From Rugalucina vietnamica (taxonomy: Eukaryota; Mollusca; Bivalvia; Lucinida; Lucinidae), in NCBI GenBank assembly GCA_964017185.1, contig OZ024877.1:8162006-8226005 (forward strand): a stretch of 64,000 nt of DNA. Direction: 5' to 3'. The position numbers and the translations under genes are program-made. The number at the start of each line of letters is the position of its first letter. Position 1 is the first letter of the stretch. Below are positions 1-64,000 of this stretch, one piece after another. The notes beneath the pieces are model-generated. The model saw only the letters and a program-made list of their open reading frames with translations, did no database searches and had not been told where the DNA came from.

Positions 1-29
1 CATTTTCATCCATTTCAAATACGAACAAT

Positions 30-237
30 ACCAAGAGCATAGTGGCTCAGGGATAGATTGCTGTATTGTGTATTGAAAGGTATGGGGTTCATAACGTACC
101 ATCCCTTTCAGCAGGACACTGTCCAAATGCTTATCACTCAATGATATTTTACCCAGGAAACAGTGGGTCATCCCGAAGTGACTGAAAACTTGTTGAGTGG
201 AAAACTAAGCCTCAGCTCAAATTTTTTTGTTATTCAG
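30..237 (+). repeat. Intronic tRNA-derived SINE candidate
   Basis: This lies in the intron upstream of the first visible OPLAH exon. Around 42-52 TGGCTCAGGGA is close to a pol III A box, and GGGGTTCATAAC near 84-95 is close to a B box. The tail (about 150-215, 'gtgactgaaaacttgttga') resembles the tail of another intronic copy at about 12385-12415, which follows the SINE-like word CCTTGAGCAAGGCA. This is a resemblance only; ends and target duplications were not found. Confidence 0.35.
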
Positions 238-348
238 GAAAGGCTGGATTTTTCCTGTGCTATGTTTGGTCCAGATGGTGGGCTGGTAGCTAATGCTCCA
301 CATATCCCTGTACATCTAGGGGCTATGCAAGAAACAGTGCAATACCAG
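238..348 (+). CDS. OPLAH: OPLAH exon (ERLDFSC...MQETVQYQ)
   Basis: The acceptor is tattcag and the donor CAG|GTACAT. It is 111 nt, phase 0 at both ends, and encodes the start of the hydantoinase-B region ([20 protein letters not shown]). Confidence 0.93.
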
Positions 349-3300
349 GTACATGCCTTTTTGGGGTTTGCAGTGTATTTTTTTGTTGTTGTCTTTGAAA
401 AAGAGCCTTGAAGAAAGATGTTTCATGATGGCTGCAAAAATTCCTTTATAGAATATGGAAAAGCAAATGCTTGGTTGCCATTCTGCAGACAAGGAGAACT
501 GACAAAGTATATTCTATTATATTAAATTTTTAAGCACTATGAGTACTATAAAGAAACCAATAAAGCAATATTGTGGTATATACTTTGACATCAAAAGGGC
601 ATAGAAACAAAAAAAATTACTTAAATATCCACACAATGTCCACAATCAATACTTCAGTATACTTATTTTTGAATTCTGTTTAACTTTTATTTCAGATAGA
701 TCAGCTGGGAGCCACTCTAAAATCAGGTGACGTGATATTATCCAATCATCCTCAAGCTGGTGGCAGCCATCTTCCTGACCTTACAGTCATAACACCAGTA
801 TGTCTGTCTCTAAAAAGACATTATTGCAGTAGGCACAAGGAATTTTGTATTCTCCGAATTCTAGATAACACAGAATTTGATTAGCAAGCTACGATACTCT
901 CTCTTGCCCCCACCCATCATGGCTTCGAGAACTTTATGGGCTACTGGGTGCCTCCATGCAGAGCTTACACAGCTGGTGTAACTGATTGACTGCCTGAGTA
1001 CTAATTCATCTCTTAGATGGTCTGAGCCTGCCCCAAAAAGTTGGTAATTCAAACCATCTTTGCATATAAGCATTAATTTTCTTATTTAACTGGATGTTGC
1101 TATATTGCAGCACACTGGGATGTTACATGTATTCAACTAGATTTTGGAAGCTCCACAAAAATGAAAGCAGTGGCTTGACAAGACCAAAGCTGTCAACTGG
1201 GTCATTTTGCAAAATATCAAACAAGCAAAACAAATATAGATGTCATTATTCACATAGACTTACTAGAATTTCTTGTTTTACAACACTGTATAAATTTCAG
1301 GTATTTTACCCTGGCCAGGACAAGCCAGTATTTTTTGTTGCTAGTCGAGGTCACCATGCAGATATAGGGGGAATAACTCCAGGGTCAATGCCACCACATT
1401 CCAAATACCTCCATGAAGAAGGTGCTGTGTTCAAGTCATTCAAACTGGTGAAAGGTGGAGTGTTCCAGGAGGAAGGTTGGTACTGGTGAAGAATAGCAGT
1501 CTGTTTTGACATTCTTATCTCTTATCTGCTGGCCGCGATAACTCAATTGCTAGCATGTTCAGTTAATGAAGTGGATCCATGATTAAATTTTCAGGCGTGT
1601 TTCTTTCATGAAGATTTTGTCACGAAAATATTTCTATTGTCATTCTTCCTCTTCCGCTGATTCAAGAAGAGCATTTGCCATGAAAGAAATGTGCTTTAAG
1701 AACTGGTATTTTGCCAAAGGGAGACTTGCCAAGGAACAGTGTGGCTAGGATAACTGAAGACCTGACTTGGTGAGACTTAGTTGAAAATCTATTTCATAAA
1801 GTCCCTTTCAGCACTTTATATTAGATACGTTTTCAGTCTTACTCATGTCTTTATTACGTAAGTTTTCGTTTGATTAGCGTCCCTTTTGTTTGCAGTTCTG
1901 TCAGAATAACTTGTGGCATTATTTGTGGTAGAAGAACTTTATTTAGGCTTTACATTACAACTATTTTTCATGATATTAGAAAGTTAAAGAAAATTATATT
2001 TTGTAGCTGTGACTGTAGCCCTCAATGCACCCTCTCAGTAAGGAAAGTATAATATATTTTCAAGCAGTGACAGCTGCCTTGAATGCTCCAGCTCAGTACC
2101 TCGGCAGCAGTGCAACACGTAATCTCAGTGATAATCTCAGTGATCTCAAGGCTCAAGTTGTAATAGACTATTTTTTCTTCCTAGCTGTGACAGCCGCCCT
2201 CAATGCACCATCTCAATACCCTGGCAGTAGTGCAACACATAATATCAGTGATAATGTATAGTCTGTTCTCTCTTACTAGCTGTAACAGCAGCCCTCAATG
2301 CACCATCTCAATACCCTGGCAGTAGTGCAACACATAATATCAGTGATAATGTATAGTCTGTTCTCTCTTACTAGCTGTGACTGCAGCCCTCAATGCACCA
2401 TCTCAATACCCTGGCAATAGTGCAACACATAATATCAGTGATAATGTATAGTCTGTCCTCTCTTACTAGCTGTGCAATGCACCATCTCAATACCCTGGCA
2501 GTAGTGCAACACATAATATCAGTGATAATGTATAGTCTGTTCTCTCTTACTAGCTGTAACAGCCGCCCTCAATGCACCATCTCAATACCCTGGCAGTAGT
2601 GCAACACATAATATCAGTGATAATGTATAGTCTGTTCTCTCTTACTAGCTGTGACTGCAGCCCTCAATGCACCATCTCAATACCCTGGCAGTAGTGCAAC
2701 ACATAATATCAGTGATAATGTATAGTCTGTTCTCTCTTACTAGCTGTGCAATGCACCATCTCAATACCCTGGCAGTAGTGCAACACATAATATCAGTGAT
2801 AATGTATAGTCTGTTCTCTCTTACTAGCTGTGACTGCCGCCCTCAATGCACCATCTCAATACCCTGGCAGTAGTGCAACACATAATATCAGTGATAAGGT
2901 ATAGTCTGTTCTCTCTTATTAGCTGTGACTGCAGCCCTCAATGCACCATCTCAATACCCTGGCAGTAGTGCAACACATAATATCAGTGATAATGTATAGT
3001 CTGTTCTCTCTTACTAGCTGTGACAGCAGCCCTCAATGCACCATCTCAATACCCTGGCAGTAGTGCAACACATAATATCAGTGATAATGTATAGTCTGTT
3101 CTCTCTTACTAGCTGTGACTGCAGCCCTCAATGCACCATCTCAATACCCTGGCAGTAGTGCAACACATAAAATCAGTGATAATTTATAGTCTGTTCTCTC
3201 TTACTAGCTATGACTGCAGCCCTCAATGCCTGGCAGTAGTGCAGCACATAATATCAGTGATAATGTATAGTCTGTTCTCTCTTACTAGCTGTGACTGCAG

Positions 3301-6300
3301 CCCTCAATGCACCATCTCAATACCCTGGCAGTAGTGCAACACATAATATCAGTGATAATGTATAGTCTGTTCTCTCTTACTAGCTGTGACTGCAGCCCTC
3401 AATGCACCATCTCAATACCCTGGCAGTAGTGCAACACATAATATCAGTGATAATGTATAGTCTGTTCTCTCTTACTAGCTGTGACTGCAGCCCTCAATGC
3501 ACCATCTCAATACCCTGGCAGTAGTGCAACACATAATATCAGTGATAATGTATAGTCTGTTCTCTCTTACTAGCTGTGACTGCAGCCCTCAATGCACCAT
3601 CTCAATACCCTGGCAGTAGTGCAACACATAATATCAGTGATAATGTATAGTCTGTTGTCTCTTACTACTTGTGACTGCAGCCCTCAATGCACCATCTCAA
3701 TACCCTGGCAGTAGTGCAACACATAAAATCAGTGATAATTTATAGTCTGTTCTCTCTTACTAGCTATGACTGCAGCCCTCAATGCCTGGCAGTAGTGCAG
3801 CACATAATATCAGTGATAATGTATAGTCTGTTCTCTCTTACTAGCTGTGACTGCAGCCCTCAATGCACCATCTCAATACCCTGGCAGTAGTGCAACACAT
3901 AATATCAGTGATAATGTATAGTCTGTTCTCTCTTACTAGCTGTGACTGCAGCCCTCAATGCACCATCTCAATACCCTGGCAGTAGTGCAACACATAATAT
4001 CAGTGATAATGTATAGTCTGTTCTCTCTTACTAGCTGTGACTGCAGCCCTCAATGCACCATCTCAATACCCTGGCAGTAGTGCAACACATAATATCAGTG
4101 ATAATGTATAGTCTGTTCTCTCTTACTAGCTGTGACTGCAGCCCTCAATGCACCATCTCAATACCCTGGCAGTAGTGCAACACATAATATCAGTGATAAT
4201 GTATAGTCTGTTCTCTCTTACTACTTGTGACTGCAGCCCTCAATGCACCATCTCAATACCCTGGCAGTAGTGCAACACTTAATATCAGTGATAATGTATA
4301 GTCTGTTCTCTCTTACTAGCTGTGACTGCAGCCCTCAATGCACCATCTCAATACCCTGGCAGTAGTGCAACACATAATATCAGTGATAATGTATAGTCTG
4401 TTCTCTCTTACTAGCTGTGACAGCCGCCCTCAATGCACCATCTCAATACCCTGGCAGTAGTGCAACACATAATATCAGTGATAATGTATAGTCTGTTCTC
4501 TCTTACTAGCTGTGACTGCAGCCCTCAATGCACCATCTCATACCCTGGCAGTAGTGCAACACATAATATCAGCGATAATGTATAGTCTGTTCTCTCTTAC
4601 TAGCTGTGACAGCCGCCCTCAATGCACCATCTCAATACCCTGGCAGTAGTGCAACACATAATATCAGTGATAATGTATAGTCTGTTCTCTCTTACTAGCT
4701 GTGCAATGCACCATCTCAATACCCTGGCAGTAGTGCAACACATAATATCAGTGATAATGTATAGTCTGTTCTCTCTTACTAGCTGTGACTGCAGCCCTCA
4801 ATGCACCATCTCAATACCCTGGCAGTAGTGCAACACATAATATCAGTGATAATGTATAGTCTGTTCTCTCTTACTAGCTGTGACTGCAGCCCTCAATGCA
4901 CCATCTCAATACCCTGGCAGTAGTGCAACACATAATATCAGTGATAATGTATAGTCTGTTCTCTCTTACTAGCTGTGACTGCAGCCCTCAATGCACCATC
5001 TCAATACCCTGGCAGTAGTGCAACACATAATATCAGTGATAATGTATAGTCTGTTCTCTCTTACTAGCTGTGACTGCAGCCCTCAATGCACCATCTCAAT
5101 ACCCTGGCAGTAGTGCAACACATAATATCAGTGATAATGTATAGTCTGTTCTCTCTTACTAGCTGTGACTGCAGCCCTCAATGCACCATCTCAATACCCT
5201 GGCAGTAGTGCAACACATAATATCAGTGATAATGTATAGTCTGTTCTCTCTTACTAGCTGTGACTGCAGCCCTCAATGCACCATCTCAATACCCTGGCAG
5301 TAGTGCAACACATAATATCAGTGATAATGTATAGTCTGTTCTCTCTTACTAGCTGTGACTGCAGCCCTCAATGCACCATCTCAATACCCTGGCAGTAGTG
5401 CAACACATAATATCAGTGATAATGTATAGTCTGTTCTCTTTTACTAGCTGTGACTGCAGCCCTCAATGCACCATCTCAATACCCTGGCAGTAGTGCAACA
5501 CATAATATCAGTGATAATGTATAGTCTGTTCTCTCTTACTAGCTGTGACTGCAGCCCTCAATGCACCATCTCAATACCCTGGCAGTAGTGCAACACATAA
5601 TATCAGTGATAATGTATAGTCTGTTCTCTCTTACTAGCTGTGACTGCAGCCCTCAATGCACCATCTCAATACCCTGGCAGTAGTGCAACACATAAAATCA
5701 GTGATAATTTATAGTCTGTTCTCTCTTACTAGCTGTGACTGCAGCCCTCAATGCACCATCTCAATACCCTGGCAGTAGTGCAACACATAATATCAGTGAT
5801 AATGTATAGTCTGTTCTCTCTTACTAGCTGTGACTGCAGCCCTCAATGCACCATCTCAATACCCTGGCAGTAGTGCAACACATAATATCAGTGATAATGT
5901 ATAGTCTGTTCTCTCTTACTAGCTGTGACTGCAGCCCTCAATGCACCATCTCAATACCCTGGCAGTAGTGCAACACATAATATCAGTGATAATGTATAGT
6001 CTGTTCTCTCTTACTAGCTGTGACTGCAGCCCTCAATGCACCATCTCAATACCCTGGCAGTAGTGCAACACATAATATCAGTGATAATGTATAGTCTGTT
6101 CTCTCTTACTACTTGTGACTGCAGCCCTCAATGCACCATCTCAATACCCTGACAGTAGTGCAACACTTAATATCAGTGATAATGTATAGTCTGTTCTCTC
6201 TTACTAGCTGTGACTGCAGCCCTCAATGCACCATCTCAATACCCTGGCAGTAGTGCAACACATAATATCAGTGATAATGTATAGTCTGTTCTCTCTTACT

Positions 6301-9300
6301 AGCTGTGACAGCCGCCCTCAATGCACCATCTCAATACCCTGGCAGTAGTGCAACACATAATATCAGTGATAATGTATAGTCTGTTCTCTCTTACTAGCTG
6401 TGACTGCAGCCCTCAATGCACCATCTCAATACCCTGGCAGTAGTGCAACGCATAATATCAGTGATAATGTATAGTCTGTTCTCTCTCCCTAGCTGTAACT
6501 GCAGCCCTCAATGCACCCTCTCAGTACCTGTGCAGCAGTGGAACACATAATCTCAGTGATAATCGCAGTGATCTCAAGGCTAATAAGTCTATTTTCCCTT
6601 GCTAGCTGTGACTGCAGCACTCAATGATCCCTCTCAGTACCCCGGCAGCAGTGGAACATGTAATCTCTGATAATCGCAGTGATCTCAAGATAATCTCAGT
6701 GATCTCAAGGCTAATAAGTCTGTTTTCTCTTCCTAGCTGTGACTGCAGCCCTCAATGCACCGTCTCAGTACCCCAGCGGCAGTGGAACCTGTAATCTCAG
6801 TGATAATCTCAGTGATCTCAGGGCTAATAATGGTCTATCTTCTCTCCCTAGCTGTGACTATAGCCCTCAATGCACCGTCTCAGTACCCCGGCAGCAGTGG
6901 AACACGTAATCTCAGTGATAATCTCAGTGATCTCAAGGCTCAGGTAGCAGCTAATCAAAAGGTAAAGATACATTAAAATTGTCCATTCTCAATTTTCATC
7001 TTTTACTTTTTTAGTTTGGTGGATGTAGTTGCTAGCATGTTTCAGTTTAATTAGACAATTTTCAGGTGTGATTTATGGTTCAGACAGGTTTTGTTGAATA
7101 GTTTAGCACTGAGTACTGGCTAATTGCTTGGATTTAATGTGTACAAGAATTGTATTGTTAGGATAAAAGACTGTTTGAATTTAGCAAAGAACAAACAAAA
7201 CTCCATATTTTGGAGAGGGTAATATTAGGCTTGAGTTTTTTAAAGTTCTCAAGTTGAACTAAACCAATGGTGAACATTTATCTGGATTGCAATTGTTTTG
7301 CTGTTTTGAAATTTTATCATATTTTTATGATTATGAACAGGATGTTTTCTGAAATGAAATTTTATAGTATTAACTTTGTTCATTTCTTTCCACAACAGGG
7401 TATTAGGCTAATCAGTGGACTGATAGATGAGTATAGTCTTGAAGTCGTACAGGCTTACATGGCTCATATTCAGGTATGGGACTTTAGTATTTGAGCCGCC
7501 CCATGGGAAAACCAACAATCTGCATAGGCGAAAACAAAGACGCAGATCAGCTTCGCGGTAACCGCGAAGCTGATCAGCGTCTTTGTTTTCGCTACTAGGA
7601 TAGTGCAATTCCTCTTCTACTTAAATTCGAAATTTCAGGCTTCTAGCTCCTTTCTGTGCTTGTACAGGCCGGTTTGTGTCGGACCTGTTCGGAAACCACA
7701 TTGTTGGTTTTCCCACGAGGCGGCTCATTTATATCACACGTTTTCATAAGCTCTTATATGGTAAGCTGCTAAGAAATCGTTTCTCGATATTTGTGCAATT
7801 ATTTCAATTATTTATATGAATTATACAAATAGGAATACTTGTTACATGTGCATCATAACCATTTTTAGCACTCCGGTTTTGGCCCACCTCATCTGAAACA
7901 TAAAAATAAGGTTTTCTATTGACATTTCATACATACAAATCTTACAGAACAATGCAGAACTAGCTGTACAGGACATGTTGATAGAGATTGCCCGAAAGAC
8001 CAAAAAGAGAACTGGCACCACTAGTCTGTACGCTGAGGAGTTTATGGATGATGGAGCCAATGTACGACTTAGGGTGGATATTGATGAGAGTACAGTAAGT
8101 TGGAACTGGTGAAATATATACTGATTTTGCAGCTACTTTACAGATTCCTTGCAAGTTTGCCACTCAAAAACAAATACCTCAACATTTTGACTGATAGATT
8201 CTGAACAACTCTGACTTCTAATTAGGCCAATAGATCATTACAGACAGGTCATGAGAAAACCAGTGCTTTGCCTGTGTGAAAAAAAGGCAGATCAGCTGTG
8301 TAGTAATTGCACGATCAGTGCCTTTGTTTTTACTTTTCGGATTGTACAATCCCCCTTCTTTTTAAATACCAAATTTCATCTTCTAGCCTTCTTCTGTGAC
8401 TGTACAAATAGGTTTATGTCAAACGAGGTTGAAAATACCCACGACGTTTTCTCATGACGTGGCTGAAATGAAGTGAGTGTATCTTTCCAGGGCACAGCAG
8501 TGTGTGATTTCTCTGGTTCAGCCTATGAAGTATACGGCAACTGTAATGCTCCAAGGGCAGTAACTCTGTCTGCTCTTATCTACTGTCTGAGGTGTATGGT
8601 GGGACATGATGTTCCCTTGAATCAGGTAAAGTTATGGTATTAAAGATTAAAGTGATGGCTCAAATTTAAAGATACATGTATTTAGAATTTTTGTTTGATA
8701 ACCAAAAAATAAAGCAAAAGCTAAATTTTTGAAACCATAAACATCTTGAAGATTATTGATGCTCCAAACTGTGCCAAATCTAATTTACTGCAACACTGTA
8801 CAGGCAGGTCTTAAAAAGTTATAAAAGTATATTTAATTTAACTCGTGTGATCGCGAATCTTTCCCTGCTTATAAATGTTGACATGCTAATAGAGCATAGG
8901 CTAACCATCCATATTACCATTAAATTTATTCCTTTGATGGTTATAAGCAGCTAAAATCAGTTTTGCTTAACTTAGATAAGTATGAAGAATGTTTTTTTAG
9001 CCTCAAAGCCAGTTCTTTTAAACCTGATCATGTTTCAGGGTTGTCTGAAACCAGTGAGAGTGATCATACCCCAGTGCAGACTTATAGTCTGACATTAAGC
9101 AGCATCACAAGAAAACACACATGCTGAACTGATTTGAGAATGAAAAAGTTGAACTGATCATGTTTTAGGGTTGTCTGAAGCCAGTTAAGGTAATCATACC
9201 CCAGGGCAGTATTCTGGACCCGTCAGAGAATGCTGCGGTGGTTGGTGGGAATGTTCTGACCTCACAGAGAATTGTTGATGTCATCTTCAAGGCTTTTGGA

Positions 9301-12300
9301 ACTTGTGCTGCCTCACAGGTTTGTTCTGTAGTTTGGCAATTGAGAGGCATTATGAGAAAGCACTCATTTTATATCACAGAAAACAAAGATGCTGATTAAC
9401 TGTGCAGTAATTGTGCAGCTGATCAGCATCTTTATTTTTGCTACACAGATAATGCAATCCTTCTACTTCACCATTTCACCAGATTTGTGTCTGACCTGGT
9501 TGAAAACCACAAAGTCAGGTTTTAAGAAACTGTGTGATTATTTTCTGCAAGTACAATGCCAAGTGTGTGTTTTTTTTGTGCAGCTGCATGTTCAGCTCTA
9601 AGCTCAGATCACTAGCTAAGCATGTCGCAAGCAAAGATGAAAACAGTTTCAATTGTTTAATTGTCAAAGCACAATTTTACTTGTGTGGGCCCCCGCTGTG
9701 GGAAATAGATGGGCTGCTTGTGCCTCCAGGCAGTTTGTGTATGTCATGACATCTCAATGTTGGGTAGAAGTCCCATAAAGTTGATGCAACATCCAGACAT
9801 GACCATAGCTGTTGACTAGAGCTTAAAGCATCAAGTCAAACAGACACACAAAAAACACACACTGCTTTAATTTGCATTTACCTTGTATAATTGTTTACAC
9901 TGCATTCTAGGGCTGTATGAACAACATAACATTTGGAGATGAGAAGTTCGGACATTACGAGACAGTGGCAGGAGGAGCAGGAGCAGTAAGTCTGTTGGAT
10001 CTTGGAACTTTTTGCCATCTATTATGAAAGCACACCTATTCAATAAATAGATCTTCCCTAAGTTGTAAAAATGGAATCATTTTCATTTGAAAAGCGTTGA
10101 TATTTTTTCTTGTTTTTACTCAAAACATAGTGAGAAATGGGAATACATAAGAAAAAAGATATTTGAATATTTAGATGATCACATAATTAAATACATTAGA
10201 AAATTCTGACAATTTGCATGATCAAGGCTTTGCTTATGCCTTAGAAGGATTCAAAAGCAAAAGAATGTTATTTTTTTTTTCATTTCTCTAAAGTGTATGG
10301 GATTGTGTCATTCATACCCTGACATGTACGAATACCATTGTAGGGTCCTAGCTGGGATGGTAGAAGTGGGGTCCATACACATATGACCAATACCAGGATA
10401 ACAGACCCAGAGATACTGGAGAGAAGGTAGATAACCTTCAATTATGCTTTAAGATATCAAAGTTGTTGTACAGATCCTAAGTAAGATAAAATATGATACC
10501 TACTAAGTTTACTGACTGTAAATTCAGGTTTTTTTGTGTAACTTTTATTACGGGAAGTTTCTGTTTTTGAATTACAACAAATTCTTGTTTTTGCGAGTGA
10601 GCAGTCTGTAAAGCATGGTTACTATTTGTTGGTGAGAACTGAGTTCGTGAGGAAACAATATCACTAATATTAGTGAAAATTAAGTTCTCGCGAACTATTC
10701 TGAAGTTACAGTAAATACATACAGTGGAGCACGGTAGTCTAGTGTTTAGTGAGTGAGACTGCGGATCGAGAGTTCAGGGGTTCAAAGGGCACTGACGCTG
10801 CATTACGGAAACATGCCCATATAATATACTGTAATTTTTTTCAGCTCAAAAATCGAAAATTTCAGTGGAAAAATTTTGATATCTTATTTTTGCTCAAAAC
10901 ATACAATGTGGGTACACGTTAGAACAGCCTCACCGAGGCGGTTCTAAAAAGTACCCACAATCTATGTTTTGGAGCAAAAATAAGAAAAATAGGTATACCC
11001 CTGCATTCCCCAGTTTTGCTATATTAAAGTGGGATATAAAGGGGTATTCATTGCATGGATATGTTTTCCTGATGGGGTTGTTTTCGCCAGTACTCATAGT
11101 ACAGGATTGAAAAACAATGACTGGGGCATAAATCTCAAAACAAACAAAGAAAAGCAAATGTTATAGATTATCTTTTGATTAAGTCAGGATCCTGCTTTGA
11201 CGGTATCAATCATTCAAACTGGTTTAAACTGGGTTCCAACAAGGTGTAAGTGTGTAAAGTTTATATTTAAGCACTGCTGCTTGTGCGCTTGTTACTTAAT
11301 TTTATTTTCGAGCTCCCGAAATTGACCAAACACGAGTTGTAGTATGGCTCTGCCTCTCATTAAAAGCTAGGACAAAGATTAAGCACCATTCATTTCACTT
11401 TCAATTTACTGTAATATATATTCACAATTAGCCACATGCATTTGTTTGTCCTGGTCAGTGTATATTTTGATTGACCGGTGGCATTTGGTCAATTTCATGT
11501 CAACATGGATAGTGTAATAAATTTTTATCTCACTTCTAAGTGCATGCCACTATGATAAGATAGGCGTCTCTGTGGACTTATATTTCTCTTTTTTCACATG
11601 ACATGTTTGTTTCTTCTGCAGATACCCTGTTGTTCTGAAGAGGTTCCACCTGAATCCTGGCACTGGAGGTCAAGGTCATCACATGGGTGGAGATGGTGTG
11701 GTTCGTGAGTACCTCTGGAGGAAATCTCTCATGTTGTCTGTGCTGACAGAGAGGAGGGTGTTTAGTCCTTATGGGCTTCATGGTAATGTTCTTTAGTATG
11801 AAGGTTGTGATAGTATCATCTTTAAAGTCTCTATAGTCATTTCAAATCATGTGACCATTGAGCTGCTTTACTTAGCAGACCCTTTTGAATATTGACATAG
11901 GTTTTTCAGTCAAGATTGTTTTTATCCAAAGTTTATCCATTTCTTTACCCATAGAATGTGCTATTAACCTGGAGCCAGTTGTTCAAAGCATCGTTAGCTT
12001 AACAATATCGTTAAGACATGTTAAGCAAATATCAGCTAAAGTAACAAATACACTGTTATTTTTTGTTGAAAAAATGTGAGAATCCTTTGCAGTGCAAAGG
12101 ATTCTCACATTTTTTCAACATAAAATAACAGTGTATTTGTAATATTAATGTTTGAAATGTTAACGAAACGTCAACTAACGACGTCGTTAGTTTTGAACAA
12201 CTGGCCCCTGTTTAGTGTCTGATCTCAGTTCATCAGACTGAGCATGGTAAAGGTTTATGGTTTGAAACCCACCACTGATGTGCTAGGTCCTTGAGTCCTT

Positions 12301-14328
12301 GAGCAAGGCATATTTCTCTGTGAAGTACTGGTTAGATATACTCTGAAAGCAATGGCTCCATTCTGACGTGACTGGAAAATTGTTGATTGGAATGTTAAGC
12401 TTTAACTATAACAAACCACCAGCAGGCCAATTAGCAATAAGATATGAGCCACCTCGTGGGAAAACCAACAATCTGCATAGGCGAAAACAAAGGCGCAGAT
12501 CAGCTTCGCAGTAACTGCGAAGCTGATCATCGCCTTTGTTTTCGCTACTCAGATAGTACAATTCCTCTTCTACTTAAATCCAAAATTTCAAGCTTCTAGC
12601 CTGCTTCTGTGGCTGTACAGCTCAATTTGTGTCGGACCTGTTTGGAAACCACATTGTTGGTTTTCTCACGAGGCGGCACTGTAATTTTTTGGGGGAGTTT
12701 ACACATACTAATAGTGTTTCTATTTGTTAGTTTATTGCTTTTGTGGTATTATTTTTCCCACAGGTGGTCTCCCAGGAAAGAAGGGACTAAACCTGATGTA
12801 TTATAAAGATGGCAGAATTGTAAATCTTGGAGGAAAAACATCAGTCCAATGTCAAGCAGGGGTAAGCAATATATTGTAAAATATATTTAGATTGGGATGT
12901 CAAAACACTCTCAATGTTAATGTTGCATCTGTAAACAGAATAAATGATTAAGGTTCAGGCCTAGAAAAATCCACACGTCCGCTCGTATTTACGAGTGAAA
13001 GTTCGATACGGGCGAGTGGAAATTTACCCTGGCTCGCCCGACAGGACGAGTAGCATTTTCGGGACTGACTCGAGGCAGTAAATGTCCGTAAATGCAAAAT
13101 CAGCTGAAGATTTTGTTTCCGATTGTCAACCGGATGTTTGCACTACGTCACTAGTCCGCAGTAAATGAAATTCAATAAAATCCGGTACATGGTCCAAATA
13201 CCGGAAAGCATTGGTCATTTTATTCACGGCACGCCGTACTATCGAGACTTAAGACGTCCCAGGTTTTATCTCCATGTGATAAAACGGCTTACACAAAAAG
13301 TCAAATAATCGAGAATTTCCATTTTGATATCGGAAGTAGACAAAAAAAATGTCGAAAAAGGGCGACATTAGTTTTTGATGATTTTTGTCTCTTTTGAAAT
13401 CCATATTTTAAGGACAAGTGCACCAGCAGTAAGGACGAGTGAAAATTGTTTACAACTCGCCCCACAGGACGAGTAGGTCCTCAGAAAAATTTCTAGGCCT
13501 GAGGTTGGGGGTTCCTCTGGCTGCACCATTCCGGTCATAATTAGTATTCATAGCAATTTCACATGTCTCATCACAACTATTTGGGTTGGATCCCTACATA
13601 GGTCAGATGGAATTAAGCCAAGTTCACGCAAGGCTTGAAAAAAAAACACAAAAAAAACAAACAAACTCACATTCCCGACAGGATTCGAACACAGAACCTC
13701 CTAGACAAAAATCCAGTGTTCTTACCACTGAGCCAAGGAGCCAACACTCTGGCACAGTATGTAAAAGCAAATGATATTGAGTGAATGGAGAGGCAATGAT
13801 TTTGTTTGTTTGAATTGATGCTTTACAGTGTAGTCAACAGCTAAGGCAATGTCGGGACGTTGTCTCCATTTTATGGGACTTTATAACCCAAAATGAAGAT
13901 GTTATGACATCCAACAAGTGCTTGAAATATAACCATCCAACTAAGCCGCAAAATGCTTATGCATATGGATGGTTTGACTTGACTTGAACCATGTTTCCTG
14001 GACAGGCTTTGACAAGAGCGGTTAACCAGTAATCAGATGATCAGTCAGTAGCTTATAAGCTTTACCTGGAGGCACAAGCAGCCCATCTATTTCTTTATGT
14101 CCCAATGGGTAGGGGCCCGAAAGGCAATGGTACATAACACTTGTATGTATTTTCCAGGACATTTTCCTGTTACAAACTCCAGGTGGAGGTGGGTTTGGAA
14201 AGTTAGAGGATGTAGCTTCAGAACCTGACAGAAAAAGAAAGAAACTAGATAAAGATACATCTAGTGTTTCAACAACAGTGGGACGGGGCAGTGTTTATGA
14301 TTATCAGAGGGCTCAGGAATCAGTGTAG
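238..14328 (+). CDS. OPLAH: 5-oxoprolinase (ATP-hydrolysing), C-terminal half, 13 exons
   Basis: OPLAH opens 5-oxo-L-proline to L-glutamate with ATP hydrolysis, in the cytosol, as part of the gamma-glutamyl (glutathione) cycle. Thirteen exons join in frame with GT-AG borders: 238-348, 696-797, 1301-1475, 6852-6961, 7399-7473, 7948-8094, 8491-8625, 9169-9318, 9911-9985, 10344-10426, 11622-11782, 12764-12861 and 14158-14328. They total 1593 nt, 530 codons plus TAG. The protein is the HyuB-like half: [33 protein letters not shown] (metal-site region), [81 protein letters not shown] and TPGGGGFG. The C terminus ends [10 protein letters not shown], very like vertebrate OPLAH. The full protein is about 1290 aa, so the HyuA half lies upstream of the window. 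No frameshift or stop is seen. Introns are loaded with mobile DNA. I am very sure of family and orientation; splice choices rest on frame and conservation, not transcripts. Confidence 0.96.
696..797 (+). CDS. OPLAH: OPLAH exon ([13 protein letters not shown]...TVITP)
   Basis: The acceptor is ttatttcag and the donor CCA|GTATGT. It is 102 nt, phase 0, and encodes the conserved [19 protein letters not shown] stretch. It is too short to show as an ATG-initiated ORF. Confidence 0.93.
910..1060 (-). repeat. SINE-like family S fragment in OPLAH intron
   Basis: The words 'tgggtgcctccatgcagagcttac' (in part) and 'gactgcctgagtactaatt' match the copy at 41690-41910 (cgcctgagtactgatta). It lies between OPLAH exons. 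Both ends are decayed. Confidence 0.4.
1301..1475 (+). CDS. OPLAH: OPLAH exon ([11 protein letters not shown]...GGVFQEE)
   Basis: The acceptor is aaatttcag and the donor GAGGAAG|GTTGGT. It is 175 nt, ends in phase 1, and carries the family signature [19 protein letters not shown]. The leftover G joins CT of the exon at 6852 to make Ala (EE-A-VT), as in vertebrate OPLAH (QEEAVTEAL). Confidence 0.94.
1476..2003 (+). other. OPLAH intron before the array, unique sequence
   Basis: This AT-rich intron sequence follows the donor at 1476. I see no coding potential, tandem structure or recognisable mobile element before the first exon-like copy at 2004. Confidence 0.6.
2004..2155 (+). pseudogene. Two degenerate copies of the OPLAH exon (5' edge of array)
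   Basis: At about 2008 a copy (tttgtag|CTGTGACTGTAGCC...) is cut off after the sequence for APSQ. At about 2063 a longer copy encodes [16 protein letters not shown]-type text through [11 protein letters not shown], nearly the whole exon. Its end (CTCAAGTTGTAATAG) has lost the GTAAAG donor and runs into a stop. It may be an ancestral or displaced exon copy. Neither copy can replace the exon at 6852. Confidence 0.75.
2176..6490 (+). repeat. 95-bp tandem array derived from an OPLAH exon and its splice acceptor
   Basis: There are about 45 head-to-tail units with a 95-bp period (for example, the word TATAGTCTG at 3361, 3456 and 3551). Each unit is a pyrimidine-rich acceptor (tctctcttactag) followed by about 71 nt homologous to the 5' part of the exon at 6852, encoding [15 protein letters not shown] and SDN. 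It then closes with GTATAG, an in-frame TAG, leading into the next acceptor. The exon's 3' half and donor are absent. Most units are near-identical. Variants include a 13-bp deletion (about 2470, 2750, 4700) and a shorter 'CAATGCCTGGCAG' form (about 3227, 3783). It lies wholly inside the OPLAH intron 1476-6851. The 24-nt gap between exon-like parts is too short to be an intron, so the units are not serial coding exons. Confidence 0.95.
6491..6851 (+). repeat. Longer, divergent exon-derived units at 3' edge of array
   Basis: Three units of about 115-125 bp (acceptors near 6492, 6605 and 6736) keep more of the exon (through CAGTGATCTCAAGGCTAATAA) than the 95-bp units. They differ more from one another and lack the GTAAAG donor. 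They end in the acceptor ctctccctag of the true exon at 6852, so they look like older steps between exon and satellite. Confidence 0.85.
6852..6961 (+). CDS. OPLAH: OPLAH exon, parent of the satellite ([12 protein letters not shown]...AANQK)
   Basis: The acceptor is tctctccctag and the donor AAAAG|GTAAAG. It is 110 nt, entered in phase 1 and left in phase 0. It is the only copy of this exon in the window with both a full coding part ([21 protein letters not shown]) and a good donor, so it is taken as the functional one. Confidence 0.92.
7399..7473 (+). CDS. OPLAH: OPLAH exon ([25 protein letters not shown])
   Basis: The acceptor is ccacaacag and the donor CAG|GTATGG. It is 75 nt, phase 0. 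A MITE begins only about 20 bp downstream of the donor. Confidence 0.93.
7493..7726. mobile_element. MITE family 1, full copy with 4-bp target duplication
   Basis: Terminal inverted repeats of about 27 bp read GAGCCGCC...GGGAAAACCAACAAT from each end. A central palindrome pairs GCAGATCAGCTTCGCGG with CCGCGAAGCTGATCAGCG. ATTT flanks both sides (7489-7492 and 7727-7730). There is no ORF. It is the best-preserved of seven copies here (others near 8247, 9351, 12446, 14626, 19410 and 49462). Confidence 0.9.
7948..8094 (+). CDS. OPLAH: OPLAH exon ([11 protein letters not shown]...RVDIDEST)
   Basis: The acceptor is aatcttacag and the donor ACA|GTAAGT. It is 147 nt, phase 0, and encodes the [15 protein letters not shown] stretch. 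Confidence 0.93.
8247..8466. mobile_element. MITE family 1, diverged copy
   Basis: Ends 'tcatgagaaaacca' and 'ttttctcatgacgtggct' are inverted. The internal GCAGATCAG / GATCAGTGCCTTTG palindrome is weak but recognisable. It stops about 25 bp short of the acceptor of the next exon (8491). Confidence 0.75.
8491..8625 (+). CDS. OPLAH: OPLAH exon ([21 protein letters not shown]...)
   Basis: The acceptor is atctttccag and the donor CAG|GTAAAG. It is 135 nt, phase 0. It holds the highly conserved [19 protein letters not shown] stretch. Confidence 0.94.
9024..9079 (+). pseudogene. Partial duplicate of the next OPLAH exon with its acceptor
   Basis: The text ctgatcatgtttcag|GGTTGTCTGAAACCAGT, then GTGATCATACCCCAGTGCAG, copies the acceptor and first about 40 nt of the exon at 9169, shifted by 130 bp. 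It then diverges, with no donor and a TAG soon after. Like the 95-bp array, it is an acceptor plus exon 5' end without the 3' end. Confidence 0.85.
9169..9318 (+). CDS. OPLAH: OPLAH exon ([20 protein letters not shown]...)
   Basis: The acceptor is catgttttag and the donor CAG|GTTTGT. It is 150 nt, phase 0, with the conserved [18 protein letters not shown]. Confidence 0.94.
9351..9526. mobile_element. MITE family 1, shortened copy
   Basis: It retains the central palindrome (CAAAGATGCTGATTAAC ... GTGCAGCTGATCAGCATC) and the right half (ctgacctggttgaaaacc). It starts about 30 bp after the splice donor at 9319. Confidence 0.7.
9685..9860 (-). repeat. SINE-like family S copy in OPLAH intron
   Basis: It contains 'gatgggctgcttgtgcctcc', 'catgacatctcaatg' and 'gacatgaccatagctgttga', the reverse of words in the long copy at 13802-14118. 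No target duplication was seen. Confidence 0.7.
9911..9985 (+). CDS. OPLAH: OPLAH exon ([13 protein letters not shown]...VAGGAGA)
   Basis: The acceptor is tgcattctag and the donor GCA|GTAAGT. It is 75 nt, phase 0; [11 protein letters not shown] is a family signature. Confidence 0.94.
10344..10426 (+). CDS. OPLAH: OPLAH exon ([21 protein letters not shown]...)
   Basis: The acceptor is ccattgtag and the donor AGAAG|GTAGAT. It is 83 nt and ends in phase 2; the split Arg codon is completed by A at 11622. Confidence 0.94.
10724..10795 (+). repeat. tRNA-derived SINE head
   Basis: GGTAGTCTAGTGTTTAGTG resembles a tRNA D arm or A box, and GGGGTTCAAAGG a B box, about 45 nt apart. The body is cut off by the MITE starting at 10801. 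It is not a foldable tRNA gene. Confidence 0.5.
10801..11074. mobile_element. MITE family 2 (foldback), copy A
   Basis: The terminal inverted repeats are CATTACGGAAACATGCCC and the reverse complement of ATGTTTTCCTGATG. The central dyad is 'acaatgtgggtacacgttag' against 'taaaaagtacccacaatcta'. The family hallmark is a palindrome around CCGCCTCGCCGAGGCGG between copies of 'acccacaatctatgttttg'. Eight copies occur in the window. Confidence 0.85.
11622..11782 (+). CDS. OPLAH: OPLAH exon ([18 protein letters not shown]...)
   Basis: The acceptor is cttctgcag and the donor CATG|GTAATG. It is 161 nt, entered in phase 2 and left in phase 1. It carries GGDGVVREY and [14 protein letters not shown]. Confidence 0.94.
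11969..12210. mobile_element. MITE family 3 (foldback), copy 1
   Basis: The ends pair GCCAGTTGTTCAAA with TTTGAACAACTGGC. Long inner arms (acaaatacactgttatttt / aaaataacagtgtatttgt, and tgagaatcctttgca / tgcaaaggattctca) form almost one continuous hairpin. There is no ORF. A second copy is at 15760-16008. Confidence 0.88.
12446..12677. mobile_element. MITE family 1 copy
   Basis: Left end GAGCCACCTCGTGGGAAAACC and right end GGTTTTCTCACGAGGCGGC are inverted. The central palindrome is GCGCAGATCAGCTTCGCAG / CTGCGAAGCTGATCATCGC. It lies in the intron before the exon at 12764. Confidence 0.85.
12764..12861 (+). CDS. OPLAH: OPLAH exon ([17 protein letters not shown]...)
   Basis: The acceptor is ttcccacag and the donor GGG|GTAAGC. 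It is 98 nt, entered in phase 1 and left in phase 0; [13 protein letters not shown] is conserved. Confidence 0.94.
12956..13501. mobile_element. 546-bp MITE with 5-bp target duplication
   Basis: The termini CAGGCCTAGAAA and TTTCTAGGCCTG are perfectly inverted. AGGTT flanks both sides (12951-12955 and 13502-13506). Subterminal GACGAGT/ACTCGTC words recur (about 12976, 13040, 13430, 13470). No ORF was found. Confidence 0.88.
13671..13742 (-). repeat. tRNA-derived SINE head
   Basis: On the minus strand TGGCTCAGTGG is a perfect A box and GTTCGAATCC a perfect B-box core, with tRNA-like spacing. The acceptor stem does not pair well and A/C-rich low-complexity sequence follows, so it is a SINE head rather than a tRNA gene. 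The likely body continues down to about 13510. Confidence 0.7.
13802..14118 (+). repeat. SINE-like family S, longest copy
   Basis: It begins with a GTTT-rich stretch and 'gaattgatgctttacag', then 'tcaacagctaaggcaatgtc', 'cagtaatcagatgatc' and 'cctggaggcacaagcagccc'. The same words in the same order are at 43815-44165. Eight further partial copies occur in both orientations. I found no convincing pol III boxes inside it. Confidence 0.8.
14158..14328 (+). CDS. OPLAH: OPLAH terminal exon ([14 protein letters not shown]...stop)
   Basis: The acceptor is tattttccag. It is 171 nt including TAG at 14326-14328. [12 protein letters not shown] is followed by a lineage-variable basic stretch (RKRKKLDK) and the conserved end [13 protein letters not shown]. 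Confidence 0.95.
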   Translation, partial: DIFLLQTPGGGGFGKLEDVASEPDRKRKKLDKDTSSVSTTVGRGSVYDYQRAQESV

Positions 14329-14390
14329 CAAGTCTGGGTTTTGAGGTGGATATAGGTTATGATATGAGCAGCTTTAGAAACACACCAGTA

Positions 14391-14620
14391 TCACACTGTA
14401 TTAGCAGCAAGGTGGAACGTGTGATTTTATACAAAAATGCGTTCCCGACTGCCAAAAAAAAGGTGTTTTAGATTGCCAAAAAGCACCTGTTGCTAATGGA
14501 GAACATTTAATTTACATTCTATATCGTCATTTTGGCAATCAGAAACACCCTTTTTTGGCAATGTAGAACTCTTTTTGTTGATCAAAATGGTTGTTTGTGA
14601 TTGCCGCTAATATGGTGTGA
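14391..14620. mobile_element. Foldback MITE family 5, just downstream of OPLAH
   Basis: The ends TCACACTGTATTAGCAGCAA and TTGCCGCTAATATGGTGTGA are inverted. The inner 'attgccaaaaagcacc' is echoed as 'ggcaatcagaaacacc'. A short GTA flank on each side may be a target duplication. It lies about 60 bp after the OPLAH stop and may sit in the 3' UTR. Confidence 0.7.
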
Positions 14621-14625
14621 GTATG

Positions 14626-14808
14626 CATAGGCAAAAACAAATATGCAGATAAGTGCACAGCTGATCAGCATCTTTGTTTTCGCTACACAAATAGTACAAC
14701 CCCTCTTCTTCCTCAATCAGAAATAACAAGCTTCTAGCCTGCTTCTGTGACTGTACAGGCTAGTTTGTGTTGGACCTGTTCAAAAACCCAAAGTGTTGGT
14801 TTTCTCAT
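14626..14808. mobile_element. MITE family 1, truncated copy
   Basis: It starts inside the family at 'gcataggcaaaaacaaatat', keeps the GATCAGCATCTTTGTTTTCGC arm and ends 'gttggttttctcatg'. The left terminus is missing. Confidence 0.75.
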
Positions 14809-14872
14809 GCTTTCAGACTTTCAGAAACACTTTAAACTATGTGTAGTGTCCCTACTACAGTATGGTGGCTCT

Positions 14873-15147
14873 CATCTGGATGATGTCTGTGTAATATATA
14901 CCCCCTATACCCCACTTTTATATAGCAAAACTGGGGTATGCAGGGGTATAACTATTTTTCTTATTTTTGCTTCAAAACATAGATTGTGGGTGCTCGTTAG
15001 AACTGCCTCAGTGAGGCGGTTCTAACGTGTACTCACAATCTATGTTTTGAGCAAAAATAAGAAAAATAAAAAAAAATTCTATTTAAAATTTTCAATTTTT
15101 ACAACTTAGGAAAAATCTGTTTATTACATGGGCATGTTTTTGTAATG
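14873..15147. mobile_element. MITE family 2, copy B
   Basis: It is oriented opposite to copy A: 'gtaatatatacccc...tatagcaaaactgggg' comes first and 'catgggcatgtttttgtaatg' last. The central palindrome is AACTGCCTCAGTGAGGCGGTT. It faces copy C, about 40 bp away. Confidence 0.85.
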
Positions 15148-15189
15148 ATTGTCTATAATCACAATCAGGGTATAGCAGTGTATTTAAAG

Positions 15190-15468
15190 CATTATAAAAA
15201 CTTGCCCATGCAATATACAGAGTTTTTTTTCAGCTGTAAAAATTGAAAATTTCACCAGAGCAATTTTGATATTTTTAATATTTTTGCTCAAAACATAGAT
15301 TGTGGGTACACGTTAGAACCGCCTCGCCGAGGCGGTTCTAACGAGTAACCACAATCTATGTTTTGAAGCAAAAATAAGAAAAATAGGTATACCCCTGCAT
15401 ACCCCAGTTTTGCTATATAAAAGTGGGGTTCAAGGGGATATACATTACACGGACATGTTTTCCTGATG
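15190..15468. mobile_element. MITE family 2, copy C
   Basis: It runs from CATTATAAAAACTTGCCC to ATGTTTTCCTGATG with a near-perfect central palindrome, AACCGCCTCGCCGAGGCGG. With copy B it makes a back-to-back inverted pair. Confidence 0.88.
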
Positions 15469-15541
15469 GGAACATATAATTTATAAACCCTTACTGTCCA
15501 CTTTACTTAAAACCGAAACTATGGTGTAATCGGGACACTCA

Positions 15542-16620
15542 GTTTTAGCTCACCTGAGCAGAAGGCTCATAGGTGAGCGTATAGGATTGGCATGCTCTGG
15601 TGCTGTTTTTGTCATCATTGTCATCCACACTTTTCAAACATCTCCTGTGAAACTTTTGGGCCAATCAAAGGCAAACTCTATTTGGAGCATCCTTAAGAAT
15701 GGAGAAAGAATGTTCATATAATAATAAATGGTGCAGTGCACATGAGCAAAAGTGCCACCAGGGCTTAGTTGTTCAAAACTTCGTTAGCTTAATGCTGTCA
15801 TTAAGGCTTGGTTAAAGCCTCAATTTGTTAACTATATATCGACTTCAAAAGCAAATACACTGTTATTTTTTTTTTATAAAATATGAGAATCCTTTGCATT
15901 GCATTTTATCCAACAAAAAACAAAAACACAGTGTATTTGAAATATTCATGTTTGAAATTTTGACAAATCGTTAACTATCGATGTTGTTAATTTTGAACAA
16001 CTGGGCCCAGAGCTGTAAGTAGCCTTTAAAAATCTTCTTCTCCAGAACTGGAAGGCCTATGATTTTGAAAATTAGCATGAAGCATTTAGGAATGGAGCTC
16101 TACACAGTTTATATAAATCATAACCCTTGAACTTTTTTATGGCACGGTAAACTTAGGTTGAATTGGGAAAATATGTAAAATGCCATTTAATGGGGGAAAC
16201 ATTCTTAGAATATGCAAATGGACAGAAAAATTATGTTTGAAAATTTTGGTCCCAGGGGTTGTCTGCTCAGGCTTCGAGGCTATATATATGCATATTTCCA
16301 GAACATTTAAACATCTCCAAAACAGCTTAGCCAGTCCAAGCAAAATTTCATATGAAGCAACCTCGCAAAAGGAGAAGAAATGTTTATATAAATGATCCAG
16401 GCTACTTGACCATTATAATTATGGCCACCTGATGGCCACAAATAGCATAATCCTTTAAAATTTTTTATATTGGTATAGTGAATGGGGAAAATTGGTATAG
16501 TATCATTTAATTGGGAAGCATTGCAATAAATTGACAAATAGACAGAAGATTATGTGCATGTTCTTTGCCCAAGGTTGGCCCAGGGCTATGCACAAGGACA
16601 TGGATTCAAGTATACAGTAT
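15542..16620 (+). repeat. TTAGCTCACCTGAG-family element, copy 1
   Basis: It opens with TTTTAGCTCACCTGAGCAG and a hairpin (CTCACCTGAG...CTCATAGGTGAG). Family words follow (ccacacttttcaaacatc, 'ggccaatcaaag', 'cagaactggaaggcc'). It is interrupted by the MITE at 15760-16008. It is not coding; reading frames here are accidental. Confidence 0.7.
15760..16008. mobile_element. MITE family 3, copy 2 (nested)
   Basis: The ends are GGGCTTAGTTGTTCAAAA and TTTTGAACAACTGGGCCC. The inner arms 'aaatacactgttattttt' and 'aaaaacacagtgtatttga' are conserved with copy 1. Confidence 0.85.
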
Positions 16621-16862
16621 ATCTCAGAAGGTAGTGTCTTTATATTAAACAGAAAATAACCAGAATGTTTGTTTTCACTGTGTGGCTTGATTGCTAGTCA
16701 TAATTATAAAATGAAATACCTCATATGATAATTGAAGGAATAGCCAACATGATTTGTACCAGTATGTTGTTTGATTAAGCTCATGTCATATGATATCTCC
16801 CTATTTCGAAGGGGTCTTTTTTTTCAACAAATATTCGTATTTAGAATTTCTTTACATATTTT

Positions 16863-18690
16863 TTAGCTCACCTGAGCCGAAGGCTCACAGGTGAGCTTAT
16901 AGTATAGTGGTCGAGCCGGTGTCCGTGCATCGTCCGTCGTCGTCAACATTTTCAAACGACTTTTCCTCTGAAGCTGCCAGGCCGAATCTTTTCATATTTC
17001 ACATATAGCATCTACAGGTGGGGGGAACGAATATTGTGCTTTTTATTTCGATCGGATAAGAACTGTGGTTGCTATGGCAACTTATGCTTCCCATAGACTT
17101 ATAATGGAGAAAAGTGAAAATTGCCTATTTTTGCTGTCTTGTTTGAGATATTTCAATTTTGTTTTTGCAGAAATGTTTATTGAGTAGTCCTCTACGTTTC
17201 ATGTGACTTTTGTCCTAATCCTTCATTTTGATTGGTTGCAGGGGCCCCATACAGGGCAAAATTTCGAAAAACATTCAAAAATCTTCTTCTCAGAAACTGT
17301 CAAGGGGATGAAGCCTATACTTTGTATACATGTTCCTGACAGTGGCCTCTACATAATTTGTGTTTTTTATTCCAGGCGGATAAGAACTCTGGTTGCTATG
17401 GCAACTTAAAGTTTCCATAGACTTATAATGGGAAAATTGGAAATCGGCTATTTTTCCGCTAAAATTGCAGACACTTGAATTTTGTTTTTGCAGAAATGTT
17501 TATTGAGTAGTGTTTGACGTTTCTTGCGAGTTTTATCCTAATCCTTTATTTTGATTGGTTGCTGGGGCCCCATAAAGGGCAAAATTTTGAAAAAAAAACA
17601 AAACAAAAAAAAAACATTCAAAAATCTTCTCCTCAGAAACTGTTAAGTGGATGAATCCTGTACTTTGTATACATGTTCCTGACAGTAGCCTCTACATAAT
17701 TTGTGTTTTTTATTCCAGTCGGATTAGAACTCTGGTTGCTATGGTAACTTTAAGTTTCCATAGACTTATAATGGGAAAAGTGGAAATTAGCTATTTTTTG
17801 AAAACTATTGCAGCCTGAGATCTGAAAAGTGGTAGATGCAAACAACTAATGGATTAGATGAAGGTATATGATTAATTTAGGTCAAGGTCATCTCTTGACC
17901 TTGGCCGGTCTGTCGTCCATACACACTTTTCAAAGATTTTTTTCTCTGAAACCACTTGGCCAATCAAAGCCAAATTTTATATGGAGCATCTTTAGGAAGT
18001 GGGAACCAATGTGTATATAAGTAATGCAGGTCACATGACCAAGATGGCCGCCATGCCCATATATGGTAAAAACCATTAAAATATCTTCTTCTCCAGAACT
18101 GGTCAACCGATTTCAACGAAACTTTGCATGAAGTATGGATGACTCAAGTACTACAATGTATATATAAAACATGACCCTGTGGTGACCTTGACCTATTTTA
18201 TGGCAAGGTCAACATAGGTTGTCAATGCATTTGAATGGGAAAAACTTTTAAAATGTCATTTTAAGTGAAAGTCTTGCAGGAAATGGGCAGTAGGACTGAA
18301 GTTTAATGATTCTGAAAAAAAAATGGACCCCAGGAGCCCATCTGCTTTTAAAATGTTATTTTTTGAAAACTATTGCAGCCTGAGAACTGAAAAGTGATAG
18401 ATGCAAACAACTGATAGAGTAGATGAAGGTATGTGATTAATGTAGGTAAAGGTCGATTTTGGAAACATAGGCAAACATGGAAACATGGGAAAAAGTGACA
18501 ACAAGGTCTCGGGTAAGCATTTACAGGACCAATGATCCTATGGAAACCATTGCAGCCATAGGCCTGAAACTTGACCAAGATGACCGTCATACCCATATAT
18601 GGAAAAAAAACAACACTTTGTCCAGTGACTGTACTTGTTGACTCTCAGGTGAGCGATCGTTGCCCTTGGGCTACTTGTTGTATATCTCTA
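16863..18690 (+). repeat. TTAGCTCACCTGAG-family element, copy 2
   Basis: It starts TTTTTTAGCTCACCTGAGCC with the hairpin CTCACCTGAGCCGAAGGCTC / CAGGTGAGC, and ends 'ctcaggtgagcgatcg'. Inside, a unit of about 325-340 bp repeats imperfectly: GGTTGCTATGGCAACTT at 17067 and 17391, and GGTTGCTATGGTAACTT at 17733. The 18.0-kb part matches the 457-bp units at 35.5 kb. It is non-coding. Confidence 0.8.
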
Positions 18691-19405
18691 TATTCAGATC
18701 TGCCTACCAAATATCATTCTAGAATTTCATTTTGTATTAAATCAATATGTTGGAAAGGAAGTTTCCATATTTGAAGATATTTATACATTCCCATTTGATG
18801 GGGAATTTTGTTGTGTTCAGCTGTCTGCGTTTATGTACATGCCAGTGTAAAACAGAGGAATATTACTGATGACATGGAAATCTAAAACGACGTTGAAATG
18901 AAAAAAATTTACATTTATAATAAATTGCAAGTGCAGTAATCAAAAGAGTATTCTGTTCAACCTTTAATTTCATATCAATATGTCCTTGTTATTGAATATT
19001 TTACATCCTTGATTAATAAGCTAATGATAAAATGGTAAAACATTTGTGATATTGAGTATGGGCGCTGGTGTTTATCATTCTGAACATTATTTTTGCTCAT
19101 TCATAATAACTTTGATCTTTACAAATCAGGTTTCATTGAATTTTATGCATGTAGTGTTTTGGTTTTATGTATATATTGATTCGTATTGTAGATGCATTGA
19201 ATATATTGAAACATGTACATTTGTGTTGAATTTATTTAAATTTTATATGGTTATGTAGTTTATATGGTTTTAGGTGCTATACAAGAATTAATGAAAAATA
19301 TATATATATGGATTATTTACCATGTAGATTGACTATTGAAGGATAAGCTACATGTAGTTGAAAATTGTCTTAAATTATCTTGTTATTCATTCCCCTTTGA
19401 GCATC
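18691..19405. other. AT-rich intergenic stretch
   Basis: I see no gene, mobile element end or tandem structure here, apart from a short (TA)n run near 19300. Confidence 0.5.
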
Positions 19406-19409
19406 ATAA

Positions 19410-19644
19410 GAGCTGCCGCATGGGAAAACCAACAATATGCATAGGCGAAAACAAAGACGCAGATCAGCTTCGCGGTAACCGCGAAGCTGATCAGCGCCTT
19501 TGTTTTCACTACACGGATAGTACAATTCCTCTTCTTTCTAAATCCAAAATTTCAAGCCTCTAGCCATCTTCTGTGACTGTACAGCCTGCTTTGTGTCGGA
19601 CCTTGTCAAAAACCCAAATTGTTGGTTTTCTCACGCACAGGCTC
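19410..19644. mobile_element. MITE family 1 copy with 4-bp target duplication
   Basis: It opens GAGCTGCCGCATGGGAAAACC and ends GGTTTTCTCACGCACAGGCTC. ATAA flanks both sides (19406-19409, 19645-19648). The central palindrome CAGATCAGCTTCGCGG / CCGCGAAGCTGATCAG is perfect. Confidence 0.88.
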
Positions 19645-20070
19645 ATAATAGCAACACCTGACCAAGTCCCACTTAAATCAGTCTATAATACATGTTTTAA
19701 CAAATATAGTGTTTCTGGGTCTCAAATATCCATTTTAGAATTGTCTACACTTTCATTAAAGAGAATCAAATCTCGTCACAGATTTTGCTTTTGAGAGATA
19801 CTCTGGTGATATTTAAAAGCACAAAAATCTGTCATACAACGGAAATGTGGTGGTACATGGTATATTGCATGCAGATTCCCATCTTTTGTTGCTGATATTT
19901 CTTTCAAGGAACTGCCATAGTGGCCCAGTCCGGTGAATACTCACTCAGACTTTTACCAATGGATCGTTATCCGCTACATATGACGAGTAACTGAATTCTA
20001 TCCCTGTGGCATTGTTTCGACACAGAACCCCTGTATTATAGTCGTAAGTATATTTTCAAGATACAACATT

Positions 20071-20236
20071 AGGAAAACATGTCCATGAAAAGTATACTCC
20101 CTTGAACTCCAACTTTTATATAGCAAATTGGGGTAAGCAGGGGTATACCTATTTTTCTTAACAAAGATTTTCTACTGAAAATTTTAAATTTTTACAACTG
20201 AAAAAATCTCTGTACATGTACATGTATATTGCATGG
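20071..20236. mobile_element. MITE family 2, copy D (no central palindrome)
   Basis: It runs from 'aggaaaacatgtccatg' through 'caacttttatatagcaaatt' and 'ggggtatacctatttttctt' to 'gtatattgcatgg'. The middle GAGGCGG palindrome has been lost. Confidence 0.7.
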
Positions 20237-20471
20237 TATAGTAGAACCATTCTCTTAGTCTTGGAATATAGAAAACAATATTTTAAATTGGCTGGTTATC
20301 AGCTACTCTGTCTGCTCTTTTCTGTGGTCATTTTTATGTATAAAGGAATTTAGGCGCTGATTCTGTACACTGCAACTAAGGCAGGTTCATTTGTTTTAGT
20401 TACCTTTTCATCATGCATGTGTATGTCGAATTTGCAATTGAAGACTTGGCAGAAGGCAGTTCATGTACCAT

Positions 20472-20698
20472 TTATTCTGGAAACCATTTACAACAGTATT
20501 TCCCTACATCTTCTGTTTCATTGCAATACATAGAACAAGAAAACAAACTCTCAAGCTTAGCTCTTAGTCTCTTCAGATTTTGCAATTCATCCTCTGTCTT
20601 GTTGGAATTAGCGTCTTTCTTCTTACACAGAAACTCTAGAACGTCACAAGTCAGTGCATCATGGGCTTCTGTCCCGCCAGTTACGCACCGCTCTGTGA
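20472..20698 (-). pseudogene. 3' part of a BTB-BACK gene, cut off by the LTR retrotransposon
   Basis: On the minus strand an open frame runs from the insertion site to TAA at 20472-20474. With the retrotransposon and one 4-bp duplicate removed, it continues in frame from the BACK-like ORF at 31249-31421 (EYIT then ERCVTGG...). The text then reads CDVLEFLCKKKDAN and a charged tail ending CCKWFPE. The two halves are now 10.5 kb apart, so no full product can be made. Confidence 0.8.
20695..20698. other. Target-site duplication GTGA (left) of the LTR retrotransposon
   Basis: GTGA here equals GTGA at 31249-31252 next to the other LTR. Confidence 0.85.
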
Positions 20699-21525
20699 TG
20701 TTACGTGCCAGGCGTAACTAGAAGATTAAGGAAACCAACAAGTTGGTTAGCCAGCAACAAGCTTTGTTTAAAATTTAACAAATCTATTTAGAAGTGATTT
20801 AACCAGTAATTACATGTGAAACAATCAAAAGCATATATACAATCAAACAAAAATGAATGTACAATACCTTTCAAGATGTTAATTCCCTTAAAGAATGTCT
20901 GAATGTCCCTCAGAAATTTTTAACACAAGTCTGTATCAGTTTCTGATCCCAAGAATTAAAGTTTGTTTCAAAATAGCACTATGTCCCAATCCAGAATCGA
21001 ATATCACAAAGTAATCCAAGAATAAGTTTAAATTCCAGTAAGATAGATTTTGACTTCTTAATAGTAACAGTACCCAAAGATTGTCCTTATGAAAATTTGT
21101 AGCCCTTATATAGCACTGAGGAACATTCAGGATTCTTCCAGCAAATTCTATGATATCATATACTAAAATAACAAGTTGTTTACCAAAATTTAATGTTTTG
21201 GAATATTCTAGAGAGGCCATTATACTTCCAGAAAATTCCACAATATTCTTTTGACATAAAAAAAGATTCTTCTAGAAGATTCTACATCTTTGGTTCTTCC
21301 AGATTTTTCCGGACTTTTCCGTCAAAGAACAATTTGAAATTTCTAGAAAATTCTGAAGTAAACAACCTGTTTATGTCCAATATCTGGGACACTAAAAGTA
21401 AATAATTGCTAAGGACAACAAGTAAACATCATATGTATAACATCATACTTTCCTGGGCATACTCCCTTGGGAAGTTTACCAGTACTGAATGCACATCTTT
21501 CAACAAGTAACTGTCATACATAACA
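20699..21525 (-). repeat. 3' LTR of the Gmr1-like element
   Basis: It is 827 bp and reads TGTTACG...CATAACA on the plus strand. Compared by eye with 30421-31248 it shows six substitutions and one A insertion. Confidence 0.93.
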
Positions 21526-21545
21526 CTTCCCCTCTTCAAAGAAAA
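21526..21545 (-). promoter_or_regulatory. Polypurine tract next to 3' LTR
   Basis: The minus strand reads GAAGAGGGGAAG directly before the LTR start (TGTTATG). This is the usual plus-strand primer position. Confidence 0.75.
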
Positions 21546-21672
21546 GAAAGTTTTCTAAAATAAAGCTTTCTTTTGCAATACTGGATAATTGTATACAATA
21601 TGTTTAGCAAAATTTGTGCAAAACTAATCAAATACAACAGCACAAAGCTGGACATCAGCATTGTAGAGGCAC

Positions 21673-24600
21673 TTAAGCTCTGCTTAGGGTGTCTGGAATG
21701 ATATTATCTCTTCCTCGGATATGTCTGATGTCAAGATTGTGCTCTTGCAACATGAGACTCCACCTGAGTAAAGGCTGGTTCTTGTTTTTCATTTTATGTA
21801 TGAAAGTCAGTGGATTGTGGTCACTGAAGACAACAATTGGTGCATGTGAAGAAGCTAAGTAAACTTCAAAGTGCTGAAGTGCAAGGATTAGAGATAGGCA
21901 TTCTTTCTCTATGGTAGAGTAATTTCTCTGATGCTTGTTAAACTTTTTGGAAAAAGAACAAACAGGATGGTCAACACCATTGTCATCTTCTTGCAACAAT
22001 ACACTGCCTGCACCAACATCACTGGCATCTACAGCCAACTTGAACTCTTTGTCAAAACTTGGTGCTAAGAGAACCGGAGCACTCCTAAGTATGGCCTTGA
22101 GCTTATCAAATGACTTCTGGCAGTCATCTGTCCAAACATACTTGGCCTTCTTACCAAGCAAGTTTGTCAGAGGCTCAGCTATAGCCGAGAAGTTGTTGCA
22201 GAATTTCCTGTAATATCCAGCCATACCCAGAAAGCGCATCAGTTGTCTTTTGCTAGTAGGTACAGGAAAATCTGAGATAGCCTCAACTTTAGCTTCTACA
22301 GGTTTTACCTGACCCTGACCTACAATGTGTCCAAGAAATGTCAAGTTTGCATGGCAAAATTCACTTTTTGCCAAGTTCACAGTTAGTTTAGCATCACTTA
22401 GCCGGTCAAAGAATGTTCTGATTGTCTGCAAGTGTTGTTGCCACTCCTCACTGAAGATAATAGCGTCGTCGATATAGGCTTTACAGCCATCCAGATTGGA
22501 AATCAAACTGTTGACCAGCCGCTGAAAAGTCGCAGGCGAGTTCTTCATTCCAAATGGCATGACTTTATACTGGTACAGTCCATCTGGTGTAACAAATGCC
22601 GAGATCTCCTTTGCTCTGTCCGTGAGGGGTATCTGCCAAAATCCCTTTAGCAGATCGAACTTTGTAACATACTTGGCATGTCCAATATTATCAATGCAGT
22701 CATCGATTCGTGGGATGGGAAAAGTGTCTGTTTTAGTGACAGAATTGACTTTTCGATAGTCTGTGCACATTCTAAATGTCCCGTCTGGCTTTGGTACAAG
22801 AATACAAGGAGAACTCCATTCACTTTGGCTGGGTTCAATGAAATCATTGTCCAGCAAATATTGAACTTCTTCCCTGAGATATTGCTGTTTTACAGGGTTC
22901 ATTCTGTAAGGATGTTGCTTTACAGGTTTTGAACCTTCAATAATGTCAACATCATGATAGATTTTGTCAGTTCTGGATGGAATGTCCGGAAATAAGTGCT
23001 CATATTCGAGAACTAACTGTTTCAGTTCAAGTCTTTTGTCTGAATCAAGGTGAGACAGTTTCTGATCAAGATTCTGTAGTATGTCAGAATTCTGGAGTTT
23101 CGATGACGAGGGATCAGATTTCTCCAAGTTGAAGTCATCAGAGTCCATTTGATTTTGTTCATGAGGGACAGAATTAACTATATTTACTGATGAAATAACA
23201 GAACTAACCCTATCAATATACTTCTTGAGCATATTAATGTGACATAGCTGTTTTTGCTTGCGCCTCCCAGGAGTGTTAACAATGTAATTCACGTCACTTA
23301 ACTTTTTATCAACAGTATACGGGCCATAATATCTAGCTTGTAAAGGTCTGCCAGGAATGGGCAAGAGAGCAAGTACCTTGTCTCCAGGTTCAAAATTTCT
23401 GTCTTTAGCATTTTCATCATAACGAATCTTCATTTTGCTTTGAGCAGATTTGAGATTGGACCGAGCTGCTTCACAGGCTTTTGATAGTCTGGTTTTGAAA
23501 TCAGACACATACTGAAGTAAGTTCAAAGAACTGTCATCATCTGAGAGAAATTTCTCTTTTAGAAGTTTTAACGGTCCACGTACAGTGTGCCCAAAAACAA
23601 GCTCAAATGGGCTGAAGCCCAGAGACTCTTGTACAGATTCTCTTACAGCAAATAGAAGCAAGTGTATGCCTTCATCCCAATCTTTTTCAGTGTCAAAGCA
23701 GTAAGATCTGATCATGTTTTTGAAAGTTTGATGGAATCTTTCTAAGGCACCTTGGCTTTCAGGGTGGTAAGCCGATGAATTGTATTGCTTAATTCCAAGT
23801 TCGTACATGACTTGCTGAAAAATTCCTGACATAAAATTTGAGCCCTGGTCTGACTGGATAGATTTTGGGAGGCCTACAAATGTGAAGAACTTCACAAGTG
23901 CATTAACTATTGTTTTAGCCTTGATATTTCTGAGTGGGATAGCTTCAGGAAAGCGAGTTGAAGCACACATTATGGTCAGAAGATATTCACAACCTTTCTT
24001 TGTTTTGGGTAAGGGACCTACACAATCAATAATCACTCTGCTGAAAGGTTCATCAAAGGCAGGAATGGGCTGCAATTGAGCTTTTGGAATGGTCTGATTG
24101 GGCTTTCCTACCATTTGACAAGTGTGGCCGGATTTGCAATGCTGTGAAACATCAGATTTTAATCCTGGCCAGTAGAAATGATTTAGAATCTTGTGATAGG
24201 TCTTATTTACACCTAAATGGCCTGACATGGGTGTTTCATGAGCCAAGTTTAAGATTTCAGGGCGATAAACCCTAGGAACCACAATTTGGTGGTTAACAGT
24301 CCACTCATCTGCTGCGGAGACATCCGGAGGACGCCATTTTCTCATCAAAATGCCATTTTTGACATAATAGCAAACAGGAACCTGGGATATTTCATTTTCA
24401 TTAAAAGCCCTTTCAAATAAAGGCGAGATCTCAGGATCACTGTGTTGTTCTTTACAAAGCTGTGACCCTGACAGCTGGTCATGACCTTGGTCATTTGAGT
24501 TGGAAGGTGAAAGGTCATTTTCTGACCCTGACCTTGGATTGCTAGGGTCAGTCTGAATATCAGACTGACTAGGGGAAAGAGATGTTGAAATCTCTTTATT

Positions 24601-25149
24601 AAAGGACTGACCTATCAAAGTGTCAGTTAAATTTATGTCCTGCATCCCATCATATAATTTGGCTTTCTTAGCCATTGCCCTAGTAACAGCACAAGAAGGG
24701 TAAAGGTCAGGAATTTCCTGCTCAATGGGATCAGGTGGTTGATCAACACATGGTGTGTTGGTCAAAAGTGGGTTTACCACAACCTTATCTCCTGCCAAAT
24801 CATTGCCTAACAGCAAATGAATACCTTTAAAAGGTAAGGAAGGTCTAATACCTACAGCCACGGGACCTTTAACTAAGTCTGAGGACAAATAGATATTATG
24901 GAGCGGTACATTAACAAATCCACACTCTACGCCCTGGATAAGGACACTTGTCCCAGAAGAAGACTTCTCGGAAAATGGCAAGGTATCTGCCAAGATAAGG
25001 GATTGAGAAGCTACGGTATCTCGTAAGATTTTGATAGAGGTAGACTGGGCAGAGTCACTGTTAAGTGACACAAAACCATCTGATAAGAATGGTTCATAAA
25101 TCTCCATAATAGAAAGGTACAAGTAGGCAAAGATCAGGAAACGGCGCAA
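21673..25149 (-). CDS. pol: Pol polyprotein: protease, integrase, reverse transcriptase, RNase H
   Basis: The 1158-codon frame opens with TTG; the first Met is residue 15 (ATG at 25105-25107). Protease text is at about 40-120: ILRDT at 41-45 (usual DTG motif here DTV) and LLLGNDLAG. Integrase follows at about 300-560: H304, H311, C338 and C344 in the zinc region, and a DDE core with D in IIDCVGP, D in SDQGSNF and E in QGALERF. The integrase C-terminal part is at 585-650. RT is at about 715-960 (FDLLKGFWQIPL, MPFGMKNSPATFQR, YIDD near 892). RNase H is at about 1030-1158 (D in AVDASDVGAG, E in TIEKECL, D in VFSDHNPL), ending PDTLSRA. Position 341, where integrases of this class usually have a zinc-binding Cys (SCxTCQ), is Gly. 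There is no internal stop. The first 14 codons come from a repeat inserted at the gag/pol junction. Confidence 0.93.
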   Translation of the reverse strand: MRRFLIFAYLYLSIMEIYEPFLSDGFVSLNSDSAQSTSIKILRDTVASQSLILADTLPFSEKSSSGTSVLIQGVECGFVNVPLHNIYLSSDLVKGPVAVGIRPSLPFKGIHLLLGNDLAGDKVVVNPLLTNTPCVDQPPDPIEQEIPDLYPSCAVTRAMAKKAKLYDGMQDINLTDTLIGQSFNKEISTSLSPSQSDIQTDPSNPRSGSENDLSPSNSNDQGHDQLSGSQLCKEQHSDPEISPLFERAFNENEISQVPVCYYVKNGILMRKWRPPDVSAADEWTVNHQIVVPRVYRPEILNLAHETPMSGHLGVNKTYHKILNHFYWPGLKSDVSQHCKSGHTCQMVGKPNQTIPKAQLQPIPAFDEPFSRVIIDCVGPLPKTKKGCEYLLTIMCASTRFPEAIPLRNIKAKTIVNALVKFFTFVGLPKSIQSDQGSNFMSGIFQQVMYELGIKQYNSSAYHPESQGALERFHQTFKNMIRSYCFDTEKDWDEGIHLLLFAVRESVQESLGFSPFELVFGHTVRGPLKLLKEKFLSDDDSSLNLLQYVSDFKTRLSKACEAARSNLKSAQSKMKIRYDENAKDRNFEPGDKVLALLPIPGRPLQARYYGPYTVDKKLSDVNYIVNTPGRRKQKQLCHINMLKKYIDRVSSVISSVNIVNSVPHEQNQMDSDDFNLEKSDPSSSKLQNSDILQNLDQKLSHLDSDKRLELKQLVLEYEHLFPDIPSRTDKIYHDVDIIEGSKPVKQHPYRMNPVKQQYLREEVQYLLDNDFIEPSQSEWSSPCILVPKPDGTFRMCTDYRKVNSVTKTDTFPIPRIDDCIDNIGHAKYVTKFDLLKGFWQIPLTDRAKEISAFVTPDGLYQYKVMPFGMKNSPATFQRLVNSLISNLDGCKAYIDDAIIFSEEWQQHLQTIRTFFDRLSDAKLTVNLAKSEFCHANLTFLGHIVGQGQVKPVEAKVEAISDFPVPTSKRQLMRFLGMAGYYRKFCNNFSAIAEPLTNLLGKKAKYVWTDDCQKSFDKLKAILRSAPVLLAPSFDKEFKLAVDASDVGAGSVLLQEDDNGVDHPVCSFSKKFNKHQRNYSTIEKECLSLILALQHFEVYLASSHAPIVVFSDHNPLTFIHKMKNKNQPLLRWSLMLQEHNLDIRHIRGRDNIIPDTLSRA

Positions 25150-25500
25150 TCAGAAAAAGATTCCCACTCCAAAAACCGAGGCGGGAAAAAACCAAACTAA
25201 CAATCAGGTACTTATACCATGAAACAATCGTAAGCCGAATGGGCAGCTATTTTCCCAATAGGTGGCCACTCAGTTACCTTAACTTAACTAAAAATATGAA
25301 AACATACATAAGGCGCCAACAGCACAAAAATTTTTTAAACACCAAGACATAAAACAAAAAGAACCACCACAGAAGTATCGACTTGGAACGATCAGTAACA
25401 CAAAGTTACTGGCGGGCTTAAACCGGTTTTACATGGCCATAACCTCACCCTCAGCTTCTGCAGTGGTACATAACATTTAGTTAGTTATTCGGTCCTCGTG
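25115..25500 (-). repeat. About 385-bp dispersed repeat (family R) filling the gag-pol gap
   Basis: The text from 'ggtacaagtaggcaaagatc' to 'tcctcgtggtgaat' recurs at 32405-32790 and in part at 32105, 33617 and 42186, none of which is flanked by gag or pol. It supplies the last gag codons (FTTRTE-stop) and the non-Met start of pol. I infer that it inserted into what had been one gag-pol frame. Confidence 0.75.
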
Positions 25501-26936
25501 GTGAATTTCAGAGAATCCTCAGAGACTGACTCTTTACAAGTTCTGGTCAGTATAGGGTTTTCTTCCTGGATACAAGACTGTGGTTTAGCCTTTAAGGAGG
25601 TGAGGCCTGTCGGTTTAGCACTATCTATATTTTCTCTTTCTTTCTTTCGTTTCAGTGCCAAACATTCAGAAATAATGTGGCCAGTTTTCTTACAATAATT
25701 ACAAATTGGCTGGGATAAGGGATTTTGTCTTTTGTTTTCACTAGAAAATTTGGGTTTTGGACTGGAATTGTCAGTTGGATTACTGGGATTGGCTTTGGGA
25801 CCGGACTGAGGGGAATATGGTTTTGACTGAGGGGTAATTTGCTTTGATTGAGGGTTATATGGTTTCCTAGGATATGGCTTGTTGACAAATGAAGCCTTAT
25901 GAGTCAAAGCATAGTCATCAGCTAAACGTGCTGCTGTTTCCAAGTTTTCAACTTCTCTTTCGTTCAAGAAAGCCTTAACATCAGAATTTATGCACCGTTT
26001 GAATTCTTCAACAAGCATGAGCTGCCTTAGCTTTGCATGATCAGAACCTACTTTCTTTGAAGAACACCATCTATCAAATAGTTGCTCTTTTGTTCTAGCA
26101 AACTCAACATGAGTCTGGTCATGTTCTTTTCTACAGTCTCTAAATTTCTGCCTGTATGCCTCAGGGACCAGCTCATAAGCCTTAAGAATAAATTCCTTTA
26201 CTGTATCATAATCTGAGCTTTGCTCAAGAGAAAGCTGAGTGTAAATTTCTCGAGCTTTACCAATTACAACACTTTGCAAAAGCAATGTCCAATGCTCTCT
26301 TGGCCATTTCAAGTTTTCTGCTACCTTCTCAAAATGTAGAAAATATTTATCAACCTCTTTTTCTTGAAATGGAGGAACGAGTCGGATATGTTTTGTTACA
26401 TCAAATATTTTGCTTGTGTCTGAAGATAAAGATTTTGATTTTGATTTTTCATTAAATTCAATTTCTTTGATTCTTAACTGAAATAGCCTTTCTCTTTCTT
26501 TTTCTTCATTTTCAAATCTCAATTTTTCTTTTTCAATTTCGAGCCGTTCTTCTCGTTCTAATTTTTCTTTTTCAAGCCTTTCTTCTCTTTCTAATTTTTC
26601 TTTTTCTAACTCAATTTTTTCTCGTTCTAATTCTCTTTGTTTTTCCTTCTCTCGTTCTTCCATTTCTAACTTTTGTTTATGCATTCTTTCTTCCCGTTCT
26701 AACGTTTCCAATCTTATTCTTTCTTCCCTTTCGGCCTTTTCTGCCCTTATTCTTTCATCCCGTTCTAAAGTTTCCAACCTCATTCTTTCTTCATACTCAA
26801 ATTTTAGTTTTTCCATCTCAATTTGTCTTTTGATTTCTAGTTCCCTCAACTGCAAGTCAGTCTGAGTGACTAGAATCTGAGAAGTAGCCGAGGAATCAAA
26901 AAGAGGGACGTGCATTAACAGGGTTTTCTGGCCCAC
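25485..26936 (-). CDS. gag: Gag: coiled coil, SCAN-like capsid, CCHC zinc knuckle
   Basis: The frame of 483 codons opens with GTG; the first Met is codon 8. Residues about 25-165 are an E/K/R-rich coiled coil (repeated LEREER/EKLEREE). Capsid text follows (PPFQEKEVDKYFLHFE, WTLLLQSVVIGKA). It contains YELVPEAYRQKFRD, very close to the SCAN motif of vertebrate zinc-finger proteins, which is thought to descend from a Gmr1-like capsid. A C-x2-C-x4-H-x4-C knuckle is at 412-425. The end FTTRTE-stop is donated by the inserted family R repeat. The true N terminus is probably the ORF at 30104-30307, now separated by about 3.2 kb. The gene is probably non-functional as it stands unless spliced. Confidence 0.88.
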   Translation of the reverse strand: MGQKTLLMHVPLFDSSATSQILVTQTDLQLRELEIKRQIEMEKLKFEYEERMRLETLERDERIRAEKAEREERIRLETLEREERMHKQKLEMEEREKEKQRELEREKIELEKEKLEREERLEKEKLEREERLEIEKEKLRFENEEKERERLFQLRIKEIEFNEKSKSKSLSSDTSKIFDVTKHIRLVPPFQEKEVDKYFLHFEKVAENLKWPREHWTLLLQSVVIGKAREIYTQLSLEQSSDYDTVKEFILKAYELVPEAYRQKFRDCRKEHDQTHVEFARTKEQLFDRWCSSKKVGSDHAKLRQLMLVEEFKRCINSDVKAFLNEREVENLETAARLADDYALTHKASFVNKPYPRKPYNPQSKQITPQSKPYSPQSGPKANPSNPTDNSSPKPKFSSENKRQNPLSQPICNYCKKTGHIISECLALKRKKERENIDSAKPTGLTSLKAKPQSCIQEENPILTRTCKESVSEDSLKFTTRTE

Positions 26937-27136
26937 CCAAAAGCCAAAAAATAAAAGTATCTGTACGACATTTTATCTTATATGTTTTAATAGATGAAAT
27001 GTCCAAATGTTTTAATCTAATATTGATTTCACTTTTATGGTTGCTATGGTTACACAAAATGGCCGCCAATATGGGCTAAAGTAGGAAAATCACAATTTTG
27101 GACCGAAATTTAGAGGTTTAACAGAGAAGTTTACAT

Positions 27137-27229
27137 AGAGCCCAGCTAAATACCAAAAAGATATTTTCATAAAAGATTAGTATTACAAAGATGCACAAAA
27201 TGTGAAATTTTGGTATTTAGCTGGGCTCA
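27137..27229. repeat. Perfect hairpin inside the gag insert
   Basis: Arms GAGCCCAGCTAAATACCAAAA and its exact complement TTTTGGTATTTAGCTGGGCTC enclose a loop of about 50 nt. It may be a tiny MITE. Confidence 0.8.
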
Positions 27230-27659
27230 TACCTAATTCTTAAAAAATTGCTCTATAGATTACCTGCATTTCACTTAAAGTAAGACACCTTTATTATAAG
27301 GCCTTGAGCCAATTAACTCCATCAAGCACCAGAAGACATCCTCTGATGGGTGATAAATTGTTGATTGGGACCCCCGAAATAAAATGGGATTTTTTTCACC
27401 CCCGAAATAAAATGGGATTTTTTTCAAAGGCGCACTTATTTGTGTTATGAAGAAAATCATGGTTTCCATAGCAACTTATATTGTATTGTATATTGTATTT
27501 CCAGCCCATTTAGGTTCACCTCACTTTGCTATAAGGCACCAGGTAAAATACAAGTTTTGGATACTACGCAACCATTGACCAAACTATTGGTACAGACAAA
27601 TATCTCAGAAATATGGAGTTTGATCATGTAGATTCCAAACTACAAACCATTTTCACGAC

Positions 27660-29900
27660 ATGTGGTTGTGCCAGATCGGCAACCACAAATATGATTTTTG
27701 AACATAGGGGTATACCTACAAAATCAAACATAACTTAGTTACTGATTATCCTAGCTCACTAAACATGGTATCATTTTAAAGCTTATGCTTAGGCCTTTCA
27801 TCCAACTGTAGCTTGTGTAAAATATCTAAATTATATATTCATCTAATTTGCATATTCATGAATACCGGTATTGATAGAATCATAATAGAAAATATATAAA
27901 TAGAAAAAACATAAAATACACTGACTTCAATAACAAACAGCCATTTTCGCATCATGTCGATAAGCGATGCAACTTGATATACCCTAACACGTAATGAATC
28001 TATGCATAAAAATTAGCTCATTTGCATATTTATGAATATTTATAGAAATATGAGAAATTCAGAAAAAAATTTCAGAGGACTTCTAAGATATACTAATTCC
28101 AGTCACAAATCATCACTGCGGCTTGTTGTTGTCCATTTGTTATACAATTTTTCATTTTCTAACCTGCAATGGCCCAATATTAAAATAATCTAATTTGCAT
28201 ATTCATGAAAATAAAATGAAAGGACATTGAAAATGAGGGGGGGATTCAATAAAATCCGTAAATATTCCACCCACCAGCACTGTGGCATGTTGTCATTTAT
28301 ACGATTTGACTGTCCTATCATGCAAAATACTATATGACAAGAATCTAGTTTGCTAAATTTGCATATTCACTGTATCATTTTCATGAATACGATGATACAA
28401 AGAAACAAGAAATTGAGATAGAATTTGAAACAAGCCTTCAGCGTAAATATTTCAAAAATAGTTGTTTCAATTTAAAACAATCTTTTGGCATGTAATTGTT
28501 GGTCACTAATATAATATGACTATTCTTACATACATGGGGCCCGTATGAACTTAACCATATTTGCATATTCATGAATATTGATCTGAAAATAAGATATTGA
28601 AAGAAAGTTCAATTAAAACCGTAAACATACTTATTTAAGTCAAACACCAGCATCGTGTCAAGTTGTCGTTAATCATTTGTGCGATGTGCATGACCTAACA
28701 TGTAATGGATCTATGTGAAAATTTGAATATTCACAAAAGTATCGAACCAGTGGCATCAATCAATCGATCTATCCATATAAGTCAAAGCTGAGTGATTTAT
28801 CCCCATGTCATATCTGTTGAATCCTAGACTTGCTAAAGTTAAAGTTTGAAATTGTGATTAATTCGACTACTTTGGTGAATAAAAATAAATAATCATTCAT
28901 ATGCAAATTCATGGTATTCAAATTAGATAATTTGCACTTCTGATCAGTGTAATAAGTTTTGTTTGTAACCATTTCTTAGTTAATGCTTGTTCAATATTCT
29001 ATAGCAGACATGTGATGAATTAAGAGTGTGTTGTGGTAAACAGTATTAATTTGGGTTTTTTTCCTGTATTCTCTAAAGTTTTCATTAATATTCATGAATA
29101 TGCAAATTAGAAATTTTGCATAACCACAGTGGCTTAGCATAAAGTTGACTCTGTACGGTATTGATGGTATTGGACAAATGCAATATAGGTACATTTACAT
29201 CTGTAAGGCACTCAAAACATTTTTATTCTGTTCGTTAATTTCTGATAAAGCACTTTGGTTTTCATCAATATTCATGAATATGGAATATGCAAATTTCACA
29301 TTTTGCATATTGAATGCAGATAAGGTTCAAAAGCTGAGCCGAAGCATTGTTAATAACATATTAGGTTGACAATGTTAGTATTTGAATACGAGTAATTACT
29401 TATTCAACTTATTGGAACTGTAGTATCGGTTGCTATGGAAACCATGAATATATGCATTATACATATGCACTTTTGCAGAATTTATGGGTTTTTCTCTCAT
29501 TTTTACATTAAGGAGGTCCCTCTTACTATAATGCTTCAGTGATGTTCTTTCTGGAGTATGTAACGAAGGTCTAAATATCACAAGCCAACCCTTAAATGGA
29601 TATGAGTTTAGTCATTTCTTTTTGTTTTTCATTAAAATTCATGAATTTCGACATGACCACTTTTCTGTATGGTAATTGAATAACTTGTTCAGAAGTATTA
29701 ATGACGCCATAGCAAGATATCATTCTATGCTTTGAACTGACATTAATGAAGTTATGAAGTTCTAACAGACTTACTTGTTTTCCAATTACTTTCAGTGTTT
29801 TCATTAATATTTATGAATATGAAAATTCAATATAATTTTCATTATAACACCAATTAATGCAAGGCAGGTGTGTAAGCTCTAAATTGATACCAACTTCAGT
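27660..29900. repeat. Region with motif TTTGCATATTCATGAAT spaced about 165-200 bp
   Basis: The motif occurs in forward orientation at 27847, 28021, 28194, 28358 and 28560, then in reverse (ATTCATGAATATGCAAA) near 29090 and 29270 and in weaker form near 29640 and 29815. The opening (ggcaaccacaaatatgattt, 'ggggtatacctacaaaat', 'attttaaagcttatgc') matches the left arm of the large foldback at 56.45 kb. It is a member or fragment of that family. Confidence 0.7.
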
Positions 29901-30103
29901 GGTCTACAACAAGAAAACGCTGAAATATGACCATCTTTTCCCATTAGCTGATATATCAATATTGAAATTGCTTTGAATGGGTCATGACCTTTGACCCAAG
30001 GTCATTCCTATAAGAAAGGTCATACACATATTTTATTATTATTTTCATGAAGAGCAATAACAAGGCTATATTTCACATCATTGTCACCCAGCTCGGTTGG
30101 GGG

Positions 30104-30307
30104 CTATTTTTGGCTCTTAATGCACGTCGCCCTTTCCTCGTCAACAAAAAACTGAATCAAAATGTTCTTAATTTCATGTTTTAACATGGAAGTCTTGATA
30201 TTTGACAACCCATAATGATCAGCTATGTCTAAGAGGTCACTCTTTTTGGCCTTATCTAACAGCTCCTGAGAAGGCGCAGCAATAAAGTCACTTAGTTTGA
30301 ATGACAT
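30104..30307 (-). CDS. N-terminal gag ORF, SAP-like, cut by the insert
   Basis: This 67-aa ORF begins MSFKLSDFIAAPS, about 110 bp inside the 5' LTR. It has a helix-rich stretch (KKSDLLDIADHYGL...MLKHEIKNILIQFFVDEE) of the SAP-like type that starts gag in related gypsy elements. It loses homology right after FVDEE, at the junction with the 3.2-kb insert. The gag text that would follow (FDSSATSQ...) is at the start of the ORF ending at 25485. Confidence 0.75.
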   Translation of the reverse strand: MSFKLSDFIAAPSQELLDKAKKSDLLDIADHYGLSNIKTSMLKHEIKNILIQFFVDEERATCIKSQK

Positions 30308-30397
30308 GGTTGCTTTTTGCTGGCTTTAGCTATTTAAACAGCAAACAGTGAAGATACTTTAGAATTTTAAATAAATTTGGTGCACAAGAAATTTCAA

Positions 30398-30420
30398 TCC
30401 CGGACTCGAGCCCCCAATTC
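30398..30420 (-). promoter_or_regulatory. Candidate primer-binding site
   Basis: On the minus strand TGGGGGCTCGAGTCCGGGAT starts about 4 nt inside the 5' LTR, the position and TGG start of a tRNA primer site. I could not assign the tRNA. The same text contains a B-box-like GGCTCGAGTCC. Confidence 0.45.
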
Positions 30421-31248
30421 TGTTACGTGCCAGGCGTAACTAGAAGATTAAGGAAACCAACAAGTTGGTTAGCCAGCAACAAGCTTTGTTTAAAATTTAA
30501 CAAATCTATTTAGAAGTGATTTAACCAGTAATTACATGTGAAACAATCAAAAGCATATATACAATCAAACAAAAATGAATGCACAATACCTTTCAAGATG
30601 TTAATTCCCTTAAAGAATGTCTGAATGTCCCTCAGAATTTTTTAACACAAGTCTGTATCAGTTTCTGATCCCAAGAATTAAAGTTTGTTTCAAAATAGCA
30701 CTATGTCCCAATCCAGAATCGAATATCACAAAGTAATCCAAGAATAAGTTTAAATTCCAGTAAGATAGATTTTGACTTCTTAATAGTAACAGTACCCAAA
30801 GATTGTCCTTATGAAAATTTGTAGCCCTTATATAGCACTGAGGAACATTCAGGATTCTTCCAGCAAATTCTATGATATCATATACTAAAATAACAAGTTG
30901 TTTACCAACATTTAATGTTTTGGAATATTCTAGAGAGGCCATTATACTTCCAGAAAATTTCACAATATTCTTTTGACATAAAAAAAAGATTCTTCTAGAA
31001 GATTCTACATCTTTGGTTCTTCCAGATTTTTCCGGACTTTTCCGTCAAAGAACAATTTGAAATTTCTAGAAAATTCTGAAGTAAACAACCTGTTTATGTC
31101 CAATATCTGGGACACTAAAAGTAAATAATTGCTAAGGACAACAAGTAAACATCGTATGTATAACATCATACTTTCCTGGGCATACTCCCTTGGGAATTTT
31201 ACCAGTACTGAATGCACATCTTTCAACAAGTAACTGTCATACATAACA
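30421..31248 (-). repeat. 5' LTR of the Gmr1-like element
   Basis: It is 828 bp, TG...CA, nearly identical to 20699-21525. It should carry the promoter of the element; no TATA box was assigned with confidence. Confidence 0.93.
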
Positions 31249-31252
31249 GTGA
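31249..31252. other. Target-site duplication GTGA (right)
   Basis: It equals 20695-20698 and defines the insertion point within the BTB-BACK coding frame. Confidence 0.85.
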
Positions 31253-31843
31253 TATATTCTAAAACTGCTACATCTGAGCAGAACTCAAATACCTCACAAT
31301 TCTCTATGACAATCGACAGCTGTTGTGGTGATATTTGTGAAGAAGCTGGGTTGTAGATTAACCAGTCATGAAACCTTGTTTGTACAGTCTCTTTCAGTAT
31401 CTTTTCCAAGTCTACAATCATATGGTCTATAGCTAGCTAGTGGTAACTAAGGACGGTATCTTGACTGACCGTAGGTTTTTATGAATTCGACACAGTGCCC
31501 TATTAACTCGGAAATTAACAGAAATGATGCAATCTTTAAAACGGACTCCACATTCTCCTTATTTATTTCTACTTGTGCCGAGTACAGAAATTCAACACTT
31601 GCACTATCTAAAGTCACGACAGATATATCAATGTTGGAATCACCACTTTTGAACTGACCCCCGAAACGGGCTTTGAGATCATTTTTATGAGCCGGCAATG
31701 CCTGATCTCCAATGATAATGTTTACATCACATAAATAAAAGTGTTATCTAGGCGCTGCTTGTTCAGGTCAACCATAATAGTTGGACAATGTGTAGCCTTC
31801 GTGTCTATGAACATCATCTTGGTCTACTATTTATATGGCTCAT
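31249..31843 (-). pseudogene. BTB-BACK gene, decayed and split by the LTR element
   Basis: Minus-strand pieces read in order. After an acceptor (ttgtttcag at 31844), Met at 31817 starts MMFIDTKATHCPTIMVDL and NKQRLDNTF. A frameshift near 31731 (apparently an extra AT) leads to LCDVNIIIGDQALPAHKN, the BTB opening. BTB text continues (VTLDSASVEFLYSAQVEI, VLKIASFLLISELIGHCVEF) to a stop at 31447. Then, in a shifted frame, 31249-31421 encodes BACK-like text (RFHDWLIYNPASSQIS, VFEFCSDVAVLEYIT) up to the LTR. About 20 residues between BTB and BACK appear lost. Such proteins usually act as Cullin-3 adaptors. The gene was probably already damaged, and the retrotransposon removed its end. Confidence 0.75.
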
Positions 31844-32045
31844 CTGAAACAATAAATGAAACGTGCAAAGTAAGAATTGCATGAATAGAATTGGAATTTA
31901 ATATTGTTAAATTTGTAATCCCAACACAGACAACAGGCTGGAAAGAAATGACAATACCAAAGGACCAATGGTTTTGCAAATGCTCACCTGACATCTGTAC
32001 AGTGTTACTTGTAAGAGAGGTAATGACTACCACCCTAAGATGTGG
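31739..32045 (-). repeat. 5' region of BTB gene, duplicated at 46.7 kb
   Basis: The stretch 'ggcgctgcttgttcaggtca' through 'tgctcacctg' matches 46675-46902 with scattered differences. It includes a minus-strand donor CAG|GTGAGC (31990/31987) after an apparent 5' UTR exon, and an intron up to 31844. The two loci are paralogous copies of one gene start. Confidence 0.75.
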
Positions 32046-32104
32046 CCCATTTGGCCCCTAGGGACCTGGTAGGCAGGACAGATTAACATTGCCACTCACC
32101 AAAA

Positions 32105-32168
32105 TATAAAAAATAAAAGTAGGCAATGATCAGGAAAAGACGCAATCAGATCCAAAAACCGAGATGTG

Positions 32169-32201
<33 letters not shown>

Positions 32202-32250
32202 ACAATTTATTGGTACTTATATTAAGAGAATACTGCGGCCATTCAGTTAC
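32105..32250 (-). repeat. Family R, short copy with poly(A) run
   Basis: It shares 'gtaggcaatgatcaggaaaa' and 'ggccattcagttacctgg' with the gag-pol repeat. An A run of about 31 (32169-32199) replaces part of it. Confidence 0.65.
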
Positions 32251-32404
32251 CTGGTTCTTTGTATCATGGTTTCATAAAAGCTTAAGGTTTGACGACCTTT
32301 TTTAGTATATGGGAGATACTGACCCACGAACTGAAGAGCACCACATAACATTACTGAGTCTCTCAGGGAACGGTTTGAAATAAGACTTTTTGCTGTTGGC
32401 TGCC

Positions 32405-32790
32405 TTTGTTATCATGAAAAGGTTCAAGTAGGCAACGATCAGGAAAAGGCGCAATCAGAAAGAAACTCCCACTCAAAAAACCGAGGTGGGAAAAACTAAA
32501 TTAACAATTAGAAACTTATACTCAGAAAACATCGTAAGCCGAGTGAGCGGCTATTTCCCAATAAGTGGTCACTCAGTAATATGAAAACGTACATAATGTT
32601 CAAACAGCACAATATTCGACTCCAAAACATTAAACAACAGAAGTATCGCCTTGGAACGATCAGCAATATAAAATTACCGGGGGGGGGGGGCTTAAATCGA
32701 TTTTACAGGCGCTTAACCTCACCCTCATCTTTCGCCGTGGTTCACAACATTTAGTTAGTTGTTTGGTCCTCGTGGTGAATCTCTAACTAG
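32405..32790 (-). repeat. Family R, near full-length copy
   Basis: From 'ggttcaagtaggcaacgatc' to 'tggtcctcgtggtgaat' it matches the whole gag-pol insert. A G10-12 run near 32680 is local. No retrotransposon coding sequence flanks it. Confidence 0.8.
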
Positions 32791-32986
32791 CCAACGAATC
32801 TCCAAGGACAAACAAATAAATCATTAAAACCATCCTGATGAATCAAAAACGAGGACTCAACAGATTCAGTAAGCTGCCCGACGATGGAGATCCCTGTGCG
32901 CCGAATAACTTACTGAAACCCAGAGCAAAAGAAAAACACCAGTTGAACCCTGGTGGGTTTCAAAAATCGAGAATAAAGAGCATACA

Positions 32987-33290
32987 TTGAAACTTCAGAG
33001 AGACTTTGATCATTTAGGAAGTCGGGCTAGGAAATGGAAAATGACTTTCAATTCCGTCAATTTCGTCAAATGCAACATGATGCACTTGACAAATAAACAG
33101 TCTAGTAAAATCCAGGTTAATAACACCCTTCAGGGTACCGCTCTGAAAAATGTTGAAAGCTTGAAATACCTAGGTGTAACTATCAAAAACTATTTAGAAT
33201 GTAATGCTCAAAGTTTCCAATGTTTGTACAAATGTGAATAGAACTCTCAGATTCTTGTGGAGAAATTTGTATTTTTGCGCCCTCCTCCTC
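32987..33290 (+). pseudogene. Non-LTR retrotransposon RT fragment (jockey/CR1-like)
   Basis: An 84-aa frame reads LQRDFDHLGSRARKWKM, KCNMMHLTNKQ and VESLKYLGVTI, the region just after the RT catalytic core in jockey-like LINEs. After the stop a shifted frame continues NVNRTLRFLWRNL-like text. It is 5'- and 3'-truncated and not functional. Confidence 0.8.
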
Positions 33291-33439
33291 GATGTTGATT
33301 TAAATACACACATTATCAGAAAAAGAGTTCTATACAGGTGCTCAGATAAAGAGGAGAACGATATAGAAAAATGAAGTGAGAATGGAAAAAAATAAACCGA
33401 TTGAGATTTAGGATGCAATTTTGTCATTGTGAAAAACTT

Positions 33440-34325
33440 AAGCTGGCTGACTATGCAGGTTTATATCTCCACTGCCTAGGTAATTTTCTGACAGTGTCAT
33501 AATGTAAACCAAGATCAGCAGTTAAGAGTTTGGTTAAAAATTATGGGTCTATATCTCTTGAAAAAACTAATGGATAAAGATGATACTTTGCATGCCATGT
33601 TGGTAGACATTGGTCTGAAAAGGTACAAGCAGGCAAAGATCAGGAAAAGGCGCAATCAGTAAAAGAACCGAGGTGGGGAAAACTAAATTAACAATCAGGT
33701 ACTTATACCGTGAAAACATATCGTAAGCCGAATGAGCAGCTATTTTCCCAATAGGTGGCCACTCAGTTACCTAAACTTAACCAAAAATATGAAAACATAC
33801 ATAAGGCGCCAACAGAACAAAATTTTTAAATACCAAATTATAAAACAAAAAGAACCACCACAGAAGTTTTATACTGCAACACAATGACCCACCCTAGTGA
33901 CCATGAGGTCAAGGTCACAGACTTTATGTTAATGTTTTTACTTAAAGTGTTCAGAACTGTAAATTGTTTGAACATATTGGTGGTTCTAGTTGATTTTTTG
34001 GCTGCTATTAGAAATTATTCTTAAGTTTTATGCTCTACCATCCCGACTCACCTGATTAACATTGTGGTAAAGGTCACGGACTTAGAAATTTTATGTTAGA
34101 GTTTTTGGTTTAAGTTTTTATATGTCTATATCTCTTGAATATGTAGATGGACCAAGTTGATACATGTATTTGGCATGGTGGTAGATATTTCTCTCTGAAG
34201 TCGTATGCTGTACCATCATGATCCACCTGAGTGACCTTAAGGTCAAGGTCATGGGTCTTAGATTTTAATAGATTTTGTGGCAAAACACAAGTCAGGTGAG
34301 CTATGCTGTCCTGCGACAGCTCTTA
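33440..34325 (+). repeat. TTAGCTCACCTGAG-family tail segments, interrupted by family R
   Basis: It has 'tgggtctatatctcttgaa' and 'gatactttgcatgcca', repeated as 'atgtctatatctcttgaa' and 'gatacatgtatttggcatgg'. The ending is 'caggtgagctatgctgtcc', an element end. The family R copy at 33617 splits one unit. Confidence 0.65.
33617..33872 (-). repeat. Family R, truncated copy inserted in another repeat
   Basis: It begins with 'aaaggtacaagcaggcaaag' like the others but stops at 'aaccaccacagaag'. The host repeat reads through when it is removed (ggtctg + aagttttatactg). The fixed minus-strand 3' end and variable 5' end suggest retroposition. Confidence 0.75.
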
Positions 34326-34497
34326 TTTATATTCAAAATAATTGTCTTTCATCTCCAAAAGTTTTCAAATGTAGAATTACATTAACAAGTGCAGTATGCC
34401 TTCACACACAAACTGCTATAATGTTTTGTTATCTACATGATTACTGAATTGTATAACATAATGATATCATGTTATAGTTTTTCTTGTTGTTATTGTG

Positions 34498-34500
34498 TTT

Positions 34501-34543
<43 letters not shown>

Positions 34544-34553
34544 TTCATTCATT
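34498..34553 (+). repeat. (TTTA)n microsatellite
   Basis: About 13 tandem TTTA/ATTT units are followed by two ATTC units. Confidence 0.95.
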
Positions 34554-34859
34554 TGTATACAAATAGAGTATTGTATTATCAAGTATACACGTTACAACAA
34601 AACGCTCCATTGATTTCAAACCGGAAAATGTCATTATGAAGTTTGTGACAACACTCAAAGGAGAAATTTAACCAGTTCGCATAAGACTAGGAAGTAATGA
34701 AATTTGAACTACACATGTAATCAAGTATTTTCTATTTCTTAACAATACGTAAGTAAAACATTTTAATAATTCGATTACATATACTTATGTACGCAGTTTC
34801 ATCGAACCACTGGCTGAGAGGCCAAAGCTCAGTGATTGCGAAATGAATCATTTCTCATT

Positions 34860-34990
34860 TTATCCATTGCTTCACGCCCCTGTCAACAGCTAACATCCTG
34901 ACATGACCATAGCTGTTCTGGAACGTAAAACAATAAACCAAAAAAGCAATAACTCTTTTTCCAATTAAACGCAAGTCTACCCCAAGTTCC
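34860..34990 (-). repeat. SINE-like family S fragment
   Basis: It has 'cctgacatgaccatagctgtt' (in part) and 'attaaacgcaagtctac', shared with 41440-41580. Confidence 0.65.
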
Positions 34991-35031
34991 GCGTATGTGT
35001 GACGAGCACATACCGACTATTAAAGCATGAT

Positions 35032-35245
35032 CATTACAAAACCTTGCCCATACAATATATGCAGAGATTTTTTTCTGCTTTTAAAAATTGAAAATTTTCA
35101 TTCAGAGACTTTTAAGATATTGTTCATATTTTTGCTCAAAACATAGATCGTGAGTACCCACAATCTATGTTTTGGAGCAAAAATAAGAAAAATAGGAATA
35201 CCTCTCCATACCCCAATTTTGCTATATAAAAGTGGGGCTTCTCTT
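35032..35245. mobile_element. MITE family 2, copy E (shortened)
   Basis: It starts CATTACAAAACCTTGCCC. The centre is reduced to 'acatagatcgtgagtaccca'. It ends in 'gctatataaaagtgggg' without the GATG terminus. Confidence 0.8.
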
Positions 35246-35416
35246 GCTTTAGGATCAGTGGATATAAAGGCATAGCCGTGGTCTATATACGCATGCATAT
35301 TAACATGTCGTTTATGCATCAATCGCGAAGAAACAATGCTGTAAAAAGGCTTTAAAAAATCGCATGGCGTAAGTAAAATGGCGATTTACTGACAAATCAA
35401 TGCGTAATTTCATTTT

Positions 35417-37372
35417 TTTAGCTCACCTGAGCCGCTAGGCTCACAAGGTGAGCTTATAGGATGGCCATGATCCGGCGTCCGTCCGTCGTCCGTCCGTCGT
35501 CCACCATTTTCAAAGATCTTCTTCTCTGAAACCGTTTGGCCAATCAAAGCCAAATTTTATATGAAGCATCTATAGGAAGGGGGAACCAATGTGTTTATAA
35601 ATAATCTGGGTCACATGACCAAGATGGCCGCCATGCCCATATATGGTAAAAACCCTTCAAAATTCTTCTTCTCCGGAACCACTGGACCGATTTCAACGAA
35701 ACTTGGCATGAAGCATCGGGGACTAGAGTACTACAATGTGTTTATAAATTATGACCTTTGGATGACCTTGTCCTATTTTACGGCAAGGTCAACATAGGTC
35801 GCCCATGCATTTGAATGGGGAAAATTGTTAAAATGTCATTTGAAAGGCAAATCTTGCAAGAAATGGGCAAATGGACTGAAGGTAGGTAATTCTGAAAACA
35901 AATTGGACCCCAGGGGCTGGTCTGCCCCCACCCCGGGGCAATATACATGTATATTACAAAAATATTCAAAGATCTTCTTCTCTGAAACCACTTGGCCAAT
36001 CAAGGCCAAATTTTATAGGAAGCATCTATGGGAAGGGGGAATCAATGTATTTATAAATAATCCAGGTCACATGACCAAGATGGCCGCCATGCCCATATAT
36101 GGTAAAAACCCTTCAAAATTCTTCTTCTCAGGAACCACTGGATTGATTTCAACGAAACTTGGCATGAAGCATCAGGCACTAGAGTACTACAATGTATTTA
36201 TAAATTATGACCTTTGGATGACCTTGACCTATTTTACGGCAAGGTCAACATAGGTCGCCCATGCATTTGAATGGGGAAAATTGTTAAAATGTCATTTGAA
36301 AGGCAAATCTTGCAGGAAATGGGCAAATGGACTGAAGGTAGGTAATTCTGAAAAAAAAATTGGACCCCAGGGGTTGGTCTGTCCCCACCCCGGGGCAATA
36401 TACATGTATATTACAAAAATATTCAAAGATCTTCTTCTCTGAAATCACTTGGCCAATCAAAGCCAAATTTTATAGGAAGCATCTATGGGAAGGGGGAATC
36501 AATGTGTTTATAAATAATCCAGGTCACATGACCAAGATGGCCGCCATGCCCATATATGGTAAAAACCGTTCAAAATTCTTCTTCTCCTGAACCAATGGAC
36601 CAATTTCAACAAAACTTGGCATGAACCATCGGGGACTGAAGTACTACAATGTATATATAAATTATGACCTTTGGGTGACCTTGACCTATTTTACAGCAAG
36701 GTCAACATAGGTCGCTAATGCACTTGAATGGGGAAAACTTTTAAAATGTCATTTAAAGTGAAAGTCTTGCAAGAAATGGGCAGTAAGACTGAATATTAAT
36801 GATTCTGAAAAAAATCGGACCCCAGGGGCTCATTTGCCCCAGCCCTGGGGCATTATACATGTATATTACCATAATATTCAAACATCTTCTCCTCTGAAAC
36901 CGCTTGGCCAATCAAAGCCAAATTTCATGTGAAGCATCTATAGATTGGGGGAATCAATGTATATATACATGTAAATAATCAAGGTCACATGACCAAAATG
37001 GCCGCCATGCCCATATATGGTATAAACCCTTCAAAAATCTTCTTCTCCGGAACCGGTGGACCGATTTCGAAGAAACTTGGCATGAAGCATCGATGACTCA
37101 AGTACTACAATTTATGTATAAATCATGACCCTGTGATGACCTTGACCTATTTTAAGGCAAGGTCAACATGGGTTGCCTATGTATTTGAATGGGTAAACTA
37201 AACTGTTAAAATGTCATTTGAAGGGAAAACTTGTATGGACAGTATATTGATTATTCTGAAAAAATAATGGCCCAAGGGCTTCACCTGCCCCTATACTGGG
37301 ACTATTTTCTATAACATTCGTATATACAGCAGATCTCAGGTGAGCGTTTACAGGACCATTTGTCCTCTGGTT
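35417..37372 (+). repeat. TTAGCTCACCTGAG-family element, copy 3, complete
   Basis: It opens TTTTTTAGCTCACCTGAGCC with its hairpin and ends 'ctcaggtgagcgtttacagg'. Most of its length is four tandem units (see 35510-37330). Its ORFs of up to 142 aa are shared by the units only because the DNA repeats. Confidence 0.85.
35510..37330 (+). repeat. Four tandem 457-bp units
   Basis: Starts (CAAAGATCTTCTTCT or variant) are at about 35510, 35967, 36424 and 36880. Each unit has 'ttggccaatcaaagcca', 'gaccaagatggccgccatgc', 'tgaccttgacctatttta' and 'ccccaggggc'. The first three are the most alike; the last is diverged. Confidence 0.93.
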
Positions 37373-38110
37373 TTCCTTTTTTGTTATGTTTCTCTTTCAC
37401 TGTACACTAAAAAGTTTAACAACGCAAAAGTTGTAATTCATATGTTTTTTCATATTAATAAGTGATTGATTTCATTTCCATGAAATTTGACACAAATAAA
37501 CATTGATATGTATGCAATCTATGTTGCGAATTTCGTATCAAAATAATGAGTATTATAAGAGCAACAGTCTTTGATGTAGCAGTACTCCTAGATTCCAAAA
37601 CTGCAAAGTAATATTGAAAATGTCTACAATTTGCCCCTCGTCACACAGAATTCACTATCCCAAAAGCCTAGGAGGGATCGCTGGGGTGCCGAATAGTTGA
37701 AAGATAGCAAATATGACTTCACGTGACGTCAATATACGTCATCAAGTTTGTAAAACTCCAATTATACCGGATAATTCATTTTCGAAGACCCATAGAATGA
37801 TCAAGAAAGAGACAAAACTAATTAAAAATGTCGGTTTCATGTAAAAATAGAAGTAGAGTATTGATAGTCACCGACTCACCTGTTAAGGATTGGTGCAAAA
37901 AATTTTCTTTCTTTTTTTTTGCGTTTTAATGCTCTTCAGTGTGACACCCAATGCCTTGTAACGGCTTTCACTTCTTGTCTTTTGTAACAATAGAACCCGC
38001 TCCCCCAAACAAATCGTTTACAATACCATAAAGTTGTGTATATTTAAAAAGTGCAAGCGACGTATGATCATGTTTAAGTTGCTCTCATTTGAGCTATGCA
38101 TCAAAATTAT
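37373..38110. other. Intergenic, nothing recognised
   Basis: This AT-rich sequence lies upstream of the 185-aa ORF. I see no repeat end or coding signal. Confidence 0.45.
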
Positions 38111-38170
38111 TTTTCAGACTGGTCTAGTATACTCCAAAACTGACTACACATCATCTGACTACTACACATC

Positions 38171-38728
38171 ATGGGACAAGGCGTGTCAATTGGAAACTTG
38201 TACAAGGAGACGATTTGGGTAAAATATGACGTCGAGAAAGAGTACGTCAAGCTGGAAGAGTTCAGCATCAAACCGGAAGTAAGCGTGGGGGACGTCACGG
38301 CTGGCCTCGACCTTTCCTTTAACAGGGAATATGACTGGAAAAAGATTGAAGTCCAATTTACTCCAATTCATCCGGGAGATTATAAATATAAAAAGGAGGA
38401 GACGAAAGATGCTTATTTAACAATTATAACAAACGACGGTCACGTGGTATGTAACACGTGGTATGTGGACAAGGATCACAGCTGGCTCGTTACTGAAGAT
38501 TTGGAACTGAGACGAGCACCGAGTAATGAACCGCTAGAGGAAGAGCGTCCCAGTAGGCCACCAGAGGTAGCCCATTCAAGAAGATCGCCTGACACCGGGC
38601 CGCAAAGAAATCCGGACAAAGTTGAACTGCTAGAGGAAGAGCGTCCCAGAAGGCCGCCAGGGGTAGCCCATTCAAGAAGGTCGCCTGACACCGGGCCGCA
38701 AAGAAATCCGGACAAAGTTGAAAACTGA
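38171..38728 (+). CDS. Uncharacterised 185-aa protein, predicted N-myristoylated, with duplicated tail
   Basis: I do not recognise this gene. The ATG is in good context (cacatcATGG) and follows a possible 3' splice site (attatttttcag, ending 38117), so a 5' UTR exon may start at 38118. MGQGVS fits the N-myristoylation pattern MGxxxS. Residues 1-118 form one compact, mixed-charge part (WVKYDVEKEYVKLEEF, DVTAGLDLSFNREYDW, AYLTIITNDGHVVCNTWYV) with no transmembrane segment. Residues 122-185 are two 32-aa repeats (LEEERPxRPPxVAHSRRSP...NPDKVE), a 96-bp DNA duplication with starts at 38534 and 38630. The tail is proline/arginine-rich and probably disordered. It is open throughout and more GC-rich than its surroundings, unlike random ORFs here. 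It could be a young or lineage-specific gene. Confidence 0.6.
   Translation: MGQGVSIGNLYKETIWVKYDVEKEYVKLEEFSIKPEVSVGDVTAGLDLSFNREYDWKKIEVQFTPIHPGDYKYKKEETKDAYLTIITNDGHVVCNTWYVDKDHSWLVTEDLELRRAPSNEPLEEERPSRPPEVAHSRRSPDTGPQRNPDKVELLEEERPRRPPGVAHSRRSPDTGPQRNPDKVEN
38534..38725 (+). repeat. 96-bp tandem duplication inside the 185-aa ORF
   Basis: Two in-frame copies differ at only a few bases, so the duplication is recent. Confidence 0.9.
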
Positions 38729-39021
38729 AGCATTTAATTTGTAGAAATGTATAAATGTGACAATATCAAATCACTTCTAATGAATGTAGACTTTTAAAAG
38801 TATAAAGCACTAGGTGCTTAGTTGGTCCCGATCACGGATTTTGTTCTACTACCTTAACATAGCACATGTCCATAAAACATAATCGGCAATAACGTTAATT
38901 TTATAATTAATATCACTTTTTAAAAAATTTACGTTAAAATTGTTATCCAAAATTCATGACATGAAATTCTTTCGATGACGTCATAAATGAAAATCGAATC
39001 AAATCATTGTCCAAATTCAGT

Positions 39022-39540
39022 CAACCATCTTCCAGAAACTGCGTTTTTCAAAATCTCACTTTTCTAAAAGACCTCGAGAAATATTTTACCATGTCACCAT
39101 TTTGCATTTCAAAAATCTTAAATTTTGAAAATCGGTTAACAAATCAAAATTTATGCCAGAAAATAATTTTGAATAGGTCTTTTTCCACTGTTAAAATGTC
39201 AGCAAGGGAAGTAACTATTTTCCTGGAAAAAAATATGAATTGGTTATTTTCATTTAAAATACACCAAACCAAAAATTATATTGTAGACATAGCTAAGCGC
39301 CAAACTTCGAATTTTTTTAGTATGATTTTTAATTTTAAGGTGTTTTGATTACCTCCCTTGCACATGCAAAATGCCTATTCAAAACAATTTTGGGGCACTA
39401 TCATTTTATTAGAGAACCGATTTTCAAAATGTTCAAGTTCGGCACCTTTTACGACTTTTGGGTTGCAGAAAGATGACAGTCATGTTTTTCTTGTGGTGTT
39501 TCAGAAAAGTGAGATTTTGAAAAATGTGGTTTCTGGACTG
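39022..39540. mobile_element. Foldback MITE of about 520 bp
   Basis: The ends 'ccagaaactgcgtttttcaa' and 'gaaaaatgtggtttctgg' are inverted, as are 'aatctcacttttct' and 'agaaaagtgagatt'. 'aaaatcggttaac' is echoed by 'gaaccgattttcaaa'. Confidence 0.75.
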
Positions 39541-39762
39541 TAGGAAACCTATTGGGGCCCATATTAAAATCAAAACCTTCCATCGGGACCAAGTTAGCAC
39601 ACAAAGCAAAGGATAGTTATCTTAACTTCAATTTGTTTCTCGCAACCATAAAACATCTATGGATAACTCGAGGGATCCTACTCAATAACACATACGACAC
39701 GATTGTCAGACCTACTTTTGTTTTTGGTGCGGGACTGCCAGAAACATATTTTATGGGCACTA

Positions 39763-40040
39763 CATTACGAAAACTTGCCCATGCAATAAACACAGATTTT
39801 TTAGCTTTAAAAATTGAAAATTTTGAGCTGAAATGTTTTGATATTTTTCTTATTATTGCTCAAAACATAGATTGTGGGTACACGTTAGAACCGCCTCGCC
39901 GAGGCGGTTCTAACGAGTACCCACAATCTATGTTTTGGAGCAAGAATAAGAAAAATAGGTATACCCCGGCATACCCCAGTTTTGCTATATAAAAGTGGGG
40001 TTTGAGGGGGTATTCATTACACGGACATGTTTTCCTGATG
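39763..40040. mobile_element. MITE family 2, copy F (best copy)
   Basis: It runs CATTACGAAAACTTGCCC to ATGTTTTCCTGATG. The perfect central dyad is CGTTAGAACCGCCTCGCC / GGCGAGGCGGTTCTAACG, flanked by inverted 'acccacaatctatgtttt'. Confidence 0.9.
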
Positions 40041-40495
40041 ATACACTTACAGAATCGACTATAATTGCCAGTACATAGTTGATAATCAATTAGTATGTGA
40101 AAGGAAATCCAAAGTTTATGGATTTTTATGAAATTTAAGGAAACAAAAGATAAATATAAAATGACCTACTTTGTTTTTAATCCCGTCAGCAGTCAAAATA
40201 TGTATGCATGGTTTGACGACATTTCCAGGGCAGACTCAAACCGCATATGTGGTTGAGCAGTGCAGTAACCCAATGGTTTTTGCCTGTAACTGGTGTCTGT
40301 TAGTAGGCTCATGTACATTGTTACGGTTAAGCTGTATTACCCAAGTACCGTATAAAGTCAACAAATGAAATGCAGCTCCTACCAGTAACTACTGTTCCAG
40401 AAAAACAATGATAAATGAAAAATTACGAGATCTAAAGGGCTGGGGTCTATAGACGCGGTTTTTGGCCTCATCTCCACAATGGCTGATGTTACACG
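40041..40495. other. Intergenic, nothing recognised
   Basis: I see no ORF of interest and no repeat ends. Confidence 0.45.
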
Positions 40496-40499
40496 TTTT

Positions 40500-41215
40500 A
40501 ATAGTACTAGATTTGTCAATAACAAAAATGGTGTTTTTAATTCGTTGCATGGCTGGTTACCATGGCAACGCGCATATTTCGAAGATTACTGTTTTGAAGC
40601 GATAAGACATGTGTCGCTCAGGTGCTAGGACAGAAATAAAACATATTTTGTCATAAAACGTTCTAAAGCAGATAAAGAATACATTAAGAATGAAAATGAC
40701 CTCCATGAGAGTCACTGTTCCAAATCAATAATGTCATAGCAACACGTAACATTCCTTAGCAACATGAAAAATAACCACAATTATGACGAAAATAAGTAAT
40801 GTGTTATTTTATTAATGGACTTGAATTTTAAATTACTCATTATCTATCCTTTTTATACAAATGGTTATGTAATGTGTCAAAACATGGTGTTTTTAATTCG
40901 TTTCATTGTCGGTTACCATAGCAACGTGTTTTACAATGATTCCAAGTTTTGGTAAGCTGATACGTCATTTCTAAGGTTTTAGTGTCAATGCGAAACATAA
41001 ATTGTCATTGCATGTTATAAAGCAGATGAAGTATGCATTAAGGTTAGGAATGTCCCTCACGCACGTCATTTTTTCCCATAATAAGTCACATAGCAACACG
41101 TGACATGCCTTAGCAACGATTAATGTTTTCGATATACATGCCAAAATAAGCGTGATGCTAACCTATGTTTACAGTTTAGAAGGATAAATAACAATGCCAT
41201 AGTTGCAGAGTCACA
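40500..41215 (+). repeat. Two imperfect tandem units of about 356 bp with RFX/X-box motifs
   Basis: 'tggtgtttttaattcgtt' is at 40530 and 40886. It is followed by GGTTACCATGGCAACG (40557) and GGTTACCATAGCAACG (40913), and later by 'catagcaacacgtaacatt' and 'catagcaacacgtgacatg'. GTTACCATGGCAAC matches the palindromic RFX consensus. No gene is adjacent. Confidence 0.75.
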
Positions 41216-41439
41216 AGGTTTTAATGAGAGTCATGTTTTAATTGTGGTTCCCATAGCAACTGAGTGTTATATTGAAATATTGTAAGATAGGTATCGCCAA
41301 ACATACCGTATAGAAAACTAAAATGATGACTGGTGAAGTCGACAATGACACCTACTTGCAAAGTAACTACTTGGAACTTCACATAATATTGCACATATAA
41401 CATGAATGTTTATTTGCCACCTTTTGGAGGAGCTTAGTT

Positions 41440-41580
41440 TGTTTGATTTATTGTTTTACGTCCCTTTCAACAGCTAATGTACCGACATGTCCATAGCTGT
41501 TGTCTGCGACGTATTATAGCGATAAATCTAACAATAAAACACTATTTTTCGTAATTAAACGCAAGTCTACTTCGAGAGAT
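41440..41580 (-). repeat. SINE-like family S fragment
   Basis: It has 'tcaacagctaatgtaccgac', 'gtccatagctgttg' and 'attaaacgcaagtctac', shared with 34860-34990. Confidence 0.7.
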
Positions 41581-41689
41581 TCACGATTATGTGTGAAGAG
41601 GCCTTTTATTTGTAATAAGTTAAGAAAAACTAAGAACTTCCCTATGTTGCGTTAGCCCCCAATTCCATCGATACCAGGCATGGCAGATT

Positions 41690-41910
41690 TCACCCTGCCC
41701 ATTTTGGGTATAAAAATAGATAGGCTGCTAAGCTTATAAATTACTGACCGACCGCCTGAGTACTGATTAACGACTTAGAACAATTTAATATTCTACATGT
41801 CATGGCATCCCAATGTCCGGTAGAACGCGGTCCCATTTAATGGTCCAGGAGGCAACGTTCCTAGCTGACCATATATGTTGACTGGGGCGTAAAGCAACAA
41901 TTCAAACAGA
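41690..41910 (-). repeat. SINE-like family S copy
   Basis: 'atagataggctgctaagct', 'gcctgagtactgatta', 'tgtcatggcatcccaatg' and 'gggcgtaaagcaacaattc' follow the family order in reverse. Confidence 0.75.
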
Positions 41911-42185
41911 ATAAAGGTAAGATCTTCGATCCATTCGTTCTTGGTCAATTTGTCTGCCTGCGTGTACGTTCATTTTTGGCGCAGATGGCTACTCCATTAC
42001 ATATATGAGCTATTATTTGCCTCCACCACATATACGCCAATGTAAAATCGGTAGGTCAACCTGTGCTGTCTGCTTCGTTTGCATGTTGGCCTAAAGAAAA
42101 CGTTTGCATTTCAACGAGGAGTACACATACCCATTTAAAAATAAGCCTAACTTATGATGTCAGCATATGATGTTAATTTATTTTT

Positions 42186-42262
42186 TCTCACCTCGGTATT
42201 TGGAGTGGGAATTTCTTTCTAATTGTACCATTTCCTGGTCATTGCCTACTTTTATCGTTTAA
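42186..42262 (+). repeat. Family R fragment, opposite orientation
   Basis: 'cacctcggtatttggagtgg' and 'cattgcctacttttatcg' correspond to the fixed 3' end of the family, here on the plus strand. Confidence 0.65.
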
Positions 42263-42424
42263 CGTATTAAAGAGGTGAAATTGTGTGTATGTCACATACA
42301 TGTACATGTGTAGGTATAAACTTCTTGTGTCGTGTCTATACTGGTACCGCATTATCATAAAAGTGACGTATAGGATTATGGGACAAGTCATGTGTTTAAC
42401 GCCGAGGCAAAGTTTTTCCCAGTT

Positions 42425-42560
42425 TTTTTTTATGAATTGATGCTTTACTTACCAGTCAACAACTATGGTCATGTCGGGGGACGATCCCTCCACTTAATAA
42501 GACTTTTACCCATTTATTTCTTAAGGCCCCAATTTGCGGCGGCCAATATCCCTCCCACCG
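42425..42560 (+). repeat. SINE-like family S fragment
   Basis: 'gaattgatgctttacttacc' and 'caactatggtcatgtcgg' mark the 5' part of the family. Confidence 0.7.
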
Positions 42561-42627
42561 ACCTTCCCAGCTCGTTTTAGTAAAATAAATAACAGAAGAC
42601 TGTAAATCAATGAATATCTAAACAGAA

Positions 42628-42656
42628 AGAAAGAAATAAAGAAAGAAAGAAAGAAG
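42628..42656 (+). repeat. (GAAA)n microsatellite
   Basis: About seven imperfect GAAA units. Confidence 0.9.
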
Positions 42657-42779
42657 TGGTGCGGTCTGTGGGAATATGGGCCATAAAGAAATAGATGCAG
42701 GGCAAAGCTCGTACGCCGCAGATCAGCACAGGTCTAAGCCTGCCCAGGAAAAGTGGTCAACCAGCCATACATATAAACC

Positions 42780-42905
42780 TTAGTGGTTTACTTTGGTGGT
42801 TATATGTATATTTAAAGCACATTTTGGATGTCATGGCATTCAAATTTTGGGTAAAAGTCCCATAAAATGGAGGCAGCGTGACATGAACATTATAAACATG
42901 CTATG
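42780..42905 (-). repeat. SINE-like family S fragment
   Basis: 'gatgtcatggcattcaaat' and 'gtaaaagtcccataaaatgg' match the family in reverse. Confidence 0.65.
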
Positions 42906-43080
42906 AAATAAACAAACTAAGGAAAGGAAAACAAATCTGAACATACATTTTTCACGAGCATCTTTTTTTTATTGGTATTCGTATATTTGACACGGGAATG
43001 TGCATGTACATGAATGATATGGCTGATTTAATTTTGATATTGAGCTGTTTACATGTACATGTAGGCATATATGTTATTCT

Positions 43081-43132
43081 GTTTTTTTTTTGTTTTTTTT
43101 TTTTTTGTTTTTTTTTTTTTTGTTTTTTTGTT
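43081..43132 (+). repeat. T-rich (T8-14 G) tract
   Basis: Runs of 8-14 T are separated by single G. They explain the Phe- and Lys-rich accidental ORFs on the two strands. Confidence 0.9.
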
Positions 43133-43814
43133 ATTACATGTACTTTTTGTTGGCCACTGGGGAGCGGGGTTGCGTTTTATAGTTCGGGATTCGGGCAACA
43201 TGACCATCTTGACGCTGTAAAACCAAATCAAATATTTTGGGGTGAAAGTCAGTTGTTGTCGCCTCACTCTGTCCACGTTTTGCTTTAATGAATGAGATTG
43301 ACTAAGAGATCTGCCAACATTTTGTGGTATGTATATAAGACCATGTTGGATATGCCTACTTCAGCTTCACCCAAACATTTGCCCGCGGAACAGTTTACCA
43401 ACAGTGATGAGTTTGTGGGCGTTCTATTAGTTGCTTCCCTTGAAAATCTAAGTCTTTAAACAATTAATGATTGTTTTCTTTTAGATGAAATATCTTAATC
43501 AATGCTCTAAGTTCATTAATATGATAAAATGCATAAATGGTTCAATCATGACTGAGATGAAAATATTTAAACACTATAACCATGTTAACGAAAACATTTT
43601 CTGTTTTAAAAGCACAGACGTACATAAAAAATTACACATTGAATACGTTTTCAGATTTTTACTCTGACTCTTTGCCAGTCATTTTGTCGTTATATAAACA
43701 TTTCTGTGATGTACGTACTCGCCTGTGTTTGGTTTGGTAATCTCTGTGTCGTCTGTTCTTACGTTTCATTCTAGACAAAACAATGCGCTATCAGTATACC
43801 AAAACCAAGCGAAA

Positions 43815-44165
43815 GCTTTGTTTGTTTGTTCGTTTGTTTGTTTGTTTGAAGTGATGCTTTACGTCCCAGTCAACAGCAATGGTCATGTCGGGACGATGCC
43901 TCCCTTTTATTAGACATTTACCCAATATTAGGATGACATGACACTCAAAATATGCTTCATAAATATAACCACCTAACAGAGCCAATAGGGCTTATATGTA
44001 TGGATACGTTTGACTAAACCACTTTTCCTGGGCAGAACCAGACATGAGCGGTAAACCAGTAATCAGATGGTCGTTCAGGAGATTAGAAGCTTTGCCTGGA
44101 GGCACAATCAGTCCATCTATTGCTCCTAGGCCCCAGTTGGCGGGGTCCATATTCCCATCCGACTA
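43815..44165 (+). repeat. SINE-like family S, second long copy
   Basis: A (GTTT)n start, 'gatgctttacgtcccagtc', 'caacagcaatggtcatgtc', 'cagtaatcagatggtc' and 'cctggaggcacaatcagtcc' match 13802-14118 in order. Confidence 0.8.
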
Positions 44166-44384
44166 CCAAACGGAAAGATCAAACGGGGTGCATCACCATG
44201 TTTTGTTTATTTACTTTGTTTTTCTTTCTTTCTTTTTTCTTTCTTTCTTTATTTTATTTGTAGTTTTAAATTTACGTCCTTTTCAAGGTTATTTCAGCGC
44301 ATATGAGACGGGTCAGTAGGTGTGACGAAAACGGGAGAACACTGGCGCATCCGCAAGCAGAACGGCTTGTCTCACATGTGGCCA

Positions 44385-44469
44385 GTGCGGGGCTCGAACC
44401 TACACAAGACTTAGCGGTGAGATGATCGAATGATTAAGATATAGCGCTCTTAACCGCTCGGACACGCAC
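44385..44469 (-). repeat. Class II tRNA-like pseudogene / SINE head
   Basis: The 85-nt minus-strand sequence has a D-arm CCGAGCGGTTAAGAGCG, T-arm GGTTCGAGCCCC and an acceptor pair GTGCGTG/CCCGCAC with one mismatch, typical of Leu/Ser tRNAs. No convincing anticodon stem forms. A decayed relative (gagctcgaacccat) follows near 44610. Confidence 0.65.
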
Positions 44470-44479
44470 GGGGCGCCGC

Positions 44480-45240
44480 TTTGTTTTTATTCAGTTTGAT
44501 TATCCTTTTATGTTCCATCGTATGAAATGAGGCGGCTTTTATTACTGTTTAATACCGGCACACCCGTAAGTAGAGTTTTTGCTTGTTTCACGTGTCCCCA
44601 CACACACTGAGCTCGAACCCATACTGGACATAGAGATGAGATGGTGAAATGATTCAAAGCGGAAAGAAATCAACGGCATTTACCACTGTAGGCAATAAGG
44701 ACCGCCGTACGTGGTAAACGACACAGGGCTGCAGAAGACTTAGGTATTAGTTTGCGAAATAAGTTTAATTGATTCGAGCAAGTGCGACGTGACGTCAAGC
44801 ACAGCGTGCGTATTTTTTTTTCCTCTGTGACGTTATTTGTTGGAAACGCCGCGAGAGACGCTCAAATAAAAAGAACATGTAACTTGTAGCCCTTTTATAG
44901 CAAATTTAATTATTGGTGTATACGTTTCAGGCAATCCCTTTCTATAACCGACTAAGACAGACAGTCAAATACCTGCGCCCGCTGACATTTGCACTAAGCG
45001 CATGGGTATAGGCTATACACAGTACGATAATGATAGGCAAAGATTTGATTTTAATTAGATTAAAAAGAACAATTAAGAACTAAAAAGATCAGTATAGATA
45101 GAAAATCACTCATACAAAGAAGTAACAATACTTTACAAGCAAAATTTATCACGTTGCACAATTGTTTTCTTACGTTTCCGCAGCGTTGTCAAGGACGCTC
45201 TATGTCTTTTTGCATGAAAGTCGATGTCCTTTTTATTAAT
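44480..45240. other. Intergenic, mostly unique
   Basis: Apart from the tRNA-like fragment near 44600-44650, nothing is recognised. Confidence 0.45.
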
Positions 45241-45246
45241 TTTAGA

Positions 45247-45349
45247 TACCGCACCACCCCTCGACCAAAACAAAACTTTGGTGATAAGAAGTTCAGACGT
45301 TATTCTTTTATTATGCGAAATCTCATTTTGGTCGAGGGGTGGTGCGGTA
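45247..45349. mobile_element. 103-bp MITE flanked by TA
   Basis: Perfect arms CCGCACCACCCCTCGACCAA(AA) and their complement enclose about 55 bp. TA at both ends is compatible with a Tc1/mariner-type target. Confidence 0.85.
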
Positions 45350-45825
45350 CTTAATTTTCGACATGAACATTTGAAAATAGCTGAAAATTGAGGAAAATGG
45401 CGCGACCTTCTTGCTTAGTGACGTCGCAATAGCGTGGTCACGTGCTTTTTCGGACGTTCTGACGTCATTTCTAGAAACACGGTACGTTGTACTATATGTG
45501 TGAGTATTACTCACAGAAATATGATTCAATATTTTTTTCACGAATTTTGAGGCCAAAATCCCGTCTTATAGACTCCAGCCCTTTCTCTCACCTAAGCAAC
45601 AGCGACACCTAAGCCGGGATCTGAAGTCTTAGGTGCTAGCAAAACGTAAATGCTACCTAAATTATACTTATTGCCATAGCTAGTTTTATTTTTGTACTTG
45701 GAACTATCTAATGTTGCAATAACTTCTACCCAATCCTATTGTGTTTTTATGCAATAAAGTATGTTTAATCTATTGCCATATCCTAATCTATTGCCATAAA
45801 AAGTGTTTTCAATGTAGAATATGAA

Positions 45826-45862
<37 letters not shown>

Positions 45863-46400
45863 GAGTTCGTTTACACTTTTACTCTGCAACTCCTATAAAG
45901 TTTCCCAAAAGTTTTTTGCTACATGTAAGATCATGTCTGAATATTATTTTCAAGTTGTCAAGTTTATTCCACGACTAATGAATTCTGATTTATAAAGGGC
46001 CACTGATGAGGGTTCAGTGCCCGAAATTGCGCAATATGGTCCATACTACCTCCTTTTGAACTTTTTACTGCTTCCAAATAGCGCAGAAGGCAACAGGGCA
46101 AAAATAATTTTCGTTCCACCCCTCCACTTAAAAGGTTTGATAATTTTATTTTGGGAACCATTCAATGGGCAGATTTTAGGCGTGGGTACCAAGTCCGGAT
46201 GTGGATTCTTCATATCGAAATCCAAGATGGCGTCCAAAATGGCCGCCAAAAAGATGAATTTTCTATTTTTCCCATAAAGGAGTTAAGACTTAGAAAAGCA
46301 TGCAGATTTTTGTGTTGTTTTACTCAAAAGTAACTTGCAAAACATAATCAGGCCTTAAAATCCTGCTAGCAATAGATTTTCTTTCTGACTCAGCCCAAAA
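45350..46400. other. Intergenic with a 33-bp poly(A) tract
   Basis: An A run at about 45827-45860 may mark the end of a retroposed sequence. 'ctattgccata' is repeated near 45770-45800. 'aagatggcgtccaaaatggc' near 46224 resembles YY1-type words. No gene is seen. Confidence 0.45.
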
Positions 46401-46401
46401 G

Positions 46402-46659
46402 TGTAATATATGCCCCTTTGATCGCCAATTCTATATAGCAAAACTGGGCTATGCAGGGGTTCACCTATTTTTCTTATTTTTGCTCCAAAACATAGATTGT
46501 GGATACTCGTTAGAACCGCCTCGCCGAGACGGTTCTAACGTGTACCCACAATCTCTGTTTTGGAGCAAAATTAAGAAAACTATTAAAAATTTCAGCTAAA
46601 ATTTTTAATTTTTAAGCTTAAAAAATATCTGTTTATTGCATTGGCAAGTTTTCGCAATG
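46402..46659. mobile_element. MITE family 2, copy G, inserted in a BTB exon
   Basis: In reverse orientation it ends in TTTTCGCAATG. The central palindrome has one mismatch (CCGCCTCGCCGAGACGG). Its right edge abuts the BTB start codons at 46660-46748. Confidence 0.85.
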
Positions 46660-46748
46660 ACATCACAAAAGGTGTTATCCAGGCGCTGCTTGTTCAGGTC
46701 AATCATGATAGTTGGATAATGTGTAGCCTTCGTGTCTATGAACACCAT
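46660..46748 (-). pseudogene. First coding exon of a second BTB-type gene, cut by a MITE
   Basis: The minus-strand ATG at 46746-46748 opens MVFIDTKATHYPTIMIDL, NKQRLDNTFCDV, in frame for 89 nt until MITE copy G. It parallels the gene start at 31.8 kb but without that copy's frameshift. The upstream non-coding part (46749-46902) includes a donor CAG|GTGAGC at 46902/46899. No BTB sequence was found beyond the MITE. Confidence 0.7.
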
Positions 46749-46902
46749 CTTGGTCTACTATTTACATGAAAGAAAACATGCAAAGTAAGAATAGGGCCAT
46801 GAATTGGTTTGATAATATCAAATTTGCAATTCCAACCCAGACACCAGGGGGAAACAAGTGACAATACCAGTGGACCTTTGGTATTGTAAAAATGCTCACC
46901 TG

Positions 46903-47620
46903 ATCTGGCCATCTAGACAGTTTCACTAAAAAGCAGCTTCTGACTGCCGCCCTAAGGTGTGGACACCAGGGGGTGGTTGGCGAAATTTATAAAGAGGATA
47001 GAGAATCTATTAACCAGAGACGAAAACATCATGGCAGTTCTTTAAAAGAAATATCAGCAACAAAAGATGGAAATCTGCACTTGATAAACCATGTACCACC
47101 ACCATTCCGTTGTATGACAGGTTTTTGTGCTTGTAAAATACATATATCACCAGAGTGTCTGTCAAAAGCAAAATTAGTGAAGAGATTTGATTCTCGTTCG
47201 AAAGCGTAGACAAGTGATATGCAAATACATACATGTATGTATCAGTGGCGTGGATTGAAAGGGACGTTGATAAAGTAAACAAATGACACTTGAGTGTCCC
47301 AGTAAATGTGTACTTTTCAAATATTACAACATAGCTTGTAATTCCTCTAAACCTTCCAAGCTCCGAAACTCGAGACGGTGTTCTCTGCGGCTAAACAGCC
47401 CCGCTTCTTGTGGACTTCATTGGGCCGGGATCATTAGCAGTCAAAACATGTTAATACCATTTACTCCAAATACCAGCAACAATTTCTACAAAGTTTCTCA
47501 ATACCTCCGTGCTAAGCTCTTAATGACATCTTAATGTTATTTTCAAAGTCAATGATGGATTTTGAGGTTGACTGACCTATTGAAAATGAAAATTTAAAGT
47601 GAGATCCTTAATGCAGGCGT
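46903..47620. other. Intergenic, nothing recognised
   Basis: The first about 70 bp continue the homology to 32.0 kb; the rest is unassigned. Confidence 0.4.
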
Positions 47621-47626
47621 CATACC

Positions 47627-49149
47627 TAGCCGATTTTAACACGCGATGGACACACGATTATGAAAAGTTTCAATTTCGGCGGGGATCGTGAAGACATCGG
47701 GCCATTCGTGAGTGCATCGTTACCCATCGTATGTCCATCGGGAGACTTTTTAAGCCATCGGCATCACCATCGCGAGCGGCACCAAAATCTTTGACATGCC
47801 AAAAAAATACAGGAAGGACACACGATGGTTCAATTTCGTGTTGAATTCGCGAGTGCATCGTGGCCTTCGCAAAGCCATCGTGAGGCCATCATGTAACATC
47901 GGGACTACATCGTACTTCTGTCGTGTGGTCATCGGCACCATCGGCTAAGTTTTGCTACACGAAGGCAACACGATGGAGACGCGATGCTGCCCGATTGTGT
48001 TACGAAGGCAACACGACATCGTATAGCCCTCGCAGCGCCATCGTATAAGCATCGTATCTAACAAAAATTAGAACACGATGGCATCCCGATGGAAACACGA
48101 TATTAATCCAAACTGCATTTTTTGCGTTTCCAATATATCCCAAGGTAACGTTGACATACAAAAATCAGCATCCACACACACGCGGCCTTTTTCTCAGAAA
48201 ATCCTAAGTTCAGTACTGTTGATTCTATTCTGACAAAAATCATGGTGTATTTCGAAGACAAGACAAACAGGAAGAAGAAGACTGCAGCACTGCTTCTTTA
48301 CACGCAACTGGAACATGATAAAATCATCTTGCAGGTGCAACACCATCTCTTACAGGTATTTGGTTTTTTTTATTATTATGTTGTCTTTCAAGCAGCACTC
48401 TGTTTTCTTTCTAGCAGAGCAGTACCCACTGCAGTTTTCGACAAACGGGTCTTTTATCTACATCTACTATAAACTCAAGAACGGTTTTGTGTCAGTCTCA
48501 AGCGAAAGATAGAAAACTGTCACCGAGAAATTTGAACAGTGTTGTAAAGTAACTGACAATACAGTCATGGTAGCAATTTTTACCGTGGACGTCAACAACG
48601 AAATCATACAAATGAAATATAATATACCTTCTCAAAAGAGACCATGTTTGGGTCTCGTTCAATCTCCCGCCTACAATATAGACACCGTGTATTTTATGGA
48701 TTGGAGTTTTTGAGTGGAGTCATGGACTGGAGTATTGGAGTGGAACCTTGGGTGGAGCTGACAGGCGCATTCTTCTTCCCACGCCCTCTTCCTGGTTTCG
48801 GTTCCAATTTTATTTTATAAACAAAGAAACTGACAAAGCTGATGTTTTCTCAACATCACTTTTTAGTCTCATTAATTGATTTTTACATGACATCAGGAAG
48901 TGTCGTTAGTGGCCTTCGGGACACTTTCGGGAATACATTTTACACCTCACGATGGCTTCACGATGGCTTCACGACATCGTCAAGCCTTCGCATACCATTC
49001 GAATCATCGTGTATCGTTCGTGACTGCATCGGGTATCGTGTTTCCATCGGTAGGCTTCGTACGTGCTTCGGCTTACCAAATTCGTGACGAAAATCGCGCG
49101 AAATTGAAAATTTCATATTCGTGTGGCCATCGTGTGTCAAAATCGGCTA
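47627..49149. mobile_element. 1.5-kb terminal-inverted-repeat element rich in CGATGG/CATCG
   Basis: The ends TAGCCGATTTTAACACGCG and (complement of right end) TAGCCGATTTTGACACACG match over about 50 bp, including 'cacacgaatatgaaa'-type text. Both arms (47.63-48.1 and 48.93-49.15 kb) are packed with GATGG/CATCG/TTCG words, inverted between arms. The middle 0.8 kb is AT-rich with no transposase. Confidence 0.8.
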
Positions 49150-49461
49150 ATATTAATGAGAAAGGGAATGGGCCAAACCGCGGTTTCGGCTAATTAAGCC
49201 TTGTCAGTGGCCCTTTAGATTTGGCAAGATGGAGTTACAGAGGACAACTTTTCAATGTAGTCGATACAAAAGATGGTGATATAGAAATGGGGCTAAATAT
49301 ATAAAACTTTGGTTAGAAAATTAACCTAAACCAATTATAAATTTCTGATTTCTCAGAATATCCTCGCTGATCTCAAAGGACCAAAAGAAAAAATAATCTG
49401 CACAATGAACGAGCCTCTTCACTACAGGGACAACGCCATCTGCAGTAATAGCAAATAAAAA

Positions 49462-49560
49462 TTGAGTCGCCGCGTGGGAAAACCAACAATCTGCGGAAGC
49501 GAAAACAAAGGCGCAGATCAGCTTCGCAGTTATTCGCCTTTGTTTTGAAGGTGGCATAAA
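49462..49560. mobile_element. MITE family 1, truncated copy
   Basis: It has GTGGGAAAACCAACAATCTG and CGCAGATCAGCTTCGCAG, but the right half is lost. Confidence 0.8.
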
Positions 49561-50114
49561 GTCTTGAAGATGCTTATCTATGCTCAAATCTAAAGTTGTC
49601 GACATTTCCTGAGACGCCTTTTTTACCGTCGTGACATTAATAACCAACTCAACTCAACTTTATTTGCAAATCATATAACATTTGACAATGGATACATGAA
49701 ATGCGCCCATAAAAGGCAGTGAATAACAAAAAGACAAACTATTCCACCCACCCCACAAAAATCACTTCGGAGTGCCGGACTGTGCCCGGAAATATCCGGT
49801 CGATTCCGCAAGGAATCGCCGAACTTGTCGAATGCACCTACTAAAGACCGGGACCAATCGAGCACTCCCATCACATGCAGTCCATGGTCCAGAAAAGCCA
49901 GCACAAACAACGAGATGCTGCCTTTAACAGACCATGAACTACATATACCTCACCTAGTGGATACTCCACAACTGAGCAAATAACAAAACTTACTAGTTTA
50001 TCACATATACTACATGCACAACAAATAAACAGCAATATGGGAGTAGAAAATGTGTGAAGACACACTGAATCAGAGCACCACACATCAACCATCAAAAGTC
50101 ACCAACTTATAAAA

Positions 50115-50660
50115 TTAAGCCCTTAACTTCAAAATTCTCTCTTCAGAGAGAGATGAAAGTAACTGGTATACCAAGTGAATCAAATTGGAATCTTCAGTGG
50201 ACATAAGCCAAATTAATTTATCTTTGTCATTCAATCTTTCAGTATTTGGATACAGTTCATGGATCTTTGATAGATTAGTATTCCTGACATCATTTAAAAC
50301 TGGACATTTTAAGAGAAAATGTATTTCATCTTCTACATTATTTTTACATAATTTGCATAATCTTTTGTCTGCACTGATATTTTTATAACGACCTTGTTCT
50401 ATTTCAAGTTTGTGATTACTGATTCTGAATTTACAAAGATTTCTTCTTTGATTTCTGCTACCAAATTGCAAATATTTTTCCATTGTAAAATTTTGTTTAA
50501 AAAGACTATACGTTCTTAACTTGTTACCTGTGTGTTTATTTTCACCATGAGTAGACTGTGTTTTTTCTTTCCAATTAAGAATAAATTTAGTTATTAAAGC
50601 ATTTAAAACTTTTCTGTATAAATATTTAGAATTGCTATTTAAATCAGCCTTAATGTTCAA
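50115..50660 (-). pseudogene. LINE ORF2 C-terminal part with CCHC finger
   Basis: It continues in the same frame as the RT ORF after a single TAA (LTHIQK-stop-KNNLLTEAYRL). It ends with CKLCKNNVEDEIHFLLKC, a C-x2-C-x8-H-x4-C finger typical of the tail of this LINE group. Confidence 0.85.
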
Positions 50661-50759
50661 GTAAGATAAGATGCTTTTTATGAAATTAACCCATGAATCA
50701 ATTCCTTTATTACTTAAATCAACAGATAATCTGTATGCTTCAGTTAAGAGATTATTTTT

Positions 50760-52139
50760 TTATTTTTGTATGTGAGTTAAATATTTAAACATATTAGCTA
50801 TAATTTGAATAAGGAGGGGGTATCGACCTGTTTCTCCTCGAACAGCAAGATTAGTTGCCTTTGAACTTACCCCAAGTATATATTTACAAAACTTTAAGTG
50901 TAACTTTTCTTGAGGTAACTTATCATACATGTTAAGTAAATAATTATCTTGTTTGGATAGAAGTTTACTTGATGAAAAAGTTCCCCATATTTCAGAACCA
51001 TATGTAAGAATTGGTTTAATTGTATGATCAAAAATGTGGAAGCTTGTTTTTATATTAGGAGGTTGTGGATAAAAAGACTTCAATAATTTAAATTGACCCT
51101 TTAATCCCTTAAGATAAAGATTATGTTTTGCTTCATTAAAGCAACCCAAATGATTGTAAGTGACCCCGAGATAAGTATAAGATTTAACATTTTCAATATC
51201 CTTTCCTTGAAAGGTAATATGCACATCTTTCAATCTTCTACTAGAACTAAAAACTAAAGATTTTGTTTTATCTAAATTAACATTCATTCCCCAATCCTTG
51301 CAGAAAGATGAAAGTTTTGTAATACAGTTTTGAAGTCCTTTTTCACTGTTAGATAATAAGACTAAATCATCTGCATATAATAAACAACTAATATGATTAT
51401 GAGTTAAACAGACTGGATCACAGGAAGAGTCAAAATAAGAAGGAATGTCATTGATAAAAATGTTAAAAAGAGTAGGGCTCAGATTGTCACCCTGCCTAAC
51501 ACCTGCAAATGATGAAAATGTATCAGTACTATAATTCCCGACTTTCACCGATAAATTTGTAGAGTTATACATACTTTTGATCGTCTGGTAATACTTATCA
51601 CTGATACCGATTTTTCTCAATTTATAAAAAAGGCCATCATGCCAAACTGTATCAAATGCACGCCTAAAATCGACAAAGCATGTGTATAAGGGTGTAGCAC
51701 CTTTATGGGTATGTCTGTCTATTAAGTTTTTTAATATAAACATATGATCTGTGGTTCGATTACCTTTAATAAATCCAATTTGTTCTTTACAAAGAATATC
51801 ACGTTTTTCTAAGAATGACATCAATCTGTTATTAAGAATTTTATTAAACAATTTGCCAATACAACTGCTTATTGTTATTCCCCTGTAATTTGAGGGGTCA
51901 GATAGAGATCCTTTTTTGTGTAAAGGGGTTATAATTCTAGCAGACCAAAGACTTGGGTATTTTGAGGAGCAGAGTACTAAATTAAATAATTTTTTCAAAG
52001 GTTGAAGTAAGTAATAATGTCCATATTTTAACATTTCATTTAAAATAGAATCACAACCACTTGATTTTTTGTTTTTAAGGTCTTTGATGCAGGATGAAAT
52101 TTCTTTTTCAGATATCAAATAGTCCAGTTCATTAAACAC
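50760..52139 (-). pseudogene. LINE reverse transcriptase domain
   Basis: A 459-aa frame has RT blocks in order: IITPLHKKGS, SNYRGITISS, FIKGNRTTDHMFIL, CFVDFRRAFDTV, GVRQGDNLSPTLFNIFINDI, LLYADDLVLLS (catalytic YADD) and YTYLGV. The RT core itself is open. The frame ends at a premature stop before the zinc-finger part. Confidence 0.92.
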
Positions 52140-52266
52140 TTTTTCTTTCTCTAAATCCCTTAATTTATCTAAAATATCAGAGTTTGGTATGCTATCTTGT
52201 TCATTTAAGGCTGAAAAATGTTTTATCCATTCTGAGCTCGATATATTTTCACTTTTATCAATTTTA

Positions 52267-52990
52267 TCAGAGTTTTTTTAATTCATCTAGGAGTTTCCAA
52301 TATGAAGATGGGTTATTTTCACGCATACTGTCTAATTTATCTAAAATTCCCTGGCGATATTGTCGGAGTTTATGTTTTCTGAGTTTTCTGAATTCCTTCA
52401 AGGTCTTGTAAAATGAAGATCTAACGTATGGATCATTACTATATTTTCTAAAGAGTTTTTCCTTATTCATTAAAACCAATCTTGCCTTTTGAAGAGAGAA
52501 ATCATACCATTTAAAATTTTTATTCTTTTTCTTATTTTTTACATTACTTACAGATACTGTTTTTCTTTTACTTGTACTTTTAAGTGACATGGCTGCTGCA
52601 TTCTTTATAATATTACTGAGATCAGCAGCTGCATTATGGGTGTCAGTTTCGTCGAAATTCTTCTCCATAAATATTTTTATTTCGTTTTGAATAAAATTGG
52701 AGTTACAGAAAATTAGAGTCTTCTGTCCATATATATTTGTCAGGTAAAGGATTAAGATTTTCTTCAACAGTATTTGTACCAATATTTGTTTGGATTTGCA
52801 ATGAAATTTGACAATGGTTTGATAAATCAGCTTGAAGATTCTGTACCGAGAAGCATGGTATAATACTTAAAATGGACTCAGATGCAATAAAATAATCAAT
52901 TACACTACTACCAGATTGTTGATGTGAGGTGTATTGCCCCAGAGAGTCTCCCAACATTCGGCCATTTAAAAATCTTAAACCACACTGCAT
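52267..52990 (-). pseudogene. LINE endonuclease end and linker, frameshifted
   Basis: 52703-52990 reads GRMLGDSLGQYTSHQ, SSVIDYFIAS and LSNHCQISL, the tail of an exonuclease-endonuclease-phosphatase domain, where the usual SDH is SNH. A frameshift near 52710 leads to the basic linker ending SSYWKLLDELKKL at 52267. A second frameshift in an A-rich run joins it to the RT. Confidence 0.8.
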
Positions 52991-53135
52991 AATAACCAGT
53001 CAAATTACTGTATTATAAACAAAAATTGAATGCTCTTGGAAAAATGTTATATATGTACCTTTGAGAGGATCCTTCGAACGCCATATGGTTCAATTTTGAT
53101 ATTATTGTTTGCATATAAAGTATCTGATGGTCCCG

Positions 53136-54500
53136 GGTGCGTTCCTTTACCGGAATGGACCGGAATGGACATAATTACCGGAATGGACATATTATGCTAT
53201 GGCTTTGGGTGCTTTAAATGTATTTTATCTGCATAAAATGTACTTCTGTAGTCATATGAATAGTTTGCACAATATAAAATTCATCTCAGTATAACAAAAT
53301 TGACTTCCCATGGTGGTTAGGGTAGCTCAGTGGTGGGGTCCGGGGTAGGGCCACTGTTCAGAGGTTTCTTTGATTGAACTATATAGAGATCAACAGTGGT
53401 TGTTCTATAGCAACACAGGGATGAATAGTAGTAGAAATGAGTAAAAAAATGCCAAAGCACAATGGAAAAGTCTTTATGAGCAGGCTGTTAATGAGTATTG
53501 GTCAGACAAAATTTTGGAAGAGGCTATGGGAAAAACTTCCATGAGATTTATGAATGTTCAGAATTATCCCATCGGATTGGCTCATCTGGTCTGGCGTGAT
53601 GCTGGTTATGATATCATGTCGGTCCAGAGGGCTGGTTGGAAGGCCAGGTTAATGTCTGGTACTTATATGCTACAGGACACACGTGCGAGGTTTAATCAGT
53701 TTGAGGTGGATCCAACGTGCTTGTTATGTTTCAAAGAACCAGAAAATATTGAGCATTTCTTGCTTAGATGTGAGTCACTAAACAAAATAAGACAACCATT
53801 TCTGGATAAGATCTATAAGTTAATTCAGAATTCATTGGGTGTGGCAAAGCTGAATAACTTTAAAATTAATGATACAGAGTTCACTGCTATTCTCCTGGAC
53901 TGTACAGTGCTGATTGATCCTAATAGTGTGCTACTCCTGGAAGCATTCCTGCATGAGATGGAGACATTCTCCAGAGGACTCTGCTATGCTCTTCATATGA
54001 AACGCACTTCCTTACTCAGCCAGTCAAACTGAATTGTTACGAACTTGTATATACAAGTGTACATAAGTTGAAGTTAGTTGCATGTTTATCGTGGTGTATG
54101 GGAAAACACTTGATAGCAAGAACAATATAAGAGCTTGAAATCGGTGGGGTGCAAGTATTAATTAAGCCTCAAAGTATTAAATCTGAGAAATTCACACGTA
54201 TCAACGTGGTTCTCCTGGAAGAGGAGGGATCTACTAACAACAACAACAGCTGGCACTGTGACAGGGACCTATGTAAGTATATATGAGCACCTGACCTAGG
54301 CTATCCAACCGTGCGGAACACAATTTAACTGCACTTAAACCACATGATTTTTGAGCTAATCACCGTCTGTGTATATTCTAGGCCAATCTGTCCTCAAAAA
54401 CCAAATGAAAAGTACTCAAGGACACATATAAATGTCCATTCCGGTAGTCCATTCCGGTAATCAGGCCCATTCCGGTCCATTCCGGTAAAGGAACGCACCG
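53136..54500. mobile_element. MULE-like element with long TIRs and a candidate 11-bp target duplication
   Basis: Both ends read GGTGCGTTCCTTTACCGGAA inward and share about 55 bp with reiterated CCGGAATGGAC. Flanks TGATGGTCCCG (53125-53135) and GGATGGTCCCG (54501-54511) match at 10 of 11 positions. TSDs of 9-11 bp are typical of Mutator-like elements. There is no transposase; instead it carries the LINE-type ORF at 53449-54032 on the plus strand. Confidence 0.75.
53449..54032 (+). pseudogene. LINE C-terminal zinc-finger ORF captured in the MULE-like element
   Basis: An open frame (from about 53449; first Met 53514) reads WKSLYEQAVNEYWSD, MRFMNVQNYPIGLAHLVW and CLLCFKEPENIEHFLLRC, the C-x2-C-x8-H-x4-C finger at the end of LINE ORF2. 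It continues to a stop at 54032. The RT domain is absent. This 194-codon frame without stops is better preserved than most fragments here. It could be a decayed LINE or a captured and maintained domain. Confidence 0.75.
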
Positions 54501-54757
54501 GATGGTCCCGGGTTCAGGCCGTTGGTCCCGGGTTTTAATCTTTTCCACTGCAGTTGCAATTGTAGTAATTCTACTTAACCACAGTTGCCTGACCCCGATA
54601 ATTGCAATATATGTGCGAGATCTTTTCTTCAGGTCTTCGACTTACAGCAAGTCCAGAGTCGGGTTCGAGCGAACCCCTTGAACCCCCTCTTAATGCGTCA
54701 TTGTTGACATAATCACCTACTTCTCATTTTAAAGGTATGTCAGTTCGATAGTGGATC

Positions 54758-55068
54758 TCATAAGTTGATACCTTTCAGAATAGAATCACCAATAATCAAA
54801 GTCCGGTTATGACGTTGTGTCGTATTTCCTCGAAAGTTATTCTGATGAGGTGTGTTTGTAAAATGACGCTGGTTCTGTGAATTCCTATTAGTCGTGTGAA
54901 CTGGAATTGGTTGAGGTGTAGGCCTGCCTGTTGTCCTTTGCCGGTTGTCTGTAATTACTGGAACGTAAGGGGTTTTCAGGTTCGTCTGTGATGTATCCCC
55001 GTTGGTACCCGACTCGTCCCCAAATCCTTCATCTACGAAACTCGCATTCGGTAAGTAACTTACTTACT
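54758..55068 (-). pseudogene. Fragment encoding an SGNH-like GDSI motif
   Basis: The minus-strand frame is open for about 100 codons without a clear Met. It has a polar linker (NRQRTTGRPTPQPIPV, NFRGNTTQRHN) and then RTLIIGDSILKGINL before TGA at 54758. IIGDSILKGI is the opening of SGNH-hydrolase-like domains found in several invertebrate retrotransposon ORFs. The rest of the domain is missing. Confidence 0.5.
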
Positions 55069-55106
55069 TACATGAACGTATTGGACTTCTCCAAGGCCTT
55101 TGATAC

Positions 55107-55616
55107 TGTAACGTGCAGCCGAGCCAAGCCACAGAAACCCCGTCGGTGGAAAAGCATGCTCATCCACCAAGGGTGGTTTACTGCGCTATATACCGAACAC
55201 TTACTCGAATCACAAAGTTTCGAGTTTCTAATTTGCATATTACTACCCGCTAATATGCCGCCAATACGTTGCACCAACGTATTCTACAAGGGAGACTATC
55301 CCGTTACATTACTTCCCCCTCCGAGAAGACTCGCCCCGAGTCTTGGCCTGGGGACTACATGGGTAAGGCAACTCCGTTCTGGCAGTTGTCATCATCCCAC
55401 CGCTGCCACCAAATGTAACGAATGGCCGAGCCAAGCCACAGCAAACCCCGTCGGTGGAAAAGCATGCTCATCCACCAAGGGTGGTTTACTGCGCTATATA
55501 CCGAACACTTACTCGAATCACAAAGTTTCGAGTTTCTAATTTGCATATTACTACCCGCTAATATGCCGCCAATACGTTGCACCAACGTATTCTACAAGGG
55601 AGACTATCCCGTTACA
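55107..55616 (-). mobile_element. TRIM-like miniature LTR retrotransposon
   Basis: Two direct repeats of 202-203 bp (55107-55308, 55414-55616), TGTAACG...CGTTACA, flank 105 bp of non-coding sequence. Target duplication ATAC lies on both sides (55103-55106, 55617-55620). On the minus strand the internal part starts with an 18-nt tRNA-Leu primer site and ends with a purine tract GGAGGGGGAAG next to the LTR. There is no ORF, so it must have moved in trans. Confidence 0.88.
55394..55411 (-). promoter_or_regulatory. Primer-binding site complementary to tRNA-Leu
   Basis: The plus strand here, ATCCCACCGCTGCCACCA, equals the 3' end (with CCA) of animal tRNA-Leu as I recall it. It lies 2 nt from the LTR. 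Confidence 0.8.
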
Positions 55617-55985
55617 ATACCGTCACGCATGGTAAGGCAGCTGCTCCACAAGATAAAGCTCTACGGCGTCGATGGCAAAATCAACTCGTGGCTGCGTGAC
55701 TTCCTAACAAACAGGAAGATGAAAGTAGTCATGGATGGCGAAGAATCAGAATCTGTTGGTGTTGACTCTGGTGTCCCACAAGGCAAGTCCTCGGCCCTCT
55801 ACTGTTCTTATGCCATATCAACGACCTTCCAGATGCAGTGAAGTCTACAGTCAGCCTATTTGCTGACGACTGCCTTCTACACCGTAATATCAGTAACATG
55901 GCCGACCATCTTGCTCTCGAAATAGTCAGTGTCGAATGGGCACAAAAATCGTCCCGTGGGAATATCATGACGATTTGTGACGACC

Positions 55986-56330
55986 TACCTTAAATCAAAA
56001 TGTGGGGAATATGCAACAATTTATACCAGTTCGTTGCCCTGAGACCCGCGTCTGGGCTGAAATATGACGTCATCAAAATGGCGACCAGCGCACTCATAGT
56101 ATGCATTTTAAACAGCCATTTTCATACTATGCTTGTCAGATAAAATTTGATTTCCAGCTTCTCGTTGTTTTAAAATGGATGGATTTTACCAATTGCATTT
56201 ATAAAAGCTATTTTAGCACAAAAAATTGTCTCACAAGAAACATAGCATTGAACATATGAGTATCGTCACGACAAAATCTGCATACAAAAGGCTAAACTAT
56301 GCATAGTACACAAGGAGCTAATTTGACCTA
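55986..56330. other. Intergenic before the foldback
   Basis: It contains an imperfect inverted pair around 'gcatagtatgaaaatggctg' (56096-56140) and no gene. Confidence 0.4.
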
Positions 56331-57230
56331 CCTTGCATCCCCCAAGACTTTTTTCATGGGTGCCAAATCATTCCTTGGGACCCAAGAAATGAAAAAAAAA
56401 AAAAACGTTTGTCCCCAAAGATAAGCTCAAATGCACTATGAAAAAATGCACAGTTTCCATGGCAACCGTATTTGTGATTTTTGAGGATGGGGGTATACAT
56501 ACAAAATTAATCATATCTCCACTGTTTATTATCCTAGATTATTGAATATGGCCTCATTTTAAAGCTAAGACATAGTCCTTTCTTCCTATGGTTCTATTTA
56601 AATTATCTAATTAGCATATTCATTAATTTTCATGAAAACATGCAAAATTGCAGAAAAAAAAACAAAATCTTTAAAAATCCAATTTCAGGACAAAACTGTC
56701 GTTGTGACACTTTGGTATTGAACTAGTAATATCATATGACGAATGTATTGATGACCTTGTCCTACATAAAACTATCTCATTTGTATATATTCATGAAAAT
56801 TAATAAAAATGTCAAAAACGAGGAAAAACGAGAAATTATATCCATTGCAAGGTATTGGATAGGTTATAAGATCCAATCTATCTTGCATCCCTGTAACAAA
56901 CTCTCAAGACTGTCACTGTTTTCAGAGAGACCACCTTAATGCCATCAAATATTGTCCTCCGCAATGAAAAATCATTTGCATGATGTAAAATTACATACAT
57001 GTACAGGGTTTTCTGAGCTCCCATTATAACACGGTTCGTTTAGTTTACACGATAAACCGTATGGATCAGGTCTTCCATGTTATAAAGAGGTCCAGGTGTA
57101 GTTTCCACACCATTCCTCATGCAATTCTAAAGAATAGGACGTACATACAAAAATAGATATATCCCACCAATAGAATACTATAATTGGTCGGATAGTGATG
57201 CATGAACCGAATAATTGAACATTGATAGTA

Positions 57231-57955
57231 TCACCGGGGAATTATAAAGATAATGGAGACTGAATTGTTTTGATATTTAAATTTTAATTGTTTTAGATTA
57301 CTTATATTTCTATGTCCATCTTTGGCCTTTCTCACAAATATTCAAAACACAATATTCAAAGTTTACTAAACGATTTCTTTTGCCAAATTTATTTTCTAAG
57401 TACAATTTCTTATTTTTCTCTAACACTTTGCCTAAAATTTCAAAACCTAAACTTTAACTTTTAATGCTTTCTCTAAAATTCCTGAACTTGAACTGACTAA
57501 GATTCCAAAATTCTAGTTTGTGTTTGCTGACCTGGTCACATGATACATTTCTCCCCGCCTCCTGCAATCATACCAAATCATAGCTTCTCTCTCTTTCTTA
57601 TCTTGGCTCTGAGTGGTCAGTTTCAAATCATAAGTGGCCAACCTTCTGCATATCATTTTCTCATAGATCATTAGACATCAAAGGAAATTAGCATGTACTT
57701 GCAAATGTCTTTTTGAATTCAGATTCCAGACAACAGGCTGAAAATAGTTCCACCTGATTTGTGTAATAGCATTTTGATGATGGTCTAACCATTGCAATAT
57801 GTGGCTTCTTCCTAATGACAATGCCATATTTACATGACCACAAAACTTAATAACTATGTACATGACATTTGCATTATTTCTATTTTCTTCATTATTATTC
57901 TATTTTTATTTTATTTTCTGATTAAACTCATTTGCTTATTTAATGACTCTGTGTC
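57231..57955. mobile_element. Probable insertion in the left arm
   Basis: The right arm lacks this segment: 'aacattgata' joins directly to 'ctaatattta' there. ATAG occurs at both edges and may be the target duplication. Its content is AT-rich with no recognised gene. Confidence 0.5.
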
Positions 57956-60230
57956 AATAGCTAATATTTAAGTTATTGAATTTACCGTTCTTATTCATGA
58001 AAATTAATTTAAAATACACATACAGAATTGGAGAAAAATTGTGGAAAAAAATGGTATATGTACAAAATAGCTTGTACCAGAGCTGTTAATCAACCCAGGA
58101 TGCTGAAAATGTATCAAATGAATGCTATGACAATGTATTATGATCCTAAAGTATGGTATACGAATAATCTGATTTTCAATTTCGTACATTTAATGAAAAC
58201 TTAAGAAATTTTAGAGAGAGAAAAAAATGAAGAAAAAAAATAAATAAATAAAAAAAATAAATAAGAATAAAATAAAAAATGAGTTAACCTAGAAAATGAC
58301 TGTAAACTCAGCATTAAAATGTCATATGGTGCTGAAAAATGACATCAAATGGTGTCTAGGGCATTATACCATCCTGTACCACAATTTATTGTCACTTACT
58401 TTTTTTGTTTAAGTTTAAGAATATAAACAATACTTTTTGAATTTAGAAAAAAAAACAAAACAAAACGGAACAATGAAGGGGTATACGTAGAAAAAAGCAC
58501 GTATAGATCTGGGCTACTGAAAGACCTATGGAGCTATAATAATTTGGTAATAAATGATTGCTAGGATAATGTTCTGTAACCATATAATCAGATATATAAA
58601 GTAAGAAAAAGAGTAACACTAGGTACATGTATTTGGGTCATACCGTAGTTTCGGCAACTCAAACTTCAGCTATTTTTCTTGTATTGATATTGATGAGATC
58701 TAAAATAAATAAGCGCAAAATCAATAAAAATGAAGGGGCACACCTACAACATTGCTTATATCTCAGCTGCCAATAGCCGTAAAGAACTCAAAATGGCATC
58801 AATTTATTGCTAGGACAATGTGTTATTGTTATGTGCTCAGATGTATAAATCATACTTTCTGGCAAGCAAGATTTAATCAATTTTGGTGAAGTACAGCCTT
58901 CAATTTTCTGTTATTTTCACATTTTTTTCGAAACTTTATTGTTTATGTCACGTTCAGAAAATTTAATAACATGTGGTTAAGCTATCGAACTACATGACAT
59001 TAGTTCAGTCTCCTATCATTCTATTGGTACCATTTTCAGCATTCTAAGGATATTGTCAGCTGAGACTCATATGAGCGATTTTGTTTGGTGCACCCATACA
59101 TTTTTCGTTGATTTTTCTCTTATTGATGAAATAATGTCCATACAACAAAAATAGCTGATTATATGGTTACAGAACATTGTCCTAGCAATCATTTGATGCC
59201 AATTATAGCATTTCTACGTATGCCCCCGTATTCCCCGCCCCCTAAATTCAAATGGGTTTGTTAATATTCTTAAAACTAACACCAAGTACTTCAGGATGTT
59301 ATAATATTGCCTTAGACACTTTTTGATGCCATTTCCAGCACTATAGGACTTTTGATTACCGTGACACAAGACATTTTGTAGGTTTACTCATTTTTTTCTC
59401 TAAAATTTCTCTAGTTTTCATTAAAATTCATGATATTAAAAATCAGATTATTCTTATATCATACTTTTAGACCATAGTACATTGCCATAGCTTTCAGCAT
59501 GTTTGGTTGATACTACAGCTCTGGTACAAGTGATAAGGTACTTATACCTCCTATTTTACCACAATTCTTCTCCATGTTTTTTTTTTTTTATTAATTTTCA
59601 TAAGTGAATTCAATAAATTAAATATTAGGTATCAATGTTAAATTGTTCAGTTCATGCATCACTATCTGATCAATAGTATTCTAGAGCATTCTATTGGTGG
59701 GGTTTGAGTATTTTTGTAAGTACACCCTATTCGTTAGAATCGCATGAGAGGTGGGCGTGGAAACTTAGTAATTTTACATATTGCAAATAATTTTATTGCT
59801 GAGGACAATATTTGATGGCATTAAGGTGGTCTCTCTGAGAACAATAACAACCCTGAGAACTCGTCCCAGGAATGCAAGATAGGCTTTATAACAAATGCCA
59901 TACCTTGCAATGGGTATATTTTTTCTCTCGTTTGTTCTCACTTTTTGACATTTTTATTAATTTTCATGAATGTGCAAATGAGGCAATTTTTATATAAGAC
60001 CGGGGCATCAATAAATTTGTCATATATGATATTACTGGTTCAATAACAAAGTGTCACAATGGCAGTTTGGGCCTGAAATTAATTCATTTATGGATGGATT
60101 TTTAAGACTTTTTTGCCATTTTTCTTTAAATTAATGAATATGCAAATGAGATTATTTACTCTACTTACCATAAGAAGAAAGTGCAATGTCTATGCTTTAA
60201 AATGAGACCATGAACAGAAGTCTGGGGTAA

Positions 60231-60455
60231 TTCAATTCAATTCTTTATTCAGATTGCCAAATACATTTTAGCGCATCTACAAAACATTCAATACAAATAC
60301 ACAAATACACTAACTTGACATATTTTATCGTGAGTACTGGATGACCGCAAAGCAAATGTTGAGGAATGCTGATGCAGTGCCCAGAGCAGTTATACTTATA
60401 TGGCATCCCTGATCTAGGCTGTGTCTGCCAGCAACCATAAAATTGCGATCAGATC
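60231..60455 (-). mobile_element. Short non-LTR retroposon 3' end in the right arm
   Basis: The segment is absent from the left arm and flanked by GGGGTAA on both sides (60224-60230, 60456-60462). On the minus strand it ends AATAAAGAATTGAATTGAA, a polyadenylation-like signal plus (TTGAA)n tail, as in 5'-truncated LINE copies. Confidence 0.75.
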
Positions 60456-60784
60456 GGGGTAAGTAATGATAGAGATATGATCAATTTTTATGTACACCCC
60501 CATGCTCAAGAATCACGTTAACGGTTGCCATGGAAACCATGCATTTTTTCATAGTGCAATTATCTTTTAGGACAAACATTCTTTGCATTAGTGCTTTTTT
60601 GCGAAGAAATGTATAAAATGCATCTGATTATACACACGATAGGCGAATTAAGTCGATGGGTTAAAGGATATTGCTTTATCCGGTCATACGTTTGTTCGTA
60701 CATACGTTGGACATACGTTTTTCTTCAAAACCCGCCCACAACCATAGTACCCCGGAAGCTGATTTGATGCACCCCAGTACAATT

Positions 60785-60826
60785 TTTCATGGGTGCTAAA
60801 TCATTCCTTGGGGACCTCAGAAATTC
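60785..60826 (+). repeat. Direct repeat flanking the foldback
   Basis: 'ttttcatgggtgctaaatca' and 'ttccttgggg' here match 'ttttcatgggtgccaaatca' and 'ttccttggga' at 56352-56390 in the same orientation, outside the inverted arms. Confidence 0.75.
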
Positions 60827-61490
60827 CCATATCAACAAGATCTTGGACAAAGCAAATTCTACCCTAGGATTCTTGAAGAGGAACCCGAAACATTGTCCAC
60901 AGGATTCTAGAAGAACTGCTTACTTGTCACTCGTCAGGTCTACCCTCCATTGTTTGGGATCCCTACCTTTAAAAGGACATTGGTAAACTGGAAAAGGTAC
61001 AACGACGGGCCGCCAGATTTATCACAGTGGACTACATTTCACGGGATGAGGGTTGTGTCTCCCAGATGCTAGCCAGACTTAATCTACCGCCACTCCAGGA
61101 AAGAAGGAAGGCCAACAGACTGATCCTCTTCTTCAGTGTGGTGGAGGGGCTCGTGCCGGCAATGCAGTCTCATGACTTTCGACTCCTGTTCGTGGGAAAC
61201 GCCGTATAAAAGCAAAACAATATACTGACTGTATCTCTAAAATATCATAGAGAATGAAGTTACCAACAACAGTAAATGTTTTAGACCTATGCAGTGTAAT
61301 TTAGATAACAGATAACTTTCCAAGGACTATTATAGACTGGAATCATTTGGACGAAGATCTTGTGCGCGCAAAGACAGTTTACGGCTTCAGGAACTACAGG
61401 AAGGCTGTCCATCATTGGGACTAACTTTTCTTCCCAGCTCTCCCCCCATTGCATCAACGCAGAAAGGCCCTGCAACGTACTTCATCAGAA
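60826..61490 (+). pseudogene. Jockey/CR1-like LINE 3' fragment
   Basis: Shifting frames read SHINKILDKANSTLGFLKRN, CPQDSRRTAYLSLVRSTL, LEKVQRRAARFI, SRDEGCVSQMLARLNLPP, LQERRKANRLILFF and, near 61430, GLTFLPSSPP. This is the region between RT and the 3' end of a LINE. 'cagaatcagaatcagaga' at 61488 may be its repeated 3' tail. It has frameshifts and no catalytic domain. Confidence 0.8.
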
Positions 61491-61499
61491 TCAGAATCA

Positions 61500-62328
61500 G
61501 AGAGTCATACTTTAACGCAAACGGCATCTCAATTTTTCTGAACTTAGGTTTAGTCCGAACTGTTAAATTTACCTGTGACGTCACCGTTTTGTGGGCAAAT
61601 GATAGCTTACACAGAGTTGTTTCCCGACAGTGTTGTAGCTGTTCTGTGAAAAAAAAAATCAGAATGAAATCAGTCCACTCTAAATTCTGTCATTTTGGTT
61701 TTCAGACATGTGAAATGACGCATTAAATTAGATTTTGATATTCTCATTCGTGCAATGGACATTGCACCTGTAAAGGACGGATAATTTTATTAGTCTGGAG
61801 AGAATCCCTGACCTGAACAGAAATAGCAAATGCGGAAAATTTACTTTCTGTTTCTAAGACACATGCATAAAATTTTGTGCTTGTTTTAGAAAATGGCCGC
61901 CATTTTGGCATATCAAATTTTAGAGGCCGTGTAAGGGTAATTGAAGCACAAATATTTCTGCTATGACTGTAGACATGGGCCATTATCACAGACAAAATTG
62001 TTCTTTTGGTATTGAATTAAGATACAAACAAAATTTTTCATCGATTGAATTGATCATTTGCTGCCAGCAAAGTCAAGATTTAAACTTTTCTATTTACATG
62101 TATTCCCCATCAAGTTACATTACATAAAATATATAAGACACTGACAGGACATGATTTTGAAACAAAATATTTTGTGTGTATAAGTATTTTGGGGATGTGT
62201 CAATGATTCAGATCTATGCAGTTAATGATGCTACTAGCGAATGGGAATAATTTTATATGAATAAAATGAGTTAAAGAAAAAAATTGCTACGTCATTCACG
62301 TGAAAAAAGTGTCATAAGAAAAAAAAAA

Positions 62329-62360
<32 letters not shown>

Positions 62361-62775
62361 AGAAAAACCGGGTACCCAAACAAAAACTGACAACATTCCC
62401 TAAATACTCACAAATTTTCCTTTAGTTACTTAGATATAACCGATAAGAGTTGATAATTACTTATAACAACTGACCTTGAACAAAAAGCTATGGTAGTTCT
62501 AAAAATGGCAGAAACACAAAGGTGCGTCATGTTAGATGTGCGTCAAAATACATTACTGGGTGGTACCAAACACGTCAACAAGTACAGCAGTCGGTTGGTT
62601 ATTTCTTGAAACTATGAGCCCAAAAGTTTTGTTTTTATTTTATGTACGTATGTGTCAATGAATTTATTTGTTTGTTTGCAACTGTGTAATGTGGTTTATC
62701 TTCGCAGTCCTGTCAAGCAACCAAAGTGATTGGCACCCTTACTGGTGTAATATTATATCAATTTGACGTTTCACC
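61500..62775. other. Intergenic with poly(A) tract
   Basis: An A/C-interrupted A run of about 40 bp (62318-62359) may mark an old retroposed end. 'aaaatggccgccattttggc' occurs at 61882. No gene is seen. Confidence 0.4.
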
Positions 62776-62778
62776 GGC

Positions 62779-63248
62779 ATTACGAAAACACACCCATGCA
62801 ATATATAGAGAATCAATCTTACACGAGTGGTCATTTCATATGAAATTTATTAAACGAGCCTTCGGCGAGTTTAATAAATTTCATATGAAATGACCACGAG
62901 TGTAAGATTCGTTTTATCATATGACTTTTAAAATAGTATTTTATCGCCTCCAAAGTGGACATATTTTCAATGAAAATTTAAATTGTTGTTACGGACGTCG
63001 TCAATGACGTTACGTATTCCCGCGAAAGTGTTATTACACGTGTGGTCATACGATTTTTATGACATGACGTTATCCACTGGAAAACAGCGACGTCATATGA
63101 TAAACAAAAATTTTAAAGTTTTAAAAAATGAAAATTTTCAGCAGAAAAAAAAAATATTTTTCCTTATTTTTGCTCAAAACACAGATTGTTTTACTATATG
63201 AAAGTGGGGTATATGGGGTATTTATTACACGGACATGTTTTCCTGATG
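62779..63248. mobile_element. MITE family 2, copy H, enlarged by a nested palindrome
   Basis: The ends are CATTACGAAAACACACCC and ATGTTTTCCTGATG. The inner 'tttttgctcaaaacacagat' is kept, but most of the centre is replaced by the element at 62812-63105. Confidence 0.8.
62812..62912. repeat. Long hairpin nested in copy H
   Basis: 'tcttacacgagtggtcattt' and 'catatgaaatttattaaac' are followed by their near-exact complements around GAGCCTTCGGCGAG. 'tatcatatgac' (62917) and 'gtcatatgata' (63091) form an outer pair, so the nested element may reach 63105. Confidence 0.85.
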
Positions 63249-63935
63249 ATAAACTATTCTGAGCACTACTCTAGAGAGTAAAAGGGTGTAGTTGGACTGA
63301 TTGCCAGTGATTTTGCAATTTACCTACTTTTTTGCCCATTCAGAGCTATTTTCATTAAAAAATCATTACTTGTTCAGTAGCTCGTTTCACGAAGCTCACT
63401 TAGGACATATCTTATCTTATGATCAAGACTACTCTTAGGAGTGACTTATGATCTATCTTAACGGTAAGATTTGTCTTATGTTTGAGGTTGTGACTTGCTC
63501 ATAAGATTTATCTTATTTCTAGGTGAAACACACAAAAAATGTTAATTTCAAGTATGTTAAATCGTAGAATTGATTCAATATTGGTGATATAACCGTGGAT
63601 TTAGCCAAGTAATTAGTATTTTTGCCATAATATGAACCAGGCGATCCGAGATCGAATCCATTATTCTCTCCCTTTTTTCTTTTCTTTTTTTTTTCTCTCT
63701 GTTTCATTATAAATACATTTACTTAGATCTACCAACTGTTTCATTGTAATGCTTTTAGACTGTTTCGTCTGCAAATCGAAACCAAATATCTTTAACACCA
63801 GTGTTTGCCTTATACACTGTATGATAAATCTGATGCATCGGGTGGCCGATCTGGTTCCGCTTTGGGAAAACATAGTCAACTTATGTCTATTTATACTCGC
63901 AATTATGTATACAGTTCATGATGTTTGCAGTTAAA
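63249..63935. other. Intergenic, possible small MITE
   Basis: 'tcgtttcacgaagctcactt' (63382) and 'aggtgaaacac' (63520), with internal 'ttatcttat' words in both directions, could be a decayed foldback. Nothing else is recognised. Confidence 0.35.
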
Positions 63936-63944
63936 ATAAAAAAT

Positions 63945-64000
63945 GGACCCATTGGGGCCCTGAGAATAATAGGTAGACTGCTTGTACCGCTCCAAGCAAA
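63945..64000 (-). repeat. SINE-like family S end, cut by the window edge
   Basis: 'cccattggggccctgag', 'aataggtagactgcttgtac' and 'cgctccaagcaaa' match the reverse of the family's 3' part. Confidence 0.65.

Follow-up and report, generated by a model that had tools for sequence, protein, structure and literature searches.

Tandem partial copies of an exon and its 3' splice site within an intron of OPLAH in Rugalucina vietnamica

The gene for 5-oxoprolinase (OPLAH) harbors an array of 51 head-to-tail units spanning ~4.8 kb between its exons 1301–1475 and 6852–6961 (the latter termed the true exon in the following), in which each unit is a copy of the 3' splice site and the start of the true exon. 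We consider this array an intronic minisatellite that arose by tandem duplication across the acceptor and was subsequently amplified with little effect, a reading to which we assign a probability of roughly two in three. The homology to the true exon, the order of the units, the diverged edges, the homogeneous core and the lack of any other locus found can be read directly from the DNA. From the same letters we infer its inertness; the array probably does little.

Within the window, the complete stretch of 64,000 nucleotides analyzed, 13 OPLAH exons bordered by AG and GT join into a single open frame, and the first seven of them yielded a Pfam Hydantoinase_B match with an E-value of 6.5e-102, corroborating the gene context proposed by the first-pass annotation. 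All 51 matches of an OPLAH genome search fell on this locus, and this enzyme gene is apparently single-copy in the genome. The array-bearing intron comprises 5376 nt, compared to 347–1296 nt for the other 11 introns.

Units were delimited by splitting the array at its acceptors, using anchor words picked by eye (Table 1), and TRF reported a period-95 array at 2176–6563 with 46.8 copies and 95% matches. The tandem arrangement described by the first-pass annotation is thereby retained, whereas its count of about 45 units of 95 bp has to be revised to 51 copies, 40 of which measure exactly 95 bp and 21 of which are identical to the 95-bp consensus. The remaining core units measure 84 bp (three), 81 bp (two) and 94 bp (one). 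Units 3–48 share a mean pairwise identity of 98.1% with a minimum of 93.7%, and the edge units exhibit 65–89% identity to one another and to the true exon. As the annotation had stated, the core units contain the 3' splice site along with the first 71 nt of the exon; units 49–51 contain ~89 nt of exon sequence, and unit 2 retains slightly more exon sequence (GGCTCAAGTTG) than the other units. Together these properties, head-to-tail units of ~10–100 bp at a single intronic locus, define an intronic minisatellite. Reading straight on without further splicing, a stop is reached after 10–64 codons from all 51 acceptors, including those of the three units with AC in place of AG (19, 25 and 45), so that, for unspliced reading, the premature stop predicted for decoy use holds throughout. 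The in-frame TAG expected after about 25 codons is found in 40 of the 51, the other 11 stopping after 10, 11, 21, 37, 46, 57 or 64 codons. This stop context is intact in all 46 core units. We rejected the core array as a coding sequence, as its longest open stretch across six frames is 72 aa.

Table 1 Features of the array and of OPLAH (slash, border between exon and intron at a real or putative splice site).
Feature	Position	Strand	Size	Basis or remark
OPLAH exon 5' of the array	1301..1475	+		Donor GAAG/gttggt; open frame and splice sites
Unit 1, left-edge copy with the strongest truncation	2007..2067	+	61 bp	Acceptor TTGTAG; 65–78% identity to the exon and the remaining edge units
Unit 2, left-edge copy	2068..2184	+	117 bp	79% identity to the true exon
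Core array, units 3–48 (46 units)	2185..6492	+	81–95 bp per unit	TRF and acceptor splitting
Unit 10, donor-like AAG/GTATAG	2828..2922 (GT at 2899–2900)	+		Donor matrix, score 8.48
Unit 49, right-edge copy	6493..6605	+	113 bp	Acceptor splitting and identity comparison
Unit 50, right-edge copy	6606..6736	+	131 bp	GGCTAAT 23 nt 5' of the acceptor
Unit 51, right-edge copy adjoining the true exon	6737..6851	+	115 bp	GGCTAAT 23 nt 5' of the acceptor
Branch-point-like GGCTAAT (candidate only)	6822..6828	+		25 nt 5' of the true acceptor, no intervening AG
True OPLAH exon, from which the array derives	6852..6961	+		Acceptor ccctag/CTG, donor AAAG/gtaaag
Second partial copy within OPLAH	9024..9079	+		15 nt of acceptor and 41 nt of exon 9169–9318

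The "dozens of decoy acceptors" of the first-pass annotation can be upheld for the local AG and the pyrimidine tract. An AG is present at 48 of the 51 array acceptors, and the local score for the array is −1.79 versus −1.74 for the true site, obtained with a matrix built on 12 sites that discriminates poorly, as 157 of 466 other intronic AGs score at least as high. The two nucleotides after each acceptor are CT, TG or TT; an AG directly followed by GT, as in a recursive splice site, was found at none of the 51. With branch-point weights set by hand, the best match with no intervening AG scored 0.58 in 44 of the 51 decoys, weaker than the 4.44 at the true site. This match corresponds to TGATAAT, 26 nt 5' of the acceptor, and the GGCTAAT shared by units 50, 51 and the true exon is absent from the 95-bp units. 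Decoy branch-point scores exceed those of background AGs (median −2.81), and the 13 true acceptors have a median of 3.42 with three of them below 0.58. Branch-point loss was thus not accepted as proof of dead decoys, to which it lends little weight given that TGATAAT occurs in 44 of the 51 and that some true sites score lower.

For the donors we used as threshold the weakest of the 12 real donors (5.46), all of which are included in their own matrix. A single GT in 1990–6850, located in unit 10, reaches this level and would define an exon of 71 nt, a length congruent with that of the 110-nt true exon modulo 3. Weaker donor-like words occur in most units (GCAGTAGTG, 4.27; AATGTATAG, 3.46), and TCAGTAAGG in unit 1 lies just below the threshold at 4.88. 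With such a donor in one and a stop in all of the 51 units, the array does not constitute a cluster of mutually exclusive exons, i.e., complete open exons with both splice sites.

A plausible course for the formation of the minisatellite would begin with a tandem duplication of a segment comprising the intron tail and the exon head, after which the downstream copy would have been preserved as an intact, functional exon while the upstream one turned into intron. Since the acceptor, frame and donor of the true exon remain intact, such a duplication would be tolerated. The unit would then have been shortened by deletion from 113–117 to 95 bp, and the 95-bp form presumably spread via exchange of multi-unit blocks; long exact blocks recur within the array, e.g., 543 nt at an offset of 556 and 442 nt at an offset of 1888. 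The spliceosome would mostly ignore the decoys, because nearly all of them have no good 5' splice site downstream and could therefore not be defined as exons. At most unit 10 and units 50 and 51, the decoys closest to the true exon, may leak into poison or variant transcripts, where exons starting from units 50 and 51 would measure 356 and 225 nt, respectively. Beyond the true exon, two other OPLAH exons have partial copies upstream, which count in favor of the same kind of event. The copy at 9024–9079 sits 130 bp 5' of its source (9154–9209) with 87.5% identity over 56 nt (E-value 2.8e-14), and 49 of its 56 positions match, a count that did not exceed 28 in any of 200 plain shuffles of the intron. 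The third, at positions 4128–4205 of L011, shows no clear acceptor, so that we treat it as a copy of part of an exon and not of an acceptor. Counting against this reading are the local acceptor match, the decoys scoring above background AGs, the three true acceptors with branch-point scores below 0.58, the weaker donor words, the third-position lean of some unit pairs described below, and the core units themselves, of which all 46 retain the stop context and 43 the AG.

In an alternative reading, the array plays a part in splicing. Its acceptors would recruit splicing factors and either be used occasionally or hold up splicing, lowering OPLAH mRNA through decay or retained introns as units are added. 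The AGs kept at 48 of the 51 acceptors, the stops behind every acceptor, the true-like local score and the length of the host intron are all consistent with such a role, and human precedents have been described in ABCA7 (PMC5954066), TERT (PMC11830802) and OGT (PMC12017769). Nevertheless we regard it as unlikely. Decoys of the OGT type require their weak 5' splice sites, and 50 of the 51 units contain none scoring as high as the weakest real donor. Furthermore, the splice tail is kept no better than the unit body, with 8 variants over 24 sites compared to 13 over 71; among the core units, where variants are few, no sign of selection on splice signals or on the stop was detected. RNA structure was rejected as an explanation, as three units fold worse than their shuffles (z +2.29; all 200 shuffles reached an equal or better fold) and the window yielded no Rfam match at gathering scores. 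The proposal of the first-pass annotation that array length tunes OPLAH output appears weakened by the donor, branch-point and splice-tail results. A wider version, in which dozens of exon-derived acceptors would compete with the true one, so that carriers of longer arrays would have less functional 5-oxoprolinase, and in which the partial copies 5' of three exons would make acceptor-side duplication a repeated decoy route in this genome, we judge somewhat less likely again.

Comparison with known systems points to the human ABCA7 intron 18 VNTR as the closest precedent by analogy (PMC5954066). Both are intronic minisatellites of large copy number whose unit includes a splice site belonging to the exon next to it; in OPLAH, 48 of the 51 units show an AG acceptor. 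The ABCA7 unit of 25 bp starts with the donor of the upstream exon, whereas the 95-bp OPLAH unit combines an acceptor with 71 nt of coding sequence from the exon downstream. Longer ABCA7 VNTRs go along with more skipping of exon 19 and reduced expression but with no rise in unit retention; a single retained unit leads to a frameshift and a premature stop (PMC5954066). These effects were measured on RNA, whereas the OPLAH array is known here from its sequence. In OGT intron 4, decoy exons cause intron retention and their 5' splice sites are required (PMC12017769). Similar to these, the OPLAH units are intronic splice-site look-alikes that would bring premature stops and carry the corresponding 3' splice sites; they differ in the 5' splice site, which is missing from all but unit 10 as judged at the weakest-real-donor threshold only. 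TERT VNTR6-1 in intron 6 is likewise intronic, present in dozens of copies and associated with how its host gene is spliced, its reported action proceeding via an expandable G-quadruplex (PMC11830802), whereas shuffled sequences fold at least as well as the OPLAH array, whose units carry duplicated splice sites. In recently duplicated human genes, tandem repeats at exon-intron boundaries, the position also occupied by the OPLAH repeat, can alter splicing (PMC2812944). The latter report describes large paralog families in segmental duplications, unlike OPLAH with its one copy in the genome search, where the extra copies are intronic acceptors.

The locus represents an unusual natural experiment on how the correct splice site is chosen among many look-alikes, as 48 AG acceptors with a true-like local score and the same exon sequence stand before the real exon. 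Accurate splicing would mean that exon definition from the 5' splice site downstream has to prevail over the nearness and the sheer number of the decoys, and inaccurate splicing would make array length a heritable dial on gene output. Either outcome would be readable from ordinary long-read RNA.

The units could alternatively be mini-exons replacing the true exon in frame, via the weak donor AAT/GTATAG or via the AAG/GTATAG of unit 10, or descend from once-coding copies. The lengths of 71 and 110 nt, the donor score of unit 10 (8.48) and a lean towards third codon positions in some pairs are compatible with this, with differences at positions 1/2/3 of 4/2/7 for unit 2 versus core, 4/3/7 for unit 50 versus core and 4/3/7 for unit 49 versus unit 2; such a lean would also be expected from a coding past of some copies. 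On the other hand, the common donor word, at 3.46, falls short of the weakest real donor (5.46), the product would by arithmetic be 13 exon residues short, and a third-position excess looked for between the exon and units 51, 50 and 49 was not found (5/2/1, 4/2/4 and 3/4/3, respectively), rendering mini-exons improbable.

Near-identical units are difficult to assemble, and the array copy number may be off in the assembly. That the array as such was inflated or misassembled is nonetheless highly improbable in view of its 23 unit types among 51 units, arranged in a specific order, its diverged edges and the open gene on both sides within a 62.67-Mb contig.

The minisatellite reading further replaces the label "satellite" used by the first-pass annotation, as, in a genome search that skips very common words, all 25 reported unit matches lie inside this 4.8-kb array rather than in the very long arrays or many loci of satellite DNA. 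The window contains many dispersed repeats, and a satellite or mobile-element repeat that landed here by chance would belong among them; this is disfavored and barely conceivable given the same search result and the derivation of the unit from the neighboring exon. An exact 35-nt unit pattern had no match in viral_contigs and genome_contigs, as expected for an animal repeat. Other tandem arrays are present within the 20 kb further upstream, for example one of 191-bp units at 96%.

The window contains the 3′ portion of a + strand 5-oxoprolinase (OPLAH) gene; joined together, its 13 exons there form a single open frame terminating at a stop, with AG preceding every exon start and GT following 12/12 internal ends. 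The first seven of these exons matched Pfam Hydantoinase_B (E 6.5e-102) as well as solved chains of hydantoinase type (best E 2.1e-17). The gene appears to be single-copy: across the 47 contigs (1.09 Gb) of the assembly, all 51 matches of a 371-aa OPLAH query, kept to E 0.01, fell at this locus.

The intron 1476–6851 is 5376 nt long, against 347–1296 nt for the 11 others that separate in-window exons. Within it, 4845 nt (2007–6851) consist of 51 tandem copies of the 3′ end of the intron joined to the start of exon 6852–6961. The unit length is 95 bp in 40 copies, 21 units are identical to the consensus, and the acceptor AG is present in 48, with AC in units 19, 25 and 45. Core units 3–48 (2185–6492) showed a mean identity of 98.1% (minimum 93.7%); the edge units 1, 2 and 49–51 are diverged, with 65–89% identity to one another and to the exon. 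All 25 genome matches listed for the unit lie inside the array, in a search scoring the best candidates only and skipping very common words. In units 49–51 the copied exon stretch is about 89 nt, with slightly more kept in unit 2 (GGCTCAAGTTG vs GGCTCAGGTAG), and alignment indicates about 20 nt missing at the exon-copy end of the 95-bp unit. Within the array, stretches of 543 nt (offset 556) and 442 nt (offset 1888) recur without a mismatch, which suggests that multi-unit blocks were copied.

We favour an intronic minisatellite originating in tandem duplication across an acceptor. In the simplest order, which we infer, a duplication across the acceptor of exon 6852–6961 would have been followed by trimming of the unit to 113–117 bp and later to 95 bp, and finally by amplification of the 95-bp unit. 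Acceptor-side duplications would persist because they leave the true exon intact, and copies without a good donor would escape definition as exons, so that the array could grow at little harm.

A matrix built from 12 of the gene's own acceptors, excluding that of exon 6852–6961, scored the array acceptor at −1.79 vs −1.74 for this true site; it is a poor separator, as 157/466 other intronic AGs score at or above this level. In a rough branch-point test (best branch-point-like word without an intervening AG) the decoy acceptors were intermediate, not dead: 44/51 scored 0.58, units 50 and 51 reached the 4.44 of the true site, and the remaining five were lower or similar. The 13 true acceptors had a median of 3.42, with three below 0.58, and the 466 background AGs a median of −2.81. 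The main shortfall of the decoys lies mostly in the donor. Between 1990 and 6850 only one GT scores as high as the weakest real donor in a set of 12 (5.46); it lies in unit 10, where a T-to-G change gives a good donor, and the possible 71-nt exon equals the 110-nt true exon modulo 3. Weaker donor-like words scored 4.88 (unit 1), 4.27 (GCAGTAGTG) and 3.46 (AATGTATAG).

The first-pass annotation had proposed that array length could tune OPLAH output via decoy acceptors, which is possible. Translation read straight on from each unit acceptor, with nothing spliced out, reaches a stop in 51/51 units, 10–64 codons from the acceptor and after 25 codons in 40. The best precedent is the ABCA7 VNTR (PMC5954066), a donor-side mirror image of the acceptor-side OPLAH array: its 25-bp unit starts with the exon 18 donor, a retained unit leads to a premature stop, and longer VNTRs are associated with more exon 19 skipping and reduced expression, unit retention itself being unchanged with length. 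Against the proposal, decoy exons of the OGT type require their own 5′ splice sites (PMC12017769), whereas the OPLAH units mostly lack them. No description of an array of acceptor plus coding exon start was found in open-licence PubMed Central papers, which is weak evidence of absence, and we place the OPLAH array among splice-site-bearing intronic VNTRs.

Within the core units, the 24-nt tail, which holds the stop, the pyrimidine tract and the AG, was no better conserved than the 71-nt body, with 8 vs 13 substitution variants. Set against the exon, units 51, 50 and 49 differ at 5/2/1, 4/2/4 and 3/4/3 sites (codon positions 1/2/3), small counts without a third-position excess. Unit 2 vs core (4/2/7), unit 50 vs core (4/3/7) and unit 49 vs unit 2 (4/3/7) lean mildly to the third position, which, at such small counts, could reflect a past coding role of some copies. 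The core array holds no open frame >72 aa, and three units folded worse as RNA than their own shuffles. These data fit neutral tandem evolution of the array; a function resting solely on recent copies is possible and compatible with them.

Partial exon copies also occur elsewhere in OPLAH. Each of the 13 in-window exons, extended by flanks of 40 nt, was compared to the + strand of window 1–16500 (E up to 0.01, matches of exon 6852–6961 to its own array excluded). This identified one other exon with a nearby partial copy, 9169–9318; the sole further match involved a dispersed repeat lying in a flank. This second copy takes in 15 acceptor and 41 exon nucleotides, matches at 49/56 positions (200 plain shuffles of its host intron gave 28 at most) and reads in frame to a stop after 17 codons. 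A third copy, in the 10 kb directly upstream of the window (L011), where OPLAH exons were picked out by eye, holds the 5′ part of an exon starting near L011 4496; no clear acceptor was found at it. All three copied cases lie upstream of their source and contain the exon's 5′ part, and donor-side copies were absent for the 13 in-window exons in the same search range, though n=3 is too few to call an asymmetry.

Coordinates of OPLAH exons, partial exon copies and the donor-like site (window positions unless stated; C9, contig)
Feature	Position	Strand	Details
OPLAH exons 1–7 in window	238–348, 696–797, 1301–1475, 6852–6961, 7399–7473, 7948–8094, 8491–8625	+	
OPLAH exons 8–13 in window	9169–9318, 9911–9985, 10344–10426, 11622–11782, 12764–12861, 14158–14328	+	
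Donor-like site in core unit 10	unit 2828–2922	+	AAG/GTATAG, score 8.48
Second partial copy	9024–9079	+	source 9154–9209, 130 bp downstream; 87.5% identical, E 2.8e-14
Third partial copy	L011 4128–4205 (C9:8156133–8156210)		source L011 4503–4580 (C9:8156508–8156585), 375 bp downstream; 84.6% over 78 nt

Other repeats lie nearby. A dispersed family (7489–7724, 12442–12677, 14645–14807, 19406–19635; 80–89% identical), MITE-like by eye with an internal hairpin, occurs twice within OPLAH introns and twice downstream of OPLAH. Tandem arrays were also seen in two pieces upstream of the window, with 191-bp units (L024, about 6027–7393; 96% identical) and with 114-bp units (L025, about 9331–9955; about 93% identical), the latter within a long ORF that is Helitron-like by eye. 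A 457-bp unit is repeated 3.8 times at 35509–37233 and is about 85–87% similar to 17908–18345. A retroelement on the − strand (20699–31248) carries reverse transcriptase, RNase H and integrase domains and is probably a recent insertion, since its bounding direct repeats (20699–21525 and 30421–31248) are 99.2% identical; it is adjoined by a − strand ORF with a BTB/POZ domain (31447–31743; Pfam E 6.4e-11).
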